Assembly (NCBI RefSeq): GCF_029626105.1
Contig: NZ_JARUBH010000009.1
Location: 6,014,001 to 6,078,000, forward strand
Source: Solwaraspora sp. WMMD792
GTDB lineage: Bacteria; Actinomycetota; Actinomycetes; Mycobacteriales; Micromonosporaceae
DNA length: 64,000 nt
Reading direction: 5' to 3'
Shown here: positions 1-64,000 of the stretch, piece by piece
Position numbering within the stretch: the first letter of the stretch is position 1
Layout: each line of letters starts with the position of its first letter
Notes under the pieces: model-generated
Seen by the model: the letters and a program-made list of their open reading frames with translations, nothing else
Told to the model about the DNA's origin: nothing
Databases searched by the model: none
Made by a program: the position numbers and the translations under genes

Positions 1-1
1 G

Positions 2-214
2 CGGTTCCTGACCGTGATGACCCTGCTGGTCCTCGGGTACGGGCTGGTCAACCCGGACTACATGGCGCCGTACGGCACGCCGACCGGCCAACTGGTGATG
101 GTCTCGCTGGGCGGCCTGTTCGTCGCGCTGCTCGTCTGGGTGCGGCAGATGAGCATCCCGCCCCGACCGGCCCGGTTCCTCGCCGCCCCGGACCCGGACG
201 AGGTGCTGTCATGA
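2..214 (+). CDS. TadB-like type II secretion F-domain protein, 3' end only
   Basis: Only the last ~70 codons are in the window; the start lies upstream. The readable part is a hydrophobic, membrane-spanning C-terminus that ends 'DEVLS'. The next gene is a full TadC-like T2SSF protein that begins inside this stop codon (ATGA overlap). In Tad/Flp pilus operons tadB directly precedes tadC, and both encode inner-membrane platform proteins for pilus assembly. The TadB call rests mainly on this context, because the diagnostic T2SSF core is out of view. Confidence 0.7.
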   Translation, partial: RFLTVMTLLVLGYGLVNPDYMAPYGTPTGQLVMVSLGGLFVALLVWVRQMSIPPRPARFLAAPDPDEVLS

Positions 215-1080
215 TCCTCAACTGGCAGTTGACCGTCGCGGTGGTCAGTGGAGCGCTGGTCGGCCTCGGGGTCTTCCTGCTGCTGCGGGAGACCAGCCCG
301 GCCACGCCGGCGCTCGGGCCGGCGCTGCGCCGGCTGCACCACACCCAGGGCCGGCCGGGTGTGGTCGCCGTAGACAGCGATCTGGCCTGGCTGACCGGCG
401 TGGTCCGGTGGCTGCGGCCACCGCACAAGGAACTCGCCCTGCTCGGCCGGACCCCGGAGCAGTACGCCCTGTCGCTGCTGTTGTCGGCGTTGATCGGGCT
501 GGTCGCGCCGCCGGTGCTGGGCATGGCGCTTGGCGTGGTCGGCATCGACCTGCCGGTCGCCGTACCAGTGGCCGCCGGCCTGGTGCTGGCGGCGGCGGCC
601 GCGCTGATCGCCCACCAGGACGTGGTCAGCAAGGCCCGGCAGGCCCGGCGGGAGTTCAGCCGGGCGGTCTGCACCTATCTGGACCTCGTCGCATTGCAGC
701 TGTCCGCGGCGCACGGGCCGGTACAGGCGTTGGAGCGGGCGGCGAAGGTGTGTGACGGGTGGGTCTTCGAACGGATCCGGGAGGCGCTGCGGCTGGCCCA
801 GCTGCAGATGCATTCGCCCTGGGACGAGTTGCGGGACCTGTCTGACCAGATCGGCGTGCCGGAACTCGGTGACGTCGGATCGATCATGCAGTCGTCGGGC
901 ACCGAAGGTGCCCAGGTGCACGAGACGTTGCGTAGCCGCGCCGACTCGTTGCGCGACCAGATCAGGACCGACAACCTGGCTCGGGCGGAGGCGGTCACCG
1001 GCCGGCTCGACATCCCGGGAGCGTTCCTGGTTTTCGTCCTGATCGGCTTCGTCCTATATCCCTTCCTGGCCCGGATCTGA
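211..1080 (+). CDS. TadC-like type II secretion system F family membrane protein
   Basis: This 289-residue protein has a hydrophobic helix at the N-terminus (about 5-25), a pair of long helices around 85-135, a cytoplasmic T2SSF-type helical domain with the 'REFSRAVCTYLDLVALQLSAA' region (about 148-168), and a last helix at the C-terminus. This is the usual TadC layout and size. The ATG overlaps the stop of the preceding TadB-like gene, so the two are translationally coupled. It should form the inner-membrane platform for the Tad/Flp pilus, whose pilin-like genes follow. Confidence 0.85.
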   Translation: MILNWQLTVAVVSGALVGLGVFLLLRETSPATPALGPALRRLHHTQGRPGVVAVDSDLAWLTGVVRWLRPPHKELALLGRTPEQYALSLLLSALIGLVAPPVLGMALGVVGIDLPVAVPVAAGLVLAAAAALIAHQDVVSKARQARREFSRAVCTYLDLVALQLSAAHGPVQALERAAKVCDGWVFERIREALRLAQLQMHSPWDELRDLSDQIGVPELGDVGSIMQSSGTEGAQVHETLRSRADSLRDQIRTDNLARAEAVTGRLDIPGAFLVFVLIGFVLYPFLARI

Positions 1081-1137
1081 CCGCCCGGATATGACCGCCC
1101 GGCGGCCGCCGGGCAGACCCCCGAAAGGACACTCACC

Positions 1138-1380
1138 ATGCAGATATTCACCCGCCTCTACCTCGCGGTGGCCGACCGGATCGGCGAGCTGCGCGGCGCC
1201 GCCGAACGGGACCGGGGCGACAGCCCGGTCCCCACCGCGGTGATCATCGTCGGGCTGGCGCTCGTCGCGATCGCCGTCCTCGCCTGGGCGTCGAACCTGG
1301 CGTTCGACTTCATGAACGCCAACCCGGACCCGTCGAGCGACCTGCCGGACTCGGGCAACTTCCCGGGCGGCGGCGATTGA
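1138..1380 (+). CDS. Flp/Tad pilin-like small membrane protein
   Basis: This is an 80-residue protein with a charged N-terminal 30 residues, a single hydrophobic helix (about 33-53, 'VIIVGLALVAIAVLAWA') and a short acidic, Gly/Pro-rich tail. A good ribosome site (AAAGGA) lies about 10 bases before the ATG. Size, single helix and position between tadC and TadE-like genes suggest a structural pilin or a minor TadE-type pseudopilin. A canonical Flp cleavage motif (G before E/F-x4-E-Y) is not obvious, so the exact role is inferred. Confidence 0.65.
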   Translation: MQIFTRLYLAVADRIGELRGAAERDRGDSPVPTAVIIVGLALVAIAVLAWASNLAFDFMNANPDPSSDLPDSGNFPGGGD

Positions 1381-1388
1381 TCGGCGAC

Positions 1389-1898
1389 ATGTGCCGTCAC
1401 TTCGCCGGCCGGGCGGGCCGGACCATCCCCACCCCGGTGGCCCGGCCCGCCCCCACCCCGGTGGCCCGGCCCGCTCCCACCCCGGTGGCCCGGCCTGCCC
1501 GGGACCGGGGCGCGGCGCCGGTCGAGTTGGCGATCCTGCTGCCGGCGATCCTGCTGCTGCTGTTCGCCTCGATCCAGGTCGCCGCGCTGTTCCTGGCCCG
1601 TACCGTGGCGTTGAGCGCCGCCCAGCAGGCGGTCACCGCCGAACGCGGCTACGACGCGTTGGGCAGCGGCAACGCCGACACCGGGGTGGGTGCGCAACGC
1701 GCCGCCGCGTTCCTCGCCGACGCCGGCGACTGGCTCGACCCGGACCCGCTGCCGGAGCCGTCGGTCGGCCCGGACGGGCGGTACGTGTCGTACACCGTCA
1801 GCGGCAAGGCGCTGTCCCTGATACCGGGTGTGACTTTCACCGTCAGCGAGACCGCCAACGGCGAGATCGAGCGGTTCGAGCAGGTCGCGGGAGGCTGA
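1389..1898 (+). CDS. TadE-like pilus assembly protein with PTPVARPA repeats
   Basis: The product of about 169 residues has a short N-terminal segment with three PTPVARPA repeats, then 'RDRGAAPVELAILLPAILLLL', which is the typical TadE start (basic stretch, Gly-Ala-x-x-(V/A)-E before one hydrophobic helix), followed by an extracytoplasmic domain. TadE proteins are minor pseudopilins processed by the TadV-type prepilin peptidase. A TTG 12 bases upstream, overlapping the previous stop, is an alternative start; ATG was preferred. The repeat segment is unusual and may vary in copy number. Confidence 0.8.
   Translation: MCRHFAGRAGRTIPTPVARPAPTPVARPAPTPVARPARDRGAAPVELAILLPAILLLLFASIQVAALFLARTVALSAAQQAVTAERGYDALGSGNADTGVGAQRAAAFLADAGDWLDPDPLPEPSVGPDGRYVSYTVSGKALSLIPGVTFTVSETANGEIERFEQVAGG
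1427..1498 (+). repeat. 24-bp in-frame tandem repeat, three copies
   Basis: Three adjacent 24-bp units of the form CCCCACCCCGGTGGCCCGGC plus four bases each encode Pro-Thr-Pro-Val-Ala-Arg-Pro-Ala inside the TadE-like gene. The first two units are identical and the third differs at two positions. Because the unit is a multiple of three, copy-number change would keep the reading frame. Confidence 0.95.
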
Positions 1899-1900
1899 TC

Positions 1901-2386
1901 GTGCGGCGACGCCATGCGGGCTGCGGCCGGGGCCGTGACCAGGGCCGCGACCGGGGCTCCGTCTCGGTGGAGGTGGCCATCCTCACCCCGGCGTTCCTGC
2001 TGCTCGTCGTCGTCGCCTGGGTGACCGGGCGGACCGTGCTGGCCCGCAACGCCCTGGACGCGGCGGCGCATGACGCCGCCCGCGCCGCGTCCATCTCCCG
2101 GTCGGTGACCGAGGCGCAGACCAACGCCGAGTACGCCGCGCAGCAGCGCCTCGACTGGGAGGGCATCGCCTGCGCCGGGGAGCCGGCCGCCGACTTCGCC
2201 CCGAACGGGGTGGACACCCTGACCAAGGCGTTCGCCACCGCGCCCGGCAGCACCACCGCGCTGATCCACGTCCGGGTCAGCTGCACGGTCCAGTTCGGCG
2301 ACCTGGGGCTGCCCTGGGTGGCGCAGGACCGGCTGCTCAGCGCCGACTTCCGTTCCCCGCTGGACCGCTACCGGGGGCGGGGATGA
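1901..2386 (+). CDS. second TadE-like pilus assembly protein
   Basis: The GTG start lies two bases after the stop of the upstream TadE gene. The product (161 residues) has an Arg-rich N-terminus, then 'DRGSVSVEVAILTPAFLLL', the TadE signature with its conserved Glu at the start of the single membrane helix (about 27-45), and an Ala-rich extracytoplasmic part with two Cys residues ('GIACAGE' and 'VSCTVQ') that could form a disulfide. It belongs to the same operon as its neighbours. TadE-family membership is clear; its specific role among the paralogues is not. Confidence 0.8.
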   Translation: MRRRHAGCGRGRDQGRDRGSVSVEVAILTPAFLLLVVVAWVTGRTVLARNALDAAAHDAARAASISRSVTEAQTNAEYAAQQRLDWEGIACAGEPAADFAPNGVDTLTKAFATAPGSTTALIHVRVSCTVQFGDLGLPWVAQDRLLSADFRSPLDRYRGRG

Positions 2387-2853
2387 GCCGCGAGCGGCCG
2401 GGCGTCAACCGCCAGCAGCTTGGTGGAACCCGCGACGTGTCCGGTCACCGCGACGCGGGGCGGGTCAGTGTCTTCCTCGCCGTGGCCTTCCTGGCCGTGG
2501 CCACCGTCCTGGGGATCACCGTGGACGCCGCCGGCAAGTACCGCACCAAGCAACGGGCGGACAACCTGGCCGCTGAGGCGGCCCGCACCGGCGGGCAGCA
2601 GATCGACATCGGTCTGGCGGTCAGCGGGGAGGGCCAGTTCATCGACGTCCCGGCGGCCACCGTCGCGGTCGACCACTACTTCGACGACATGCCCGGGGTG
2701 ACCGGGTACACGGTCGAGGTCGCCCCGGATCAGCAGCAGCTGACGGTGACCGTCGACATGACCTACGAGACCACCATGCTCAGCCTCTTCGGTTTCCCGC
2801 CGGGGATCCCGGTGACCGGGCAGGCCACCGCCGTGCTCCGGACCGACCCGTGA
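2383..2853 (+). CDS. TadE/TadG-like pilus-associated membrane protein
   Basis: The ATG overlaps the stop of the upstream TadE-like gene. The 156-residue product has a basic, polar N-terminus, a hydrophobic helix ('VSVFLAVAFLAVATVLGIT', about 29-47), then a soluble domain with 'GKYRTKQRADNLAAEAART', a pattern typical of the TadG-like 'putative Flp pilus-assembly' N-terminal domain in which the helix is followed by an Arg/Ala-rich amphipathic segment. The short length means it lacks the large von Willebrand-type C-terminal domain of full TadG. Confidence 0.75.
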   Translation: MSRERPGVNRQQLGGTRDVSGHRDAGRVSVFLAVAFLAVATVLGITVDAAGKYRTKQRADNLAAEAARTGGQQIDIGLAVSGEGQFIDVPAATVAVDHYFDDMPGVTGYTVEVAPDQQQLTVTVDMTYETTMLSLFGFPPGIPVTGQATAVLRTDP

Positions 2854-2885
2854 CGGGAAGCCGACCCCTCGAGAGGAGCGGCACC

Positions 2886-4085
2886 ATGCGCGCGACCCGC
2901 GTTTCCCCCGTCCGGCGGCTCGGGCAGGTCCTCACCGGCCTGGGTGCGCTGACCGTCCTGTTGATCCTGCTCGCCGGCGCACCGGTCGCGCTGATCGCGT
3001 TCGCCGGCAACCCGCTGCCCGACCACCTGCCCAGCGTCGACGAGATCGGCACCGCGCTGACCAGCCGCGACGACGGGCAGCTCTTCATCCGGGTGTTGGC
3101 GGTGGTCGGCTGGCTGGGCTGGGCGACGTTTCTGCTGTCGGTGCTGGTGGAGGTGCCGGCCCGACTGCTGCGCCGGCCGGCCCCGAAACTGCCCGGCATG
3201 GGCCGTCAGCAGCGGGTCGCCGCCGCGCTGGTCGGAGCGATCTCGCTGATCCTGGTAGCCGGTCCGGCGGCGGCGTACGCCGCACCGGGGCCGGTCGAGG
3301 CGACCTCGGCGGCGGTGGTGGGCACCGGGTTCGGCAGCGCCCCTGAGCTTGCCGCGCCCGCCGGCCAGCAGGCGACGCCGAACCAGCTCGTCGGTGCCTC
3401 CGGGCGGTCCGCCGCGGCGGCACCGGCCGCCGCAGGCTCGCCGGCCCCGCTGGTCTCGCCGGCGGCGTTGCACACGCTCGCGTCGGCACCCACCGGCCCG
3501 GAGAGCGGCGACACAGCACCGACCGATCAGCCGGACGAGGCGGCGGAGCCGGCCGTGTACCGGGTCGCCAAGGGTGACTACCTCGGCCACATCGCCGACC
3601 GCTATCTCGGCGGGTTCAGTGACTACCAGGAGCTGGCCGACCTCAACGAGATCAGCGACCCGGACCGGATCCGGGCCGGACAGCTGCTGCGGTTGCCTGC
3701 CGAGGCGACGGACACCGGTGTACGGCCGCACGCCACCGGCACGGTCGTCACCCCGGCGGTGACGCCCACCCCGTCGCAGCCCACCCCGTCGCAGCCGACG
3801 CCGGAGCAGCCGGCGGCCCCGCAGACCCCGCCGCCCGTCGACGTACCGTCGGACGCCGACCGCCCCGCCTGGCAGGTGGACAACGAGGCGACCGGCAACC
3901 TCGGCGGCGGCGTCTCCGCCGGCCGCTCCGGCCCCGAGCAGAACCTGAACCGTCCGCTCGCGGTGACCGCGGTGATCACCGCGGCGAGCATCGTCGGCGC
4001 GCAGATCGGCACCATGCTCGGGCTGAAGCGGCGTACCGCCGGAACGTCCGGCGAGACCGGCCGGCACCGCCGCGACCGGGGCTGA
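2886..4085 (+). CDS. LysM-domain membrane protein
   Basis: A strong ribosome site (GAGAGGAG) precedes the ATG; an in-frame GTG 36 bases upstream is less likely. The 399-residue product has three N-terminal hydrophobic segments (about 14-40, 63-85 and 107-130), an Ala/Pro/Thr-rich linker, a LysM domain at about 225-272 ('YRVAKGDYLGHIADRYLGG'), a Pro/Thr/Gln-rich spacer and a last membrane helix near the C-terminus. LysM binds peptidoglycan N-acetylglucosamine. Position directly after the pilus genes suggests that it anchors or guides the Tad apparatus in the cell wall; that role is inferred. Confidence 0.85.
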   Translation: MRATRVSPVRRLGQVLTGLGALTVLLILLAGAPVALIAFAGNPLPDHLPSVDEIGTALTSRDDGQLFIRVLAVVGWLGWATFLLSVLVEVPARLLRRPAPKLPGMGRQQRVAAALVGAISLILVAGPAAAYAAPGPVEATSAAVVGTGFGSAPELAAPAGQQATPNQLVGASGRSAAAAPAAAGSPAPLVSPAALHTLASAPTGPESGDTAPTDQPDEAAEPAVYRVAKGDYLGHIADRYLGGFSDYQELADLNEISDPDRIRAGQLLRLPAEATDTGVRPHATGTVVTPAVTPTPSQPTPSQPTPEQPAAPQTPPPVDVPSDADRPAWQVDNEATGNLGGGVSAGRSGPEQNLNRPLAVTAVITAASIVGAQIGTMLGLKRRTAGTSGETGRHRRDRG

Positions 4086-4127
4086 CCTGAGCCGGCACCG
4101 CCGCGACCGCGCCTGCGGCCCGGCTGC

Positions 4128-5744
4128 TCAGCCGCCGCCCGGCCGGAGCTGCCGCTTGTCCGGCTTGCCGCTCGGCCCGACCGGCACCACGTCGATGAAG
4201 GTGACGGTACGGGGCCGGCTGGCCTGGCCGAGCCGGTCGGCCACCAGCTCGCCCAACTCCGCTGGGTCCGGCCGCTCGGCGGTAGCTGGTACGACGAACG
4301 CGTGCACGGCCTCCCCGCTGTGCTCGTCGGGCATTCCGACGACGTATGCCTCGGCCACGCCGGGATGACCGGCCAGGACCCGTTCGATCGGGCCGGCGTA
4401 CTGGATGTTGGCGTCGACGATGATCACGTCACGGATCCGGCCGAGCAGGTACAGGTAGCCGTCGGCGTCGAAGCGGGCGAGATCGCGGGTCCGCACCCAG
4501 CCGTCGACGAACACGGCCGCCGTCTCGGCCGGGTCGGCCCAGTAGCCGGCGGCCTGGCCCGGGGTACGGACGAACAGTTCGCCGGTGCCGCCTGCCGGGA
4601 CCTGGTTGCCGGCGTCGTCGCGGATCTGTGTGTCGACCGGGTCGGGCGGCCGGCCGACGCTGGCCAGCCGGGCCGGCACCGCAGTCATCTCGGCGGGGGT
4701 CAGCATGGCGATCAGGCCGGCCTCGGTCTGGCCGTACCCGTGGTAGACGACCGGCCCCAGCACCGACACAGCCTGGGCCAACCGGCCGGGTTCCAACGGG
4801 GAACCGGAGACCAGCAGGGCGCGCAACGAACCCAGGTCGACCGGACCGGTCCGCTGGCCGGCAACCAGCTGATGCAGCCGGGGCACGGTGATCACGCTGG
4901 CGGTCGCCCGCAGCCGGGCGATCGCGTGAGGCAGGAACGGTTCCGGGCCGCCGGTGGGTTCGGCGATCACGGCAGTGCCGCCGGCGGCCAGGGTCAGCAC
5001 CGTGTACTCCATCATCACCTGGCTGCTCAGCGATCCGAAGACCAGGAAGCGGTCCAGCCTGGCGGCCAGGTCGCGGACGGCTGCCGGCCACCGGTCGGGA
5101 CGCGCCGCCCAGCCCGCACCGAGCGCGGCGTACGTCTGGAGGCAGCCCTTCGGGTTGCCGGTGCTGCCGCTGGTGTAGATGATCCGCCCGCCGTCCCCCG
5201 GACGGCCGGCGCAGTCCAGCGCGGCCGCTGACGGCGGTCCGGCGAGCAGGTCGCGAACCCCGGTCGAGCCGGCGGATCCGCCCAACGGGCCGACGGCGTG
5301 CAGGTCGAGTCCGTCGGCTGCGACCCGTAGCCCGTCGGTCGCCGTGGACCGGTCGACCACCACCGCCCGGTTGGCCGGCACCGTGCCGCCACCGGTGAGG
5401 ACGTGGCGCAACTGCCCCGGTGTCAGCCCAGGTCGCACCCCGGCGACCCGGGCGCCGACCACCTGAGCGGCGATCATGGCGGCGAACGCCTCCGGCGAGA
5501 CGCCGAGCGCCATCGCCACCCCGTCACCCGGCCCGATCCCCGCCGCGCGCAGACCGGTGCTGATCCGCCCGACGGCGTCCAGGAGTTCGGCCCCGGTGAC
5601 GGCGCGCGCACCATGCTCGAACACCGTCCGGTCGGCGGCAGCCGCCAGTAGGTCCAGGATCGGCTGCGGGTACACCGGGGCCGGCCCGGCCGGACCAGGC
5701 AGCTCGGCCGGACCGGGCAGCTCGGCCGGCTCAACTGCCGACAT
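4128..5744 (-). CDS. ANL-superfamily acyl/aryl-CoA ligase (AMP-binding)
   Basis: This 538-residue adenylating enzyme has the P-loop YTSGSTGNPKG at 190-200, the A5 motif YGQTEAG at 337-343, RTRDLARFD at 418-426, the hinge GRIRDVII at 435-442 and the A10 lysine in PSGKPDK (Lys527). It should activate a carboxylate as acyl-AMP and then transfer it to CoA. The substrate cannot be read; the neighbouring ammonia-lyase makes a cinnamate/coumarate-type acid a reasonable guess. The first 25 residues carry a duplicated AELPGP motif. It overlaps the upstream FAD oxidoreductase gene by 14 bases, so the two form one operon. Confidence 0.85.
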   Translation of the reverse strand: MSAVEPAELPGPAELPGPAGPAPVYPQPILDLLAAAADRTVFEHGARAVTGAELLDAVGRISTGLRAAGIGPGDGVAMALGVSPEAFAAMIAAQVVGARVAGVRPGLTPGQLRHVLTGGGTVPANRAVVVDRSTATDGLRVAADGLDLHAVGPLGGSAGSTGVRDLLAGPPSAAALDCAGRPGDGGRIIYTSGSTGNPKGCLQTYAALGAGWAARPDRWPAAVRDLAARLDRFLVFGSLSSQVMMEYTVLTLAAGGTAVIAEPTGGPEPFLPHAIARLRATASVITVPRLHQLVAGQRTGPVDLGSLRALLVSGSPLEPGRLAQAVSVLGPVVYHGYGQTEAGLIAMLTPAEMTAVPARLASVGRPPDPVDTQIRDDAGNQVPAGGTGELFVRTPGQAAGYWADPAETAAVFVDGWVRTRDLARFDADGYLYLLGRIRDVIIVDANIQYAGPIERVLAGHPGVAEAYVVGMPDEHSGEAVHAFVVPATAERPDPAELGELVADRLGQASRPRTVTFIDVVPVGPSGKPDKRQLRPGGG

Positions 5745-7290
5745 CGGTGAGGCACTCCTTCACGAACACGGCCAGCGGCTGTTGATGCACGCTCGCCAGG
5801 TCCCACTCGTTCTCCAGATTCTCGGCGAGGTGGTGCACCGCGCGTACCTGGCCGCCGCTGTGGAACCGCACCACCGGGTGCAGGTAGGTGGCGTCGTGGG
5901 CGGCGGCGGCGTCGTTTTCCGCGACCCGGGGCACCGACACGTCGAACGGGTCGACCGAGTCGTGGTTCGCCCCGTACTCCAGGGTGACGGCGAAGGCAGG
6001 CAGGCTGGCACCGAGCCCACCGTCGGCCAGGTACGCCAGCGGCACCTCCTCGTGGTGGTACGCCGAGCCGTCCGGTCCGACGGTTACCACGTCGGCGAGC
6101 ACGCCGAACTGCTGCCACAGCGCCGACGACCGGTTGACCCGGGCGACGAGTGCGTCGGTGATTGCCTCCGGGGTGGCGTCGAGTTTGGTGGTCGGCCAGC
6201 CGGTGCCGTGGTACCGGGCGCCGAGGATGCGGTACAACGCCCGTACCCCGTACCGGAAGCCGTGGATGAATCCGCTGGTCGACGTCTTGAAGTCGCGTTG
6301 CTGGGTGAGCGTGCCGGTGAAGTACAGGTCGGGCACGGTGGTCGACTCGAAGGCGGACGTCTGCTCGGGGAACCGGTCGTTGATGACCAGCCGGGGCCGG
6401 CACGTGTCGTCGAAGATGCCGGCGTCGAACCGGAACCCGGTGCAGGCGATCACCCGGTCGTACCGGATCTCCCGGATGGCTTCGACCGTCCGGGCGTAGC
6501 GGAACCGGACCAGGTAGCGGCCGTCGGCGTCGCGGGTGATGCGCTCGATCGTGCCGTCGAGCACCGCGTTCTGCGACTTCAGCTGGTAACTGTCGAGGAA
6601 GTTGTTGTTGACCGCCCGCAGGTGGCCGACGTAATGCGTCTGCCAGGCGAACCGGACGGAGCGGGGACCGGCGACGTGGATGACGGCCGCCGTTTCCATC
6701 AGCGCGTCGGCGGTCTCGAATCCGGAGTTGCCCTTACCGATGATCATGACGCGCTGGCCGGTGAAGTCGGTCGGGTCGACGCTGACGGTGTCGTAACGTT
6801 CTGCCGTCTCGATGCCGGGGATCGGCGGGACGTACAGCTGCGACACTCCGGTCGCGACGATCACCCGGCGGGCGTGCCAGGTCCGGCCGTGTTCGTCGAG
6901 TACGGCGAACCCGTCGCCGTCGCGACCGATCCGCATCACCCGGGTCTGGTACTCGACCCGTACCCCGGTGGCGCTGGCGAAGTCGGCCAGGTAGCGGACC
7001 AGGTCGTCGGCTGCCGGGAAGTACCGCTTGCTGTACCGGGTGAACAGCAGCTCCGGATCGTCGCTGAGCAGCGAGTTCCAGTCCATCCGCAGCCGAAGTT
7101 CGGCGTCGTCGTAGCCGGTGTGCACCTTGTTGATGGAGATCAGTTGCCGGTGCCGGGGATAGCGGGTGAAGAACGTGCCGGGGGCGGCCCCGGCCTCGAG
7201 GACCGCGTAGTCGTGGCCGTCGCGGTGCATCAGGGCGGCGAGCTGAAGTCCCGCGGGCCCGGCACCGATGATCAGATAGTCGTGTGCCAT
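5731..7290 (-). CDS. FAD-dependent oxidoreductase, FOXRED2-like (copy 1)
   Basis: The product has 519 residues. GAGPAG at 9-14 binds FAD and GKGNSG at 185-190 is a second dinucleotide site for NAD(P)H. The segment 'YPRHRQLISINKVHTG' (44-59) and 'WNSLLSD' (71-77) recall the eukaryotic FOXRED2/ERFAD family and its bacterial relatives more than classical FMOs; the FMO/BVMO fingerprint FxGxxxHxxxW is not seen before the second Gly motif. A close relative lies 1.7 kb away on the other strand. It is the first gene of a minus-strand pair with the ligase and diverges from the ammonia-lyase. The substrate is unknown; an N- or C-oxidation of an aromatic intermediate is a guess. Confidence 0.8.
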   Translation of the reverse strand: MAHDYLIIGAGPAGLQLAALMHRDGHDYAVLEAGAAPGTFFTRYPRHRQLISINKVHTGYDDAELRLRMDWNSLLSDDPELLFTRYSKRYFPAADDLVRYLADFASATGVRVEYQTRVMRIGRDGDGFAVLDEHGRTWHARRVIVATGVSQLYVPPIPGIETAERYDTVSVDPTDFTGQRVMIIGKGNSGFETADALMETAAVIHVAGPRSVRFAWQTHYVGHLRAVNNNFLDSYQLKSQNAVLDGTIERITRDADGRYLVRFRYARTVEAIREIRYDRVIACTGFRFDAGIFDDTCRPRLVINDRFPEQTSAFESTTVPDLYFTGTLTQQRDFKTSTSGFIHGFRYGVRALYRILGARYHGTGWPTTKLDATPEAITDALVARVNRSSALWQQFGVLADVVTVGPDGSAYHHEEVPLAYLADGGLGASLPAFAVTLEYGANHDSVDPFDVSVPRVAENDAAAAHDATYLHPVVRFHSGGQVRAVHHLAENLENEWDLASVHQQPLAVFVKECLTDVGS

Positions 7291-7379
7291 GGCGCGACGC
7301 TAGCGGTGGGTATTCAGAGATTCATCAGACCCGATGGGCTGGGTCCGGGGTGGTCGGGCTGAGAGTGTTCTGAGATTCC
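7291..7379. promoter_or_regulatory. divergent promoter region with two TTCwGAGATTCm boxes
   Basis: This 89-bp gap separates the divergent FAD oxidoreductase and ammonia-lyase genes. Two near-identical 12-mers read in the same direction, TTCAGAGATTCA at 7313-7324 and TTCTGAGATTCC at 7368-7379. Direct repeats are the usual operator form for OmpR-family regulators, and one is encoded at the end of this gene run. The second box abuts the GTG at 7380, so either that transcript is leaderless or the true start is the GTG at 7398. The assignment is inferred. Confidence 0.4.
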
Positions 7380-8957
7380 GTGGTTACGGTCGGCGAGGTG
7401 ACCAGCAATACGGTGACCGAGATCGATGCAATCGATCTGATCGGCCCCCTGCACCCGGCCGACCTACGGCGCGTGGCTGCCGCAGTGCACATCGAGGTCA
7501 CTGCGGCGGTACGCGGCCGGGTGCAGGGTTGCCGTTCGTATCTGCGTGGCGTGCTCGACGGCGACCGGACCGTCTACGGCGCGACTACCGGCTTCGGCGC
7601 CCTGGTCGGCTTCGCCGGCCGGGACAACGACGCCGACCAGGCCGACAACACCCTGGCGCACCTCGGTGCCGGTCAGGGCCCGGACATCGACCCGGCGGTG
7701 GCCCGGGCCGCGATGCTCGTCCGGGTGTGGTCGTTGGCCCAGGGTGCCTCCGGCGTGTCACCACACGTGGTCGACGCACTGGTCGCCATGCTCGCGACCA
7801 CGTTCGCTCCGGCGATGCCCCGGTTCGGGTCGGTCGGGGCCAGCGGTGACCTGATCCCGCTGGCGTACGCCACCCAGTCGCTGCGCGGTCAGGGCCACGC
7901 CTACCTCGACGGTGAGCGGCTACCGGCGGCCGAGGCGCTCCGGCGGGCCGGGCTGCGGCCGTTGACACTCGACGGACGGGACGCGCTGGCCTTGGTGAAC
8001 GGCACGTCGGTGACGACGGCCGCGCTCGGGACCGCGCTGCACGACGTCCGGGTGGCGCACCGGTCGGCGCAGCGGCTGGCCGCGCTGCTCGCCGACGTGC
8101 TCGGCTGCGACACGCACCAGTTCCTGCACCCGCGACTGATCGCGGCGTACGGCCATCCGGGCGCGGTCGAGGTGGCGGCGCGGATGCGTGGGCTGCTGGC
8201 CGGGGCGCGGCCGTCGGGCAGCCGGCCGCTGCAGGAGGCGTACAGCATCCGGTGCGGTCCGCAACTGCTCGGCGCGGCCGAGGGCGCGTTGCGCTACGCG
8301 GACACGGTGTTGGCGGCGGACCTGGCCGGGGTCAGCGACAACCCGCTGTTCTTTCCGGACGACGATCTGGTGCTGCACGGCGGGAACTTCTTCGGCCAGC
8401 CAGCCGCGTTCGCCGCCGACGTGCTGGCGATGGTCACCGCCCAGGTCGGCAACCTGGTCGAGCGGCAACTGGATCTGCTGGTCGATCCGGCCCGCAACGG
8501 TGGTCTGCCGCCGATGCTCGCCGCCGGCCCCGGCCAGCAGCACGGGCTGCAGGGTGCGCAGCTGGCGGCGACCGCGCTGGTCGCGCAGCTGCGCCGGGAA
8601 GTCGCGCCGGTCAGTTCGCAGAGTCTGCCCACCAACCTGCACAACCAGGACGTCGTGCCGTTCGGCACCCAGGCCGCGCTGCGCGCGGTGGACCAGGCGC
8701 GGCTGCTGCGGCTGATCTGCGGTTCGCTGGCGGTCGGGCTGCGCCAGGCGGTGCACGTGGGGGCGCGTCGGCCGACCGCACCGGGCTGCGCTCAGCTGCT
8801 CGACCAGCTGGTCGAGGTGGTGCCGGCGATCGATCCGGACCGCCCGCTCGACCAGGACGTACGCCGGGCAGCCGACCTGCTCGACCACGTCGACGAGGCG
8901 GCCGGCGGTGGATCGACAGACGCCGGACCTGACCGGCAGGCAGCGGAACCTCGGTAA
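7380..8957 (+). CDS. MIO-type aromatic amino acid ammonia-lyase, tyrosine-lyase-like
   Basis: This 525-residue member of the HAL/PAL/TAL/aminomutase family carries the self-cyclising Ala154-Ser155-Gly156 triad in 'GSVGASGDLIPLA' that makes the MIO electrophile, and the catalytic Tyr in VYGATTGFG (Tyr66). The substrate-selectivity pair reads His94-Leu95 in 'TLAHLGAG', exactly 60 residues before the MIO, as His89-Leu90 is in Rhodobacter sphaeroides tyrosine ammonia-lyase; HAL has Ser-His and PAL has Phe-Leu there. It should release ammonia from L-tyrosine to give p-coumarate, though aminomutase activity cannot be excluded. The start could also be the GTG 18 bases downstream. It heads the plus-strand run of the locus. 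Confidence 0.85.
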   Translation: MVTVGEVTSNTVTEIDAIDLIGPLHPADLRRVAAAVHIEVTAAVRGRVQGCRSYLRGVLDGDRTVYGATTGFGALVGFAGRDNDADQADNTLAHLGAGQGPDIDPAVARAAMLVRVWSLAQGASGVSPHVVDALVAMLATTFAPAMPRFGSVGASGDLIPLAYATQSLRGQGHAYLDGERLPAAEALRRAGLRPLTLDGRDALALVNGTSVTTAALGTALHDVRVAHRSAQRLAALLADVLGCDTHQFLHPRLIAAYGHPGAVEVAARMRGLLAGARPSGSRPLQEAYSIRCGPQLLGAAEGALRYADTVLAADLAGVSDNPLFFPDDDLVLHGGNFFGQPAAFAADVLAMVTAQVGNLVERQLDLLVDPARNGGLPPMLAAGPGQQHGLQGAQLAATALVAQLRREVAPVSSQSLPTNLHNQDVVPFGTQAALRAVDQARLLRLICGSLAVGLRQAVHVGARRPTAPGCAQLLDQLVEVVPAIDPDRPLDQDVRRAADLLDHVDEAAGGGSTDAGPDRQAAEPR

Positions 8958-8979
8958 TTGTCCTTCGTAGCGTCAGGCG

Positions 8980-10560
8980 GTGAATCAAGCGATGCTCGAC
9001 TATCTGATCATCGGGGCGGGCCCGGCCGGGCTCCAGCTCGCGTCGCACTTCGAACAGTCCGGACAAGCGTCCTACCTGGTGCTGGAGGCCGCCGGCGCAC
9101 CGGGCGCCTTCTTCGAGCGTTACCCGCGGCACCGCCAGTTGATCTCGATCAACAAGCCACACACCGGCTCCACCGACCCCGAGCTGAACCTGCGGCTGGA
9201 CTGGAATTCGCTGCTCAGCGACGACCCGGACCTGCTGTTCACCCGGTACACCGAACGGTACTTCCCGGATGCCGACCTGATGGTGCGCTACCTGGCCGAC
9301 TTCGCCGCCACGACCGGCGTTCGGGTGCAGTACGAATGCCGGGTGACCCGGGTGGCCCGCGACCCGGCCGGTGGCTTCGAGGTCACCGACGGGTCGGGCA
9401 CGGTGCACCGGGCGCGCCGCGTCGTGGTGGCGACCGGGGTGTCCCAGCCGTACGTTCCGCCGGTGCCCGGCATCGAGCTCGCCGAAGGGTACGGCGACAT
9501 GCCGGTCGACCCAAAGGACTTCCTCGACCAACGGGTGTTGATCATCGGCAAGGGCAACTCGGCGTTCGAGACGGCCGACAACCTGCTGGAGACCACAGCG
9601 TTGATCCACGTGGCCGGGCCGAGTTCGATCCGGATGGCGTGGCGCACCCACTACGTGGGGCACCTGCGCGCGGTGAACAACAACTTCCTCGACACGTACC
9701 AGTTGAAGTCGGCCAACGCCATCCTGGACGGTGAGGTGCGAAGCATCGTCCGCGACGCGGCCGGCTACCGGGTGCGGTTCAGTTTCAGCCGGGCCGACGA
9801 GGTCGTCAAGGAGCTGCCCTACGACCGGGTGCTGGTCTGCACCGGCTTCCAGTTCGACCCGTCGATCTTCGCTGCGGACACCCGTCCGGCGCTGACGATC
9901 AAGGACCGGTTCCCGGCCCAGACCGCCGAGTGGGAATCGGTGAACGTGCCGGACCTGTTCTTCGCCGGCACGCTCACCCAGCAACGCGACTTCAAGAAGT
10001 CGACCAGCGGATTCATCCACGGCTTCCGGTACGGCGTCCGCGCGCTGCACCGGATCCTGCGGCGGCGTTACCACGGTGAGGCCTGGCCGGCGGAGAAGCT
10101 CGACGCCGACCCGGCCGCGCTGGCCGACGCCATCATCGCCCGGGTCAACCGCACCTCCGCGCTGTGGCAACTGTTCGGGGTGCTCGCCGACGTGCTGACC
10201 GTGGCCGGGTCGGATGTCCGCTACCACGAGGAGGTGCCGGTCGACTACCTGGTGGGCAACGGGCTGTCCGCGCCCGGCCACGAGCCGACCCACGCCTTCG
10301 CGGTCACCTTGGAGTACGGGCCCGAGCACGATCAGGTGGACCCGTTCGACGTGTCGATCAACCGGATCGCCCAGGACTCGGCCGGCCAGGCGCACGACGC
10401 CGCGTACCTGCATCCGGTGGTCCGGCTCTACCGCGACGGCGTCGTGACCGACGTCCACCACCTGGCGGAGAACCTGGAGAACCGGTGGGACCGGCCGGAC
10501 GTGCACCGGGCGCCGCTGGTCGCCTTCCTGGACCGTTGCCTGGCCCCCGTACGCGGATGA
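8980..10560 (+). CDS. FAD-dependent oxidoreductase, FOXRED2-like (copy 2)
   Basis: This 526-residue protein is closely similar along its whole length to the minus-strand FAD oxidoreductase upstream: GAGPAG at 13-18, 'YPRHRQLISINKPHTG', WNSLLSDDP, GKGNSA for the second dinucleotide site, and a matching C-terminal half. The pair clearly arose by duplication and both keep intact cofactor motifs. The start is GTG; an in-frame ATG four codons on (8992) is possible. It lies 22 bases after the ammonia-lyase and overlaps the next gene by ATGA, so it is co-transcribed. Two paralogues kept in one locus suggest successive or heteromeric oxidation steps; that is inference. Confidence 0.8.
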   Translation: MNQAMLDYLIIGAGPAGLQLASHFEQSGQASYLVLEAAGAPGAFFERYPRHRQLISINKPHTGSTDPELNLRLDWNSLLSDDPDLLFTRYTERYFPDADLMVRYLADFAATTGVRVQYECRVTRVARDPAGGFEVTDGSGTVHRARRVVVATGVSQPYVPPVPGIELAEGYGDMPVDPKDFLDQRVLIIGKGNSAFETADNLLETTALIHVAGPSSIRMAWRTHYVGHLRAVNNNFLDTYQLKSANAILDGEVRSIVRDAAGYRVRFSFSRADEVVKELPYDRVLVCTGFQFDPSIFAADTRPALTIKDRFPAQTAEWESVNVPDLFFAGTLTQQRDFKKSTSGFIHGFRYGVRALHRILRRRYHGEAWPAEKLDADPAALADAIIARVNRTSALWQLFGVLADVLTVAGSDVRYHEEVPVDYLVGNGLSAPGHEPTHAFAVTLEYGPEHDQVDPFDVSINRIAQDSAGQAHDAAYLHPVVRLYRDGVVTDVHHLAENLENRWDRPDVHRAPLVAFLDRCLAPVRG

Positions 10561-11708
10561 ACGGGACCACGCTGCCCAGCGTCGCCGCCCCGGTGAACCT
10601 GGCCGACCTGCGGGCGGCGGCCCGTCGCCAGCTCGACCCGGCGCACGACGACTTCTTCGCCGGCGGTGCCGGCGACGAACGGACCGTACGCGACAACGAA
10701 GCCGCCTTCGACGCCTACCGGGTACTGCCCCGGGTGCTGCGCGGCGTCGGCGCCCGTGATCTGCGGGTGGAGCTGTTCGGCGAGACGGTCTCGATGCCCG
10801 TGCTGGCCTCGCCGACCGCCTTTCACCGGCTCGCCCACCCGGACGGGGAGGCGGGTTGTGCCCGCGCGATCGCGGCGGCCGGCACGATCATGGTGGTGAG
10901 CATGGCCGCCACCACCCCGGTGGAGACCATCGCGGCCGCCGCCGCCACGGTGGCGCCCGAGCCGGCGCCGGCCAGCGGCCCGCCCCGGCCGCCGAAGTTG
11001 TGGTTCCAGCTCTATCCGCAGCCGGATCTGGCGTTCACCGAGTCGGTGATCCGGCGCGCGGAGGCGGCCGGCTGCGGTGCGCTGGTGGTCACTGTCGACT
11101 CGCCGGTGTTCGGCCGGCGCGAACGGGACCTACGGCACGGCTTCCTGGACCTGCCCGACGGGCTGTGCTGCGAAAACATGCGCGATCCGGTGACCGGCGA
11201 GATCCGGACGATCACGATGGACGCCGCCCTGGACTGGCGGCGGATCGACTGGCTGCGGCAAACCACTCGGCTGCCGCTCGTACTCAAAGGCGTCCTGCAC
11301 CCCGCCGACGCCGCGCTGGCCGTCGAACACGGGGTCGACGCCGTGCTGGTGTCCAACCACGGCGGGCGGCAGCTCGACGGCGTACCGGCCAGCGTCGACG
11401 CGCTGCCCGCCGTCGTCGACGCGGTCGCGGGCCGCCTCCCGGTGCTGCTCGACGGCGGGGTACGGCGCGGCACCGACGTGCTCACCGCGTTGGCGTTGGG
11501 CGCGGTCGCCGTCGGCGTCGGCCGGCCGGTGCTGTGGGGCCTGGCCGCCGGCGGTGAGCTGGGCGTACGCCAGGTCCTGGAGCTGCTGCGGGCCGACCTG
11601 GACCGGGCGATGGCGCTTGCCGGAGCGGACTCTCCGGCCGCGATCACCCCGGACCTGGTCACCCCGGCGGTGGGCGGCCGAGCGTGGCCGGTGGGGGTAC
11701 GCCGATGA
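10557..11708 (+). CDS. FMN-dependent alpha-hydroxy-acid oxidase/dehydrogenase
   Basis: This 383-residue TIM-barrel flavoprotein of the glycolate oxidase/lactate oxidase/mandelate dehydrogenase family keeps the catalytic block SNHGGRQLDG (His and Arg), the flavin-binding Lys in LVLKGV, the Tyr in FQLYPQ and the FMN phosphate region DGGVRRGTDV. The active-site Tyr24 of glycolate oxidase is Phe here (DDFFAGGAG, residues 31-39), as I recall it also is in hydroxymandelate oxidases. It should oxidise an alpha-hydroxy acid to the keto acid; an aromatic substrate is likely from the neighbours. The ATG overlaps the previous stop and its own stop overlaps the P450 start. Confidence 0.85.
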   Translation: MNGTTLPSVAAPVNLADLRAAARRQLDPAHDDFFAGGAGDERTVRDNEAAFDAYRVLPRVLRGVGARDLRVELFGETVSMPVLASPTAFHRLAHPDGEAGCARAIAAAGTIMVVSMAATTPVETIAAAAATVAPEPAPASGPPRPPKLWFQLYPQPDLAFTESVIRRAEAAGCGALVVTVDSPVFGRRERDLRHGFLDLPDGLCCENMRDPVTGEIRTITMDAALDWRRIDWLRQTTRLPLVLKGVLHPADAALAVEHGVDAVLVSNHGGRQLDGVPASVDALPAVVDAVAGRLPVLLDGGVRRGTDVLTALALGAVAVGVGRPVLWGLAAGGELGVRQVLELLRADLDRAMALAGADSPAAITPDLVTPAVGGRAWPVGVRR

Positions 11709-13081
11709 CCGGGTCCGGCGTACTCGTGCTGCTTGCCCTCGTGGCGGCGGCGGTCCTGGTGTGGACGCTGCCCCGCTGGCTGCCGCCGGCGGTGATCGGC
11801 CTGCGACAGTGGGTGTTCGCCCGGGTGAACGGTGGTGAAGGGATCGCGGTGCCCGGCCCGCTGGTCGGCGCGGAGCACTTCGAGCGGGTGTACGCCCATC
11901 CGGCGGCGGACGGACGCAGCCGGGGCGCGGGCCTGTCCGATCTGTTCTGGTACTGGTTGTCTCCGGGGCCGCACATGCACCAGGAGCACCTCGAGCCGGG
12001 TGAGCGCTACCGCACCGTGGCCCGGACCACCCGGCGGGTGCTGGCCGTGTCGCAGCGACGGTCGACGGAGTTAGCCGCCGCAGCCGCCTGCCGGCAGCTG
12101 GACCGGCTGCCGCCCGAGCGGACCAGCCTGGTGCGGCTACGCGACATGATGCTGCCGATCTGGGCCGAGGTCTACTACGAGCTGGTTTTCGGTGAGGCGT
12201 GCCCGCCGGACGCGCGGGCGCTGATCGTCGCGAACGCCGCCGACGTGTCGTCCGCGCTGAAGTGCAGTGGGCTGCGGCACCTGGGCCGGCGGAACCGGTT
12301 GACCCGCTATCTGCGGGCCCGCGTCGACGCGGGGACCGCCCCGGTCGTGCTGCCGGAGCCGTTCACCGCCCAGGAGACCGCCTGGTACCTGCACGGTGCG
12401 TTCTTCACCACGGCGGTCGTGCAGATGTCCGAGGCGATGGCGCATCTGCTGCTGGCCGTCGCTCAGCATCCGCCGACGCAGCTCGCGGTGCGCCGGGCGT
12501 TGGACGGGCCGGCGGAGGCCGCCGACGAGCTGCTCGACCGGGTGATCGACGAGACGTTGCGGGTGCATCCACTGTTCGGGGTGGCGCACCGGATCACCTC
12601 GGCACCGATCGAGGTGGATGCCGGCACCACCCTGCCGGCCGGCTCGGTGCTGCTGTTCAACTATCTGGCCTTCCAGCGCACCGGACCGGCCGCCGACGAC
12701 GACTTCGACCCGGACCGTTGGTTGCGGCTGTCCCGGCGGGAGGCGCACTTCGTCCCGTTCGGCGTCACCGCGAACCGGGCCTGCCCGGCGCGCGGCGTCG
12801 CGCCGGTGATGATGCGCGCGGCGACCCGCGAGGTGCTGCGCCGGTACGCGCTGGTCTCCTCGGTACGCCACGACCGGTCGTTGCCCAGCCGGGGTCCGTG
12901 TTTCCTGATCCCGGCCGGTTCGGGCGAGGTCGGGCGGCTGCGGCTGTGGCTGATGCGCACCGAGGACCGGTGGGCCGACGTCTGGCGAAGCCTGGTCCAG
13001 CTGGTGCTGGGCAGTGTGATGGTGCTCCACGCGCGACGGCTGCGGCTGTGCGCGAACCACTTCGACCAGGCCGGGCGCTGA
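11705..13081 (+). CDS. membrane-anchored cytochrome P450, atypical motifs
   Basis: The 458-residue product starts with a hydrophobic helix (about 5-22, 'GVLVLLALVAAAVLVW'), rare in bacterial P450s. The K-helix ExxR is Glu283-Arg286 (DETLRVHP) and the heme thiolate is Cys360 in FGVTANRACPARG. That loop is longer than FxxGxRxCxG and has Ala where Gly is usual. In the I-helix HGAFFTT (230-236) the acidic residue before the Thr pair is replaced by Phe. About 98 residues follow the Cys, including a hydrophobic stretch, longer than normal. It is likely a heme enzyme acting at the membrane on the locus product; the chemistry may differ from standard hydroxylation. Confidence 0.85.
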   Translation: MTGSGVLVLLALVAAAVLVWTLPRWLPPAVIGLRQWVFARVNGGEGIAVPGPLVGAEHFERVYAHPAADGRSRGAGLSDLFWYWLSPGPHMHQEHLEPGERYRTVARTTRRVLAVSQRRSTELAAAAACRQLDRLPPERTSLVRLRDMMLPIWAEVYYELVFGEACPPDARALIVANAADVSSALKCSGLRHLGRRNRLTRYLRARVDAGTAPVVLPEPFTAQETAWYLHGAFFTTAVVQMSEAMAHLLLAVAQHPPTQLAVRRALDGPAEAADELLDRVIDETLRVHPLFGVAHRITSAPIEVDAGTTLPAGSVLLFNYLAFQRTGPAADDDFDPDRWLRLSRREAHFVPFGVTANRACPARGVAPVMMRAATREVLRRYALVSSVRHDRSLPSRGPCFLIPAGSGEVGRLRLWLMRTEDRWADVWRSLVQLVLGSVMVLHARRLRLCANHFDQAGR

Positions 13082-13108
13082 CGCTGCCGAAACTTCGCTG
13101 GAGGGCCG

Positions 13109-14392
13109 ATGAGTACGGTCGATCTGGCGCCACGGTTCTTCATCGCCGTGGCTGTCATCCTGCTCTGCTGCCGGACGGTCGCCTGGCTGCTCGGCAGGGT
13201 CGGCCAGCCGGCCGTGGTGAGCGAGATGCTCGCCGGGGTCCTGCTCGGGCCGTCGTTGCTCGGGCTGCTCGCCCCGACCGCCCAGCGGGCGCTGTTCCCG
13301 GAACAGCTGCATCCGGTGCTGTACGTCGTCGGGCAGATCGGCCTGGTGATGTTCATGTTCCAGGTCGGGTACGCGTTCACCACCCACCGGGTGGCCGACC
13401 TGGCCGGCACCGCCGGCGCGGTCTCGGCCGCCGGGGTGCTGGCACCGTTGGCGCTGGGTGCGCTGCTGGTGTTCGCCACCGCCGGACGTGTGCCGGTGCT
13501 CGCCGACGGGGTCCCGACCGGGGTGACGGCGGCGTTCGTCGGCGTCACCCTGGCGGTGACCGCGTTTCCGATGCTCGCCCGGATCGTCACGGAACGCGGG
13601 CAGGCCGGCACCCGGCACGGTTCGCTGGCCCTGGCCAGTGGCGCGATCGACGATGTGGTGGCCTGGATACTGCTTGCCGTGGTCCTCGCCGTGGCCACCG
13701 GTCGGCCCGGTCCGGCGCTGGTCACCGTCGGCGGGGCGGTGCTGTTCGGGCTGCTGCTCTGGCAGTTCGGGGCCCGGACGGCGGCGGCGCTGATGCGCGA
13801 CGGCCGGCTCGGTGACCAGTCCCGGCTGCTGGCCGTCGTGACGCTGTTGTTCGCGGTGGCGTGGTACACCGACGAGATCGGGCTGTACGCCGTCTTCGGC
13901 GCGTTCGCGCTCGGTGCGGTGATGCCGCACGATCCGCGGACCGACCGGGTGGTGGAGACGCTGGTCCCGGTGTGTCAGACCGTCTTCCTGCCGTTGTTCT
14001 TCACCTATTCGGGCCTGCACACCGAGTTCGGCCTGCTCGGTGATCCGTCGGTGCTGCTGTTCGCGCTGGCCTGCGTGGCGGTCGCGATCCTGGGCAAGTT
14101 CGGATCATGCTGGTTGGCGGCCCGGCTCAGGGGCGAGCCGAGCGGCGTGGCGTTGCGGGTCGGCGCGTTGATGAACGCCCGTGGCCTGATGCAGCTCATC
14201 GCGCTCAACATCGGCTTGTCCACCGGTGTCGTCAACTCTACGATGTTCACCGCGTTGGTACTGGTCGCCCTGGTGACGACGTTGATGACCACGCCGCTGC
14301 TGAGCTGGTTCGAACGTGTCGATCGCCGCCGAAGGGCCGAACCGGCCGCAGTCCTGACCGTCGACCCGCCGGCCGAAGTCCCTAGAAATTGA
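13109..14392 (+). CDS. CPA2-family cation/proton antiporter
   Basis: This 427-residue protein has about 12 hydrophobic segments and reads as a Na+(K+)/H+ exchanger of the CPA2/KefB-NapA type: VGQPAVVSEMLAGVLLGPS in the first helices, 'TAFPMLARIV', the ion-site region 'ASGAIDDVVAW' with paired Asp, and 'NARGLMQLI' near the end. No RCK/TrkA domain follows. It begins 27 bases after the P450, with GGAGG upstream of the ATG, and seems part of the same operon. Such antiporters occur in several antibiotic loci, where they may serve export, resistance or ion balance; which one applies here is unknown. Confidence 0.85.
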   Translation: MSTVDLAPRFFIAVAVILLCCRTVAWLLGRVGQPAVVSEMLAGVLLGPSLLGLLAPTAQRALFPEQLHPVLYVVGQIGLVMFMFQVGYAFTTHRVADLAGTAGAVSAAGVLAPLALGALLVFATAGRVPVLADGVPTGVTAAFVGVTLAVTAFPMLARIVTERGQAGTRHGSLALASGAIDDVVAWILLAVVLAVATGRPGPALVTVGGAVLFGLLLWQFGARTAAALMRDGRLGDQSRLLAVVTLLFAVAWYTDEIGLYAVFGAFALGAVMPHDPRTDRVVETLVPVCQTVFLPLFFTYSGLHTEFGLLGDPSVLLFALACVAVAILGKFGSCWLAARLRGEPSGVALRVGALMNARGLMQLIALNIGLSTGVVNSTMFTALVLVALVTTLMTTPLLSWFERVDRRRRAEPAAVLTVDPPAEVPRN

Positions 14393-14439
14393 CGAAGGTC
14401 TATGTAAATCCAGGTCTGGTGTGCGATTCTCGACAGGTG

Positions 14440-15123
14440 ATGACGGCAAGCGTGACGTCGCCACCGGCACTGCGCCTGCTCCTGATCGAGGACGACGCGG
14501 ACCTCGCGGGTCTGCTGACCGAAGTGCTGGCCGACGAAGGGTACCGGGTCGACGCCGCCCGCGACGGACAACGCGGACTGCATCTAGGGCTTACCCGACC
14601 GTACGACGTCATGGTCATCGACCGGGTGCTGCCCGCGATCGACGGGTTGAACCTGCTCACCCGGCTGCGGTCCCGTTCGGTGCAGGCCCGGGCGTTGATG
14701 CTGACCGCGCTCGGCGCGGTCGACGACCGGATCGCCGGTCTTGACGCCGGCGCCGACGACTACCTGGTGAAACCGTTCGAGCTGGACGAGCTGGCGGCCC
14801 GGCTGCGGGCACTGTGCCGGCGCGCCTTCGACACCGCCGAGACGGTACGGGTCGGTGACGGCTGGCTCGACCTCGGGCTGCGGGACGTGGTGCTGCCCGA
14901 CGGGTCCCGGGTCGCCCTGTCGCTGCGGGAGTTCGACCTGCTCCGGGTGATCGCCATGACGCCGACGAGGGTGCACTCCCGGTCCGGGCTGCGTCGGCAG
15001 GTGTTCGACGACGCCCACGCCACCTCCATCGTCGACACATATGTCTACTATCTGCGCCGCAAGCTCGGCCGGTCGGTGATCCGGACGGTACACGGAGTCG
15101 GCTACCGGCTCGGTGAGCTCTGA
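14440..15123 (+). CDS. OmpR/PhoB-family response regulator
   Basis: This 227-residue regulator has a receiver domain with the acidic pair Glu17-Asp18-Asp19, phospho-acceptor Asp61 (VMVIDRVLP) and Lys111 (DDYLVKPF), then a winged-helix DNA-binding domain ending 'VDTYVYYLRRKLGRSVIRTVHGVGYRLGEL' in which the conserved RRKL and GVGYR elements are clear. GTG three bases upstream (14437) and TTG at 14389 are alternative starts. The stop overlaps the start of the kinase gene, which forms a coupled pair. Position after the antiporter suggests that it controls the biosynthetic run. Confidence 0.85.
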   Translation: MTASVTSPPALRLLLIEDDADLAGLLTEVLADEGYRVDAARDGQRGLHLGLTRPYDVMVIDRVLPAIDGLNLLTRLRSRSVQARALMLTALGAVDDRIAGLDAGADDYLVKPFELDELAARLRALCRRAFDTAETVRVGDGWLDLGLRDVVLPDGSRVALSLREFDLLRVIAMTPTRVHSRSGLRRQVFDDAHATSIVDTYVYYLRRKLGRSVIRTVHGVGYRLGEL

Positions 15124-16469
15124 TGCCCCGACCCTCGCTGGAGCCGGTCGGCACCTCCTGGGCGGCCGCCGAACGCAAGGTCATCACGCGGGCCCGGCTG
15201 CGCGTCGGCGCGCTGGTCGGCCTCGCGGTCACCGCACTGGTCACCCTGGTCGGCGGGATCGCCTACGGCATGCTCGTGCACGGGCAGGAGAAACAGATCG
15301 ACCGGGAGCTGCGGTACACCGCCAGCCGCGGCGACCCGTCCGGGCCCCCGGGCTGCACCTGGCTGTTCCTGCGCGGCGGCGGCGAGCCGCAAGACGCGGC
15401 CCTTCCCGCACTGCAGACAGCAGGAGTCCCCGCACCGGCCGGATTCCCGCTGCGCCAGGTAATGGAGACGGTTGCCGCGACCGGCATCGAGCAGGTGACC
15501 AGGGTCGAGCGCAACGACACCGTCTACTTCGTCCTCACTCAGCCCCGGGGCGGCGACACCATTCAGGCCGTCTTCGACGCCCGTTACCACCTCGCCGACC
15601 GACGGCACCTGCTCCTGGCCCTGTCCATCACCGAGGGGATCGGACTGCTGGCCGCGCTGGCCAGTGGGATGGTCGTCGGCTGGCTCACGGTCGCGCCACT
15701 CGCCGAGGCGCTCGCGCGTCAGCGGCGCTTCATCGCCGACGCCAGCCACGAGCTGCGTACGCCCATCGCCCAGGTGCACACCCGGGCGCAGGTGCTCGCC
15801 CGCCGGGCCCGTAACGGCAACGGCAACATTCCGTCCGAATACGCCGCCGACCTGGACCGGCTGGTCGGCACCACCCGGCAACTCGGTGAGGTGGTCGACG
15901 ACCTGCTGCTGTCCGCCCGACTCGGCGCCGCCCCGGCCGACCGTGCCTCCGACGCGCCGGTCGACCTGGCCGCCATCGTCGAGGACGCGGTCCTCGCCGA
16001 GAGCGACCGGGCACAGGAGTACGACGTGGTGATCGCCCTGGACCGGTCCGCCGGTCCGCTGCCGGTGGCCGGGGTCTCCTCGGCGCTGCGCAGGGTGGTG
16101 TCCGAGCTGCTGACCAACGCGTTGCGGCACTCCCGACCGGGCGGCCGGATCGACGTCGCCGTCTGCCGCACCGCCGTCGGCGACACGATCGAACTGACCG
16201 TCGCGGACACCGGCGACGGCTTCGCCCCCGACGAGCGCATCTTCGACCGGTTCCATCGCGGGGCCGGGGCGGACCGGCTGCACATCGGCCTAGGCTTGGC
16301 GTTGCTGCGGGAGGTGGTGACGGCGCATCGCGGCACCATCGAGGCCGCCGGCCACCCCGGTGCGGGCGCGAAGTTCACCGTACGGTTGCCGGCTGCCGCC
16401 GTACGGTCGGATCAGGGCAGTTGGGCCTGCACGACACCGGCCACCACCCGGCTGCGCAGCACCTGCTGA
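15123..16469 (+). CDS. membrane sensor histidine kinase
   Basis: This 448-residue kinase has two membrane helices (about 24-50 and 165-190) flanking a ~110-residue external sensor domain, then the HisKA phospho-acceptor in DASHELRTP (His209), the N-box ELLTNALRHSR, the G1 box DTGDGFAP and the G2 region HIGLGLALL. It is the partner of the response regulator with which it shares TGATG. The last ~58 bases run convergently into the Rieske gene on the other strand, so its true C-terminal end overlaps that gene. The signal sensed is unknown. Confidence 0.85.
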   Translation: MPRPSLEPVGTSWAAAERKVITRARLRVGALVGLAVTALVTLVGGIAYGMLVHGQEKQIDRELRYTASRGDPSGPPGCTWLFLRGGGEPQDAALPALQTAGVPAPAGFPLRQVMETVAATGIEQVTRVERNDTVYFVLTQPRGGDTIQAVFDARYHLADRRHLLLALSITEGIGLLAALASGMVVGWLTVAPLAEALARQRRFIADASHELRTPIAQVHTRAQVLARRARNGNGNIPSEYAADLDRLVGTTRQLGEVVDDLLLSARLGAAPADRASDAPVDLAAIVEDAVLAESDRAQEYDVVIALDRSAGPLPVAGVSSALRRVVSELLTNALRHSRPGGRIDVAVCRTAVGDTIELTVADTGDGFAPDERIFDRFHRGAGADRLHIGLGLALLREVVTAHRGTIEAAGHPGAGAKFTVRLPAAAVRSDQGSWACTTPATTRLRSTC

Positions 16470-17263
16470 TCGGTGGCGGCCGGGCCGTGGGCGACGGTGC
16501 CGTCGGTGAGCCGGAACGCGCTGCCGTGCCACGGGCAGACCACGCAGGCGTGACCGTCCGCGCTGATCACCTCACCCTGGTCGAGGGGTCCGTTCTGGTG
16601 GGCGCAGTGCGCCAGCAGCACCGTGACGTCCTCGCCGTGCCGGTAGACCAGCACCGGCACGTCGTCCACCTGCCGGCTGATCATTCCCGATTCGGGCAGC
16701 TTGGCGAACTCGGCGATCGGGTGCCAGCCGGCGGAGATCCGATGCAGCTCGGGCACTGCGTGGTTGACCCCGGCGGCCTGCTTGTAGGCGAGATGACCGC
16801 CGAGGAAGCCGCCGGCACCGACCGCGGCGAGGCCGAGGAATCCGAGCGTACGGCCGGTCTGGTGGCGGCCGCGCAGCCGGGCGACCAGTGACCCGGCGTA
16901 GCAGGCGATGCCGACGGTGTTGGCGATCGCGTGCACCAGACCGATCCGGCGCTGCTCGCGGGACAGGCTCGCCCAGTCGTTCGCTCCGGTGACCGCCGCC
17001 GGCAGTGCGGCGGCGGTGCCGACGCCGACCAGGGTGGTGGCGGCCCGTCGCTGGCCGGGCAGCGTGTCGAGTACGGCGGCGCTCAGCCAGGCACCCATCG
17101 GCACCTGGATCAGCACCGGGTGCAGCGGATGCCCCAGCCACACCCCGTGCAGCAGGTCGCGGACCCGTTCGTTGCTGATCCGCCGCTGAACGCTCTGCTG
17201 CAGCCGGTCGCCGATCCGGTCCAGCCCGGTCGCCTGCTCGATCTTCATCAACAGTGCCCGCAT
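16412..17263 (-). CDS. Rieske [2Fe-2S] protein with DUF2231 membrane domain
   Basis: The product of 283 residues starts at 'MRALLMKIEQATGL'. An N-terminal DUF2231-type membrane region with four or so helices ('HPLHPVLIQVPMGAW') is followed by a C-terminal Rieske domain that holds the cluster ligands in CAHQNGPLD and CVVCPWHG (Cys-x-His and Cys-x2-His). It should be a membrane electron-transfer protein. This fusion is widespread in actinobacteria and has no settled function. The 3' end overlaps the histidine kinase gene on the opposite strand. Confidence 0.85.
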   Translation of the reverse strand: MRALLMKIEQATGLDRIGDRLQQSVQRRISNERVRDLLHGVWLGHPLHPVLIQVPMGAWLSAAVLDTLPGQRRAATTLVGVGTAAALPAAVTGANDWASLSREQRRIGLVHAIANTVGIACYAGSLVARLRGRHQTGRTLGFLGLAAVGAGGFLGGHLAYKQAAGVNHAVPELHRISAGWHPIAEFAKLPESGMISRQVDDVPVLVYRHGEDVTVLLAHCAHQNGPLDQGEVISADGHACVVCPWHGSAFRLTDGTVAHGPAATDQQVLRSRVVAGVVQAQLP

Positions 17264-17411
17264 CGTCCCGACGTTCCCGCCTGACGCCCGGTCAAACCTC
17301 GACGGTCTTGCATATGCCGGGCCAAGTTGGAGCTCTACGGAACGCGGTCCGTCGCGTCGAAGTAGCTGCGGACGGCGGTCGTCAAGGCCGTGAGAGTTGT
17401 GCTCCCCCGCC

Positions 17412-17654
17412 TCATCCAGAGGACCAGGACTCGTCATGGTGGGCGGCAAACTCATCCAGGGCTGCCCGCTCATCCTCGCCGGCTCCGGCGTCCCATCGCC
17501 GGTACGCCTTCAGCGCCGAAGCCTCCAGGTAGTCGGCCAGTGCGGCGTTGACGGTCGCGGACATCGTGACCCCGGACGTGCGCTGGACATGAGCGGTGAG
17601 CATCCGGTCGACCTCGGGGCATATGGATAAACTGCGTTCGACCGCCCGCGTCAT
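17412..17654 (-). CDS. orphan antitoxin-like protein
   Basis: This 80-residue protein starts at 'MTRAVERSLSICPEVD'. It has a short N-terminal strand, then helices 'SATVNAALADYLEASALKAYRRW' and an acidic tail, which fits a ribbon-helix-helix or similar antitoxin of a type II system. No toxin of normal length follows: a 26-codon frame overlaps its stop by ATGA and then ends. It may be the leftover half of a decayed toxin-antitoxin pair next to the IS21 insertion. Confidence 0.5.
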   Translation of the reverse strand: MTRAVERSLSICPEVDRMLTAHVQRTSGVTMSATVNAALADYLEASALKAYRRWDAGAGEDERAALDEFAAHHDESWSSG

Positions 17655-17906
17655 ACCGCCGGAAGCTACCACCTGACAGTGGTAGCGCCGCAGCTGCGGC
17701 GCGCCGAATCGTCAACCAGCAACCGTAGGCCTGTGTCTACGTACGTAGCGCCCGCTCGGCGGCTACTTGTTTCATTGATCTACGACCGCAGCCCGGCCAT
17801 GAGCGGATCTCGCTGTACCGCCCCGACACCTTCAACCTGTCAACGCCGCCTCAATCGTGACCACCGTGGTCCGGCTGAAACTGGACCACCCCGGTTTGGT
17901 TGATCT

Positions 17907-18701
17907 TCAGTCGTTGGTCTTGGTCGCTGCCGGGACGCGGCCGAGGTCGCGGTCCTTGAGCCGGTAGCTGTCGCCCTTCATCGAAACGACCTCGGCGTGG
18001 TGAACAAGCCGGTCGATCATGGCCGCGGCGACGACGTCATCACCGAAGACCTCTCCCCACCGGCCGAAGGGCTTGTTACTGGTGACGATCAGCGAGGCAC
18101 GTTCGTAGCGGTTCGAAACCAACTGGAAGAACAGGTTCGCCGCTTCGGCTTCGAAGGGGATGTAGCCGACCTCGTCAACGATCACCAGCGGGATCCGGCC
18201 GAGTTTGACGAGCTCGTCCTGCAGCCGGCCGGCGTGGTGGGCGTCAGCGAGACGGGACACCCACTGAGCGGCGGTGGCGAACGCGACCCGGTGTCCGGCC
18301 TGGCAGGCCCGGATACCGAGACCGATGGACAGGTGGGTCTTGCCGGTGCCGGGCGGCCCCAGGAACACGACGTTCTCCTTCGACGCCACGAAGTCCAGAG
18401 TGCCCAGGTGGGCGATCGTCTCCCGCTTCAACGACCGCTGGTGTTCGAAGTCGAACTCCTCCAGGCTCTTGCGTGCCGGGAACCTCGCCGCCCGGATACG
18501 CCCCTCACCGCCGTGGGCCTCCCGGGCCGCCACTTCGCGTTGCAGACAGGCGGCGAGAAACTCCTCGTGCGTCCACGACTCCGCCCGGGCCCGCTCCGCG
18601 AGCCGGTCCACCGACGCCGCCAACGAGGGCGCCTTCAACGCACGGGTGAGGAAAGCGATCTCGGAGGAGACGTTGCGGTTGCCGGTCGTTCTGGAGGCCA
18701 T
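17907..18701 (-). CDS. istB: IS21-family helper ATPase IstB
   Basis: This 264-residue AAA+ ATPase has Walker A GPPGTGKTH, Walker B IPLVIVDEVGYIPF and sensor region LIVTSNKPFGRWGEVF. It is needed with IstA for target choice and strand transfer. The ATG overlaps the last base of the istA stop (TGATG), the standard IS21 coupling. Length and motifs look intact, so the element could still be active. Confidence 0.92.
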   Translation of the reverse strand: MASRTTGNRNVSSEIAFLTRALKAPSLAASVDRLAERARAESWTHEEFLAACLQREVAAREAHGGEGRIRAARFPARKSLEEFDFEHQRSLKRETIAHLGTLDFVASKENVVFLGPPGTGKTHLSIGLGIRACQAGHRVAFATAAQWVSRLADAHHAGRLQDELVKLGRIPLVIVDEVGYIPFEAEAANLFFQLVSNRYERASLIVTSNKPFGRWGEVFGDDVVAAAMIDRLVHHAEVVSMKGDSYRLKDRDLGRVPAATKTND

Positions 18702-19921
18702 CACGCGGCCGCCTCGGCATCGACACCGAACATGCGGTCGTAGTCGGCCAACCTGCGGTGCTCCACCTCGGCCGTGACCGCCGGTGCCGGCGCCTGCCGC
18801 GCGGCGGTCCGCAGATCGGCGGCGGCCTGACGGTGAGCCGGGTCGGTGATGCTCTGATGCCGCGCCCAGCACCGGTCGTGCCGGGCGACGAGACGGCCCT
18901 CGCAGAGCACCTGCACCCGGTCGGCGTCAGCGACCACGTCGACCCGGCGGCCCACCACCATCGGGTGCACCGAGTAGTCGTTGCCGTCCAGCCGGACGTA
19001 GTGGTCGCGGGGCAGACGGGTGCTCCGCCGCCAGCCGACCACCGGCGCGACCGGCGGCAGCGTCAACATCGCCGCTCGGTCGGCCTCCCACCGGTCCACC
19101 GGCCGGCAGCCCAGCACCCGGTGCCGACGCTGGTTCGCCCGTACCAGCCATTCGGCAAGCTGGGCGTTGAAGTCCCGGGGCGAGCTGAACCGGCGCCCGG
19201 GCAGGAACGACGTCTCAAGATAGCCGTTCGCCCGCTCCACCAGGCCTTTGGCTTCCGGATCCGCCGGCCGGCACTGGAGCACGCGGATCCCGAGAGTGCC
19301 ACGGAAGCCGTTCATCGCCTCGGTCAACTGCGGCCTGCCGGCACGCCACTGGCCAACCGCTGACTCGTTGTCCCATACCAACGTCCTGGGCACCCGACCC
19401 CACCCGGAGATCAACGTCCAGTGTCCGACCAGCAGATCCGCCGACTGCCGGGACGGGATCATCACCGCCGTCAGCCACCGCGAGTACCCGGACACCATCA
19501 CCATCACCGGCGGCCGTCCGACCTGACCGAACCCCAGGGGCACGTCCGCCGGCGGGAACCACAGATCACACTGCGCCAGCTCACCCGGCAGGTACTCGGT
19601 GCGCTGCGCCGGGTCAGGCCGGCGGAACAACGGCCGCAGCCGCTGCACCCGGTCACAGAACACCGTCTTCCCACGGGTCCACCCGACCCGTTCCATGATC
19701 ACCGTCGAGGGCATGTCCGGGAACTCCGCCAACAACGCCCTGATCTGCGGCTCGACCGCGTCCACGATCGAGCCCTTCGCCGCCCGTCGGTACCGCGGCG
19801 GCTCATCACTGGCCAACGCCTTCTTCACGGTGTTGCGAGACATCCTCAACCGCCGTGCGATGGCCTGAATCGCCATACCCTCCGACCGCCGCAGCCGCCG
19901 GATCTCCGCCCAGTCCTCCAC
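18701..19921 (-). CDS. istA: IS21-family transposase IstA
   Basis: This ~406-residue DDE transposase has an N-terminal helix-turn-helix ('MAIQAIARRLRMSRNTVKKAL'), a catalytic core with AQCDLWFPP, LVWDNESAVG and KGLVERANGYLE (Asp, Asp, Glu), and a C-terminal 'Mu-transposase' beta region with LDGNDYSVHP. GGGAGG lies eight bases before the GTG chosen here; a GTG three codons upstream sits too close to it. No frameshift is seen. Confidence 0.92.
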   Translation of the reverse strand: MEDWAEIRRLRRSEGMAIQAIARRLRMSRNTVKKALASDEPPRYRRAAKGSIVDAVEPQIRALLAEFPDMPSTVIMERVGWTRGKTVFCDRVQRLRPLFRRPDPAQRTEYLPGELAQCDLWFPPADVPLGFGQVGRPPVMVMVSGYSRWLTAVMIPSRQSADLLVGHWTLISGWGRVPRTLVWDNESAVGQWRAGRPQLTEAMNGFRGTLGIRVLQCRPADPEAKGLVERANGYLETSFLPGRRFSSPRDFNAQLAEWLVRANQRRHRVLGCRPVDRWEADRAAMLTLPPVAPVVGWRRSTRLPRDHYVRLDGNDYSVHPMVVGRRVDVVADADRVQVLCEGRLVARHDRCWARHQSITDPAHRQAAADLRTAARQAPAPAVTAEVEHRRLADYDRMFGVDAEAAA

Positions 19922-19980
19922 GTTCAGCACCTCCCGATGCTTCAGGAGGTGGTCCCGATTCAGCCGGAACCACGTGGTCA

Positions 19981-20294
19981 GTTTTCACGCGGAGCTGACA
20001 CAACCGCCGAAGCGGCGCGTGGCGGCAGGTTCAGATCCGGACGCCCGCGATCGGCGACGCTGCGTCGAGTGGAGGGCTCAGGCACGTTATTCGCGCGAAT
20101 AACGTGCCTGAGCCCTCCACTCGACGGCGGACCGAGACTCGACGGACCGAGGTGCGCGCTTCTCGGCATGTGTGGCGTCGGCCGGCATGGGAGGTCCAAC
20201 CAGGGAGCGTGACGGCCCCGGTTGGCTGGCCTGCACGGGCGGCGACAGCTCCGCAGCTGACTAGGCTTGGTCACGGGTCGGAAAGTCGGGTCGA
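19981..20294. other. gene-free stretch holding a palindromic element
   Basis: Between the IS21 right end and the PPOX gene there is no convincing reading frame. The stretch carries copy 1 of the palindromic repeat described separately. The remaining ~150 bp (20138-20294) shows no feature that I can support. Confidence 0.6.
20032..20137. repeat. palindromic repeat element, copy 1
   Basis: A ~106-bp unit is shared almost base for base with 30024-30128. Its core is a perfect palindrome, 60 bp common to both copies (20065-20124; 64 bp in this copy), with left arm beginning TCGAGTGGAGGGCTCAGGCA and centre ATTCGCGCGAAT. The outer parts (TCCGGACGCC and GGCGGACCGA) form a further imperfect inverted repeat. 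It contains no gene. It looks like a MITE or REP-type element, although a bidirectional terminator or protein-binding hairpin is also possible. Confidence 0.9.
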
Positions 20295-20675
20295 TCAGAA
20301 CGACACGATGATGCCGACCATCGGGGGGCGGCGTAGCCGGAGCAGGCGAGCGAGCCAGTTCCCTGCCCGTGCCATGACGTACCGGCGGGCCAGTAGCTTG
20401 CGGGCCAGCGCCGTCCCGTCGCCGTACAGCAACCGGGCCGTTCCCGTCACACTCGGCGCGTCCGGTGCCACCGCCCCGCGTAAGGAACACGGCTGCACCC
20501 GAATGCGCGGGTTGTTCCGGATCCGCTTGACCTTTCCCGAGCCCGCTTCGGTCACGATCCAGAGTTCGGCACCGTGCGGTACGTGCCAGACTGGTGTGGC
20601 CACCGGGGTGCCGTCCTTGCGGTAGGTGGTCAGGCTGACGTACCGGCTACTGGCGATCTCATCGGCCACGGTCAC
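20295..20675 (-). CDS. PPOX-class F420/flavin-dependent oxidoreductase-like protein
   Basis: This small protein of about 126 residues from GTG reads 'ADEIASSRYVSLTTYRKDG', 'PVATPVWHVPHGAELWIVTE' and 'SGKVKRIRNNPRIRVQPC', the split-barrel pattern of pyridoxamine-oxidase-like, F420-binding proteins common in actinobacteria. An ATG 25 codons upstream is possible but would add unconserved sequence. The substrate is unknown. It lies 82 bp downstream of the DoxX gene on the same strand and may share its transcript. Confidence 0.75.
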   Translation of the reverse strand: MTVADEIASSRYVSLTTYRKDGTPVATPVWHVPHGAELWIVTEAGSGKVKRIRNNPRIRVQPCSLRGAVAPDAPSVTGTARLLYGDGTALARKLLARRYVMARAGNWLARLLRLRRPPMVGIIVSF

Positions 20676-20757
20676 CGGGCCAGCGTAGCGAGTCGTGTCC
20701 GGGCCGCGCCTGCTGATCAAGCAGGCATGCGGCCCGTCGAAAGTGGCCATCCTCTGG

Positions 20758-21198
20758 TCAGAGCGCGGCGGCGATGCAGGAGGCGACGAAGAGCACCTGC
20801 AGCAGCGTGCGCGGAACCAGGGGCGTGACCGGCCGATCGGCAATCTTCAACTGACGCCGCGCCGCCGACACGTTGGCTGGAAACATCGCCAGGAGGAGGA
20901 GCGCGAGACAGATCGCCGCGACCGGTGCGGTCGACGGGAACGCCAGGCCGACGGATCCGGCCAGCTCCAGAACCCCGGTGATGGTGACCAGCAGCGGTGC
21001 CCGGGGCAGCCGAGGCGGCACCATCGCGATGAGCGAGTCGCGCCGCTTCGCACTGAAGTGGGCCACACCGGTCAGCACAAACATGAGGGCCAGTCCGCCA
21101 CGCAGCGCCGGCTGCCAGCCGTCGAGCGCGTCGACGCCGAGTAGTCCAGCCATGCGCAGGACCAGCCAGCCGCCGATGAGGGCGATCAGGGGAGCCAT
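20758..21198 (-). CDS. DoxX-family membrane protein
   Basis: This is a 146-residue protein with four hydrophobic helices and the DoxX-like segments 'FVLTGVAHFSAKRRDSLIAMVPP' and 'VTITGVLELAGSVGLAFP'. A good ribosome site (GGAGG) lies nine bases upstream of the ATG. Immediately before it are two copies of the operator-like palindrome CTTGTCAnTGACAAG, so the gene is probably repressed by a MarR/TetR-type factor that is not identifiable in the window. DoxX relatives act in redox or quinone-related membrane functions; the exact role is unknown. Confidence 0.8.
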   Translation of the reverse strand: MAPLIALIGGWLVLRMAGLLGVDALDGWQPALRGGLALMFVLTGVAHFSAKRRDSLIAMVPPRLPRAPLLVTITGVLELAGSVGLAFPSTAPVAAICLALLLLAMFPANVSAARRQLKIADRPVTPLVPRTLLQVLFVASCIAAAL

Positions 21199-21210
21199 CG
21201 CGTACCTCCA

Positions 21211-21263
21211 TATCTTGTCATTGACAAGATATCGTCCAGCGCGCACATCTTGTCAATGACAAG
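21211..21263. promoter_or_regulatory. paired CTTGTCAnTGACAAG operators before doxX
   Basis: Two 15-bp palindromes with the same core, CTTGTCATTGACAAG (21214-21228, extended to 10-bp arms by flanking bases) and CTTGTCAATGACAAG (21249-21263), lie 35 bp apart, centre to centre. The first begins about a dozen bases before the doxX ATG. The arrangement is that of a dimeric winged-helix or TetR repressor site that blocks the doxX promoter. Confidence 0.7.
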
Positions 21264-21289
21264 TTGGGCCTGCCACATGAGTCCGTACC

Positions 21290-21331
21290 CTCACGGCCCG
21301 CTACCGCCGCCAAGCGCCCTCGGCGCGGCAT
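21290..21331. repeat. ~41-bp dispersed repeat, copy 1
   Basis: The segment beginning CCTCACGGCCCGCTACCGCC matches 23504-23544 with only about three differences, including one single-base indel. It lies between the doxX operators and the ArsR promoter. Its function is unknown; it could be a remnant of a once larger repeat or a recombination scar. Confidence 0.7.
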
Positions 21332-21370
21332 GGGCGGGCATCAGGCGGATCCGCCAGCGCCTTTATCTAG

Positions 21371-21404
21371 TTGACGCTTGATAAAGTAGATGCTTGAATA
21401 AGCC
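21371..21404 (+). promoter_or_regulatory. possible leaderless promoter of the ArsR operon
   Basis: TTGACG and, 17 bp downstream, TTGAAT can be read as -35 and -10 boxes, which would place transcription start at or next to the GTG of the ArsR gene. The interval also holds the related words GCTTGATAAAG and GCTTGAATAAG, the second inside the palindrome GCTTGAATAAGC, a plausible autoregulatory ArsR site. This is read by eye only. Confidence 0.35.
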
Positions 21405-21752
21405 GTGGAAGTCACCGTTGACGAGCAGCAGCTCGATGCCCTGTTCACGGCGCTTAGCGACCGCACCCGGCGGGACATCATCGTGCGGCTGAGCGCGGGC
21501 GACGCGACGGTCAAGGAGCTCGCCGAGCGGTACGCCATGAGCATGCAGGCCGTGTCGCAGCACCTTCATGTGCTCGAGCGCTCCGGCTTGATCAGCCGGG
21601 GACGTCACCGTCAGACCCGCCCGTGCCGCCTCGAACCGGGAATGCTCAACCTCGCCGTTTCGTGGATCGAGGCGAGTCGGCGCACGTGGACCGAGCGGAT
21701 GGACCGTCTGGAGACGCACCTGGCCCGCCGGCAGGAAGGTGGCGAGCGGTGA
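21405..21752 (+). CDS. ArsR-family winged-helix regulator
   Basis: This 115-residue protein has the ArsR fold: 'LFTALSDRTRRDIIVRLSAGDATVKELAERYAMSMQAVSQHLHVLERSGLI', with recognition helix MSMQAVSQHLHVLE, and 'RHRQTRPCRLEPGML' in the wing. The metal-binding ELCVCDL motif is absent, as in the subgroup that pairs with SRPBCC/AHSA1 proteins. The stop overlaps the GTG of the SRPBCC gene (GTGA), so both are co-translated; autorepression of this operon is the normal arrangement. Confidence 0.9.
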   Translation: MEVTVDEQQLDALFTALSDRTRRDIIVRLSAGDATVKELAERYAMSMQAVSQHLHVLERSGLISRGRHRQTRPCRLEPGMLNLAVSWIEASRRTWTERMDRLETHLARRQEGGER

Positions 21753-22189
21753 GCGACGACGAGCTCGTCTACGAGCGGGTGTTCCATGCGCCGCGCGAAC
21801 TGGTCTGGCAATGCCTCACCCAGCCCACCGAACTCGCGCACTTCTGGGGTCCCCGGGGAATGGTCACGCCAGTCGACGGCATCGTGGTCGAGCTTCGGCC
21901 CGGCGGCCGCTTCGAGACACTGATGGTCGGCCCGCACGGCAGCTATCGGATGGTCGCCACCATCACCGAAGTCGTTCCACCCGAGCGGCTCGCCTGGGTT
22001 GAGCCGTCGACCGGGATGCACACCATCAGCACGCTCGACGAGCGAGGCGGTGGCCGGACCGCAGTCGTCATCACCCAACGGCATGTCCCCGAAGCCATGC
22101 GACGACCCGAAGCGCGAGCCGGCTTCCTTACCTCTCTCGACAAGCTCGACGAACATCTCCACCTCCTCATGCAGGGAGACCGGCCATGA
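21749..22189 (+). CDS. SRPBCC/AHSA1-like protein
   Basis: This 146-residue protein has the START/Bet v1-like pattern: 'YERVFHAPRELVWQCLTQPTELAHFWGP' at the N-terminus, 'ELRPGGRFET' in the middle and a long C-terminal helix 'GFLTSLDKLDEHL'. It is paired with an ArsR regulator, a very common actinobacterial couple. Family members bind hydrophobic ligands, but no ligand can be deduced here. Its stop overlaps the ATG of the next gene. Confidence 0.88.
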   Translation: MSDDELVYERVFHAPRELVWQCLTQPTELAHFWGPRGMVTPVDGIVVELRPGGRFETLMVGPHGSYRMVATITEVVPPERLAWVEPSTGMHTISTLDERGGGRTAVVITQRHVPEAMRRPEARAGFLTSLDKLDEHLHLLMQGDRP

Positions 22190-22782
22190 CCGACCCGCAG
22201 ACCTGGGTGGCACTGACATATGAACGCTGGGCCGAACTCCTTACCGCTACTCCTGCGGCGACGTGGGGTGCGCCCACCCTCTGCGAAAAGTGGTTCGTAC
22301 GTCACGTCGTCGCGCACGTGACGATGCCGGTCCGGCTGAGCCCTCAGCAGTTCGGCGCAGAGCTGGCGGCGGCCGGTGGCGACTTCGCCGTACTCTCCGA
22401 CACGGTGGCCGCGCGGGACGCCTCGCTGCCTCCCGATGAGCTTCTCGGCCAGCTCCGGGCACCGAAACTGCACGAGTGGCTGCCGCCGGGCGGCGGCGAG
22501 GCGGGCGCGCTCAATCACGCTGTCATCCACTCGCTCGATGTAACGATCGCGCTCGATCGGCCTCCTGTCGCACCGCAGGAGGCGGTGAACACCGTCCTCG
22601 ACCTGCTCGCTGCGACCAACGGCACGCTGTTCGGCATCGACCTGACCGGCATCCGAATCGAGGCCACCGACACCGCCTGGAGCCGGGGAGAAGGCCGGAC
22701 GATCCGCGCCGACAGCGGCTCGCTCGTCGCTCTACTGAGCGGCCGCACGCTGCCCGACGGCCGGAAGCTTCCCCGAATCTGA
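22186..22782 (+). CDS. DinB/mycothiol-dependent maleylpyruvate isomerase-like protein
   Basis: This 198-residue protein of the TIGR03083/DinB type has an N-terminal helix 'WAELLTATPAATWGAPTLCEKWFVRHVVAHV' and 'ALNHAVIHSLDVTIAL', which supply the His residues that usually coordinate a metal. Mycothiol-using transferases of this family are typical of actinobacteria. It overlaps the SRPBCC stop by ATGA and belongs to the ArsR operon. The reaction is unknown. Confidence 0.75.
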   Translation: MTDPQTWVALTYERWAELLTATPAATWGAPTLCEKWFVRHVVAHVTMPVRLSPQQFGAELAAAGGDFAVLSDTVAARDASLPPDELLGQLRAPKLHEWLPPGGGEAGALNHAVIHSLDVTIALDRPPVAPQEAVNTVLDLLAATNGTLFGIDLTGIRIEATDTAWSRGEGRTIRADSGSLVALLSGRTLPDGRKLPRI

Positions 22783-22839
22783 TCGTCAGACCACATCCGC
22801 TCATCGGCAGGACCTACGACCCGAAGGCCACCTGATCAC

Positions 22840-23328
22840 ATGCCGTTCGCACCCACGCTGTATCGCATTCCGACGCCGCCACCTGGCCAGTTGAGCACAA
22901 TGCCGCGGCCGCGCGGCGACGATTGGCTCGATGACGAAATGGCTGCTCTACGCGTCGCCGGCGTCGACGTCCTTGTCTGCCTGCTTACCTCTGCAGAGGC
23001 CACCGAGCTGGGCCTGTCCGGGGAGGGCGTCGCCGCCGTCCGCGCCGGGTTGGAGTTTCACGGCTTCCCGATCGATGATCTCGGCGTTCCCGACCATGCG
23101 TTGACGCGGCCACTGCTCGACCTCCTGCACAGCCGGCTCGCCGATGGGCGTCACGTCGCGGTGCACTGCCGTGCCGGCATCGGACGGGCATCGCTGATCG
23201 CTGCGGCCTGTCTGATCCGGTTGGGCACCGACCCTGGCAGGGTCTGGCAGATCATCGGGGAAGTCCGAGGCGTGCTGGTTCCGGAGACCGATCAGCAGCG
23301 ACGCTGGCCGGAGCAACTCGGACGGTAG
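22840..23328 (+). CDS. protein-tyrosine / dual-specificity phosphatase-like protein
   Basis: This is a 162-residue protein with the Cys-x5-Arg loop HCRAGIGRAS (Cys110, Arg116) of cysteine-dependent phosphatases, a WPD-loop candidate in 'FPIDDLGVPDH', and the N-terminal 'IPTPPPGQLSTMPRPRGDDWLDDEM' found in bacterial DSP-like proteins. It should hydrolyse phosphotyrosine or a small phosphate ester. It follows the DinB-like gene by 57 bp on the same strand and could be the last gene of that transcript. Confidence 0.85.
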   Translation: MPFAPTLYRIPTPPPGQLSTMPRPRGDDWLDDEMAALRVAGVDVLVCLLTSAEATELGLSGEGVAAVRAGLEFHGFPIDDLGVPDHALTRPLLDLLHSRLADGRHVAVHCRAGIGRASLIAAACLIRLGTDPGRVWQIIGEVRGVLVPETDQQRRWPEQLGR

Positions 23329-23503
23329 CTTGACGCTGCCGCGAGCACCGCACACTGGCGGCGGCGATTCCGGATGTATAGGCGTCGTATCTCCAGACGG
23401 TGTCTGTCGCGAAGGCGATGACTTCGTCGAGGCGTACCCGGGCCTGGGCCATCGCGGCGATCGCCGACCTGACCGCGACGGCCGCGCACAGCCCTTCGAA
23501 CCT

Positions 23504-23544
23504 CACGGCCCGTTACCGCCGCCAGCGCCCTCAGCGCGGCAGTT
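23504..23544. repeat. ~41-bp dispersed repeat, copy 2
   Basis: This is the second copy of the element at 21290-21331, same orientation, beginning CCTCACGGCCCGTTACCGCC. It overlaps the 3' end of the antitoxin gene, whose last codons look out of phase with the family. The overlap suggests that the repeat marks a deletion or recombination endpoint. Confidence 0.65.
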
Positions 23545-23836
23545 CAATGCTCCCTGACCAGATTCTCGACAGCGTCGGCCAGCTCGGAGATCGTCCGACC
23601 CATGGATCGGTGACGGTGTCGTCGAGCAGGTCCCGGTCGTCCGCCCACCCTGGGTCGGTGGGCTGGTCGAACAGGCCCGCGAGGTCGTCCCACTCGCGCC
23701 AGGTGCGCGGGCTGACCGGGCCGAGTACGGCTGCCGGTCGCCCGGCGACGGTGATCGTCACGCGTTCGCCGCCCTGCGCCCGGCGTACCAGGTCGCTGGC
23801 GTTCTGCCGCATCTCCCGCAGCCCGACCTCACGCAT
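23531..23836 (-). CDS. Phd/YefM-type antitoxin, probably orphan
   Basis: The product is about 101 residues from 'MREVGLREMRQNASDLVRRA', then 'GGERVTITVAGRPAAVLGPV', the clear Phd/YefM/VapB DNA-binding half. The C-terminal part after 'DPWVGRSPSW' does not look like a normal antitoxin tail and no PIN-domain toxin follows downstream on the same strand. The frame may have been altered by the dispersed repeat at its 3' end. It is probably a remnant of a toxin-antitoxin locus. Confidence 0.65.
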   Translation of the reverse strand: MREVGLREMRQNASDLVRRAQGGERVTITVAGRPAAVLGPVSPRTWREWDDLAGLFDQPTDPGWADDRDLLDDTVTDPWVGRSPSWPTLSRIWSGSIELPR

Positions 23837-24171
23837 ACGCTGACCGTAGGACATGTGCTACCAGTTGGCGCCCAGCGACATCGTCGCGTTGACCTGGGTC
23901 GGGCCGGTCGTCGAGGATGCGCGGGTACACCCAGCGAGCGCGGAGATCGCCGCCCTGGCCTGGCGCGCCCGGCTGCTCAGCAGTAAGCAGTTGAGCGACA
24001 TGATGGTGGCGGCGGTTGCTATGCGGCAGGTCTGAATCACCGCTGGATGCCCCACCAGGTCGCGCAACTCGGCATCGATGCGCGCTGCCTGCGGCAAATG
24101 AGAGCGGCCCGAACAAGGTCGGGAACCCGTCGACCTAGCGCATGGGTTCATCTGGCGATAAGAATAGACCC
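23837..24171. other. gene-free stretch with no supported feature
   Basis: Both strands carry frames of 60-97 codons here, but none shows a recognisable family pattern or a ribosome site, and their composition fits decayed or random high-GC sequence. The stretch lies between the orphan antitoxin and the low-GC orphan gene and may be debris of earlier insertions. Confidence 0.4.
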
Positions 24172-24669
24172 ATGAGCACTTCGGCTGACCTCGAAGAGGC
24201 GATCAAGGGATTGTGGGCGATCCATCCGAGTAGGGCGACAATTTTCGGAGCGGAACGATTTAGGCGACGCCCGAGGAGCCATATCGAGTTCCACCCGTCG
24301 GAGTGGCGACTCTACGAGACTGGCCGAAGGCGTCGCTTCCCATATGCTGGAATCAGCCAAGGTGTTTGGCGTATCCTCACTCTGGACGGACAAAAGGCGT
24401 TGCTGGTGCTTACTGTCCGGTCCTACCGTCCAAGTCGAATGGCGCAGGCCGCACTGGAGTCAAACTATAGCTATTCTGAGGGCTCAATGGTAGTCGCCGG
24501 AGGGATGGCTGTACGCGACAGGGAAGGGAAGAAGATGAGTGATGGCGAAGCGCGAATGTATTTTACCCCGGTACTTATTCGAGCCGAAGAAATTATAGTG
24601 GCATTACCAAGTAGTGGACGGGAAACGCTTCGGGAAAGGTGGGTGCGACTCGAACAAGGGCTTGATTGA
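24172..24669 (+). CDS. hypothetical protein of low GC content
   Basis: This frame gives about 165 residues from 'MSTSADLEEAIKGLW'. No family is recognised. The protein is mixed alpha/beta by eye, Arg-rich, soluble and without signal or membrane segments; the C-terminal part 'VLIRAEEIIVALPSSGRETLRERW' looks like an ordered domain. Its codon use is visibly AT-richer than every neighbour (roughly mid-50s % GC by eye), with third positions often A or T, so it is probably a recent arrival. An ATG ten codons upstream (24142) is an alternative start. Confidence 0.6.
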   Translation: MSTSADLEEAIKGLWAIHPSRATIFGAERFRRRPRSHIEFHPSEWRLYETGRRRRFPYAGISQGVWRILTLDGQKALLVLTVRSYRPSRMAQAALESNYSYSEGSMVVAGGMAVRDREGKKMSDGEARMYFTPVLIRAEEIIVALPSSGRETLRERWVRLEQGLD

Positions 24670-24825
24670 TCGTCTGTCCGTGCCTACTTGCAGTAATGGC
24701 AAGTCTTGCCGAGAGGGCTGACCGGTTACTGCGAGCCGCGTTCACATCGGCATGTCCGGGCGGCTCCCCGACGGAGCCTGGATATGCTCCATGAGGCGCT
24801 GCCTGCGGCAGATGCGGTAACGAAC

Positions 24826-25464
24826 TCACGGGCCTGGACGGTCAACATCGGTGCCGTACCGTGCAACCATGGTGCGGACGGCTTCGTCAACGACCGCGGT
24901 CGTGCGGGCGGGGGTCACCGTCCACTCGGGGAGCACCAGGCTCGGCCAGAGTAGGTAGTTGGAGATCATCCCGAGGAACTGCGTGGCTGCCATCTCCGGA
25001 TCGGTGATGTTCGCGGTCCCCGCGTCTCGTTCGGTCATGAGGTAGATCCGGACGGACTCGAAGTATGGCAGTTTGCCGCGTGAGAATTGCGCCTTGGCCA
25101 GTTCGGGAAAGCGTGGCAGTTCGGCGATGACGATGCGGAACAGGTTCGTCATCTCCGGTTGGCTCAACAGCGTCGCGTAGCGCCGGCCGAGCACCGTCAG
25201 GCCGGCCGTCAGGTCACCGGCGGGCGGCACGTCCGCGACGTCGTTCTCGGCCCACGAGTCGATGACGATGGCATCGAACAATGCCGCCTTGGTCGGAAAC
25301 TGCTTGAACAGTGTCGCTTTCGACACGCCGGCGCTCTCGGCGACACGCGCCAGTGATGCCCGGTCGTAGCCCAACTCGAGGAAAAGCTCGGTAGCGGCCC
25401 GCACGATGAGCGCACGCTTCTCCTGCGCCACGCGCTGGTGGTAGGCCGACGGCGCTGGGGTCAT
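24826..25464 (-). CDS. TetR-family repressor
   Basis: This 212-residue regulator has an N-terminal TetR helix-turn-helix: 'IVRAATELFLELGYDRASLARVAESAGVSKATLFKQFPTKAALF' (about 20-63). The C-terminal ligand domain is variable and gives no clue to the effector. It is divergent from an SDR/deazaflavin-nitroreductase pair, and the shared intergenic region holds two identical-arm palindromes, the expected operators for self- and target repression. Confidence 0.92.
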   Translation of the reverse strand: MTPAPSAYHQRVAQEKRALIVRAATELFLELGYDRASLARVAESAGVSKATLFKQFPTKAALFDAIVIDSWAENDVADVPPAGDLTAGLTVLGRRYATLLSQPEMTNLFRIVIAELPRFPELAKAQFSRGKLPYFESVRIYLMTERDAGTANITDPEMAATQFLGMISNYLLWPSLVLPEWTVTPARTTAVVDEAVRTMVARYGTDVDRPGP

Positions 25465-25480
25465 GCGCCCATCCTAGCGA

Positions 25481-25545
25481 GGTGAGTGGGTTGACTCACC
25501 ACTTGGTGGAGCGTAGCCTCGACGTGGTGAGTCGCCCGACTCACC
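25481..25545. promoter_or_regulatory. two GGTGAGTn6ACTCACC operators of the TetR regulator
   Basis: Two 20-bp palindromes, GGTGAGTGGGTTGACTCACC and GGTGAGTCGCCCGACTCACC, sit 45 bp apart in the divergent promoter region. Both arms (GGTGAGT/ACTCACC) are identical in the two boxes. One box lies close to the tetR start and the other upstream of the SDR gene, as expected for dual control. Confidence 0.85.
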
Positions 25546-25592
25546 ACCCCGGCTCACGGGTTGTCATCTCTCGCTCGTACTCGGAGGATCAG

Positions 25593-26372
25593 ATGTCCCG
25601 CTTCACCGATCAGACCGTGCTCGTGACCGGCGGGACCGGCGGGCAGGGAGCCAGCCACGTCCGCGCCTTGCACGCCGAGGGCGCCAACGTCGTCATCGGC
25701 GACATCGATGCCGAGCGCGGCGCCAGCCTCGCGTCCGAGCTGGGAGGCAGGGCGCGTTTCGTCCACCTCGACGTCTCCCAGGACGAGTCGTGGGCCGCCG
25801 CCATCGCGGCGACCGAGAAGGCATTCGGCGCGCTCACCGTCCTGATCAACAACGCCGGGGTGCAGAACCCGCCCGCCCTCATCGAGTCCACCGAACGGAC
25901 TACGTGGGCCCGCATCCTCGACATCAACCTCACCGGCACCTTCCTCGGCATCAAGACGGCCGCACCGGCACTGCGGCGGGCGGGGGGAGGATCCATCGTC
26001 AACATCGCCTCCACAATGGGCGTCGGCGGTACCGCCTTCTACGCGCCCTACGTCGCCAGCAAGTGGGCGGTCCGAGGCCTCACTCAGACCGCTGCCCTTG
26101 AGCTGGGCCGCGACAACATCCGCGTCAACGCCATCCACCCCGGCGTCGTCGCCACCCCGTTCATCACCGAGCCGGCCGCCGGCAGCCAGGCCCCGATCGC
26201 CGACTTCTACTCGCCCGAGCCGTTCGCTGTCCCGCGACTCGGGCAGCCCGCCGACATCACCGCGCTGCTGTTGTTCCTCATCTCGCCGCACGCGGCCTTC
26301 ATCACCGGCGCCGAGTACGTCATCGACGGAGGGCTGCTCCTCGGCCCCGCCTTGCAGAAGGAAGCCGCATGA
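25593..26372 (+). CDS. short-chain dehydrogenase/reductase
   Basis: This 259-residue classical SDR has the Rossmann motif TGGTGGQG near the N-terminus, NNAG around 88, the catalytic Ser in 'IVNIASTMG', YVASK as Tyr-x3-Lys, and a C-terminal YVIDGG. GGAGG lies before the ATG. It reduces or oxidises an alcohol/ketone with NAD(P)(H); the substrate is unknown. It is under the divergent TetR repressor and is coupled by ATGA to the next gene, so it probably belongs to a small-molecule-induced detoxification operon. Confidence 0.92.
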   Translation: MSRFTDQTVLVTGGTGGQGASHVRALHAEGANVVIGDIDAERGASLASELGGRARFVHLDVSQDESWAAAIAATEKAFGALTVLINNAGVQNPPALIESTERTTWARILDINLTGTFLGIKTAAPALRRAGGGSIVNIASTMGVGGTAFYAPYVASKWAVRGLTQTAALELGRDNIRVNAIHPGVVATPFITEPAAGSQAPIADFYSPEPFAVPRLGQPADITALLLFLISPHAAFITGAEYVIDGGLLLGPALQKEAA

Positions 26373-26830
26373 ACCCCGAAGACCAACATCGAGAGCGCCG
26401 CGCGCTTGACCCGCTGGCGCACCTGCCACACGAGATCCGGCGCGCCATCGAGATCACGCCTGCGGCCGGAACCCGTGAACGGATCGTGGACATCACCACC
26501 ATCGGGCGGCGTACCGGACGACCCCGCCGCATTGAGATCTTCTTCTACCGCACCAACGGCGCAACCTACCTGTGCAGCGGAGCGGGCGGAGGCGCGACCA
26601 GCTGGTACGCAAACCTACGAGCGAACCCCGCTTTCACCTTCCACCTCAAGAACGGCATCAGAGCGGACCTGCCGGCGCACGCGACCACCGTCACCGATTC
26701 CACGGAACGGGCCGAAGTGCTGGCGGCCATCGTCGACGACCTCAACCAGCCTCACGACCCTGGCACCATCAGGCCGACCCGATTGCAGGACTGGGCCGCC
26801 AGCAGGCTGATGCGAGTCGACTTCGACTGA
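26369..26830 (+). CDS. deazaflavin (F420)-dependent nitroreductase family protein
   Basis: This 153-residue protein with 'VDITTIGRRTGRPRRIEIFFY' and 'GGGATSWYANLRANPAFTFHLK' matches the DUF385/DDN split-barrel family (the TTxGRxxGxPR pattern and the WYxNLxxNP motif). Members bind F420 and reduce quinones or nitro compounds. It starts inside the SDR stop codon, so both are made together under TetR control. Confidence 0.88.
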   Translation: MNPEDQHRERRALDPLAHLPHEIRRAIEITPAAGTRERIVDITTIGRRTGRPRRIEIFFYRTNGATYLCSGAGGGATSWYANLRANPAFTFHLKNGIRADLPAHATTVTDSTERAEVLAAIVDDLNQPHDPGTIRPTRLQDWAASRLMRVDFD

Positions 26831-26884
26831 TAGTGATCAAGTGGGACACCAGATGATCATCCGACGGAGCATCCGCTCGGCGGC

Positions 26885-27433
26885 ATGTGCGGATGCTCGA
26901 TGGTGAGCGACAACCAGTCGTTCTGGTACGAATGTCAGGTGGCCTACTTTGACGACTTGACTGCCTACAGCTATAGCGACGTCGACACCGTCGAGCTGGA
27001 CTGGGGATTGCTTCAGTTCCGGCCCGGATACGACCGGATCAACGTCGGGTGGCTCGATGCCCCGCACGCGTTCGAGAAGGGGCCCACGCCAGACCGGTTT
27101 ACGAACGCGCTGCTCGACATCATCGTGGCTCCGCGTATCAACACGATGCGCGGACTTCACCGGTGCCCCTTCTGCCCGAATCATCCGGGGGACTCGATGG
27201 TTTCCGTGGAGCATCCGGGCGGCAGAGTCTGGTTGGGACACACCGAGATCAGGGTGCCATCAGGGCCAGGCGCGATGTTCGCTGCACCGTCGCTCATCTG
27301 GCACTACGTCACTGCCCATTCCTACCGACCGCCGGCTGAGTTCATCGAGGCCGTGGAGCAGTACGACCAGGGCTGGACTTCGGACGTGAGCCCCTGGATA
27401 CCTCACGATGCCGTTCGCATCACGTTCGACTGA
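26885..27433 (+). CDS. hypothetical protein (DUF7919-like)
   Basis: This 182-residue soluble protein is rich in aromatic residues ('YECQVAYFDDLTAYSYSD', 'VELDWGLLQF'), with a possible metal site HRCPFCPNHP in the middle and 'PSLIWHYVTAHSYRPPAEFIEAV' near the end. It resembles uncharacterised actinobacterial proteins usually annotated as conserved hypothetical; I recall but cannot verify the DUF7919 label. A second ATG five codons on (26900) may be the true start. No operon partner is evident. Confidence 0.65.
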   Translation: MCGCSMVSDNQSFWYECQVAYFDDLTAYSYSDVDTVELDWGLLQFRPGYDRINVGWLDAPHAFEKGPTPDRFTNALLDIIVAPRINTMRGLHRCPFCPNHPGDSMVSVEHPGGRVWLGHTEIRVPSGPGAMFAAPSLIWHYVTAHSYRPPAEFIEAVEQYDQGWTSDVSPWIPHDAVRITFD

Positions 27434-27537
27434 TCCGATGCGCTCGCCGACGCGCGCCCGTCGCGGTAGATCCGTGCACTGTCGACCACGACGCGGCACC
27501 GATGCAGTGGCCTTGCGACCGGGCGCCACGGTAGTGG

Positions 27538-28227
27538 CTAACGACTTTGGTTGGGAAGGTCACGCATGATGCGGGGCGCTTTGAACTTGCGGTTGTCGAT
27601 GACGATGTCGGCTCGTTCGGCCGGGCGGATCTCGGCCAGGTAAAGCTCTTCGCCCGGGATGTAGTACGTACGGTACCGCTCAGCCGCAGCCTCCGCCGAG
27701 TCCATCCACGCCTGGTCGCGGATCGTGCCGCGGTGCAGGACGTCTGTTGCCTCGATGTGAAGGTAGACGCGTAGATCCCAGTGTCGTGACAGGGCCGGCT
27801 TCTGTAGGAACCCGCCGTCTGCCACGAGGATCGCGTCGTCCGAAGCCACGTGGATGCCGGAGTCGGTGGGCGTACGGCCGCTGAAGTCCATGATCCGGGC
27901 GCGGTAACGGCGGTTGCCGCCCGGACCGAGCGGCGCCAGCAGCTCGTCGCGGATGGCGTCGACGTCGTACATCTCGAAGTAGTAGCTCTCCGGTGAGCCG
28001 GGCGGATAGTGCGTACGCAGGTCGACATGCCGTTTGAAGTGGTCGATCGTGACCCGGAGCACGGGTCGTGCCGTCCTTGCTCGCAAGGTGGTGGCCAGTT
28101 CGTCGGCCAGGGTCGTCTTGCCAGCGGCGGAGGGGCCGTCGATCCCCACGCGCGTGGGGTGCTCCAGCCGCAACGCAAGGATCCGCTCGGCCAAACCGCC
28201 GAGCACCCGCTGCCGTGTCGTGGTCAT
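27538..28227 (-). CDS. uridine kinase-like P-loop kinase
   Basis: This 229-residue protein has Walker A GPSAAGKTT near residue 31, 'VTIDHFKRH' as the substrate-side Asp region, and 'YIPGEELYLAEIRPAERADIVIDN' at the C-terminus, typical of the uridine kinase/nucleoside kinase family of actinobacteria. It should phosphorylate a nucleoside or related small molecule with ATP. It stands alone, with no co-directional neighbour within 1 kb. Confidence 0.85.
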   Translation of the reverse strand: MTTTRQRVLGGLAERILALRLEHPTRVGIDGPSAAGKTTLADELATTLRARTARPVLRVTIDHFKRHVDLRTHYPPGSPESYYFEMYDVDAIRDELLAPLGPGGNRRYRARIMDFSGRTPTDSGIHVASDDAILVADGGFLQKPALSRHWDLRVYLHIEATDVLHRGTIRDQAWMDSAEAAAERYRTYYIPGEELYLAEIRPAERADIVIDNRKFKAPRIMRDLPNQSR

Positions 28228-28440
28228 CGAAGGGATGATGCCAGGCGGCTGCGGCGAGGGTACGCCCGCAAACCGTTCGCGGAGGTGGCCGTCGTTGTTC
28301 TGCGACGACTCGACACCCCGCGCACTACATCAGCAAGGTCGCGCCTCGAACTGCCGCCTGCGACTCGGTGTGACGCCCGACGGCGGCAGATGCGGATGCC
28401 TCATCAGGGGCTGCCTCGCAGCGACGACTACGGTGGTGGT

Positions 28441-28977
28441 GTGCAGATTCCCCATCTCGGTACGGTGGTCAAGGCCGCTGATCTGGGCTGGTATCACAGT
28501 GCGCCGATACCGGTGGCGGTGTTGGGCGGTGGACCCTGCCTCATCGCAGTCGACGGCTACGACGACGACCCGGTGCAGGAGGACTTCCACGCCGCGATTC
28601 GCAACTTCCTTACGCTCGACCACTCAGCGTTGGCCGTCGCTGCGTCATCCATTTACGCCTACTACCGCGATGTTACCGATGATGTCCTGGCCGTCGGCGG
28701 CGCCGAGCGGCACGTCGAGATCAGCGGCCCCGAAGACGTCCTGGCCCACGTTCAGCTTGGCAACGAGCCGATGGTCGTGCGCGACTCCTACGGCGATCAG
28801 CGCGTCTATGTCTCGGTCGAGTGCGAGTGCGCCTGGGAACCTGAGCACGGCCTGCAGATTGTGTTCCGCGACGGGGCCACAGTGACCAAGGTCGGACCGT
28901 ACGACGGTCACCTCACCAACTCGGCCGCCTACGCCAACGACAAACTCGATGGCGTCGTCTACCACCGTTCCCGGTGA
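28441..28977 (+). CDS. DUF6985-like hypothetical protein
   Basis: The product is about 178 residues from GTG, 'MQIPHLGTVVKAADLGWYHSAPI'. The N-terminal part with 'GYDDDPVQEDFHAAIRNFLTLD' and the later 'VYVSVECECAWEPEHGLQIVFRDG' follow the pattern of small immunity-like or SMI1-neighbour proteins annotated DUF6985. No toxin partner is present. An ATG 17 codons upstream (28390) is possible but that stretch looks non-coding. Function unknown. Confidence 0.65.
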   Translation: MQIPHLGTVVKAADLGWYHSAPIPVAVLGGGPCLIAVDGYDDDPVQEDFHAAIRNFLTLDHSALAVAASSIYAYYRDVTDDVLAVGGAERHVEISGPEDVLAHVQLGNEPMVVRDSYGDQRVYVSVECECAWEPEHGLQIVFRDGATVTKVGPYDGHLTNSAAYANDKLDGVVYHRSR

Positions 28978-29105
28978 CGGTGTAGCTGGACCCGACTGCG
29001 CTCGACGCGCCCGAAGCGGCCAACCAAGGCAAATGGATCTTGGTGCCGGGCTCTCATCCGATAACTCGCTGGTCAGAATCGGCCGGCGTCGCTACCGTCG
29101 GCAGA

Positions 29106-29330
29106 ATGTCGGAAACCATTTCGTACCGACGTCACTCTGCACGGGTGATCCTTCTCGACCGTGACCAGCGAGTGCTCCTGCTCAGGAGTACCTCGCGGCC
29201 AGATGAGGCGAACGATGCGCCCACACATCGCGGCAGATCCGGGTGCTTGATCTTGCGTTTGCTGCTTGAAACGACCAACGCGTCGTATGACAACACCGGT
29301 GAAACGCCAGGCGCCTGGCGACGGAGGTAA
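29106..29330 (+). pseudogene. NUDIX hydrolase remnant
   Basis: The frame starts 'MSETISYRRHSARVILLDRDQRVLLLRS', a typical NUDIX N-terminus with the first strands of the fold. It then runs into 'STSRPDEANDAPTHRGRSG' and ends without the NUDIX box (Gx5Ex7REUxEExGU), which should follow about 30 residues later. The gene is therefore truncated or frameshifted. Its intact parent would be a nucleoside-diphosphate-X hydrolase. Confidence 0.65.
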
Positions 29331-29396
29331 GGCCAGTACCACCCGACACGCCAAATGTGGCGAGCCTCACTGGCAGTGCGGCGTAGCAGTGGCTGG

Positions 29397-29891
29397 TTAT
29401 TCGGTCGGGAGGCCGTGGCCGGGCCGGGCCGGGAGCCAGCCGTAGTGGCGGGCGGTGTTTCTGAGGATGTCCATCAGTTGGGGCGCAAGGCCGAACCGCT
29501 CGCAGTGGATCTCCATACTCTGTGCGAGGTCGCCGTCCCGGCCGCGTTCGGCAGCCGCCTTCCAGTCGGCAAGCATCTCGATCAGATCGACCAGGGTCAT
29601 GCCGCAGACGCCGTTGGGAAAGTGCTCAGGATGGTGCCGGTTGTTCGCGTAGTGGTGGGCAAGGCCGTCACCCATCGCCGCCACCGCGGCCTGGTACTCC
29701 TCGCTGCCGTACGCCGCGGTACGCAGCTTCGGCACGAACTCGTCGTACGTCGACCGTTCCGGCTCGATGGTCTTGCTCAGGTCGTGACGGATGGACCGGT
29801 CGAGCAGTTCCTTGATCGGCGAGCTCATGAGGTCAGCGACGCGCAGGCTGTGCCGGAGTGTATCGGCGGTGGAATCGAACGGCGTAGTCAT
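29397..29891 (-). CDS. DUF5662-family protein
   Basis: This 164-residue helical soluble protein has 'RHDLSKTIEPERSTYDEFVPKLR', 'HYANNRHHPEHFPNGVCGMTLVDLIEMLADWKAA' and 'IHCERFGLAPQLMDILRNTARHYGW'. The conserved HxxNNxHHPE segment and Asp/His pattern fit DUF5662, an HD-like helical family of unknown activity that may bind metal. It is monocistronic as far as can be seen. Confidence 0.75.
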   Translation of the reverse strand: MTTPFDSTADTLRHSLRVADLMSSPIKELLDRSIRHDLSKTIEPERSTYDEFVPKLRTAAYGSEEYQAAVAAMGDGLAHHYANNRHHPEHFPNGVCGMTLVDLIEMLADWKAAAERGRDGDLAQSMEIHCERFGLAPQLMDILRNTARHYGWLPARPGHGLPTE

Positions 29892-30023
29892 GTTGGCTCC
29901 TGGAAAACGGACGCACTCGGGTCGTCCTATCCTTGCGCAGCCTGGCTCGGTTGGTCGACGGCGCTACGGGCCGCGATGGGCCGGGGGATGGCTACGACAC
30001 GCGGTCGGCGGGCATGAGGGGTC

Positions 30024-30128
30024 CAGATCCGGACGCCGCGATCGGCGACGCTGCTTCGAGTGGAGGGCTCAGGCACGTTATTCGCGCGAATAACGTGCCT
30101 GAGCCCTCCACTCGACGGCGGACCGAGA
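30024..30128. repeat. palindromic repeat element, copy 2
   Basis: This is the second copy of the ~105-bp element at 20032-20137, same orientation, with about two differences and a one-base indel outside the core. The 60-bp perfect palindrome runs 30056-30115. It lies between the DUF5662 and DUF397 genes. Strong conservation of both arms in two unlinked places suggests recent copying or selection on the hairpin. Confidence 0.9.
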
Positions 30129-30333
30129 ACCGAAGCGGGGTGCTGCCGGACTGGCGGCGTAGGTTGCTGGTGATGTCGGCTCTCTTGCCTGGCTTGCGGT
30201 CGTTTGTGGTGACGCTACGCCGGCGGTTCGACGGGCGGGCGGGACGCCTCGATCCCAGAGACCAGGACCCCAGAGACCTGCCGTACACCGGTCGGCGGAT
30301 TGGTGGCGAGCCGCCGCGGCGTGAGCGTGAAGA

Positions 30334-30367
30334 AAGCGCCGGCCCGCTCGTGGCAGGGCCGGCGCTT
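30334..30367. terminator. hairpin terminator after the DUF397 gene
   Basis: A 12-bp perfect stem (AAGCGCCGGCCC with GGGCCGGCGCTT) and a 10-base loop lie 40 bp downstream of the DUF397 stop on the minus strand. There is no long U-tract, as is common in high-GC actinobacteria. Confidence 0.65.
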
Positions 30368-30406
30368 CCTTGACGTTGTCGGCGGAGGAGGGGTAGGTGC
30401 GGCTGG

Positions 30407-30595
30407 TCAGTGGTGGTGCTTGGCCAGCTCGACGAAGGAGCGCCAGGCGGACGGGCCGAAGGCCAGGGTGCCGCCGTCACGGTCCTTGGTGTCCCGGACC
30501 AGCACCCGGCCGGGCAGGTTGTCGGCCACCTCGACGCAGTTGCCGGATGCACCGTTCGACCGAGACGACTTCCGCCACGCTGGTTCATTGATCAC
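30407..30595 (-). CDS. DUF397 protein
   Basis: This 62-residue protein has the DUF397 pattern 'WRKSSRSNGASGNCVEVAD' and 'VLVRDTKDRDGGTLAFGPSAWRSFV'. DUF397 genes almost always follow an XRE regulator, as here, where the ATG overlaps the regulator stop (ATGA). Such pairs, of the BldB/WhiJ kind in Streptomyces, modulate development; some resemble toxin-antitoxin modules. Confidence 0.92.
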   Translation of the reverse strand: MINEPAWRKSSRSNGASGNCVEVADNLPGRVLVRDTKDRDGGTLAFGPSAWRSFVELAKHHH

Positions 30596-31356
30596 TGGAT
30601 CATCCTTAACATCAGGTCTCGGGTCTGGTCGGCGGACAGCGCCAACTCGTTGACTGCTTCCCAGATTAGTTCCAGTTCGAGTACGTCACCAGCGGTGGTG
30701 GCGAGGCGACCACGCAGCAGATCGTCCAGATAGCCGACCCGCCTCCCGTCGCTCATGGTGGCCAGCGCCAGCGGGCCACTGAGGCCAGCGTGGAGCCCGG
30801 CCGACTCGGGGACCGCCCGGATCCGGATAGTTGGCCGGTGCCCGAGGTCGACCAGGTGGGCAAGCTGGTCCTTCATCACCTCGCGCGGACCACGACGCAA
30901 CGCCGTCTCCTCGACCAGGACCACCAGGTCCACCGGAGGATCGCGGTCCAGCACCGCGCGCTGCCGCTCCTGGCGGGTCGCGATCACCTCCTCGAGCCGC
31001 CCTCGGTTGGACGGCACGCCAGTGAAGACCTGCCGCATGTACGCCTCGGTCTGCAGCAGCCCAGGGACCAGGGTCGGCTCCCAGGCCCGCAGCAACACCG
31101 CGCGTCGCTCGTGATCGACCCAGGAGCGCAGCCACGGCTGGCGGTCCTCTCTGCCCTCCCTGGACAGCTGCTGAAGCTGGTCACCGGAGTTCAGTAACTT
31201 GTCGAGATCCTTCGCGGTGTCCTCCTTCGGCACCAGCCGGCCGGTCTCGAAGCTGGCGATGAGCGACTTTGACACGCCTACCGCTTTGGCCAGCTGAGTC
31301 TGGTTCATGCGCTGGGAAAGTCGGAGTCGTCGAAGCTCCACAGGCAGTTCAGTCAT
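30592..31356 (-). CDS. XRE-family regulator with DUF5753
   Basis: The product has 254 residues from 'MTELPVELRRLRLSQRMNQ', with GGAGG upstream of the ATG. Residues about 5-60 form the Cro/C1 helix-turn-helix ('MNQTQLAKAVGVSKSLIASFETGR'). The rest is the DUF5753 domain with 'LLRAWEPTLVPGLLQTEAYMRQVF' and 'ALRRGPREVMKDQLAHLVDL'. This is the WhiJ-like type and is paired with the downstream DUF397 gene. Divergent small genes start 125 bp away and are possible targets. Confidence 0.92.
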   Translation of the reverse strand: MTELPVELRRLRLSQRMNQTQLAKAVGVSKSLIASFETGRLVPKEDTAKDLDKLLNSGDQLQQLSREGREDRQPWLRSWVDHERRAVLLRAWEPTLVPGLLQTEAYMRQVFTGVPSNRGRLEEVIATRQERQRAVLDRDPPVDLVVLVEETALRRGPREVMKDQLAHLVDLGHRPTIRIRAVPESAGLHAGLSGPLALATMSDGRRVGYLDDLLRGRLATTAGDVLELELIWEAVNELALSADQTRDLMLRMIQ

Positions 31357-31480
31357 GTTTATAACCTCCAATAACCCGGGCTCATCTTTACCTCTGCAAA
31401 TTTCATATTGCCCTATGTTCGGGCGGGAGTCCAGGGTGGATTGCGACGGGAAAGCGACTCGATGAGTGAGGGGGTCGACG

Positions 31481-31651
31481 GTGGAGGTGGGCGCGCTCGT
31501 CGGGGCGGCGCTGCTCGGCTTCTGTGCCGGGCTGTGGTCGTTCAAAGTGAAGTCCAGATGGTGCCCCAGCTGCGGGCGCGCGACCTGGCCGATGGAGCGG
31601 GGCGCCGACGGCGTCCAGCGGCCCCGTGGCGATGGAAGGCCCGGTGGGTAG
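31481..31651 (+). CDS. small membrane protein with CPSCG zinc-ribbon motif
   Basis: This 56-residue product from GTG has one hydrophobic helix (about 4-20, 'GALVGAALLGFCAGLWSF') followed by 'WCPSCGRATWPMERG', a half zinc-ribbon. A GAGGGGG ribosome site precedes the GTG; an earlier GTG at 31466 is possible. It is the first of three small plus-strand genes divergent from the XRE regulator. Function unknown. Confidence 0.5.
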   Translation: MEVGALVGAALLGFCAGLWSFKVKSRWCPSCGRATWPMERGADGVQRPRGDGRPGG

Positions 31652-31901
31652 CCGGCTGCTGCCGACGCCGGAACCGAAACCAGGGGACGTGCTGTTGATC
31701 GGCCAGGAAGCGAGCATGCAGTTCGCCGGCGACCGGAGAATTCGATTTCGTGTCATCTCGGTGGACCGGAAACCGACCTACGACGGCTGGATCTGGCTCA
31801 CCGGCTACGCCATCGACGAACGCGGATACGCCGCCGAGCGGCGGGAGATATTCGTGCAACGCGACGGACTCTACCGACTGGCCAAACGGCAGTCGACATA
31901 G
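31632..31901 (+). CDS. small hypothetical protein
   Basis: The product is about 89 residues from ATG (a GTG two codons upstream is also possible). The core 'KPGDVLLIGQEASMQFAG', 'IRFRVISVDRKPTYDGWIWLTGYAID' and 'RREIFVQRDGLYRL' suggests a small beta-rich, SH3-like domain. It overlaps the preceding small gene and lies 22 bp before the next, so all three are probably one transcript. No family is recognised. Confidence 0.6.
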   Translation: MEGPVGSRLLPTPEPKPGDVLLIGQEASMQFAGDRRIRFRVISVDRKPTYDGWIWLTGYAIDERGYAAERREIFVQRDGLYRLAKRQST

Positions 31902-31923
31902 CAATTGATCAAGGAGAGAAAAG

Positions 31924-32193
31924 ATGATCACCGAGATGGTGCGTGACTGGTGGCTGCGCTGGCTCGACTGGCGTTCCGGCCGGTCGACGGCGTCCAGGCG
32001 TCTCGAATACCTGCGCCGCGAACGGCTCGGACAACAGCAGCGCAACCGCACGACGGCCCGGCACCGCCGACTCGACGGCAACCGGGGACGCCACTGGTCG
32101 GCGGAAGCTACCGTCCTGGTCCCCACGCTGCGGCCACTGATGACCTACGGCCAGCAGTGCGGCTACCGGCTGCCGCCGCACGGCACGAGCTGA
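31924..32193 (+). CDS. small Arg-rich hypothetical protein
   Basis: This 89-residue protein has a strong ribosome site (AAGGAGAG) before the ATG. The sequence is basic, with 'WWLRWLDWRSGRSTASRRLEYLRRERL' as a probable amphipathic helix and 'PTLRPLMTYGQQCGYRLP' near the end. It could bind nucleic acid or membrane. It is the last gene of the small operon divergent from the XRE/DUF397 pair. Confidence 0.6.
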   Translation: MITEMVRDWWLRWLDWRSGRSTASRRLEYLRRERLGQQQRNRTTARHRRLDGNRGRHWSAEATVLVPTLRPLMTYGQQCGYRLPPHGTS

Positions 32194-32236
32194 CCGGCGG
32201 CGTACCGCCGGATGATGAGTGGAGGGTGCGGGATGA

Positions 32237-33472
32237 TCAGGGCAGGGTGCGGCTGGTCGCGATGGCGGCGTACCGGGCGGTGCTCGGTTTCGGGGTCCGC
32301 GCGAACGTCTCCCGGTCCACGGTGTGCAGGCCGAAGTGGAAGCGGTAGCCGGCCGCCCACTCGAAGTTGTCCAGCAGCGTCCAGTGGCAGTAGCCGAGCA
32401 CCGGTACGCCGTCGTCGATCGCGTCGAGCAGGCCGGCCAGCGACGGCTCGATGAAGTCCGCCCGCAGGGCGTCGTCGTCGACGCCGACGCCGTGTTCGGT
32501 CACGAAGACCGGCACCCCGCTGACCTGGTACGCGTACCGCACCGCACCGCCGAGTGACGTCGGGTCGATCGCCGAGCCCAGCTGGTGCAGGGTGGCCCCG
32601 GGCAGCGGCGGCAACAACCTGTCCGCGTCGTAGACGGCACTCTCGTAGTTCTGGATGCCGATGAAGTCGTCGTCGCTGGCCAGCCGCAGCCAGTGGTCGT
32701 ACACCTCGGCGCGCTTGCGGTCGCGCAGCGTGGCGTCGTCGCCGGCCACCCGGTCGTCGACGATGGCGATCGACAGCCCCACCGGCAGGTCGGGCCGCCT
32801 GGCCTTGATCGCCGTACGGGCGGCGAGATGCCCGGCCGTCATGCCGTCGCGCATCGCGTCGAACTCCTCCGGCAGCATGATGTTGCTGACCCGGTAGCGG
32901 GGCACCCCGGCGGCGGCGCTGGCCGCCTCCAGGATGGCCCGTTCCAACTTCTGCACCGACTCCGGCACGTCCGCCCAGGACAGCAGCTGCGGCAGGTTCG
33001 GCTCGTTGAGGGTGACGGCCATGGTGATCCGGTCACCGAAGTGGCGCATCACCTGGTCGCAGTAGCGGGCGAACAGCTCGGGCGCGGCCGGGTCCAGCCA
33101 GCCGCCGCGCGCGGCGAACCAGTGCGGGCAGGTCATGTGGTTGAGCGTCACCACCGCGGCCAGGCCCCGCTGCGAGCAGCTGTCGACGATCGCCGCGTAG
33201 TGGTCCAACGCCTCGGTGGAGAAGCCGCCCTCCTCGGGCTCGACCCGGGCCCACTCCACCGAGAACCGGAAGGCGCCCAGCCCCATCGCCTGCACCAGGT
33301 CGAGGTCGTCGCGCCACAGCTGCCAGCTGTTGCAGGCCCGGCCGGACCGCTCGGCGAAGACCGTCGGCGCGACGTTCTCCAGGAACCAGGTGTCGCTGCT
33401 GGTGTTGTCGCCCTCGGTCTGGTGACCGGAGGTGGCGACACCGAAAAGGAAGCCGTCCGGGAAGCGTCTCAT
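32237..33472 (-). CDS. glycoside hydrolase family 1 protein (beta-glucosidase-like)
   Basis: This 411-residue GH1 TIM-barrel has acid/base Glu157 in TLNEPN and nucleophile Glu326 in FVTEHGVG, where the usual ENG is EHG. The N-terminal 'FPDGFLFGVATSGHQTEGDN' is the GH1 signature, with His in place of the usual Ala/Tyr of the AxxxQ-E segment. It is shorter than most GH1 enzymes (about 450) and has no signal peptide, so it works in the cytoplasm on imported or metabolite glycosides. Repeated TCAnGTGATCATG boxes just upstream of its start may control it. Confidence 0.88.
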   Translation of the reverse strand: MRRFPDGFLFGVATSGHQTEGDNTSSDTWFLENVAPTVFAERSGRACNSWQLWRDDLDLVQAMGLGAFRFSVEWARVEPEEGGFSTEALDHYAAIVDSCSQRGLAAVVTLNHMTCPHWFAARGGWLDPAAPELFARYCDQVMRHFGDRITMAVTLNEPNLPQLLSWADVPESVQKLERAILEAASAAAGVPRYRVSNIMLPEEFDAMRDGMTAGHLAARTAIKARRPDLPVGLSIAIVDDRVAGDDATLRDRKRAEVYDHWLRLASDDDFIGIQNYESAVYDADRLLPPLPGATLHQLGSAIDPTSLGGAVRYAYQVSGVPVFVTEHGVGVDDDALRADFIEPSLAGLLDAIDDGVPVLGYCHWTLLDNFEWAAGYRFHFGLHTVDRETFARTPKPSTARYAAIATSRTLP

Positions 33473-33501
33473 GGATGGACATCATTCCGCGGCCGGCTCA
33501 A

Positions 33502-33584
33502 GATCACATGACGAAAAGCCGGGACGCCACCGGCGTGTCGGCCGAATTTTCGTCAAGTGATCATGGAGTCGTCAAGTGATCATG
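33502..33584. promoter_or_regulatory. triplicated CGTCAnGTGATC box / hairpin before the GH1 gene
   Basis: Two direct copies of CGTCAAGTGATCATG (33551-33565 and 33570-33584, 19 bp apart) and one inverted copy, GATCACATGACGAAAA at 33502-33517, pairs with TTTTCGTCAAGTGATC at 33547-33562 at 15 of 16 positions. The block lies between the flavoprotein stop and the GH1 start on the same strand. It could be the flavoprotein terminator, an operator for the GH1 gene, or both. Confidence 0.6.
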
Positions 33585-33587
33585 AGG

Positions 33588-34952
33588 TCAGGTGAGCTGC
33601 TGTACGGCGGACTGGATGGCGCGGTGCACCGTCGGGTACGCGTAGATCATGTGCCGCAGGCTGGTCAACGGCACCTCGCCGTGCACCGCCACGGCGAGTG
33701 CGCCGAGCACCTCGCCGCCGGTCGGTCCCGCCGAGGTCGCCCCGACCAGTACGCCCCGGTCGGCGTCAGCGACCAGCTTGATGAAACCGTCGTTACCCGG
33801 CCCGTGGATCCAGCCGCGTGACGACTCCGGCACCTCGGTCACCGCCACCGCGACGTTCACGCCCTGCTCGCGGGCCTGACGTTCGGTCAGGCCGACCGCG
33901 CCGATCTCCGGGTCGGTGAAGGTGACCCGGGGCACCGCCCGGTACTCGGCGGCCGGGCCGCCCTGGCCGAGGATGTCGCGCACCGCCACGTCCGCCTGGT
34001 ACATGGCCAGATGGGTGAAGGCACCGTGGCCGGCGACGTCACCGACCGCCCACAGCCCGTCGGCGACCCGCATCCGCTCGTCGGCCGGCAGGTGCCGGGC
34101 GGCCGGGTCCAGCCCGACGGTGTCGATGCCGAGTCCACCGAGGTCGCTGCGCCGGCCGGTGGCGACCAGCAGCCGCTGCCCGCTCTCCGGACCGCCCTGC
34201 GACAGGTGCACGGCGAACGTGTCGTCGCGGTGCTCGACCCACTCGGCGCGGCTGCCGAGCCGGAGCCGCACCCCGTCGTCGCCGAGGGCGCGGGCGGCCA
34301 GCGCCGACGATTCCGGCTCTTCCCGGGACAGCAGCCGCTCGCTGGGCTCGACGATGGTCACCCGTACGCCGAACCGGGCGAAGACCTGGGCCAGCTCCAG
34401 CCCGATCGCGCCGCCGCCGAGCACGACCAGCGACTCGGGCAGGTCGGTGACCTCGATCGCTTCCTTGTTCGTCCAGTACGGCGTGCCGGCCAGTCCGTCG
34501 ATCGGCGGCACCACCGGCACGGTGCCGGTGGCGAGGACCACGCCCCGGCGGGCGGTGAACTCCTGCCCGTCGACGTCGACCCGCCCGGGTCCGGTGAGCC
34601 GGGCGGTGCCGTGCAGCACCCGTACCCCTTTGCCGGTGAGCCGGTCGACGGCGGCCGTGTCGGACCAGTCGGCGGTGGCCTCGTCGCGGATCCGCCGGGC
34701 CACCGGCGTCCAGTCCGGACGGATGTCGGCGGTGCCGGCCAGGCCGTCGATCCGGCGGCCCTCGGCGAGCGCGTTCGCCGCCCGGATCATCATCTTGCTC
34801 GGTACGCAGCCCCAGTACGGGCATTCGCCGCCGACCAACCGGCGCTCCACACCGACCACGTCCAGCCCGGCCTGGCTGAGCCGGCCGGCGACCTCCTCAC
34901 CGGCCACGCCCAACCCGACGACGACAACGTCCACCTGTTGCGGCTCACTCAT
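33588..34952 (-). CDS. pyridine nucleotide-disulfide oxidoreductase (dihydrolipoamide dehydrogenase-like)
   Basis: This 454-residue flavoprotein has an FAD motif VVGLGVAGEEVAG at 11-23, redox Cys44 and Cys49 in GGECPYWGCVPSK, NAD(P) motif VVLGGGAIGLELA, the FAD 'WAVGDVAGHGAFTH', and C-terminal dimerisation domain. The usual C-terminal His-x4-Glu of lipoamide dehydrogenase is not evident ('YPTVHRAIQSAVQQL' has His but Gln/Ser around it), so it is more likely a mercuric-reductase-like or other disulfide reductase than the 2-oxoacid-complex E3. It stands alone. Confidence 0.85.
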   Translation of the reverse strand: MSEPQQVDVVVVGLGVAGEEVAGRLSQAGLDVVGVERRLVGGECPYWGCVPSKMMIRAANALAEGRRIDGLAGTADIRPDWTPVARRIRDEATADWSDTAAVDRLTGKGVRVLHGTARLTGPGRVDVDGQEFTARRGVVLATGTVPVVPPIDGLAGTPYWTNKEAIEVTDLPESLVVLGGGAIGLELAQVFARFGVRVTIVEPSERLLSREEPESSALAARALGDDGVRLRLGSRAEWVEHRDDTFAVHLSQGGPESGQRLLVATGRRSDLGGLGIDTVGLDPAARHLPADERMRVADGLWAVGDVAGHGAFTHLAMYQADVAVRDILGQGGPAAEYRAVPRVTFTDPEIGAVGLTERQAREQGVNVAVAVTEVPESSRGWIHGPGNDGFIKLVADADRGVLVGATSAGPTGGEVLGALAVAVHGEVPLTSLRHMIYAYPTVHRAIQSAVQQLT

Positions 34953-35038
34953 CCGGCCAGCATGTCACCACCGTCGGCAGCCCGCCGACCGGGCGGCTGG
35001 CCGACCAGCCGGCCGGGCTCAGCGCTCCGACACCAGGC

Positions 35039-36331
35039 TCAGCGGTCCGACAGTGGCGGCGGGTAGTCCAGGCCGGCGCGGACGGCGAGCGGCAACCGCC
35101 ACGGCTCGTGCACCGCCGCCCCGGCGACGCTGGCCAGCTCCGGCACCCACCGGCGGACGTATTCTCCGGCCGGGTCGAAGCGGTGCGCCTGACGCAGCGG
35201 GTTGAAACCCCGGTGCGGGCGGGTGTCGTTGCCGGTGCCGGCGACCCACTGCCAGTTGCCGGAGTTGTTCGGCAGGTCGCCGTCGAGCAGCCAGCGGCCG
35301 AACCAGGCGAGGCCGTCCCGCCAGTCCAGGCCGATCTCCTTGGTGAGGTACCCGGCGGTGATCAGCCGGGCGCGGTTGTGCATCCAGCCTTCCGCCCGCA
35401 ACTGGCACATGCCGGCGTCGACGATCGGCACCCCGGTGTGCCCGGTCTGCCAGGCGTCGAGGGCGTCAGCGTCGTTCCGCCACTGCTCGCTGGCCCCGCG
35501 CCGGTACGCGGTGGTCGCCAGGTCGGGGAAGGCGTTCGCGACCTGGTAGTGGAAGTCCCGCCAGCACAGTTGCCGGACGAACGGGCCGGCGCGGTCCCCG
35601 GCGGCGGTGGCGACCTCCAGCGGGGACAGACAGCCGAACCGCAGGTAGGGGCTGAGCCGCGAGGTGGCGTCGCCGGCCAGGTCGTCGTGGCTGTCGCCGT
35701 ACCGGTCGAGGTCGCCCAGCCAGTCGCGCAGCCGGCGCCGCCCGGCGGTCTCGCCCCCGGCGGCGGCCTGCGGCGACTCCCCGTCCGGCAGGGCCGGCAG
35801 CCGCCCGACGGCGGGACCGCCGGGCAGCCGGATCCGCTCCGGAGCGGCACACGCGGTACGCCAGTCGGCGCCGGCCCAGGCCCGGAAGTACGGCGTGAAG
35901 ACCTTGTAGTGGTCGCCGTTGGTCGGGGTCAGCGCGCCCGGGTCGACGACGGTCAGTCCGGGAAATGCGCGGTACGCGAGGCGGTGCCGGTCGCATTCGT
36001 CGGACAGCCGCCGCTGCCGGTGCCGGGCGTAGTGGCTGACGTCGGCGGAGACGGTGACGCCGTCGGCGTCGACCTCGCGGGCGAGCCGGATCGTCTCGGC
36101 GACCGGGTCGCCGTGGCGGATCAGCAGGTCGCCGCCGAGCCCGCGCAGGGTCGCCCGCAGGTCGGCGAGGCTCTGGTGCAGGAACCGGTCGCGGTTGGTC
36201 GACCGGCCGGCCAACCGTGGGTCGAGGACGAACAGCGGCACCACCTGTTCGGCGGTGGCGCAGGCGGTGGCCAGCGCCGGCTGGTCGTGCACCCGCAGGT
36301 CCCGGGTGAACAGCACGACAGCGGTACGCAC
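35039..36331 (-). CDS. phrB: deoxyribodipyrimidine photolyase (class I type)
   Basis: This 430-residue protein has the N-terminal Rossmann-like antenna domain 'VVLFTRDLRVHDQPAL' and a FAD domain with 'LSPYLRFGCLSPLEV', 'CWRDFHYQVANAFP', 'TGVPIVDAGMCQLRAEGWMHNRARLITAGYL' and 'LDWRDGLAWFGRWLLDGDLPNNSGNWQWVAG'. The Trp and Asn positions used for electron transfer and CPD binding are present. It uses light to split pyrimidine dimers. It lies next to crtB on the same strand, with the next gene ending five bases away, consistent with a light-induced operon. Confidence 0.92.
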   Translation of the reverse strand: MRTAVVLFTRDLRVHDQPALATACATAEQVVPLFVLDPRLAGRSTNRDRFLHQSLADLRATLRGLGGDLLIRHGDPVAETIRLAREVDADGVTVSADVSHYARHRQRRLSDECDRHRLAYRAFPGLTVVDPGALTPTNGDHYKVFTPYFRAWAGADWRTACAAPERIRLPGGPAVGRLPALPDGESPQAAAGGETAGRRRLRDWLGDLDRYGDSHDDLAGDATSRLSPYLRFGCLSPLEVATAAGDRAGPFVRQLCWRDFHYQVANAFPDLATTAYRRGASEQWRNDADALDAWQTGHTGVPIVDAGMCQLRAEGWMHNRARLITAGYLTKEIGLDWRDGLAWFGRWLLDGDLPNNSGNWQWVAGTGNDTRPHRGFNPLRQAHRFDPAGEYVRRWVPELASVAGAAVHEPWRLPLAVRAGLDYPPPLSDR

Positions 36332-36335
36332 GGCG

Positions 36336-37352
36336 CTACGGTGCGGTCGGTGTGGCGGCGGTCGGTGTGGGTGCGGTCGGCGCTGGCGCGGGGGTGGCCG
36401 GCGGCTGCGTCGGTGTCGGCTGAGTCGGTGTCGGTGGGGCGGTGAGGTCGACCGGGCCGGGCAGGGTGACCGGGGTGCCGGCCGGGGTGAGCAGGGACCG
36501 CAGCGCCACGGTGGCCCGGCGCCGGTTGGGAACGGTGGCCCGGCGCCGGAACACGTCGTAGCCCTGCGCGGCGATCTCGTCGAGGATGCCGCCGTACAGC
36601 GCGTACGCGGTGCGGATGCAGGCCTGCGACGCGGGTTCGAGCAGGGTGACGCCGGGGGCGGCCGCCGCGTAGTGGCCCCGGGCCCGGCCGACCTCGTACC
36701 GGATCAGCTCGATGATCGGCGGGGTGGCCCGGCGGTGTCGGGCGGCGTCGACCAGGTCGTCGCGGGTCACCCCGAACCGGGCCAGGTCCTCGTCCGGCAG
36801 GTAGGTGCGGCCCCGGTCCAGGTCCTCGGCGACGTCCCGGATGAAGTTGGTGAGCTGGAAGGCGAAGCCGAGCTGCCGGGCGGGCTCCCGGGCGGCGGCC
36901 CGGTCGGTGCTGCCCAGGATCGGCAGCATCATGGTGCCGATCACCGCTGCCGAGCCCTCCATGTAGTCGAGCAGGTCGGTGTAGCGCGGGTACGAGGTGA
37001 CTGTCAGGTCCATCGCCATGCTGCGCAGGAACGCGGTGAAGTCCGCCTTGTCCAGGTCGAACACCGCGATGGTGTGCAGCACGGCGGGCAGCAGCGGGTC
37101 GTCGACCGGGGCGCCGTGCAGCCCGGCGAGGAACCGCTGTCCCCACTGGTCGAGCGCGGCTGCCCGGTCGGCGGGCGGCAGTTGGTCGGTGCGGTCGACG
37201 ATCTCATCCGCGTATCGGGTAAATCCGTATAAAGCGTGGACATGCCGGCGTTTCCACTGCGGTAGTAGCCGGGTCGCGAGATAGTAGGTCCGCCCGTGCC
37301 GTCGGTGCAGGTCACGGCAGTTCGCGTAGGCAGCGGACAGATCGACGTTCAC
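36336..37352 (-). CDS. crtB: phytoene/squalene synthase
   Basis: The product has 338 residues from GTG with a strong GAGGAGG ribosome site. The substrate-binding acidic motifs are Asp49-x3-Asp53 (YADEIVDRTD) and the second in 'NFIRDVAEDLDRGRTYLP', with 'GFAFQLTNF' before it. It should condense two GGPP to phytoene, with the GGPP synthase and desaturase divergently encoded next to it. The last ~35 residues are a low-complexity Pro/Thr/Ala tail not usual in the family. It overlaps no gene; the divergent promoter gap to crtE is 65 bp. Confidence 0.9.
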   Translation of the reverse strand: MNVDLSAAYANCRDLHRRHGRTYYLATRLLPQWKRRHVHALYGFTRYADEIVDRTDQLPPADRAAALDQWGQRFLAGLHGAPVDDPLLPAVLHTIAVFDLDKADFTAFLRSMAMDLTVTSYPRYTDLLDYMEGSAAVIGTMMLPILGSTDRAAAREPARQLGFAFQLTNFIRDVAEDLDRGRTYLPDEDLARFGVTRDDLVDAARHRRATPPIIELIRYEVGRARGHYAAAAPGVTLLEPASQACIRTAYALYGGILDEIAAQGYDVFRRRATVPNRRRATVALRSLLTPAGTPVTLPGPVDLTAPPTPTQPTPTQPPATPAPAPTAPTPTAATPTAP

Positions 37353-37417
37353 CGGGCCTCCTCGGCTATCGACGCAAGAATCGACGCAACTTCTGACCCT
37401 AGGGTACGCTCGTTCGC
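37353..37417. promoter_or_regulatory. divergent crtB-crtE promoter with direct repeats
   Basis: Two direct copies of ATCGACGCAA (37368-37377 and 37380-37389) lie 12 bp apart in the 65-bp gap between the divergent carotenoid genes. This is a compact site for a shared regulator or for an alternative sigma factor; the MerR/B12-type protein encoded downstream is the obvious candidate. No further promoter box is certain. Confidence 0.4.
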
Positions 37418-38590
37418 GTGGCCAATCACACAGTTGCCGGCACCGACCGCAGCGCGTCGGTCGACGAGCCGGCCGAGTCGGCCACCCCCGGGACGACCCC
37501 GGCCCACCGCCGTGACCTGCTGACCGCGGCCGTCGACGACACCCTGATCGATTTCCTCTCCGCCGAGATCGACGCGCTCGACCGCATCGATCCGGCGCTG
37601 CGCCCGTTCGCCCAGATCGCCCGGGACACCGTGCTCGCCGGCGGCAAACGGCTGCGGCCGGTCTTCGCCCACTGGGGCTGGCGCGGGGTGGCCGGACCGG
37701 ACGCGCCGCTGGCTCCGGTGCTGCCGGCGCTGGCCGCGCTGGAGCTGCTGCACGCGTTCGCGCTGGTGCACGACGACGTGATGGACGGTTCCGCGACCCG
37801 TCGCGGACGCCCCACCGCCCACCGGCGGCTGGCCGGGCAGCACCGGGCGGCCGGTCGCGACGGCGACCCCGACCGGTTCGGCGACGGTGCCGCCGTGCTG
37901 GTCGGTGACCTCTGCCTGGTCTGGGCCGACCGGCTGCTCGGCCAGGCCGGCGTGCCACCCCGGACCCTGCTGGACGTGCGGCGCCGCTACGACCAGATGC
38001 GGGTCGAGACGATCGCCGGGCAGTACCTGGACGTCCTCGGCGAGACCGAGGCCGACACCTGGTCGGTCGACCGGGCGCTGCGGGTGGCCCGGCACAAGAC
38101 CGCCAGCTACACCGTGCTGCGGCCGCTGCACCTCGGTGCGGCCCTCGCCGGACCCGGCGCCGACCCGGCGATCCACGAGGCCTACCGGCGCTACGGCACC
38201 AACGTCGGCGAGGCGTTCCAACTGCGCGACGACCTGCTCGGCGTCTTCGGTGACCCGGCCACCACCGGCAAACCCGCCGGCGACGACCTGCGGACCGGCA
38301 AGCCGACGGTGCTGCTGCTGATCGCCCGCGAGCTGGCCACCGACGCCCAACGCGCCGAACTCACCCGGCCGCCGTCCGGCGCCGACCGGGAGTCCGACCG
38401 GGAGGTCGATCGACGGGTGAGCCGGCTGGTCGAGATCGTCGTCGAGACCGGCGCCGCCGACCAGGTGGAACAGCTGATCGAGCAACGGGTACGGGACGCG
38501 GTCGACGCACTGGCCGACGCCCCGATCGACGCCGCCGCCCGTCGCGTGCTCACCGGCCTGGCGGTGACCGCCACCACTCGGCAGGCATGA
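37418..38590 (+). CDS. crtE: polyprenyl diphosphate synthase (GGPP synthase type)
   Basis: This 390-residue trans-prenyltransferase has the first Asp-rich motif VHDDVMD (Asp119, Asp120, Asp123), second motif QLRDDLLGVFGD (Asp271-Asp272) and GGKRLRP for diphosphate binding. The chain-length residue region before the first motif (ELLHAFALVHDD) fits a short-chain C20 product. It supplies GGPP for CrtB. The N-terminus is extended by about 40 polar residues. Confidence 0.88.
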   Translation: MANHTVAGTDRSASVDEPAESATPGTTPAHRRDLLTAAVDDTLIDFLSAEIDALDRIDPALRPFAQIARDTVLAGGKRLRPVFAHWGWRGVAGPDAPLAPVLPALAALELLHAFALVHDDVMDGSATRRGRPTAHRRLAGQHRAAGRDGDPDRFGDGAAVLVGDLCLVWADRLLGQAGVPPRTLLDVRRRYDQMRVETIAGQYLDVLGETEADTWSVDRALRVARHKTASYTVLRPLHLGAALAGPGADPAIHEAYRRYGTNVGEAFQLRDDLLGVFGDPATTGKPAGDDLRTGKPTVLLLIARELATDAQRAELTRPPSGADRESDREVDRRVSRLVEIVVETGAADQVEQLIEQRVRDAVDALADAPIDAAARRVLTGLAVTATTRQA

Positions 38591-38623
38591 TGTGAGCATC
38601 GTTCAGAAGGAGGTGGTCGCGGC

Positions 38624-40111
38624 ATGCGTACCGTGACCGGGGCGACCGAACGCGTCGTCGTGGTCGGTGCCGGGCTCGGCGGGCTCGCCTGTGCCCTGCA
38701 CCTGGCCGGTGCCGGCCGGCAGGTCACCCTGCTGGAACGCGAGTCGGTGCCGGGCGGGCGGGCCGGGCGGTTGGCGCTCGACGGCTACGAGTTCGACACC
38801 GGGCCGACCGTGCTGACCATGCCCGAACTGATCGCCGAGGCGCTCGGCGCGGTCGGCGAGGAGCTCTCCGACTGGTTGGAGCTGATCCCGCTCGAACCGG
38901 CCTACCGGGCGTACTATCCGGATGGATCCACTCTGGATGTCGTCACCGACACCGCCCGGATGGCAGCCGAGGTGGCCCGGGTCTGCGGCCCCCGCGAAGC
39001 CGACGGCTACCTGCGCTTCGTCGACTACGCGCGGCGGCTGTGGCAGCTGGAGCGGGCCGACTTCATCGACCGTAACCTGGACAGCCCGCCGGACCTGCTC
39101 ACCGGCAACCTGCTGCGGCTGCTGGCCGCCGGGGCGTTCCGGCGCATGCAGACCAAGATCGAGCAGTTCTTCACCGACCCCCGTACCCAGCGGATCTTCT
39201 CGTTCCAGGCGATGTACGCCGGGCTGGCGCCCCACGACGCGCTGGCCATCTACACCGTCATCGCCTACCTGGACTCGGTGGCCGGGGTGTCGTTCCCCCG
39301 GGGCGGCATGCACGCGGTGCCCCGGGCGCTGGCCGGCGCCGCCGAGAAGCACGGCGTACAGATCCGCTACGACACCACGGTCACCCGGGTGGAGACCGCC
39401 GGTGGTCGGGCGCGCGCGGTGCTCACCGCCGCCGGTGACCGGATTCCCGCCGACGTCGTGGTGCTCAACCCCGACCTGCCCGTCGCCTACGCCGAGCTGC
39501 TGCCGCCGGCCCGCCGCCGACGGCTGCGCTACTCGCCGTCCTGCGTGGTGCTGCACCTCGGCGCCCGGCAGGGCTACCAGCAGATCGCCCACCACAACAT
39601 CCACTTCGGCCGGCTGTGGAAGGGCACCTTCGACGAGGTCATCCGCCGGGGTGAGCTGATGAGCGACCCGTCGCTGCTGGTCACCAACCCGAGCCGGACC
39701 GACCCGTCGGTGGCCCCGCCCGGCGGGCACACCTACTACGTCCTCGCTCCGGTGCCCAACCTGGACAGCGGCCGGCTGGACTGGCGCGGCGACCTGCCGC
39801 AGCGGTACGCCGACGAGCTGATCGCCACCCTGGCCGAGCGCGGCTACCGGGGCCTGGCTGACGGGGTCGAGGTCCGCGAAGTGATCACCCCGGCCGACTG
39901 GGCCGACGCCGGAATGGCCGCCGGGACACCGTTCGCCGCCGCGCACACCCTGTTCCAGACCGGCCCGTTCCGACCCGGGAACCTGCATCCCACCCTGGAG
40001 AACGTGGTCTTCGTCGGTTCCGGCACCCAGCCGGGGGTCGGCGTGCCGATGGTGCTGATCTCCGGCAAACTGGCCGCCGGTCGGATCACCGGTGTGGGGG
40101 GTGCCCGATGA
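38624..40111 (+). CDS. crtI: phytoene desaturase
   Basis: This 495-residue CrtI-type FAD enzyme has N-terminal VVVVGAGLGGLACALHLA, the GGRAG motif with 'GYEFDTGPTVLTMP', and C-terminal 'NVVFVGSGTQPGVGVPMVLISGKLAA', which is the conserved CrtI end. AAGGAGG lies ahead of the ATG. It converts phytoene to a desaturated carotene such as lycopene. It is coupled to idi by ATGA. Confidence 0.92.
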   Translation: MRTVTGATERVVVVGAGLGGLACALHLAGAGRQVTLLERESVPGGRAGRLALDGYEFDTGPTVLTMPELIAEALGAVGEELSDWLELIPLEPAYRAYYPDGSTLDVVTDTARMAAEVARVCGPREADGYLRFVDYARRLWQLERADFIDRNLDSPPDLLTGNLLRLLAAGAFRRMQTKIEQFFTDPRTQRIFSFQAMYAGLAPHDALAIYTVIAYLDSVAGVSFPRGGMHAVPRALAGAAEKHGVQIRYDTTVTRVETAGGRARAVLTAAGDRIPADVVVLNPDLPVAYAELLPPARRRRLRYSPSCVVLHLGARQGYQQIAHHNIHFGRLWKGTFDEVIRRGELMSDPSLLVTNPSRTDPSVAPPGGHTYYVLAPVPNLDSGRLDWRGDLPQRYADELIATLAERGYRGLADGVEVREVITPADWADAGMAAGTPFAAAHTLFQTGPFRPGNLHPTLENVVFVGSGTQPGVGVPMVLISGKLAAGRITGVGGAR

Positions 40112-40692
40112 CCGGGACGTCGCGGGAAAGCCATCTGGTCGAGTTGGTCGACCCGGCCGGGCGACCGGTCGGATCGGCCACCGTCGCCGCCGCCCACCAG
40201 CCGCCGGGCCAGCTGCACCGGGCCTTCTCGGTGATCCTGGTCGACCCGGCCGGCCAACTGCTGCTGCAACAGCGGGCTGCGGTGAAGACCCGGTTCCCAC
40301 TGCGCTGGGCCAACACCTGCTGCGGCCATCCGCTGCCCGGCGAATCGGTCACCGAGGCGGCCAACCGCCGGCTCGGCGAGGAGGTGGGCGTCGCGCCGGT
40401 GCCGTTGACCGAGCTCGGTGTACACACCTACCAGGCCACCGACCCGGTCACCGGCCGCACCGAGTACGAGTACGACCACGTACTGCTGGGGGAGCTCGAC
40501 CCGGCCACCCCGCTGCGGCCCGATCCGGCGGAGATCGCACAGCTGCGCTGGATGCCGCCGGATGAGCTGCGGGCCGGCCTGACCGACGACCCGCACGCCT
40601 ACGCCCCGTGGCTGGCCGGCGTGGTCGACCAGTTGTTCGCGCCGGGCCGGCGGGACCACGGCGCGGCTGCGGAGCGGCCAGGTGAGCGATGA
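40108..40692 (+). CDS. idi: isopentenyl-diphosphate delta-isomerase, type I
   Basis: This 194-residue NUDIX-fold isomerase has the catalytic Cys in NTCCGHP (71/72), metal His residues, the NUDIX helix 'AANRRLGEEVG', and the catalytic Glu in TEYEYDH (about 119-121). It interconverts IPP and DMAPP to feed CrtE. It overlaps the crtI stop and overlaps the next gene by 11 bases. Confidence 0.92.
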   Translation: MTGTSRESHLVELVDPAGRPVGSATVAAAHQPPGQLHRAFSVILVDPAGQLLLQQRAAVKTRFPLRWANTCCGHPLPGESVTEAANRRLGEEVGVAPVPLTELGVHTYQATDPVTGRTEYEYDHVLLGELDPATPLRPDPAEIAQLRWMPPDELRAGLTDDPHAYAPWLAGVVDQLFAPGRRDHGAAAERPGER

Positions 40693-41686
40693 CGCGCTGA
40701 GCGCGGGCAGCGTGGCACGCCGGCTCGGCGTGGCGGTGACCACGCTGCGCACCTGGCATCAGCGGTACGGGCTCGGCCCGACCCGGCACGTCAAGGGGCA
40801 CCATCGCCGGTACAGCCGGGAGGATCTGGCCCGGCTGGAGGTGATGCGCCGGCTCACCGCCGAAGGCGTGTCCCCGGCCGAGGCGGCGCGGTGGGCACGC
40901 GGCAACGCGGCTCCACCCGCCCCCGCCGGCCCGGACGGCCCCGGGCCGGGCCGGGCCGGCGGCGGGCACACCATCGCGGTCGGCACCGCCGGCCCGGCCG
41001 CCCGTGGCCTGGCCCGGGCCGCCGTACGCCTGGACGACCTGGCCATGCGGGAGATCATCGAGCGTGGGCTGCGTACCGACGGGGTGATCGCCACCTGGGA
41101 CCGGGTGATCCGCCCGGTGCTGGCCGGCGTCGGTGACCGGTACGCGGCCACCGCCGGCTTCATCGAGGTGGAGCATCTGCTGTCCCGGTGCGTCTCCGCC
41201 GCGTTCGCCTCGGTGACCGGGCCGGTCCCGGCGGCCCTGCCGGGTGATCCGTCGGACCGCCTGGTCTCCGCCGCGCCCGCCGCCGGCCGGGTCCGCGACG
41301 GCGGCGGCCCCGGAGCGCTCCTGGCCTGCACCGACGAGGAGCAGCACACCCTGCCGTTGGAGGCGCTGGCCGCCGCACTCGTCGAGGTCGGCGTGGTCGC
41401 CCGGTTGCTCGGTGCCCGGGTACCGGCGGCCGCGCTGGTCGCCGCGGTCGACCGGACGGGGCCGGCCGCCGTCGTGCTCTGGTCGCACACCCCGGCGACC
41501 GCGGATCTCGGGCAGTTGCGCGTGGCCCGATCCGGACGGCACCGTCCGGTGCTGGTCCTCGCGGTCGGGCCGGGCTGGCCGGTCACCGAGCTGCCTGATG
41601 GCGTACGGCACTGCGCCGACCTGACCGACGCGGTCACGCTCTGCCGGTCCGCCGACCGGGCCGTCGGCCAGCAGCACATCTCGTAG
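40682..41686 (+). CDS. MerR-family regulator with B12-type domain (CarH/LitR-like)
   Basis: This 334-residue protein has an N-terminal MerR helix-turn-helix at about 8-75 ('GSVARRLGVAVTTLRTWHQRYGLGP' and 'HHRRYSREDLARLEVMRRL'), a helical middle domain ('DDLAMREIIERGLRTDG') and a C-terminal cobalamin-like Rossmann domain. The B12 axial motif E-x-H survives as Glu220-Gln-His222 in CTDEEQHTLP, though Pro replaces the usual Gly. CarH/LitR proteins repress crt and photolyase genes in the dark through adenosylcobalamin. Position after idi and near photolyase supports that role. Confidence 0.85.
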   Translation: MSDDALSAGSVARRLGVAVTTLRTWHQRYGLGPTRHVKGHHRRYSREDLARLEVMRRLTAEGVSPAEAARWARGNAAPPAPAGPDGPGPGRAGGGHTIAVGTAGPAARGLARAAVRLDDLAMREIIERGLRTDGVIATWDRVIRPVLAGVGDRYAATAGFIEVEHLLSRCVSAAFASVTGPVPAALPGDPSDRLVSAAPAAGRVRDGGGPGALLACTDEEQHTLPLEALAAALVEVGVVARLLGARVPAAALVAAVDRTGPAAVVLWSHTPATADLGQLRVARSGRHRPVLVLAVGPGWPVTELPDGVRHCADLTDAVTLCRSADRAVGQQHIS

Positions 41687-41819
41687 CCGTTGGCGGTACT
41701 GCCCGTCACTGCCGGCGGTCGGCAGCGCTGGTGTCCGATGTGCGGGGTCGAGTTGTGCGGATTGATCGACTAACGTGTGCTTCGCTCGATCTCCGTCCAC
41801 CCCCTCGCCCGGAGTCGAC

Positions 41820-42722
41820 ATGTCGAAACGCACCGTGTCGAAACGTGCCATGGTCGCGGCAGGCCTGGCGGTGTTCGCGCTGCTGGTCGGCAGCGAAAGC
41901 ATCGCCGCCCTGCGGAGCGCCCGGCAGGCGCCGACCCAGGTGCCGGCCACCGCCGCTCTCGGTCCCGCGCCGGAGCGCGCTGCTCCCACCCCCGAGCCGG
42001 CGCCCTCACCCGCCCCCCGCGACCCGGTGCCGACGCCGACGGGCGACCCCGCCGACCAGCGACCCTCGGCCACCGTGACCGGCGGCTCACCCGGGGCGTC
42101 CGCCCGGCCCGCCGTCGACGAGAGCCTGCTGCAACGCCGTACCGGTGGTCGGCAGGTGGCGCTGACCTTCGACGACGGGCCACATCCGAAGTGGACGCCG
42201 CTGATCCTCGACGAACTGCGGGCGGCCGGGGCGCGGGCCACGTTCTGTGTCGTCGGCGCTCAGGTGCGGCGGTATCCGGCGCTGGTCGTGAGGATGGTCC
42301 GGGAGGGGCACACCCTGTGCAACCACACCTGGAGCCACGAGCTCGACCTCGGCTCGCAGTCGGCCGACGAGATCCGGGCCAACCTGCTGCGGACCAACAA
42401 GGAGATCCACAAGGTGGTGCCTGGCGTGCCGATCGAGCTCTTCCGGCACCCTGGCGGGCTGTGGACGCCGAAGGTGGTCACCGTGGTCGAGGAGCTGGGG
42501 ATGGTCCCGCTGGACTGGGACGTCGACCCGCAGGACTGGCGCAAGCCCACCAAGGAGAAGCTGGTGTCGCAGGTCACCGCCGAGGTCCGGCTCGGGTCGA
42601 TCATCCTGCTGCACGACGGCGGTGGTGACCGGTCGGCCACCGTCGCCGCGCTCCCGGCCGTGGTCCACGAGCTGAGGCAGCGGTACGGCATCACCCTGCT
42701 CGGTGCTAGCCTTTCCCCCTGA
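41820..42722 (+). CDS. polysaccharide deacetylase (NodB domain), membrane-anchored or secreted
   Basis: The product is 300 residues from ATG with GGAG upstream. It starts with a signal/anchor (about 8-27), a Pro/Ala/Thr linker to about 100, then a NodB domain: TFDDGP (catalytic Asp pair), HTWSH (metal His residues), RHPGG and LHDGGG. It should remove N-acetyl groups from peptidoglycan or another cell-wall polysaccharide outside the membrane. Confidence 0.9.
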   Translation: MSKRTVSKRAMVAAGLAVFALLVGSESIAALRSARQAPTQVPATAALGPAPERAAPTPEPAPSPAPRDPVPTPTGDPADQRPSATVTGGSPGASARPAVDESLLQRRTGGRQVALTFDDGPHPKWTPLILDELRAAGARATFCVVGAQVRRYPALVVRMVREGHTLCNHTWSHELDLGSQSADEIRANLLRTNKEIHKVVPGVPIELFRHPGGLWTPKVVTVVEELGMVPLDWDVDPQDWRKPTKEKLVSQVTAEVRLGSIILLHDGGGDRSATVAALPAVVHELRQRYGITLLGASLSP

Positions 42723-42846
42723 TCCGTCCGGTTCGCCGATCTGGTTTGGTCCGGGGCATACTCGTCACGTATGCTTTCGCAAGCTTCCGGCGGGGCCGGA
42801 TGGGAGCACTACCGTCGGAGTCGCGATGTGCGATGATGACGGGGCC

Positions 42847-42919
42847 GCCCTCATCGTCTAGCGGCCCAGGACGCCGCCCTTTCAAGGCGGTAGCACGGGT
42901 TCGAATCCCGTTGGGGGCA
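42847..42919 (+). tRNA. tRNA-Glu (TTC)
   Basis: The 73-nt cloverleaf has acceptor GCCCTCA paired with TGGGGGC (one G-U), anticodon arm CCGCC-CTTTCAA-GGCGG giving anticodon TTC, and T-loop GGGTTCGAATCCC. CCA is encoded directly after it. Confidence 0.95.
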
Positions 42920-42953
42920 CCACCGGCCGACCGACCGGCCGGAGCAACACCGA

Positions 42954-43027
42954 GGTCCTGTGGAGCAGTCGGAGTGCTCGCCGCCCTGTCAAGGCGGAGG
43001 TCGCGGGTTCAAGTCCCGTCAGGACCG
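42954..43027 (+). tRNA. tRNA-Asp (GTC)
   Basis: The 74-nt cloverleaf has acceptor GGTCCTG/CAGGACC plus discriminator G, anticodon stem CCGCC/GGCGG with loop CTGTCAA giving GTC, and T-arm CGGGTTCAAGTCCCG. CCA is not encoded. Confidence 0.95.
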
Positions 43028-43135
43028 CGCAACGCCGATCGCCGTGCGTTTCCCACGCGCGGCGTTTCGTTTTCGGGGCCGACCCGACCGGTCCGGTGTT
43101 CTCACCGGCAGGCGGGTATGATGTCCCGGACACCC

Positions 43136-43209
43136 GGCCAGGTAGCTCAGTTGGTACGAGCGTCCGACTGAAAATCGGAAGGTCGGCGGTTCGACCCCGC
43201 CCCTGGCCA
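43136..43209 (+). tRNA. tRNA-Phe (GAA)
   Basis: The 74-nt cloverleaf has acceptor GGCCAGG/CCTGGCC with discriminator A, anticodon loop CTGAAAA giving GAA, and T-arm GGCGGTTCGACCCCGCC. CCA is not encoded. It is the third tRNA of a Glu-Asp-Phe cluster. Confidence 0.95.
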
Positions 43210-43233
43210 CAAAGCCTCTCGCCGGGCTTCAGC

Positions 43234-43264
43234 AGCGCCCAATCGCCTCCTGCGGTTGGGCGCT
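43234..43264 (+). terminator. hairpin terminator of the tRNA cluster
   Basis: A perfect 9-bp stem (AGCGCCCAA/TTGGGCGCT) with a 13-base loop lies 25 bases after tRNA-Phe and is followed by TCGCTGT. This is a plausible intrinsic terminator of the high-GC kind. Confidence 0.75.
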
Positions 43265-43346
43265 TCGCTGTCGGACGACGCGCCGTGGATCCGTCTGCGC
43301 CGGGGACTGCCCTTGACATTCCGCGACGGGCCGTGAGACTGCCGGC

Positions 43347-43766
43347 ATGGCCGAACACGACGGCACCGGGCCCGCTGCGGCGCCCGCGCCCGCCGACCCG
43401 CCACCCCGGCGGGTGCGGATCGTGCTGGGCGAGGTCGGCCGGCGCGGGGACGCCGACCGGCTGCGTACCGACCTGGCCGAGCAGACCCAGATCGGCGAGG
43501 CACTCGTACGCGGCCTGGTCCGGGCGCAGCTGGCGTTGGCGATGCGGCTGGCGGTGGTGGTCGTGGTCGGCCTCGGGTCGCTGCCGTTGCTGTTCGCGAT
43601 CGCCCCCGGCGTCGCCGAGATCAAGATCGTCGGCGTCAACCTGCCGTGGCTGCTGCTCGGGGTGGCCGCGTTCCCGTTCCTGGTGGCGGTCGGCCTGACC
43701 TACGTCCACCTCGCCGAACGCAACGAGCAGGACTTCGTCGCGCTGGTCCGCCGGCCGGAACGCTGA
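43347..43766 (+). CDS. small membrane partner of the acetate-type symporter (DUF485-like)
   Basis: This 139-residue protein has a cytoplasmic N-terminus and two membrane helices (about 65-87 and 98-118). It is placed nine bases before the symporter gene. DUF485/YjcH proteins occupy this place before actP in many bacteria. Sequence likeness to DUF485 is weak by eye, so the link rests on topology and context. Confidence 0.65.
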   Translation: MAEHDGTGPAAAPAPADPPPRRVRIVLGEVGRRGDADRLRTDLAEQTQIGEALVRGLVRAQLALAMRLAVVVVVGLGSLPLLFAIAPGVAEIKIVGVNLPWLLLGVAAFPFLVAVGLTYVHLAERNEQDFVALVRRPER

Positions 43767-43775
43767 GCGGCGCCG

Positions 43776-45419
43776 ATGACCAACCCGTACGTGATCCCTG
43801 CGCTGGTCGTGGTCACTCTGGTGACCGTCGCGATCGGCTTCTACGGGCTGAAGCTGGCCCGGACCACGTCCGACTTCCTGGTCGCCTCGCGTACCGTCAG
43901 CCCGTCCTGGAACGCGGCGGCGATCAGCGGCGAGTACCTGTCGGCCGCGTCGTTCCTCGGCATCGCCGGCCTGATCCTCAAGTACGGCGTCGACGTGCTC
44001 TGGTATCCGGTCGGCTTCGCCGCCGGCTACCTGGCCCTGCTGCTGTTCGTCGCGGCCCCGCTGCGCCGGTCCGGGGCGTTCACCCTGCCGGACTTCTGCG
44101 AGATCCGGCTCAGCTCCCGGCGGCTGCGCCGGCTGGCCACCGTCTTCGTGATCTTCATCGGCTGGTTCTACCTGCTGCCCCAGTTGCAGGGCGCCGGGCT
44201 GACCCTGGCCACGGTCACCGGCGCGCCGTACCCGCTGGGGGCGTTGCTGGTCGGCGGAGTGGTGACCGCCAACGTGGCGCTCGGCGGCATGCGGGCGGTC
44301 ACCTTCGTGCAGGCGTTCCAGTACTGGCTCAAGTTGACCGCGCTCGCCGTACCAGCGGTCTTCCTGGCCATGCAGTGGCAGTCCGACGGACGGCCGCCGG
44401 TCAGCCCACCGGACGGGTTGACCTTCACCCAGGCGACTACCGTGGTGGTCGAGCGGTCCGCGACGCTCAACTACGCCGACGGGCGGACCGAGCAGGTGAC
44501 CCCGGGCACCGAGCTGACCTTCGCCGCCGGGGACCGGGTCCCCGAGGTGTCCGGGGCCGAAGCCGACAGGGGCGCCGCCTGGCTGCTGCCCGGTGATCCG
44601 GACCGGGGCGACCAGGGGCTGTTCGCCACCTATTCGCTGATCCTGGCTACCTTCCTCGGCACGATGGGGCTGCCGCACGTACTCGTGCGGTTCTACACCA
44701 ACCCCGACGGTGCCGCCGCCCGCCGGACCACCCTGGTGGTGCTCGCGCTGGTCGGCCTGTTCTACCTCTTTCCCACCCTGTACGGGGTGCTCGGTCGGGT
44801 GTACACGCCGCAACTGCTGATGACCGGACGCTCGGACGCGGTCGTGGTGCTGCTGCCGGAGGCGGCGCTCGGCGGCGGACTGCTCGGTCAACTGCTCGCC
44901 GCGCTGGTCGCCGCCGGGGCGTTCGCCGCCTTCCTGTCCACCTCGTCCGGGTTGCTGACCAGCGTCGCCGGGGCGGTCTCGACCGACGTGCTACGGCGCA
45001 ACTCGGTACGCGGGTTCCGGCTGGCGACCCTGGTCGCCGGCGCGGTGCCGATGGTCCTCGCGCTGAACGTCTCCGGCCTGGACGTCTCGCAGGTCGTCGG
45101 GCTGGCGTTCGCGGTGGCCGCGTCGAGCTTCTGCCCGCTGCTGGTGCTCGGCATCTGGTGGCGTGGCCTGACCGACGCCGGTGCCGCCGCCGGCATCGTC
45201 GCCGGTGGCGGCGCCGCCGTCGGCGCGGTGCTGTGGACCGTGCTGGGTCCGCCACTGACCGGCTGGCCGGCGGTCCTGGTCGCCCAGCCGGCGGCCTGGA
45301 CGGTGCCGCTGGCGTTCGCGGTGATGATGCTGGTGTCGGTGGTTACCCGGCGGCGGTTGCCGGGTCAGGTGAACGCCCTCATGCTGCGACTGCACGCGCC
45401 GGAGAGCCTGCGACCGTGA
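43776..45419 (+). CDS. sodium:solute symporter, cation/acetate type
   Basis: This 547-residue membrane protein of the SSS family has about 13 helices. The segments 'RTVSPSWNAAAISGEYLSAASFLGIAGLI', 'PDFCEIRLSSRRLRRLATVFVI' and 'TFLGTMGLPHVLVRFYTNPDGAAAR' match ActP/MctC-type acetate or monocarboxylate carriers. A ~110-residue soluble insertion after the middle helices ('ADGRTEQVTPGTELTFAAGD') is longer than in ActP. It should import short monocarboxylates with Na+ or H+. Confidence 0.9.
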   Translation: MTNPYVIPALVVVTLVTVAIGFYGLKLARTTSDFLVASRTVSPSWNAAAISGEYLSAASFLGIAGLILKYGVDVLWYPVGFAAGYLALLLFVAAPLRRSGAFTLPDFCEIRLSSRRLRRLATVFVIFIGWFYLLPQLQGAGLTLATVTGAPYPLGALLVGGVVTANVALGGMRAVTFVQAFQYWLKLTALAVPAVFLAMQWQSDGRPPVSPPDGLTFTQATTVVVERSATLNYADGRTEQVTPGTELTFAAGDRVPEVSGAEADRGAAWLLPGDPDRGDQGLFATYSLILATFLGTMGLPHVLVRFYTNPDGAAARRTTLVVLALVGLFYLFPTLYGVLGRVYTPQLLMTGRSDAVVVLLPEAALGGGLLGQLLAALVAAGAFAAFLSTSSGLLTSVAGAVSTDVLRRNSVRGFRLATLVAGAVPMVLALNVSGLDVSQVVGLAFAVAASSFCPLLVLGIWWRGLTDAGAAAGIVAGGGAAVGAVLWTVLGPPLTGWPAVLVAQPAAWTVPLAFAVMMLVSVVTRRRLPGQVNALMLRLHAPESLRP

Positions 45420-45520
45420 CCTCCTGCGGCGGCGTCGGTGTCGCCGTCGTGCCCGGGTATGAGAGCCGGATCCTCCCTCAGCGGGAGCGTATCCGGGGTG
45501 CCGGTAGTTACCGTCGGACC

Positions 45521-46291
45521 ATGACAGATGCTGCCCAGCCCGGCGGGCAGGCGCTCGTCCTGCGCGGCCTGGCCAAACGGTTCGACGACAAGGTCGCGGT
45601 CGCCGGGGTCGAGCTGGACGTCCCGGTCGGCTCCTTCTACGGCCTGCTCGGCCCGAACGGTGCCGGCAAGACCACCACGTTGTCGATGGCGGTCGGGCTG
45701 CTACGGCCGGACGCCGGCCACGCCCACGTCCTCGGCCACGACGTCTGGACCGACCCGGTGCAGGCGAAGCAACTGCTCGGCGTACTGCCGGACGGGGTGC
45801 GGCTGTTCGACCGGCTCACCGGCGCCGAACTGCTCGCGTACCACGGTCTGCTGCGCGGCATGGACCCGGCGGTGGTCGACCAGCGGGCCGGCGAACTGCT
45901 CGACGTGCTGGCGCTCGACGACGCCGGACGCACTCTGGTGGTCGACTATTCGGCGGGCATGAAGAAGAAGATCGGGCTGGCCTGTGCGCTGCTGCACGGA
46001 CCCCGGCTGCTGGTGCTCGACGAGCCGTTCGAGGCGGTCGACCCGGTCTCCGCCGCGCTGATCCGCGACATCCTGCAACGGTACGTCGCCGGCGGCGGCA
46101 CGGTGATCTTCTCCAGCCATGTGATGGCCGTGGTCGAGCGGCTCTGCAGCCACGTGGCGATCCTCGCCGACGGAGTCATCAAGAAGGTCGGCACGTTGGA
46201 CGAGGTACGAGCCGGGCGGTCGCTGGAAGAGGTCTTCGTCGACGTCGTCGGTGGTCGCACGGCCACCGGGGAGGAACTGGCATGGCTGTGA
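45521..46291 (+). CDS. ABC transporter ATP-binding protein
   Basis: This 256-residue ABC ATPase has Walker A GPNGAGKTTT, Q-loop region LLGVLPDGV, a degenerate signature YSAGMKKK in place of LSGGQ, Walker B LLVLDEPFEAVDP and the H-loop His in FSSHVM. It is of the exporter type (CcmA/DrrA-like). The permease gene starts ten bases inside its end, so the two are one transport unit. The substrate is unknown. Confidence 0.9.
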   Translation: MTDAAQPGGQALVLRGLAKRFDDKVAVAGVELDVPVGSFYGLLGPNGAGKTTTLSMAVGLLRPDAGHAHVLGHDVWTDPVQAKQLLGVLPDGVRLFDRLTGAELLAYHGLLRGMDPAVVDQRAGELLDVLALDDAGRTLVVDYSAGMKKKIGLACALLHGPRLLVLDEPFEAVDPVSAALIRDILQRYVAGGGTVIFSSHVMAVVERLCSHVAILADGVIKKVGTLDEVRAGRSLEEVFVDVVGGRTATGEELAWL

Positions 46292-48003
46292 CCGGGCCGC
46301 CCGCCGACACACCGACTCCCGGCTCACCCGCCGCCGTCGGCCGGCGGCCGGTGCGGGCCCGGCACTTCGTCCGTCTCAAGGTGCGGGTGATGGGCAACAA
46401 CCTGCGTGGCCAGGGCTGGCGGATCGCGTTGTTCATCGGCGGGATCATCGCCGGGCTGTGGTTCGCCGGCAACGGTTTCCTGATCCTCGCCGCGCCGGGG
46501 TTCGTCGACAGCGAACAGGGCATGCTGCTGGCCGCCGGGTTCGGCGGCACCCTGCTGGTGCTCGGCTGGCTGCTGCTGCCACTGGCCTTCTTCGGCGTGG
46601 ACGAGACGCTCGACCCGGCCCGGTTCGCGCTGCTGCCGTTGCGCCGGCGGACCATGGTCACCGGGCTGCTGGTCACCGGACTGATCGGCGTACCGTCGAT
46701 CGCCACCGGTCTGGCCACTCTGGGGCTGGTGCTCAGCGCGGCGCTGCTCGGCGGCCCGCTGGCCGGCGTGGTCCAACTGGTCGGGGTGGCCGCCGGTCTG
46801 CTGCTCTGCGTCCTGGGCAGCCGGGCGATAACCAGCGCGTTCGCCGGCATGCTGCGGTCGCGCCGGGTGCGTGACCTGGCCGCGGTGCTGCTCGCCGTGC
46901 TGGCCGCCCTGCTCGGTCCGCTGCAACTGCTGGTCATCGGCGGGTTGGGTAACGCCGACTGGGACCGGCTGGCTGAGGTGGCGGGAATTCTCGGCTGGAC
47001 TCCGCTGGCCGCCCCGTACACGATGGGTTTCGACGTGGTCGACGGGCGGCTCTGGGCGGTGCCGGTCAAACTGGCGGTCACCGCCGCCGCGTTGGCCGGC
47101 CTGTACCGGTGGTGGTCGAGGTCGCTGGAGTCGGCGATGGTCGGCACCGCGAGCGGCGGCTCGGCCAGGGCGGTGGCCGCCGCGTCCGGCACCCCGGTGA
47201 GCCAGTTGTTTCCCCGGCTGCTCGCCCGGACCCCCCGCGACCGGTACGGTGCACTGGTCGCCCGGGAGGTGCGCTACTGGTGGCGGGACATGCGGCGGCG
47301 GGCCAACCTGATCACCGTCGCCGTGGTCGGGGTGTTCATCCCGGCGCTGATCAACGTCGGCGGTTTCAGCGCCTTCACCTACGACCCGGACGGTTCGGTG
47401 GGCACCGGACTGACCGCGTCGGCGACCAGCGTCAGCATCTCGATGCTCTTCGTCGGTGCGCTCGCCGCCGTGACCCTGGCCAACCAGTTCGGATTCGACG
47501 GCAGCGCGTACGCGGCGAACGTGATTGCCGGCGTGCCGGGGCGGCTGGAGCTGCGTGCCCGGGTGGTCGGGTTCTCGGTCTACATCGTGCCGCTGCTGGT
47601 GGTGATCTCGGCCGGGCTCGGGTTGTTCCTGCGCGAACCGGGCTGGATCCCGGTCGCCGCCGGGACGCTGTTCGCCGCGTACGGTGCCGGGTTGGCGGTC
47701 AATCTGATCGTCTCGGTGGTCGGTGCCTACTCGCTGCCGGAGACGTCGAACCCGTTCGCGCTGAACAGCGGTGCCGGCGTGGCGAAGAGCATGCTGGCGC
47801 TGGTGGCGATGGTCGGGTCGGCGGCGGCCGCGGTGCCGATCGTGCTGGCCACCGCGCTGCTCGGCGAGGTCTGGTACTGGTTTGCCCTGCCGGTCGGCGT
47901 CGGATACGGCCTGGGTGCGGTGGCCCTGGGCCTGTACATCACCGGTGACCTGCTGGACCGACGGATGCCGGAGCTGCTCGCCACGGTGACGCCGCGCCGG
48001 TGA
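46282..48003 (+). CDS. ABC exporter permease
   Basis: This 573-residue protein has about 12 hydrophobic helices in two sets and a cytoplasmic middle loop ('RLLARTPRDRYGALVAREVRYWWRDMRRRANL'), the pattern of large ABC-2-type permeases that pair with a single ATPase gene in actinobacteria. It overlaps the ATPase gene. Substrate unknown. Confidence 0.85.
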   Translation: MAVTGPPADTPTPGSPAAVGRRPVRARHFVRLKVRVMGNNLRGQGWRIALFIGGIIAGLWFAGNGFLILAAPGFVDSEQGMLLAAGFGGTLLVLGWLLLPLAFFGVDETLDPARFALLPLRRRTMVTGLLVTGLIGVPSIATGLATLGLVLSAALLGGPLAGVVQLVGVAAGLLLCVLGSRAITSAFAGMLRSRRVRDLAAVLLAVLAALLGPLQLLVIGGLGNADWDRLAEVAGILGWTPLAAPYTMGFDVVDGRLWAVPVKLAVTAAALAGLYRWWSRSLESAMVGTASGGSARAVAAASGTPVSQLFPRLLARTPRDRYGALVAREVRYWWRDMRRRANLITVAVVGVFIPALINVGGFSAFTYDPDGSVGTGLTASATSVSISMLFVGALAAVTLANQFGFDGSAYAANVIAGVPGRLELRARVVGFSVYIVPLLVVISAGLGLFLREPGWIPVAAGTLFAAYGAGLAVNLIVSVVGAYSLPETSNPFALNSGAGVAKSMLALVAMVGSAAAAVPIVLATALLGEVWYWFALPVGVGYGLGAVALGLYITGDLLDRRMPELLATVTPRR

Positions 48004-48021
48004 TTCCCCGACTGGGTCACA

Positions 48022-48588
48022 ATGTTTCACGTGAATCATCCCGAGCCCGGTGCCGAGATCCACTATCGCGACCCGTTCGCCACGGCGAGTGAGGACCGTT
48101 CGCCCGCGCGGCGGCTACGTGGCCGGCTGGCCGCACCGGTAACGCTGTGGACGGCCGGTGGTGGGTCGGCTCCGCTCGCCGGATTGACCGTGTCGTCGAC
48201 GGTGCTGGCCGACGGTGACCCGCCGCGACTGCTCGGGCTGCTCGACGAGGAGTCGCAGCTGTGGGAGGTGCTCCGCGAGTCGGGCAGGTTCGCGATGGTT
48301 CCGCTGGGTCCGGCGCATCGGCAGCTCGCGGACCGGTTCGCTGGGCTGATGCCGGCACCGGGCGGACCGTTCAAGGCAGCGGACTGGCAGTTCACCGAGT
48401 ACGGCCCGGTCCTCGCGGGGGCGAGCGGGTGGGCGGGCTGCCGGCTCGACGACGCCCGACCGTACGGGTGGGCGATGCTGGTGGAGGCGACCGTCGAGTC
48501 GGTCACGGTCGGCGACGAAGGCGACGCCGGGCCGCTGATCCACTACCGCGGCCGGTACCGCGAACTCGGCGAGCCGCGCGGCCGGTAG
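48022..48588 (+). CDS. flavin reductase-like FMN-binding protein
   Basis: This 188-residue split-barrel protein reads 'PVTLWTAGGGSAPLAGLTVSSTVLADGDPP', the FMN-binding N-terminal signature of the flavin reductase family, and later 'FAMVPLGPAHRQLADRFAGLMPAPGGPFK'. It may supply reduced flavin or act as an oxidoreductase. Its first codons (ATGTTTCACGTGAATCA) coincide with a near-consensus parS site. Confidence 0.85.
   Translation: MFHVNHPEPGAEIHYRDPFATASEDRSPARRLRGRLAAPVTLWTAGGGSAPLAGLTVSSTVLADGDPPRLLGLLDEESQLWEVLRESGRFAMVPLGPAHRQLADRFAGLMPAPGGPFKAADWQFTEYGPVLAGASGWAGCRLDDARPYGWAMLVEATVESVTVGDEGDAGPLIHYRGRYRELGEPRGR
48023..48038. promoter_or_regulatory. candidate ParB-binding parS site
   Basis: TGTTTCACGTGAATCA differs at one position from the parS consensus TGTTTCACGTGAAACA known from Bacillus and closely shared by actinobacteria (GTTTCACGTGAAAC). 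The match overlaps the ATG of the flavin reductase gene and reads through codons 1-6. The near match is seen in the sequence; its use by ParB is inferred. Confidence 0.6.
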
Positions 48589-48626
48589 TTCGATCCGGGC
48601 CGCGCGGCCGGTAGCTCGGTCCGGGC
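48575..48626. repeat. 26-bp tandem duplication at the flavin reductase stop
   Basis: Two adjacent 26-bp units (CGCGCGGCCGGTAGTTCGAT and CGCGCGGCCGGTAGCTCGGT, each followed by CCGGGC) span the last codons and the stop. They differ at two bases. It is likely a slippage duplication and has no evident role. Confidence 0.8.
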
Positions 48627-48680
48627 CGACCCGGGTGGCAACCGCTGCCCGGCCGGGGTGCTACCACTAGGCTCGGGAGC

Positions 48681-49658
48681 ATGCTGCCTGTTCCCCGATT
48701 CGGCGACGGCCATCGAGTGCTGGTCACCGGAGGTGCTGGTTTCGTCGGAAGCCACCTCGTCGACCGGTTGGTCGCGCGTGGTTGTGCGGTGGTGGCGGTG
48801 GACAACTTCGTCACTGGCTCCAAGGAGAACGTCGCCCACCTCACCGACGAACCTCGGTTCACCCTCGTCGAGGCGGACATTTCGGACGGATTGCCGGATC
48901 ATCACCCGGCGGTGCGTCAGCGGTTCGACGCGATCATGCACCTCGCCTCGCCAGCCAGCCCGACGGACTTCGCCACGCTGCCGATCGAGATCCTCCGGGT
49001 CGGCTCCCTCGCCACGTTGCATCTGCTGGACCGGGCGGTCGCCGACCGGGCCCGGTTCATCATGGCGTCGACCTCCGAGGCGTACGGCGACCCGTTGGTG
49101 CACCCGCAACCGGAGACCTACTGGGGCAACGTCAACCCGATCGGGGTGCGCAGCGTCTACGACGAGGCCAAGCGGTTCGCCGAATCGGCGACGATGGCGT
49201 ACCACCGGTACCGCGGACTGGACGCCGGCATTGTGCGGATCTTCAACACGTACGGGCCCCGGATGCGACCGGACGACGGCCGGGCCATCCCCACCTTTAT
49301 CAGCCAGGCGCTGCGCGGCGAGCCGATCACCGTGCACGGCACCGGCGGGCAGACCAGGTCGATCTGCTACGTGGCGGACCTGGTGACCGGGATCGTCGCA
49401 CTGCTCGACTCCACCGAGACCGGGCCGATCAACTGCGGCACCGAGCATGAGCTGACCATGCGGGAGCTGGCCGAGCAGATCGTCCAGCTGGTGGGCAGCT
49501 CGTCGACGATCAACCTGGTCGCCCGCTCCTCGGACGACCCGGAGATGCGCCGTCCGGACCTGACCCTGGCCCGCACCAGGCTCGGTTACCAGCCGACGGT
49601 CGATCCGCAGGACGGGCTGCGCCGCACCATCGCCTACTTCCGCCAGCGACTCGGCTGA
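48681..49658 (+). CDS. NAD-dependent UDP-glucuronate decarboxylase-like epimerase
   Basis: This 325-residue extended SDR has the NAD motif VTGGAGFVGSHL at the N-terminus, 'HLASPASP' after the third strand, catalytic YDEAK, and 'NPIGVRSVYDEAKRFAE', a segment characteristic of UDP-xylose synthases. It should convert UDP-glucuronate to UDP-xylose or a related NDP-sugar for cell-wall or capsule glycans. The two LCP genes after it fit a cell-envelope role. Confidence 0.85.
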   Translation: MLPVPRFGDGHRVLVTGGAGFVGSHLVDRLVARGCAVVAVDNFVTGSKENVAHLTDEPRFTLVEADISDGLPDHHPAVRQRFDAIMHLASPASPTDFATLPIEILRVGSLATLHLLDRAVADRARFIMASTSEAYGDPLVHPQPETYWGNVNPIGVRSVYDEAKRFAESATMAYHRYRGLDAGIVRIFNTYGPRMRPDDGRAIPTFISQALRGEPITVHGTGGQTRSICYVADLVTGIVALLDSTETGPINCGTEHELTMRELAEQIVQLVGSSSTINLVARSSDDPEMRRPDLTLARTRLGYQPTVDPQDGLRRTIAYFRQRLG

Positions 49659-49722
49659 TCGGCGGCGGCGGCCCGGCCGTCGAGTCGTCGGCGGGCGAGC
49701 GCCCGGTACGTACGCTGGAGGC

Positions 49723-50928
49723 ATGTCAGCCAGCAACCAGCACGGTGACCGGTCAGCCAGCAGCCGCCCCGGTGGCCGGGCCGTCCCCGGCCGGACGACC
49801 GTTCCGACCGGCACCGCCTACGGGTCCTCGACCGGCCGGGCGCAGGTGCCGGTCGGCGGTCGTGCCGGTAACCAGTACGGCGGTCGTGCCGGCCATCAGG
49901 TCGGTGGCCCGCCACGCCGGCCGCGGCCCCGCTGGGGGCGCATCGCCCTGGTCGGCGGGGTGGCGCTGGTGGTGCTGGCCCTGCTCGCCAGCGGCGGGCT
50001 CTGGGCGTACGCCCGTGGGCTGAACCAGGATCTGGGGCGGACCGATCCGTTCTCGCAGATCACCGAGGGGCGGCCGCCGGCGGCGGTGGACGGCGCGCTG
50101 AACATCCTGCTGATCGGCACCGACTCGCGGGATCCGGACGCCCCGGTCGACCAGGCCGGCAAGTGGCGGGCGGACACGATCATCGTGATGCACATCCCGT
50201 CGTCACACGACCGCGCCTATCTGGTGTCGATCCCGCGTGACCTGTACGTGCCGATCCCGTCGGACGCCGCCGCGGCCTGCGAGACCGGCGAACGGGCCAA
50301 GATCAACGCCGCGTTCGCCTGGGGCGGGCTGCCGCTGGCGGTACGGACCGTGGAGTGCTTCACCGACGTGCGGATCAATCATGTGATGTCGATCGACTTC
50401 GCTGGTTTCGTCGAGGTCACCGATGCGCTCGGCGGGGTCGACCTGACCGTCGAGCAGGACACGACGTCGATCCACAAGCCGTACCGGCAGTTCAGTGCGG
50501 GCGTCAATCACATGAACGGCGCCGAGGCGCTGGACTGGGTCCGCCAACGCAAACAGTTTCCGGATGGTGACTTCGCGCGCATGCGTCACCAGCAAGAGTT
50601 CCTCCGCGCGCTGATGGACAAGGCTGTGAGTTCCGGCACACTGTCGAACCCGGTCAAACTGAATGCGTTTCTCAAGGCGACGACCCAGGCGGTGACGGTC
50701 GACCAGGGCTTCTCCCTGGTCGACATGGCGCTGCAGTTCCGCAAGCTCAGGGGAGAGAACCTGCACTTCCTGACCAGTCCGCACAACGGCAGCGAGACGA
50801 TCAACGGCGAATCGGTGGTCGTCTCCGACCGGGAGAAGGCATTGTCGATGTACCAGGCGATGGCGGCTGATCAGATGACCGCCTGGGTCCAGGCCAATGT
50901 CACGCCCAGCCCGGGTGCCAGTGACTGA
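49723..50928 (+). CDS. LCP-family cell-wall glycopolymer ligase (first)
   Basis: This 401-residue LytR-CpsA-Psr protein has a cytoplasmic Gly/Ser/Arg-rich N-terminus, one membrane helix (about 75-97), then the LCP domain: 'NILLIGTDSRDP', 'WRADTIIVMHIP', 'VSIPRDLYVPI', 'KINAAFAWGG' and 'DWVRQRKQFPDGDFARMRHQQEFLRAL'. These carry the Arg and Asp residues that bind the polyprenyl pyrophosphate. It should attach arabinogalactan- or teichoic-type polymers to peptidoglycan outside the cell. Confidence 0.92.
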   Translation: MSASNQHGDRSASSRPGGRAVPGRTTVPTGTAYGSSTGRAQVPVGGRAGNQYGGRAGHQVGGPPRRPRPRWGRIALVGGVALVVLALLASGGLWAYARGLNQDLGRTDPFSQITEGRPPAAVDGALNILLIGTDSRDPDAPVDQAGKWRADTIIVMHIPSSHDRAYLVSIPRDLYVPIPSDAAAACETGERAKINAAFAWGGLPLAVRTVECFTDVRINHVMSIDFAGFVEVTDALGGVDLTVEQDTTSIHKPYRQFSAGVNHMNGAEALDWVRQRKQFPDGDFARMRHQQEFLRALMDKAVSSGTLSNPVKLNAFLKATTQAVTVDQGFSLVDMALQFRKLRGENLHFLTSPHNGSETINGESVVVSDREKALSMYQAMAADQMTAWVQANVTPSPGASD

Positions 50929-51079
50929 CAGCCCTGAGTCGGTGACTGAGTGGACATTGCCGGTCGTCACCCGGTGACGGGTCAATCCGACACAAATTTG
51001 AAACCCGAGCAGGGTCGATAAGTCGACCAAGTTTCCGTACAGTGGGCTCGCCCTATTGTCACGCCCCCCAGGAGCAGGC

Positions 51080-52300
51080 ATGCCGGTTCAGACCCGCCGA
51101 CGTTCGACGTCGACCGAGTCGGGGAACCCGCTCGCCACCCGCGGCGCGGCCGGACGTCGGTCGGGTGGCCGGTCGGGTTCGGGCTCCGGCCGCAGCGGCT
51201 CGGGCCGGCGGCCCCGCCGCAAGGACCCGGTCTGGGCCCGCACGATGGTCGTGCTGGGTGCGCTGCTGATGATGCTCAGCGGCACCACGATCGTCGGCAG
51301 CAAGTGGCTGATCGCCCAGGCGACCAGCGGGATCGAGCAGTCGAACCTGCTCGGCGTCGCAGGCAAGACCGACGCCGAGGGCGGTGACAGCCTCGAAGGT
51401 CCGATCGACATGTTGCTGCTCGGCATCGACCACCGGGGCAGCTGGGCGGAGTCGGACACCCGGGCCGACACGATCATCATCCTGCACATCCCCGCCACCC
51501 ACGACCAGGCGTACCTGATCTCCGTCCCCCGGGACACCGAGGTCGAGATCCCGCCGTTCGAGCAGAGCGGGTGGCCGGGTGGGGTCGGCAAGGCGACCGA
51601 GGCGTTCTTCCACGGCGCACAGAACGGTGCCGGGCACGCCGGTGGCGCCCAGTTGATGGCGGAGACGATCAAGAACCTCACCGGGGTCAGCTTCGACGGC
51701 GCCGCGATCATCAACTTCAGCGGCTTCAAGTCGGTCATCGACAGCCTCGGCAGCGTCCGGCTCTGCGTCGACGAGGACACCCCGTCGATCCACATGACCC
51801 TGGTCGACGGCCAGCCGATGTGGAACTCCGACGCTGCCAAGGTCAGCGGGGAGAAGCAGCAGGTCGTGCACAAGAAGGGCTGCCGCGAGATGCAGGGCTG
51901 GGAGGCGCTGGACTTCTCCCGGCAGCGGTACGGGCTGGACAACGGCGACTACGACCGGCAGAAGAACCAGCAGAAGCTGATCAAGGCCATGGCCAAGAAG
52001 GCGATGGCCAACGGGGTGATGACCAACCCGCTCAAGCTGAACGAGCTGATCGACGCGGCCGGCAAGGCGTTCGTGCTGGACACCGGCAAGGTGCCGCTGC
52101 CGGACTTTGTCTTCACCCTGCGTGGGGTGGCCGCCAACGACCTGGTCATGCTGCGGACCAACGGCGGCAGCTTCAACGGCAACGGCGCCGGCCGGGAGAA
52201 CATCGATCCGCTCAGCCAGGAGATGTTCCAGGCGGTCAAGAACGACAACCTCGCTGAGTTCATCCTCGCCAACCCGTCGGTGCTGGCGGGCCAGGAATAG
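51080..52300 (+). CDS. LCP-family cell-wall glycopolymer ligase (second)
   Basis: The product has 406 residues from ATG with AGGAG upstream. The N-terminus is Arg/Gly/Ser-rich, followed by a helix (about 55-75) and an LCP domain with 'DMLLLGIDHRGSW', 'TRADTIIILHIPATHDQAYLISVPRD' and 'DFSRQRYGLDNGDYDRQKNQQKLIKAM'. It is related to the gene before it by duplication but has its own 150-bp upstream gap. Paralogous LCP proteins often have overlapping roles. Confidence 0.92.
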   Translation: MPVQTRRRSTSTESGNPLATRGAAGRRSGGRSGSGSGRSGSGRRPRRKDPVWARTMVVLGALLMMLSGTTIVGSKWLIAQATSGIEQSNLLGVAGKTDAEGGDSLEGPIDMLLLGIDHRGSWAESDTRADTIIILHIPATHDQAYLISVPRDTEVEIPPFEQSGWPGGVGKATEAFFHGAQNGAGHAGGAQLMAETIKNLTGVSFDGAAIINFSGFKSVIDSLGSVRLCVDEDTPSIHMTLVDGQPMWNSDAAKVSGEKQQVVHKKGCREMQGWEALDFSRQRYGLDNGDYDRQKNQQKLIKAMAKKAMANGVMTNPLKLNELIDAAGKAFVLDTGKVPLPDFVFTLRGVAANDLVMLRTNGGSFNGNGAGRENIDPLSQEMFQAVKNDNLAEFILANPSVLAGQE

Positions 52301-52310
52301 GCTGTTCGGC

Positions 52311-52646
52311 ATGCATGGACCACCGATCCCCACCGTTGACGTCCCCGACGTATCCGCCGACGCGTACCTGCTGGACGTCCGCGAGCCCGAGGAGTGGGCG
52401 GCCGGGCACGCGCCGGGCGCCCACCACCTGCCGATGATGGAGATCCCGCACCGGTTGGCCGACGTCCCGCAGGAGGGCGACGTGGTGGTGGTGTGCCGGT
52501 CCGGCGGCCGGTCCGGGCAGGTCGTCGCCTACCTCAACCAGCACGGCTGGGACAACGTCCGCAACCTCACCGGCGGCATGCAGGACTGGGCGGCGCACTC
52601 CCGGCCGATGGTGAGCGAGTCCGGCGAACCACCCCGGGTCCTCTGA
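52311..52646 (+). CDS. rhodanese-like domain protein
   Basis: This is a 111-residue single rhodanese domain. The CDC25/rhodanese loop is VVCRSGGRSG with active Cys62 in a six-residue CRSGGR loop, preceded by LLDVREPEEWAAGHAPGA. It should transfer sulfane sulfur or be a thiol-redox protein. It begins ten bases after the second LCP gene. Confidence 0.92.
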   Translation: MHGPPIPTVDVPDVSADAYLLDVREPEEWAAGHAPGAHHLPMMEIPHRLADVPQEGDVVVVCRSGGRSGQVVAYLNQHGWDNVRNLTGGMQDWAAHSRPMVSESGEPPRVL

Positions 52647-52710
52647 TCGGCGGCCCGGCGCTGGCGGCCCGGCACTGCCGAAATCCGCCGGCACCGGGCA
52701 GACTCGAAGC

Positions 52711-54171
52711 ATGCCGGAACGCCCCGACTATCCGAGTCTGATCGCTGGACACACCGTCGTCCTCGACATGATCAACAGCGGTGAGTCGGGGCTGCCGATC
52801 CTGCACCACCTGCTTCGACTCGCGCAGCGTGCGCTCGGCGCCGCCGGGACCTCGTTCGCCGAGTACGGACCACGCAGGGGTCGGATCATCGCCGCCACCG
52901 GTGCCGCCGAATGGTCGGTCGGCCGACCCGTCGACCTCGACGAACCCGCCACCGCCCAGCTGCTCACCGGACCGCGGACCGTCGAGTTCCCGGTGACGGC
53001 GCTCACCGCTGCCCTGGCCGACCAGATCGCCGGCCGAGGCCTGCACCGGATGCTGATCGCGCGTGCCGAGATCGGCGGGGTGCTGATCGGCAGCCTGCAC
53101 GCCTACTACCCGGATCCGGACCAGAGTTCCAGCCCTGACCATCACACGCTGATCGCCTACCTGGCGTCCTGCATCGCCCACATGTACGGCGACCAGACCG
53201 GGCTGCCGGTGCACGGCGACGGGCCGGTGGTCGCCGCGCTCGCCGACGGACTGGCCATCGTCGACGACGAGTCCTGCGTACGGCTGTGGAACCCGGCGGC
53301 TGAGCGGCTCACCGGCAGCACCGCGCAGGACCGGCTGCACCGACCGATCCCGTTCCCGGTGCCGCCCCCCGGACAGGTGGTGGACCACCAACTACCGGAC
53401 GGCCGGTGGCTGCGGATCACCTCCGGGGAGCTGCCGGGCTTCGTCGCCTCCCGGGTGGTCACCTTCCGGGACATCACCGATCAGCACCACCGCGACCACG
53501 ACGTCGACCTGTTCATCGCGGTCACCAGTCACGAGCTGCGCACCCCGGTCACCGTGATCAAAGGGTACGCGGAGACCCTCAGCGACCACTGGGAGTCGTT
53601 GACCGACCGGGACCGACGGGAGGCCGCCCGGGTGCTCGGGCAGCGGGCCACCGAACTGGCCCGGCTGGTCGACCGGCTACTCTCCGCCGCCAATGACTCG
53701 GGACCGGCGGTCGGCGCGCCGGCCGCCCCGTTCGATCTGGTCGAGACGCTGCGGGCCGCTGTCGAGGATCTGCCCGCCGGACTGCGTCAGCGGCTCACCG
53801 TCGAGCTGCCCGACGACCTGCCGAAAGCGGTCGGAGACCGGGCGAGCCTGACCACCGTACTCACCGAACTGGCCACCAACGCCGACAAGTACTCGCCATC
53901 GGGCAGCCCGATCGAGGTCACCGCCATCGCCGACGAACGCTCGGTGGCCTTGCGGATTAGTGATCGCGGCATCGGGGTACGTCCGGAACACGTGGAACGG
54001 GCGTTCGATCGGTTCTGGCAGGGCGAGTCGGGCGACCAGCGCCGTTACCCCGGCGCCGGACTCGGCCTGTACCTGGTCCGACAGATCGTCGAGCGCCAGC
54101 ACGGCTGGGTGTCCCTGCGGCCCCGCGACGGCGGAGGTACGGTCGCCGAGGTGCGGCTGCCCCGCAGCTGA
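52711..54171 (+). CDS. GAF/PAS-type cytoplasmic sensor histidine kinase
   Basis: This 486-residue soluble kinase has an N-terminal GAF-like domain (about 20-160), a PAS-like domain ('ALADGLAIVDDESCVRLWNPAAERLTG', about 175-260), HisKA with VTSHELRTP (His274), then HATPase with 'ELATNADKYSPSGSPIEV', DRGIGV and 'GAGLGLYLVRQIV'. There are no membrane helices. It has no response regulator neighbour but is followed 11 bases later by a stand-alone HATPase protein. The signal is unknown. Confidence 0.9.
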   Translation: MPERPDYPSLIAGHTVVLDMINSGESGLPILHHLLRLAQRALGAAGTSFAEYGPRRGRIIAATGAAEWSVGRPVDLDEPATAQLLTGPRTVEFPVTALTAALADQIAGRGLHRMLIARAEIGGVLIGSLHAYYPDPDQSSSPDHHTLIAYLASCIAHMYGDQTGLPVHGDGPVVAALADGLAIVDDESCVRLWNPAAERLTGSTAQDRLHRPIPFPVPPPGQVVDHQLPDGRWLRITSGELPGFVASRVVTFRDITDQHHRDHDVDLFIAVTSHELRTPVTVIKGYAETLSDHWESLTDRDRREAARVLGQRATELARLVDRLLSAANDSGPAVGAPAAPFDLVETLRAAVEDLPAGLRQRLTVELPDDLPKAVGDRASLTTVLTELATNADKYSPSGSPIEVTAIADERSVALRISDRGIGVRPEHVERAFDRFWQGESGDQRRYPGAGLGLYLVRQIVERQHGWVSLRPRDGGGTVAEVRLPRS

Positions 54172-54182
54172 GAGGAGGCGGC

Positions 54183-54608
54183 GTGACCTCGGCACTGGCG
54201 GGACGGGTGTGGAGCGTGCTGGTACCGCACCATGCCAGCGGCGCCCGGTTCGCCCGTCACCAGCTCGCCCGGACGTTGGCCGACCGGATCCGCCCCGACT
54301 TTCTGTCCGACGTGATGACGGTCGTGGCCGAACTGGTCGGCAACGCCGTACGGCACGCCCGGCCGCTGCCGGACGGGATGATCCGGGTGACCTGGCAGCT
54401 GACCCCGCACCGGCACAGCCGCACGGTCCTGCTGCGGGTGACCGACGGCGGGTCCGGGGACGTACCGCAGGTCCGGACCGCCCCGTCGGACGCGCTCAAC
54501 GGCCGTGGCCTGGGCATCGTCGCCGCCCTGGCCTGCCGGTGGGGGGTGGAACCCGCCGGCTCCGGCCGCTGCGTCTGGGCCGAGATCGGCGAGCCGGATC
54601 CCGGCTGA
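54183..54608 (+). CDS. stand-alone HATPase protein (RsbW-like)
   Basis: This 141-residue GHKL ATPase domain has N-box 'VVAELVGNAVRHAR', G1-like 'VTDGGSG' and 'GRGLGIVAALACRWGV'. Single-domain proteins of this type are anti-sigma or partner-switching kinases, widespread in actinobacteria. It is placed just after the sensor kinase, so it may take part in the same pathway. No anti-anti-sigma gene is adjacent. Confidence 0.85.
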   Translation: MTSALAGRVWSVLVPHHASGARFARHQLARTLADRIRPDFLSDVMTVVAELVGNAVRHARPLPDGMIRVTWQLTPHRHSRTVLLRVTDGGSGDVPQVRTAPSDALNGRGLGIVAALACRWGVEPAGSGRCVWAEIGEPDPG

Positions 54609-54702
54609 GCCGGGGCGGGCTCGGGCGGATTCCCTTCGGTCACCGGCCCGGGGTCCGGGCGGATCCCTCGGCGGTGGGCGGGTTCCTCTAGGCTGTCTGG
54701 CC

Positions 54703-55584
54703 GTGGGCAAGCGCCGAAAGCAGGACCGGGCCGCCGGCGGCGGCAAGCGGGAGAAGATCCGCGACGTATTCGTGCCCCGGCCGTTCGCCGGGCTGGCCGA
54801 CGAGCCGGACTGGGTCGCGCTGCGCGAACTCGTCCCAGCGGCCACCGCGCCGCTGATCCTCGAACCCGAGCTGGCCGGCAAGTACGCCGACCGGACGGTG
54901 ACGCTGGCCACCGTACTGCCGATGGCGGCCCCGGCCGTCGTCCGAGCCGACGGCCAGATCATGATCGGGCTTCAGCGGCACGCCCAGTCCGGGGACGTCT
55001 CCCGCGACCTGGCGGCGGCGTTGCTGGCCGCGCTGGAGACCGAGCCGGGCGACACGGTGCCGGTGCCGCCGCTGCCCGGCCCCGGCCCCCGGCTGCAGGA
55101 CGTGCTCGCCGACGGGGCGCTGACGGTTCAGGTGCACGACAGCTTCGCGTTCTGGGTGGAGCCCGAAGCGGCCGCCAACCCGGCGGTGCAGGCCTCCCTG
55201 GAGCGGGCCGACGCGTCCATCTACCCGACGACCCGGATGGCGGCGGCGCCCGCCGCGTACTGGTGCCGGGTGGGGGAGCGGGCGCACGTGCGCTGGGTAC
55301 TGCCCGGTGACGAGGACCGGACGCTGGACACGCTGGCCCGGCTGAGCGCCGCCGGTGACCTGCCGATGGGGCCGCAGACCCGGTTCGCCGGGATGTTCCG
55401 GGCCCACGGGCTGCTGGTGCCGGTGTGGGACCTGCCGTCCGGGCCGGAGGCCGCCGAGTGGGAGCAGCCGTTGGCCGAGTTCGCCGAGCGGCTCGCGGCG
55501 GCGGCCAGCGTCACCGATCCGCTCGACGCCGCCGCCCGCCGGTCCCGGCAGGGCCTGCTGGGCCGGCAGCTCACGCTGCGCTGA
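54703..55584 (+). CDS. DUF5926-family protein
   Basis: The product is 293 residues from GTG. The basic N-terminus 'GKRRKQDRAAGGGKREKIRDVFVPRPF' is followed by 'LADEPDWVALRELVPAATAPL', a pattern diagnostic for the conserved actinobacterial DUF5926 family, which has no known function. Part of the C-terminus is rich in Ala and acidic residues. It is convergent with arcA, with a gap of only 12 bp. Confidence 0.85.
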   Translation: MGKRRKQDRAAGGGKREKIRDVFVPRPFAGLADEPDWVALRELVPAATAPLILEPELAGKYADRTVTLATVLPMAAPAVVRADGQIMIGLQRHAQSGDVSRDLAAALLAALETEPGDTVPVPPLPGPGPRLQDVLADGALTVQVHDSFAFWVEPEAAANPAVQASLERADASIYPTTRMAAAPAAYWCRVGERAHVRWVLPGDEDRTLDTLARLSAAGDLPMGPQTRFAGMFRAHGLLVPVWDLPSGPEAAEWEQPLAEFAERLAAAASVTDPLDAAARRSRQGLLGRQLTLR

Positions 55585-55596
55585 CCCGGCGGCCGG

Positions 55597-56808
55597 TCAG
55601 TCGGGCCGGAGCGGATCCCGGACCAGCGGCGCCGACATGCACCGTGGGCCGCCCCGGCCGGACCCGAGCTCGGCGCCGGGGATCGTCACCACCTCGATCC
55701 CGGCCCGGCGCAGCTGCGTGTTGGTCGCCGTGTTCCGCTCGTACGCCACACACACCCCCGGGGCCAGCGCCAGGGTGTTGTTTCCGTCGTCCCACTGCTC
55801 CCGCTCCGCGGTGACCGGATCCAGCCCGGTGCCGACCAGCCGGAGCCGGTCGATGTCCATCGCGTCGGCGGCGGCCCGCAGGAACGGCGCGGGTCCGGCG
55901 ACCTGCAGGTCGCCCGCGGCGGTACGGATCACCGTGTACGCGGCGAGCTCCTCGGCCATCGGCGGGTACATCAGCACCGCGTCCACGTCGACCAGCGTGC
56001 AGATGGTGTCCAGGTGCATGGTCGCCCGCCGTTGGGTGATCGGCACCACCAGGACGGTGTGGGCCAGCCCGTCGCCGAGCACCCGCCGGGCCAGCCGCTC
56101 CACCCCGGCGGGTGTGGTTCGTTCGCCGACGCCGACGGCCAGCACGCCAGGGGCGAGCAGCAGCACGTCGCCGCCTTCGACGTGTTCCTGGTCCGGCCGG
56201 TGGATCAGCTCGGTCCCGGCGAACCGGGGATGATGCCGGTAGATCAGGTCGGTGAGCCGGCCCTCCCGGCGGCGGGCGCGCATCGCCAGGCTGGTCACCG
56301 CCACCCGGTCGCGGATCCAGACCGATGAATCGCGAGTGAACAGCAAATTGGGCAGCGGGTCGATGATGAAGTCGTGCTCGCGCAGCAGGGCATGCACCAG
56401 CCCGGCCGGCCGGTCGTCGCGGCGGGGCAGCTCACCACGGGCCAGGCCGGCGACGAGCACCCGGGCCAGCCCGGCCGGGTCGAGGTAGGCGAGCTGCTCG
56501 GCGACCCGGTCGCGCAGGGTCTCGCCCAACCGGCGGCCGGCCAGTACGGTCGCCACGGCCTCGACGCGGGCCGGGGTGGCGGCGAGCGTCTCGGCGAGCA
56601 GTTGTTCGAGGTAGAGCACCTCGACGCCGCGCTCGCGCAGCACGGCCGCGAACGCGTCGTGCTCGGCCTGGGCGCCGGCGACCCAGGGGATCGCGTCGAA
56701 GAGCAGAGCGCCGCTGTTGCGGGGGGTCAGCCGGGCCAGTTCGCTGCCCGGACGGTGCAGCATGACCACCCGAAGGTGGCCTACCTCACTGTCGACGTAG
56801 TGCGTCAC
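55597..56808 (-). CDS. arcA: arginine deiminase
   Basis: This 403-residue amidinotransferase-fold enzyme has '[17 protein letters not shown]', '[17 protein letters not shown]', the catalytic His/Asp region '[15 protein letters not shown]' and the C-terminal nucleophile Cys390 in GRGGPRCMS. It hydrolyses L-arginine to citrulline and ammonia. No arcB/arcC genes follow, so it may serve acid/ammonia balance or arginine catabolism by another route. Confidence 0.93.
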
Positions 56809-56974
56809 ACTCGCAGCCTATGGCAGTCGTTTGGCACCATCTGTTGAAAGAGTCGTGGGGTGAATAGGGCATTCATCCCTACTCACTCCGGCCTGGCGTC
56901 TTGCTTCAGTACCGGTGTCGCCACGTACGGTAGTTGGTAGTCCATCGTCCAGGGGACCTTTGCCGGAGGTCGTG

Positions 56975-57727
56975 ATGACTGTCTTCCATGAGCGCCGCGT
57001 GCTGCCCGCCCAGCGGGCGCTGCCCCGCCGAGCGGGCGAACAGGTTATGGAGGAGTCCCCACCTGGCACGTTGGAGGCCATCCGGCCGTCGCCGATGGAG
57101 TGGGCCCGACGCCGTCGGGCCGAGCGTGGCGCCAAGCGGATCGAGGCGGCCGGCGCCCGCGCACTGAACCGCCTGGACCAGCTCGGCCCGTCCTGGCACG
57201 TGGTGAACTGGCCGCGCACCGACAGCCCGGACCGGGTGCTCGGGCTGGAGACCGCCGGCCGCGAGGAACGTGCCGGGTTCCTGGCCATCGGGCCCAGCGG
57301 GCTCTTCGCGGTCACCGTCGTCGACCACGGCCGCAGCCGGGTCCTGGTCGCCGGTGACGTGGTGCAGATCAACGGCAAGCGACCGACGTACGTCGCCGAG
57401 GCCCGCCGGGACGCCAAGCGGGCGAGCAAGGCGATGTCCGCCGCGGTCGGGCACACCATCCCGGTCGCCCCGGTGCTCACCTTCGTCGGTTCCGGGGTGA
57501 TCAGCGTGTACGGGCTGCCCAAGGAGTGCATGGTCACCACCCATCGGGAGCTGGACCGGCTGCTCATCGCCGGGGGCACCCGGATCAGTTCGGCCACCGC
57601 CGAGAAGCTGTACCAGGTGGCCCGACATCCGGAGACCTGGCTGAACGCTCCGTACCGCTCGGCGACCGACTACCGGTGGTACGGGGCCGGCCGTTCAGCC
57701 GCTGACAAGCCGACCAGCCGGCGGTAG
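56975..57727 (+). CDS. NERD-domain protein
   Basis: The product has 250 residues from ATG with GGAGG upstream. The NERD nuclease-related fold is seen as 'LDQLGPSWHVVNWPRTDSPDRVLGLETAGREERAGFLAIGPSGLFAVTVVDHG' and 'YVAEARRDAKRASKAM', then a beta-rich end. The catalytic Asp/Glu-x-Lys of nucleases is altered ('VTVVDHGRSR'), so activity is unsure. Divergent from arcA, it stands alone. Confidence 0.75.
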   Translation: MTVFHERRVLPAQRALPRRAGEQVMEESPPGTLEAIRPSPMEWARRRRAERGAKRIEAAGARALNRLDQLGPSWHVVNWPRTDSPDRVLGLETAGREERAGFLAIGPSGLFAVTVVDHGRSRVLVAGDVVQINGKRPTYVAEARRDAKRASKAMSAAVGHTIPVAPVLTFVGSGVISVYGLPKECMVTTHRELDRLLIAGGTRISSATAEKLYQVARHPETWLNAPYRSATDYRWYGAGRSAADKPTSRR

Positions 57728-57907
57728 CCTTCGGGGCGAAGGCGCTGACGACCTCACTACGGCGTACGTCCCGCTGCCGACCAGCTTGTGACGACTGCAC
57801 CCGTTTACCCCGGTCTGTCCGATCCGGAGCCTGCTCGGCATCAGTCGACGGACCCGGCAGAGACCGGATAGCGTTGCTGTTGTCCGGTTGAGTCAGGGGA
57901 GGCGCGG

Positions 57908-58390
57908 GTGGCGCACGTCGAGCTCTCGATCTCGGAACCGCTGGTTCCCCAGGCCCGCGAGCCGATCGAGCCGATGCGCGTGGACAACTTCCAGCTGTGG
58001 GTGGCCACCGCCGCTACCGCGTTGGAACCGTGTCTAGTCCTGCGCCAGGATCTGACCGTCGCCGCGATCTCCCGGTCCTGCTGCGACCTGCTGGGCCTCG
58101 GCGAACCCGGCCAGGTCGAAGGCCGGCCGCTGCTGGCCGGCCTGCGGCTGGTCGACTTCACCGCGCAACGCGGCGAGCTCGACGAGACCGAGATCGACAA
58201 GATCCCGCCGCTGCTCGCGCTCAGCTCCGGGCGGCTCGCCCGCGGCCTGCTGCGAGTCGACAGTGACGCGGCCACCGCCCAGGGCGACGGCACCGTGGAC
58301 GCGATCGCCACCCCGGTGTGGATCGGCAAGAAGGTGACCGGGTCGCTGACCTTCTTCGCGCCGATCACCACCGCGTACTCGGCCGGATGA
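57908..58390 (+). CDS. PAS-like small protein
   Basis: The product is 160 residues from GTG. The segment 'LEPCLVLRQDLTVAAISRSCCDLLGLGEP' looks like the start of a PAS domain, and the rest ('SGSRLARGLLRVDSD', 'ATPVWIGKKVTGSLTFFAPI') completes a small alpha/beta sensor fold. There is no output domain. It is conserved-looking and probably soluble; function unknown. Confidence 0.65.
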   Translation: MAHVELSISEPLVPQAREPIEPMRVDNFQLWVATAATALEPCLVLRQDLTVAAISRSCCDLLGLGEPGQVEGRPLLAGLRLVDFTAQRGELDETEIDKIPPLLALSSGRLARGLLRVDSDAATAQGDGTVDAIATPVWIGKKVTGSLTFFAPITTAYSAG

Positions 58391-58429
58391 CCGGCCCGCC
58401 GGTCGACGCCTCTGCCGTACGCTGCCCTC

Positions 58430-58828
58430 ATGCTCGACCTGGACCTGCTGCCAGCGGAGTACGCCGTCTGCCGCCTACCGGCCGGGTCCTCGCTGCCGGC
58501 CGAATACCTGGCCGGCCCCACCGCCGGGGTCGTCTCGGTGACCTGGACCGAGGACGAGGTGTCGGTGATCTGCCGCACCGACCGGGTGCCGCCCGGTGCC
58601 AAAGTCGAGACGCCGTGGCGCTGCCTGCGGGTGGTCGGCCCGCTGGACCTCGCGCTGACCGGGGTCCTCGCGTCGCTCGCCGGTCCGCTGGCTGAAGCCC
58701 GGGTCAACATCGTGGCATTCTCGACCTTCGACACGGACTATCTGCTGGTGCCGACGGTCCGGCTGTCCGAAGCTCTGGCCACGCTGACCGGCAGCGGTCA
58801 CCGGGTCGCCGGCGCAGCCGTACCATGA
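58430..58828 (+). CDS. ACT-domain protein
   Basis: This 132-residue protein has two ACT-like halves ('WRCLRVVGPLDLALTGVLASLAGPLAEARVNIVAFSTFDTDYLLVP'), similar to the ACT_7 or aspartokinase-type small regulators of actinobacteria. It may bind an amino acid and regulate a partner. The gene pheA lies 620 bp downstream, but no functional link is proven. Confidence 0.85.
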   Translation: MLDLDLLPAEYAVCRLPAGSSLPAEYLAGPTAGVVSVTWTEDEVSVICRTDRVPPGAKVETPWRCLRVVGPLDLALTGVLASLAGPLAEARVNIVAFSTFDTDYLLVPTVRLSEALATLTGSGHRVAGAAVP

Positions 58829-58832
58829 GTTG

Positions 58833-59441
58833 GTGCTGTCCGCACGTCGACGGTCCCGGGCCGGCAGCCGGCACCGCAGCCGGCGCGCCGGCTGCGGACT
58901 GCTGCTGATCAGCGCGGCACTGCTCGGCGTATCGATGGTCGCCGGCTGCGGTCGGCCGCCCGGGATAGGCGCACCGACGGCGGACGCGGTGCCGGCACCG
59001 ACCGGCATGCCGTCGCCGACCGCACCGCCGTCGACCGCACCGTCCGGTACCTCCACGCCCACGCCGTCCAACCCGCCGCCGGTCACCCCGAGCAGCTCCG
59101 CGTCGGCCGACGGCTTCCCGGTGGCCGTCGCCGTCGACTGCGCCGGGCGGCCCTCCGCCGCTCAGGTGGTGGCGCTGCTGCGCCGCACCGACGGGCTGCT
59201 ACCGCCCGGCGCCCAGGTCAGCGTGCCGGTGGCACCCCGTTGCGCCGGCAGTTGGCAGTACACCGTGGTGCAGATCCCGTCCCGGGAGCCGTTGCAGGTG
59301 GTCACGGAAGGGTCGCCGACCTTGTTCACGCTGGTCACCGCCGGTACGGACGTCTGCGTCATCCCGGTCCGGGTCGGCGCGCCGGCCGGGATCCGTACCC
59401 TCGCCTGCGAGTCGGTGCCGATCCCACCCAGCACTCCGTAA
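58833..59441 (+). CDS. putative lipoprotein
   Basis: The product is about 202 residues from GTG (a TTG one codon earlier is possible). A basic N-terminus and hydrophobic stretch 'LLLISAALLGVSMVAGCG' end in a lipobox (VAGC) at about residue 39. A Pro/Thr/Ser linker follows, then a small domain with paired Cys residues ('VDCAGRPSAAQVVALLRRTDGLLPPGAQVSV'). It should be tethered to the outer face of the membrane. Function unknown. Confidence 0.75.
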   Translation: MLSARRRSRAGSRHRSRRAGCGLLLISAALLGVSMVAGCGRPPGIGAPTADAVPAPTGMPSPTAPPSTAPSGTSTPTPSNPPPVTPSSSASADGFPVAVAVDCAGRPSAAQVVALLRRTDGLLPPGAQVSVPVAPRCAGSWQYTVVQIPSREPLQVVTEGSPTLFTLVTAGTDVCVIPVRVGAPAGIRTLACESVPIPPSTP

Positions 59442-59451
59442 GCTGGCCGGC

Positions 59452-60408
59452 ATGTCCGTCCCCGCGCCGACCCGATTCGCCTTCCTCGGCCCCGAGGGCA
59501 CCTTCGCCGAGCAGGCCCTGCTGACCATCCCGGCGGCTCGGCAGGGCGAGCGGGTCGCGGCGCGCAGCGTGCCGGAGGCGCTCGACGCGGTCCGGGCCGG
59601 CAACGTCGACGCGGCCCTGGTGCCGCTGGAGAACTCGGTCGGCGGAGCGGTCGGCGTCACCTTCGACGAGCTGACCAACGGCCAGCCGCTCGTGATCACC
59701 CAGGAGGTGGTGCTGCCGGTCGACTTCGTGCTGGCCGCACCCGCCGGCACGACGCTGGAGCAGATCCGCACCGTCGCCGCCCACCCGCAGGCGTCCACCC
59801 AGTGCCGGTCCTGGCTGCGCCGGCAGGTGCCGAACGCCGCCGTGGTCGACGTACTGTCCAACGGCGCGGCGGCCGTCGGCGCGGCGGCCGGTGAGTACGA
59901 CGCGGCGATCTGCGCGCCGATCGGCGCCAGCGGCCACCGACTGACCGTGCTGGCCGACAAGATCGCCGACCACGCCGACGCGGTGACCCGGTTCGTCCTG
60001 GTCCGGCGCCCCGGACCGCCGCCGGCCCCGACCGGCGACGACATCACCACCCTGGCGGTCTACATCGCCCACGACCGGGTCGGCGCCCTGCTCGCGGTGC
60101 TGATGGAGCTGGCCGTCCGGGAGGTCAATCTCACCCGGATCGAGTCCCGGCCGACCGGGGAGGCACTCGGCCGGTACGCCTTCTTCCTGGACTGCTCCGG
60201 GCACGTCGCCGACGACCGGCTCGGCGACGCGCTGCGCGGGCTCCGCCGGGTCTGCGCCGACGTACGGTTCCTCGGCTCCTACCCGCGGCACGACTGGCCG
60301 CCGGCGGCCGGCGGCCGCACCACGGGTGGGCCGGCCGGCCGGCACGACGACGAGTACGCGCAGGCAGCCGCCTGGCTGGCCCGGATCCGCGCCGGCCAAC
60401 TGGACTGA
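59452..60408 (+). CDS. pheA: prephenate dehydratase
   Basis: This 318-residue enzyme has a catalytic domain with 'FLGPEGTFAEQALLT', 'ALVPLENSVGGAVG' and 'TRFVLVRR', then an ACT domain with 'AVYIAHDRVGALLAVLMELAVREVNLTRIESRPTG', where ESRP is the phenylalanine-binding motif. It converts prephenate to phenylpyruvate in phenylalanine synthesis and is feedback-inhibited by Phe. Ten bases separate it from the lipoprotein gene. Confidence 0.93.
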   Translation: MSVPAPTRFAFLGPEGTFAEQALLTIPAARQGERVAARSVPEALDAVRAGNVDAALVPLENSVGGAVGVTFDELTNGQPLVITQEVVLPVDFVLAAPAGTTLEQIRTVAAHPQASTQCRSWLRRQVPNAAVVDVLSNGAAAVGAAAGEYDAAICAPIGASGHRLTVLADKIADHADAVTRFVLVRRPGPPPAPTGDDITTLAVYIAHDRVGALLAVLMELAVREVNLTRIESRPTGEALGRYAFFLDCSGHVADDRLGDALRGLRRVCADVRFLGSYPRHDWPPAAGGRTTGGPAGRHDDEYAQAAAWLARIRAGQLD

Positions 60409-60465
60409 GCCGACCGGACACCGCCAGCGGGGTCAGTCACCGGCGCGTCCCGCGCGTCGGTCGGG

Positions 60466-61158
60466 CTACTGGGGGATCTGGCCGGCGCCGCGCACCGGCG
60501 GCTCCTCGGACGGCTGGACGATCACGAAGCCCTGGCCGGCGAAGCTCATCGTGAACGCCTCCCCGGTACGCCGGCCGAGCAGCGTACCGATGCCCAGCTG
60601 CTCGGCCCGGTGGTAGCCGGTCTGCAGGCTGGCCGACCAGCAGACGGCGGCCTGCGGGTCGACGTAGGTCGGCTGGTCGACGGAGAGCACGACCGGAGTG
60701 CCCTTGGTGGTGATGGCGAGCCGGCCCTGCCCGGTGAAGACGCAGTTGAACAGGCCTGCGGAGGAGGCGAAGCCCATCCCCTGGACCATCCGGATGTCGT
60801 ACTGCAGCGTGGAGTCGAAGGCCAGCACGCTGGAGCCGTTGATGGACAGCGCGTCGCCCGGCTCCAGGTCGATCAGGTGCACGTCGGCGGCCTCGTTGGC
60901 GAGGAACACGTCACCCTGGCCGGTCAGCTTCATCAGCGGTACGCCTTCGCCGGTGAGCTTCTGCTTGATGAAGTTGCCGAGACCGCCGGAGCCGAGCGCC
61001 TGGAACTGCACGTGGCCCTGGTAGGCGACCATCGAACCGGTCCGGGCCATCGCTTCGCCGTTGAGCTCGATCTTCAGCAGTTTGGAGTTCTGCAGCCGCA
61101 GCCCAGGCTGGGCGGACTCCTTCTCCAGGTGATCGGCGGAGAACAGGGCACTGCGCAT
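60466..61158 (-). CDS. AIM24-family protein
   Basis: This 230-residue beta-rich protein has 'LLKIELNGEAMARTGSMVAYQGHV', 'LMKLTGQGDVFLANEAADVHLIDLEPG', 'GLFNCVFTGQGRLAITTKGTPVVLSV' and 'FTMSFAGQGFVIVQPSE', the repeated AIM24/TRAP-like strands. The bacterial function is unsettled. GGAGG precedes the ATG. It is convergent with pheA. Confidence 0.85.
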   Translation of the reverse strand: MRSALFSADHLEKESAQPGLRLQNSKLLKIELNGEAMARTGSMVAYQGHVQFQALGSGGLGNFIKQKLTGEGVPLMKLTGQGDVFLANEAADVHLIDLEPGDALSINGSSVLAFDSTLQYDIRMVQGMGFASSAGLFNCVFTGQGRLAITTKGTPVVLSVDQPTYVDPQAAVCWSASLQTGYHRAEQLGIGTLLGRRTGEAFTMSFAGQGFVIVQPSEEPPVRGAGQIPQ

Positions 61159-61241
61159 GGGTTCCTCCTGGTCAGGTTGATCGACCGAAGGGTAGGTAAC
61201 CCGCGCAACCGCACGTCATCGCCCGGCCGGACCATCCTTGG

Positions 61242-61595
61242 TCAACCCCAGCCCAGGTCGTGTAGCCGTTCGTCGTCAATGCCGAAATGATGGGCGATCT
61301 CGTGCACCACGGTGATCGCGATCTCGTCGACCACGTCGGCCTCGGTCGCGCAGATCCGCAGGATCGGGTGCCGGAAGATGAGAATCCGGTCCGGCAGTAC
61401 GCCGGCGTAGTCCCAGCCCCGACTGGTGAGCGCGTGTCCCTCGTACAGACCGAGCAGCTCCGGCTCGCCCGGCGGGGTCTCGTCCTCGACCAGGATCACC
61501 ACGTTGCTCATCAGCCGCAGCAGCTCCGCCGGGACCTCGTCCAGCGCCTCCCCGACCAACTCCTCGAAGCGCTCGCGGCTCATGTCGACCGGCAT
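61242..61595 (-). CDS. zincin-like metallopeptidase family protein
   Basis: The product is 117 residues from ATG. The HExxH motif is HEIAHHFGI (His98, Glu99, His102) with a later 'DDERLHDLGW'. It is the small actinobacterial 'metallopeptidase family' (DUF1025) type, widely conserved near central genes. Its upstream region holds 23-bp tandem repeats. Confidence 0.85.
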   Translation of the reverse strand: MPVDMSRERFEELVGEALDEVPAELLRLMSNVVILVEDETPPGEPELLGLYEGHALTSRGWDYAGVLPDRILIFRHPILRICATEADVVDEIAITVVHEIAHHFGIDDERLHDLGWG

Positions 61596-61632
61596 CGGTC
61601 CATTCTGCCGTACCACCGGCTCCCCGAGGCGT

Positions 61633-61701
61633 TCCCGGGCCTGTCCGGGTATCGATCCCGGGCTTGCTCCGGTATCGATCCCGGGCTTGTCCAGGTATCG
61701 G
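61633..61701. repeat. 23-bp tandem repeats upstream of the metallopeptidase gene
   Basis: The word GGTATCGATCCCGGGCTTG recurs with a 23-bp period (61648 and 61671) and a partial third unit begins at 61694. The part before the first copy also resembles the unit's end (TCCCGGGCCTGTCC). The block starts about 40 bp upstream of the metallopeptidase ATG and could be a promoter-proximal binding array or slippage product. Confidence 0.85.
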
Positions 61702-61769
61702 CGAACGTGAGATCGGTCGACGGAGCCGGACAAGCCCAAGATCGTCAGGGTGGCGTCGTGGGCGGGCGG

Positions 61770-62207
61770 TCAGACGGAGAGGCTGGCGTTCAGGGTGATC
61801 TCGGCACCCGGCGACAACAGGCGGGAGATCGGGCAGTTCGCCTTCGCCGCCTCGGCCAGCTTCTGGAAGGTCTCCGGGTCGACGCCGGGCACCTCGCCCA
61901 CCGTCTCCAGGTCGATCCGGGTGACGGTCATCCCGGCGTCCGTTTTGTCCAGGTGCACACTTGCGGTGGTCTGCACCGACGTCGGGGTGAACCCGGCGTC
62001 CGCCAGACCCTTCGAGAACGCCATCGAGAAGCAGCCGGCGTGGGCGGCGCCGATCAGCTCCTCGGGGTTGGTGCCCTCGCCCTCCTCGAAGCGGGACCGG
62101 AACGAGTAGTTCCCTTCGTACCCGCCCTTCCCGGTGCGGATAGTGCCAGAACCCTCGGTCAGATTGCCCTGCCAGCGGGCAGATGCGGTACGGATAGGCA
62201 TGGGCAT
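61770..62207 (-). CDS. osmC: OsmC/Ohr-type organic hydroperoxide reductase
   Basis: The product has 145 residues. The peroxidatic Cys is Cys59 in HAGCFSM and the resolving Cys is Cys125 in KANCPISR. 'NPEELIGAAHAGC' is typical for OsmC. It detoxifies organic peroxides using thiols or lipoyl partners. Confidence 0.92.
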   Translation of the reverse strand: MPMPIRTASARWQGNLTEGSGTIRTGKGGYEGNYSFRSRFEEGEGTNPEELIGAAHAGCFSMAFSKGLADAGFTPTSVQTTASVHLDKTDAGMTVTRIDLETVGEVPGVDPETFQKLAEAAKANCPISRLLSPGAEITLNASLSV

Positions 62208-62275
62208 GACGCTAGCTCACCTCAATGCCCGACGCGACGATGCCCGTGCAAGGTCACCGAGGAGGCTCGGACCCG

Positions 62276-63304
62276 ATGCCCGACGACGGCCGCCGTAGCG
62301 GCGCGGAACCCGTACCACCCCGGACCACGCCGGAGCCGCCGATAGTCCGTACCACACCGGCTCCGGTGCCGACGTCACCCGGCCCGCCGGCCGACCAACC
62401 GGCGGTGATCGAGCTCGGCGGCGACGCCACCCCGCCGGCCGACGGTCCAGGACCTGGATCCGGACCGAGCCCTGGTCCCGGCAGGTGGACCGCCGTCGCT
62501 GAGCGGCTGTCCGGTGCGACCACCGCGACGGTAGACCGGGCCCGCGCCGCAGCCGGGACCCGACTCGGCACACCCGGCCGCGGCAACCTGCCGAGCCTGC
62601 TGCTCGCCGCCGTCGGGGTGCTCGCGGCTGCCGGTTCGCTCGGCGGGAAGTGGCTGGCCTTCGAGATCCCCGGAGTCGACGTCGGAACCGGCAGCCCCTA
62701 CGCCGCCGCCGTGCGGCTCGCCGAACTCGGCGCTTTCGGCACCGGGTACCTGCTCGGTCTGCTGGCGTTGCTGGTCTGTGCGGCCCTGACGCTGTTCGGC
62801 TCCCACCGCAACCGCCCCGACACCCGGATCGCCGGGCTGACCATCGGCGCCGGGCTGGTCGCGCTGCTGGTCACGGTGATGCTGAACAGCGACGAGCTGA
62901 TCAGATCGTCGCTGCAGGTTCCCACCGAGATGGAGGTGCTGGTCAGCCGTGGTACTGCGGTGACCGCTGGCCTGGTCGGCGTCGGCGCGTTGCTGCTGGC
63001 GCTGTACCTGGCCGGGCGGACCACGGCCGGCCGTGGCGGGACCACCGGAGGTGGCGGCACCACTGGAGGTGGCGGTGCGGACATCGAAGGCGGTGTGGAC
63101 CATGGTCGGGTGCTTGACGGGAGCGGGCGACCGGCGACCGGCGATCCGGCGGGTACGGCGCCCGCACCGACCGACCTGCCGTGGCGTCGGCCACCCAACG
63201 ACGACCCGGATCCAGGCGGAGGTGCACCCCCCGATCTGACGGTCGGGCCGACTGCCCCGTTCGTCCGGCCGGACAACCCGCCGCACCAGACGCACCGCTG
63301 GTGA
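62276..63304 (+). CDS. membrane protein of unknown function
   Basis: The product is 342 residues from the ATG that follows GGAGG; an ATG 17 codons upstream (62225) is less likely. The long Pro/Gly-rich cytoplasmic N-terminus is followed by four hydrophobic segments ('NLPSLLLAAVGVLAAAG', 'GTGYLLGLLALLVCAALTLFG', 'GLTIGAGLVALLVTVML' and 'AGLVGVGALLLALYLAG') and a Gly/Pro-rich tail with a GGGGTT run. No domain is recognised. It precedes serS by 70 bp. Confidence 0.65.
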   Translation: MPDDGRRSGAEPVPPRTTPEPPIVRTTPAPVPTSPGPPADQPAVIELGGDATPPADGPGPGSGPSPGPGRWTAVAERLSGATTATVDRARAAAGTRLGTPGRGNLPSLLLAAVGVLAAAGSLGGKWLAFEIPGVDVGTGSPYAAAVRLAELGAFGTGYLLGLLALLVCAALTLFGSHRNRPDTRIAGLTIGAGLVALLVTVMLNSDELIRSSLQVPTEMEVLVSRGTAVTAGLVGVGALLLALYLAGRTTAGRGGTTGGGGTTGGGGADIEGGVDHGRVLDGSGRPATGDPAGTAPAPTDLPWRRPPNDDPDPGGGAPPDLTVGPTAPFVRPDNPPHQTHRW

Positions 63305-63376
63305 GGACGCACCGCTGGTGAGCCGGCCGAAAACCTGCGCGCGGGCCGACGCGGTGGGCCGGTATCGTTGACTTCC

Positions 63377-64000
63377 GTGATCGATCTCCGACTGCTCCGT
63401 GATGACCCGGACCTCTTCCGTGCCAGCCAGCGTGCCCGCGGCGAGTCCGAGTCCCGGGTGGACGATCTGATCGCCGCTGACGAGGCCCGCCGTGCGGCGG
63501 TGCAGGCCTTCGAGGCGCTGCGCGCCGAGCAGAAGCAGCTCGGCAAGCGACTGCCCCGGGCGGAACCGGCCGAGAAGGCCGAGCTGCTGACCCGTACCAA
63601 GGAGTTGTCGGCCCAGGTGAAGGCGGCCGAAGCCGCCGCCACCGAGGCCGAGCAGACGCTGCGCCGGGCGCAGTTGGCCTTCCCCAACCTGATCGAGGCG
63701 GGTGCGCCGGCCGGCGGCGAGGACGACTACGTCGTCCTGCGGGAGGTCGGTGAGCGGCCCGACATCGACGCACCGCGCGACCACCTGGCGCTCGGTGAGG
63801 CGCTCGGCGCGATCGACGTCGAACGAGGCGCGAAGGTCTCCGGCAGCCGCTTCTACTACCTGACCGGCGTCGGCGCGCTGCTGCAGCTCGGTCTGCTGCA
63901 GCTGGCCATCGCCCAGGCCGTCGAGTACGGCCTCACCCCGACGATCACCCCGGTGCTGGTCAAGCCGGAGTCGATGGAAGGCACCGGCTTCCTCGGCGAG
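63377..64000 (+). CDS. serS: seryl-tRNA synthetase, 5' part
   Basis: The reading frame is open from GTG to the window end (208 codons). It begins '[23 protein letters not shown]', then a long coiled-coil arm ('[24 protein letters not shown]' onward) and '[39 protein letters not shown]', the start of the class II catalytic domain. It charges tRNA-Ser. The rest, with motifs 2 and 3, lies outside the window. Confidence 0.95.

Follow-up and report, generated by a model that had tools for sequence, protein, structure and literature searches.

Gene Content of the Locus

The window analyzed here is a stretch of 64,000 nucleotides from Solwaraspora sp. WMMD792, and the genes of interest lie at positions 4128–16469 (Table 1). 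Open frames together with Pfam and NCBIfam matches give nine genes, not the ten of the initial annotation, arranged as described there in two divergent units: ANL-FADa and lyase-FADb-HAO-P450-antiporter-RR-HK. The overlapping stops and starts reported for these units are present at ANL/FADa, FADb/HAO, HAO/P450, and RR/HK, but short gaps separate the lyase from FADb and the P450 from the antiporter. The antiporter and RR genes also overlap if RR starts at 14389. The start of HAO is at 10557, within a longer open frame (10164–11708). No PKS or NRPS core is found among the nine genes, as stated before, and among the matches listed none of the nine proteins reaches the cut-off of an NCBIfam model. 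A Rieske/DUF2231 gene (16412–17263) was considered as a further member or redox partner but dismissed, since the window and five congeners are the sole loci, of those examined, where it lies next to the set.

Table 1. Features of the locus in window coordinates
Feature	Position	Strand	Evidence
ANL adenylate-forming ligase, ANL1 clade	4128..5744	-	Pfam AMP-binding, E 5.5e-52; P-loop TSGSTG and catalytic Lys
FADa, two-dinucleotide-fold flavoprotein (PF13738)	5731..7290	-	Pfam, E 4.6e-45; FADa clade; motifs
Divergent promoter region, FADa/lyase	7291..7379	.	Related sequence persists in five congeners without FADa and most of the lyase
Operator-like direct repeat TCAG-N7-TCAG (CTGA-N7-CTGA towards FADa)	7314..7328	-	Motif scan
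Operator-like direct repeat CTGA-N7-CTGA towards the lyase gene	7359..7373	+	Motif scan
MIO-type aromatic amino acid lyase	7380..8957	+	Pfam, E 5.2e-130; alignment to 2o6y; residue counts
FADb, paralogue of FADa; start perhaps 8992	8980..10560	+	Pfam; 67% identity to FADa; AlphaFold2 model
FMN 2-hydroxy-acid oxidase (HAO)	10557..11708	+	Pfam FMN_dh, E 1.1e-124, scored on the longer frame
Divergent P450 with long N-terminal helix	11705..13081	+	Pfam, E 2.1e-13; P450 fold, Z 26.7
CPA2-type cation/proton antiporter	13109..14392	+	Pfam Na_H_Exchanger, E 2e-50; TIGR00932 below cut-off
OmpR/PhoB-family response regulator (RR)	14389 (or 14440)..15123	+	Response_reg and Trans_reg_C
Sensor histidine kinase (HK)	15123..16469	+	HisKA and HATPase_c

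Active-site Residues of the Encoded Enzymes

The best solved match of the lyase is 2o6y, an entry deposited as a putative histidine ammonia-lyase, which we take to be the tyrosine ammonia-lyase (TAL) of Rhodobacter. The MIO triad Ala154-Ser155-Gly156 is present in all 66 homologues, and the TAL-type pair His94-Leu95 as well as Tyr66, Tyr288, and Arg291 are kept in 65–66 of them; for His94 the count is 65, with one gap. In the alignment, His94 is matched by a His in 2o6y and by Phe in the sequence of 2o78, and its position presumably corresponds to His89 of Rhodobacter TAL, the residue that sets the preference for tyrosine. With the roles that we assume for the catalytic Tyr, the carboxylate Arg, and the His-Leu selectivity position, all of these features and the MIO triad are shared with 2o6y. 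The earlier label "TAL-like" finds support at the selectivity position. The lyase differs from 2o6y in sitting together with FAD and ANL genes. Its NCBIfam scores, all below cut-off, are 368 bits for hutH, 281 for tyrosine 2,3-aminomutase, and 243 for the FlxA TAL. Actinobacterial clusters for p-coumaric-type acids are also represented by the ava-type clusters for p-coumaric and avenalumic acid; deamination there is reported to depend on diazotization (PMC10777205), whereas here an MIO lyase is encoded.

Both the P-loop and the C-terminal catalytic Lys of the ANL family are present in the ligase, with five positions conserved in 87–88 of 88 homologues (Ser192, Gly193, and Gly526-Lys527 in 88; Ser194 in 87). 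Its top NCBIfam models are long-chain fatty-acid CoA ligases, all below cut-off.

In HAO, His268, Arg271, Lys244, and Asp181 are invariant among 79 sequences and Tyr153 is found in 77, whereas Arg188 occurs in just 52. The best single-domain solved alignments are to hydroxyacid oxidases 3 and 2, with which HAO shares Phe33; its relatives have Phe (51/79) or Tyr (28/79) at this position, which by numbering we take to be that of the substrate Tyr of glycolate oxidase. HAO resembles 4-hydroxymandelate oxidase and the hydroxyacid oxidases in its FMN_dh match and its catalytic Tyr, Asp, Lys, His, and Arg. Unlike the setting of 4-hydroxymandelate oxidase, the nine genes include neither a hydroxymandelate synthase nor an aminotransferase. 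The hydroxyl group would then need to come from a P450.

Besides its Pfam match, the P450 has a fold match, in a comparison that hardly covers the C-terminal helices, and it carries the heme Cys360 (79/79) and the ExxR residues Glu283 (78/79) and Arg286 (76/79). The I helix of a canonical P450 has an acid-alcohol pair, which some true P450s lack. This pair is absent here: the window protein reads Thr235-Thr236 and most relatives read Asn-Thr, with Asn (69), Thr (9), or Gly (1) at the acid position of the 79 sequences and Thr236 in all of them.

FADa and FADb each contain two Rossmann motifs, GAGPAG and GKGNSG/GKGNSA. The two motifs, with GKGNS[AG], resemble those of class B flavoprotein monooxygenases (FMO/BVMO/NMO), but the motif FxGxxxHxxx[YFW] has no match in either protein. 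This motif marks class B, except for the NMO subclass, which is reported to keep only the His (PMC7570161). At the position judged equivalent by eye the sequence reads YxxxxxDxxx[FY], with Asp in 148 of 159 FAD sequences. No Cys is invariant in the 38 sequences inspected for a redox pair, and the two commonest Cys columns (126/159 and 106/159) are 14 positions apart; the redox-active Cys pair of disulfide reductases of the thioredoxin/glutathione type was thus not found in FADa and FADb. The lack of both the class B motif and a Cys pair counts against any firm assignment of their reaction type. The AlphaFold2 model of FADb has a mean pLDDT of 80, and in a Foldseek comparison that hardly extends past residue ~450, ferredoxin reductases rank high and FMO and SsDesB structures are among the matches. 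A likeness by description exists to human FOXRED2/ERFAD, the protein behind the earlier label "FOXRED2-like". ERFAD is reported to be a flavoprotein that has an NADPH motif but lacks Cys at the glutathione-reductase active-site positions (PMC5751730); the FAD enzymes here likewise combine two nucleotide motifs with the absence of a Cys pair, but ERFAD is implicated in endoplasmic reticulum-associated degradation. A single in-frame TGA in the alignments of several FAD homologues raised the idea of a selenoprotein, which was rejected: the open frames are mostly at least as long as the protein, and the TGAs are read as alignments overrunning the terminal stop.

Conservation and Modular Structure

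The grouping of the locus genes is conserved far beyond chance and recurs in many soil bacteria. Co-occurrence in Micromonosporaceae, the check proposed with the initial annotation, shows homologues that are nested and co-inherited across 250 genomes. The P450 is present in 61 of these, FAD enzymes of at least 60% identity in 55, all with the P450, and the lyase at 69% identity or more in 52, all with both FAD and P450; the two identity limits were set after the hits were seen. The nesting has a Fisher p < 1e-40, with shared ancestry ignored. After removal of duplicates, 96 loci from many actinobacterial genera remained, and eight families of the locus each occur in 66–94 of them. The gene order varies, with Streptomyces and Saccharothrix as examples, but the genes remain near one another. 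No further gene family is shared by more than 10 of the 96 neighborhoods. In one genome (G020) the lyase is encoded outside the cluster, and relatives of the lyase at ~60% identity are found without the remaining genes. In the plasmid collection, a Nonomuraea gerenzanensis record was matched, without annotated features in the stretch.

Two modules of different history are combined in the locus, and each carries FAD and ANL paralogues of its own. Module 1 is lyase-FADa-ANL1, and module 2 is [ANL2]-FADb-HAO-P450-antiporter-RR-HK, in which the antiporter and RR-HK are usual and ANL2 occurs sometimes. Module 2 is also found alone, whereas module 1 is accompanied by module 2 in the genomes tested; where the fetched locus held solely module 1, a P450 of 56–61% identity was encoded elsewhere in all 15 genomes searched. 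FADa forms one clade (72 sequences plus 2 unlabelled, support 0.96), nested with moderate supports in FADb diversity under the root used, which led us to reject FADa as an independent ancient lineage. The ANL tree has two clades of 85 and 11 sequences that track the module context. The earlier view of one unit for one pathway therefore holds as to a co-inherited functional unit, but the unit consists of two modules and not of one linear pathway.

The plain repeat CTGA-N7-CTGA occurs in 6 of 79 FADa regions and 26 of 85 FADb regions (shuffle means 0.3). Since it is not general, a dyad form of the motif was sought. In 60 of 70 loci this dyad is present no more than 200 bp upstream of FADa, with a distance of 31–33 bp in 55; it was found neither at the module-2-only loci among those listed nor at one module-1 locus (L165). 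The operator-like repeat of the window is a variant of it, related but not identical.

Reduced Loci in Congeners

In five of six congeners, FADa, the lyase, FADb, and the antiporter are lost together, whereas ANL, HAO, the P450, and RR-HK are intact and under constraint. A lyase remnant and three near-gene-precise deletions are present in 5/5 congeners that have the locus. Instead of loss in the congeners, acquisition of the four genes by the window was considered; it was rejected for the history of the genus, as the congeners retain 5' lyase codons. The dN/dS of ANL, HAO, and P450 in the reduced loci is 0.17–0.40, at the upper side of the range for nine full-locus pairs (0.14–0.37), so a slight relaxation is possible. 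The window and genome G114 are 93–97% identical outside the locus and 75–91% identical from 4.5 to 15.5 kb; on this drop in identity, the window copy may have been regained through recombination. The module boundary is not clean, for ANL1, a module-1 gene, stayed with HAO and the P450 in the five congeners. The FAD enzymes are disfavored as obligate redox partners of the P450, which is intact there without FADa and FADb. Because the five congeners keep the ligase, oxidase, P450, and two-component pair without the lyase, not everything encoded can depend on the tyrosine lyase as its first step.

Discussion

We propose, at a probability of roughly 0.55, that the locus encodes an oxidative pathway of two modules which leads to a small specialized metabolite, most probably derived from tyrosine, and is under the control of its own two-component system. 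The feed is probably an aromatic amino acid: the lyase would convert L-tyrosine to p-coumarate. Each ANL would activate an acid, which its partner FAD enzyme would modify with NADPH. Acting one after the other on a carboxylic acid, the P450 would hydroxylate C2 and the FMN oxidase would convert the hydroxyl to a keto group. ANL, P450, and HAO would thus form a core that oxidizes an acid at C2, fed or decorated by the lyase/FAD part. The antiporter would remove the acid load or protect against a reactive product, and RR would act on the divergent promoter. A CoA-phenylpropanoid or arylglycolate product, as first suggested, is a guess.

A catabolic or protective role seems unlikely to us, but several features point that way. 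Incoming lipophilic or aromatic acids would undergo alpha-oxidation, by P450 alpha-hydroxylation, oxidation by HAO, and ligation to CoA, with the antiporter and two-component system as a stress response. The fatty-acid ligase models that head the ANL matches, the likeness of HAO to hydroxyacid oxidases 3 and 2 including Phe33, the P450 with its long N-terminal helix and without the usual I-helix acid, and the retention of the lyase-free part in congeners all fit. Such a scheme would however not require a pair of FAD-ANL couples and a TAL-type lyase inherited along with it, and with so few other families common to the neighborhoods, no shared ring-cleavage or beta-oxidation genes are seen.

We would likewise be surprised if the MIO enzyme were a tyrosine 2,3-aminomutase, with oxidized beta-tyrosine activated by the ANL as in enediyne side-chain biosynthesis. 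The aminomutase model does outscore that of FlxA, solved aminomutases are among the good structural-entry matches, and a third FAD paralogue of the same genome adjoins an enediyne-type PKS gene set; yet the best solved match is 2o6y, and the residues tested do not separate lyase from mutase. That the genes are mere neighbors with separate housekeeping roles is very improbable and already contradicted. Some genera carry modules 1 and 2 apart from each other, but the nested occurrence, the proximity that survives rearrangement, and the loss of four genes as a set stand against it.

Going beyond the two-module pathway that we favor, we tentatively consider a wider reading, itself somewhat doubtful: a widespread actinobacterial natural-product pathway outside PKS/NRPS logic that arose via FAD-ANL duplication. 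TAL-derived cinnamic acid would be the substrate of one pair and a second acid that of the other. The P450 lacking the usual I-helix acid would pass a 2-hydroxy acid to the FMN oxidase. The FAD enzymes would then represent a new class of flavoenzymes, distinct from class B monooxygenases and from disulfide reductases, and the product would be a metabolite of a new type that can do without its FAD/lyase-dependent part. In agreement with the earlier statement, no described pathway with this exact set is found among the matches listed in open-licence papers.

The gene set is common to genera much mined for antibiotics, and the open-licence papers, among the matches listed, name no product for it. 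For the discovery of new flavin chemistry, the FAD family is a promising target. The five reduced congeners form a natural series of gene deletions, in which a metabolite contrast with a full-locus strain would separate the share of the lyase, FAD enzymes, and antiporter from that of the ligase, P450, and oxidase.

Gene content and co-occurrence

Open frames and family matches place nine genes in the locus at 4128–16469 of the window, one fewer than the ten of the initial annotation. The left flank looks like a putative Tad/pilus-like gene set, and the right flank carries a Rieske/DUF2231 protein by family match. Further along, window positions 24000–32000 have a lower G+C content (0.63–0.66) and carry a DUF5753 helix-turn-helix regulator and a short-chain dehydrogenase gene.

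Genes of the locus (window coordinates)
Gene	Start	Placement	Remark
AMP-binding ligase (ANL)		minus strand	
FAD protein FADa		minus strand	
Aromatic amino acid lyase		divergent from ANL/FADa	
Second FAD protein FADb		lyase-side unit	67% identity to FADa
FMN hydroxy-acid oxidase (HAO)	10557	lyase-side unit	
P450	11705	lyase-side unit	
CPA2 antiporter		lyase-side unit	
OmpR-type regulator (RR)		lyase-side unit	
Histidine kinase (HK)		lyase-side unit	

Including that of the window, 115 loci were fetched with the FADb protein as query, so that the presence of FAD proteins is by construction, whereas that of the other families is not. Removal of 19 duplicates or near-duplicates left 96 loci, some of which end at contig edges. 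These contain FAD proteins in 94 cases, ANL in 88, HAO and P450 in 79 each, CPA2, RR and HK in 71 each, and the lyase in 66, a lower bound because the simple gene caller overlooked some lyase genes that translated searches reveal. The next commonest family occurs in 10 of the 96 loci. In Streptomyces and Saccharothrix the gene orders differ and the genes still lie near one another.

When 250 Micromonosporaceae genomes were searched with the P450, lyase and FADb, the P450 was present in 61, a FAD protein (≥60% identity) in 55, all with the P450, and the lyase (≥69%) in 52, all with both; these identity limits were chosen after the hits were known, and they leave out a third FAD paralogue (≤49%) and two 61% lyases (G005, G141). 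The initial annotation had treated these enzymes as one set, and the nested occurrence of their homologues bears this out (Fisher p < 1e-40, a statistic that ignores shared ancestry). The six genomes with the P450 and without a FAD protein at ≥60% are five congeners and G019. The assignment of the genome set to Micromonosporaceae agrees with stretches that are almost identical to named Micromonospora and Actinoplanes records.

Several variants were observed among the fetched loci. A second lyase subfamily (~60% identity) lies in a stretch without FAD, HAO or P450 genes in L161, L162 and L175. The P450 adjoins another transporter family instead of the CPA2 antiporter in L047, where it is an MFS protein, and in L048, L112, L117, L120 and L124. 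In at least four genomes (L038, L051, L060, L087) putative iron-compound ABC uptake genes lie near the ligase end; the one protein of this set that was scanned matched Peripla_BP_2.

Two modules

The fetched locus consists of lyase, FADa and ANL alone in Nonomuraea, Microbispora, Actinomadura rudentiformis, Rhodococcus rhodnii and others (module 1). All 15 searched genomes of this type carry the P450 elsewhere, and the second loci fetched for eight of them all contain FADb-HAO-P450-CPA2 (module 2), adjoined by an ANL gene in four and with RR-HK present in four. Conversely, among 12 genomes whose fetched locus lacks the lyase, five carry a lyase of ≥60% identity elsewhere, which in G024, G103 and G253 adjoins FADa and ANL. 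The best lyase relative in the other seven has only 36–41% identity, so the presence of module 2 does not require module 1.

In FastTree phylogenies, FADa forms a single clade (72 labelled and 2 unlabelled sequences, support 0.96) within the diversity of FADb, with supports of 0.72–0.91 for nodes below the root. The ANL tree separates a FADa-linked clade of 85 sequences, including the window ANL, from a clade of 11 from module 2 loci. Based on this placement of FADa and the split of ANL by context, module 1 appears to be a FAD-ANL pair that was duplicated and coupled to a lyase.

The window's own genome also carries, at L146:1–11102 (C9, about 6954000–6965100), the third FAD paralogue, with 46% identity; it lies beside a nitroreductase gene, which adjoins it in seven of eight genomes examined. 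Nearby are a PKS gene (KS-AT-KR-DH domains) and an UnbV_ASPIC gene, which by our reading may be an enediyne-like set.

Enzyme residues and folds

The MIO triad of the lyase is present in all 66 homologues and His94-Leu95 in 65, the remaining sequence having a gap. In the alignment, His94 corresponds to a His in the solved structure 2o6y, and the 2o78 sequence has Phe at that place. The catalytic residues of HAO are conserved. Among solved structures it matches a tandem lactate oxidase best, and the best single-domain matches are hydroxyacid oxidases 3, 2 and 1, followed by glycolate oxidase and 4-hydroxymandelate oxidase. The P450 has a long N-terminal helix, Cys360 and ExxR, and its model (mean pLDDT 76, with low values around the heme) has the P450 fold (Z 26.7, rmsd 4.5, 344 residues). 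Most P450s have an acid at an I-helix position that is Asn or Thr here. The nearest folds to the FADb model (mean pLDDT 80) are YpdA, with Z 24.5 and rmsd 3.3 over 315 residues, and, tied with it, a bacterial FMO, with Z 23.7 and rmsd 2.8 over 312 residues; neither the FMO motif nor a Cys pair was found in FADb.

Operator-like repeats

Inspection of 14 regions yielded a dyad, CTCAGA-N4-TCTGA or TCAGA-N4-TCTGAG, whose occurrences were tallied next; the counts include the 13 non-window regions used to derive it. The set of 116 loci, in which a few overlap one another, gives 109 hits (overlapping forms counted) in 67 loci, compared with 0–5 in five Markov-randomised sets. Once duplicates are removed, 60 of 70 loci have the dyad within the 200 bp that precede FADa, 55 of them 31–33 bp before the start, and 23 more sites occur elsewhere in these loci. 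It was not found at the module-2-only loci inspected, nor at the module 1 locus L165. The window has no dyad proper, only related direct repeats at 7314–7328 and 7359–7373. The local regulator would bind the dyad or repeats as a putative operator. Of 85 regions upstream of FADb in the fetched loci, 26 contain repeats of the CTGA-N7-CTGA type (shuffle mean 0.3), a possible second operator.

Natural deletions and the proposed pathway

Six congeners were compared, one of which (G093) gave no P450 match. The other five retain only ANL, HAO, P450, RR and HK, at the same site and with the same flanking genes as the window. Nucleotide alignment shows that all five lack three blocks: one holds FADa, one covers FADb and the lyase beyond about codon 50, and one holds CPA2. 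The first lyase codons remain, as does, wholly or in part, the intergenic region between FADa and the lyase; the genes were lost here, not gained. The checked motifs are present in the genes kept. For ANL, HAO and P450, dN/dS is 0.17–0.40 among the congeners and the window, versus 0.14–0.37 in nine full-locus pairs; judged from these ratios, the genes are still under purifying selection, perhaps slightly relaxed. Compared in 500-base steps over window positions 1–17300, the window and congener G114 (L158) share 93–97% identity outside the locus and 75–91% from 4.5 to 15.5 kb. This pattern suggests a recombination mosaic, in which full and reduced alleles are exchanged.

The initial annotation knew of no pathway with this exact set, and consistently none of the matches listed in the open-licence literature describes a cluster with it. 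The order of chemistry that we propose is drawn from knowledge of the enzyme families. The strongest clue to the mechanism is that the congeners lack lyase, both FAD proteins and antiporter as a group but retain ligase, P450 and oxidase. This ties the FAD chemistry there to the lyase/antiporter part and makes it dispensable for keeping the P450. FADb and the antiporter also accompany P450-HAO in genomes without this lyase (e.g. L106, L139), and therefore FADb has a lyase-independent role as well.
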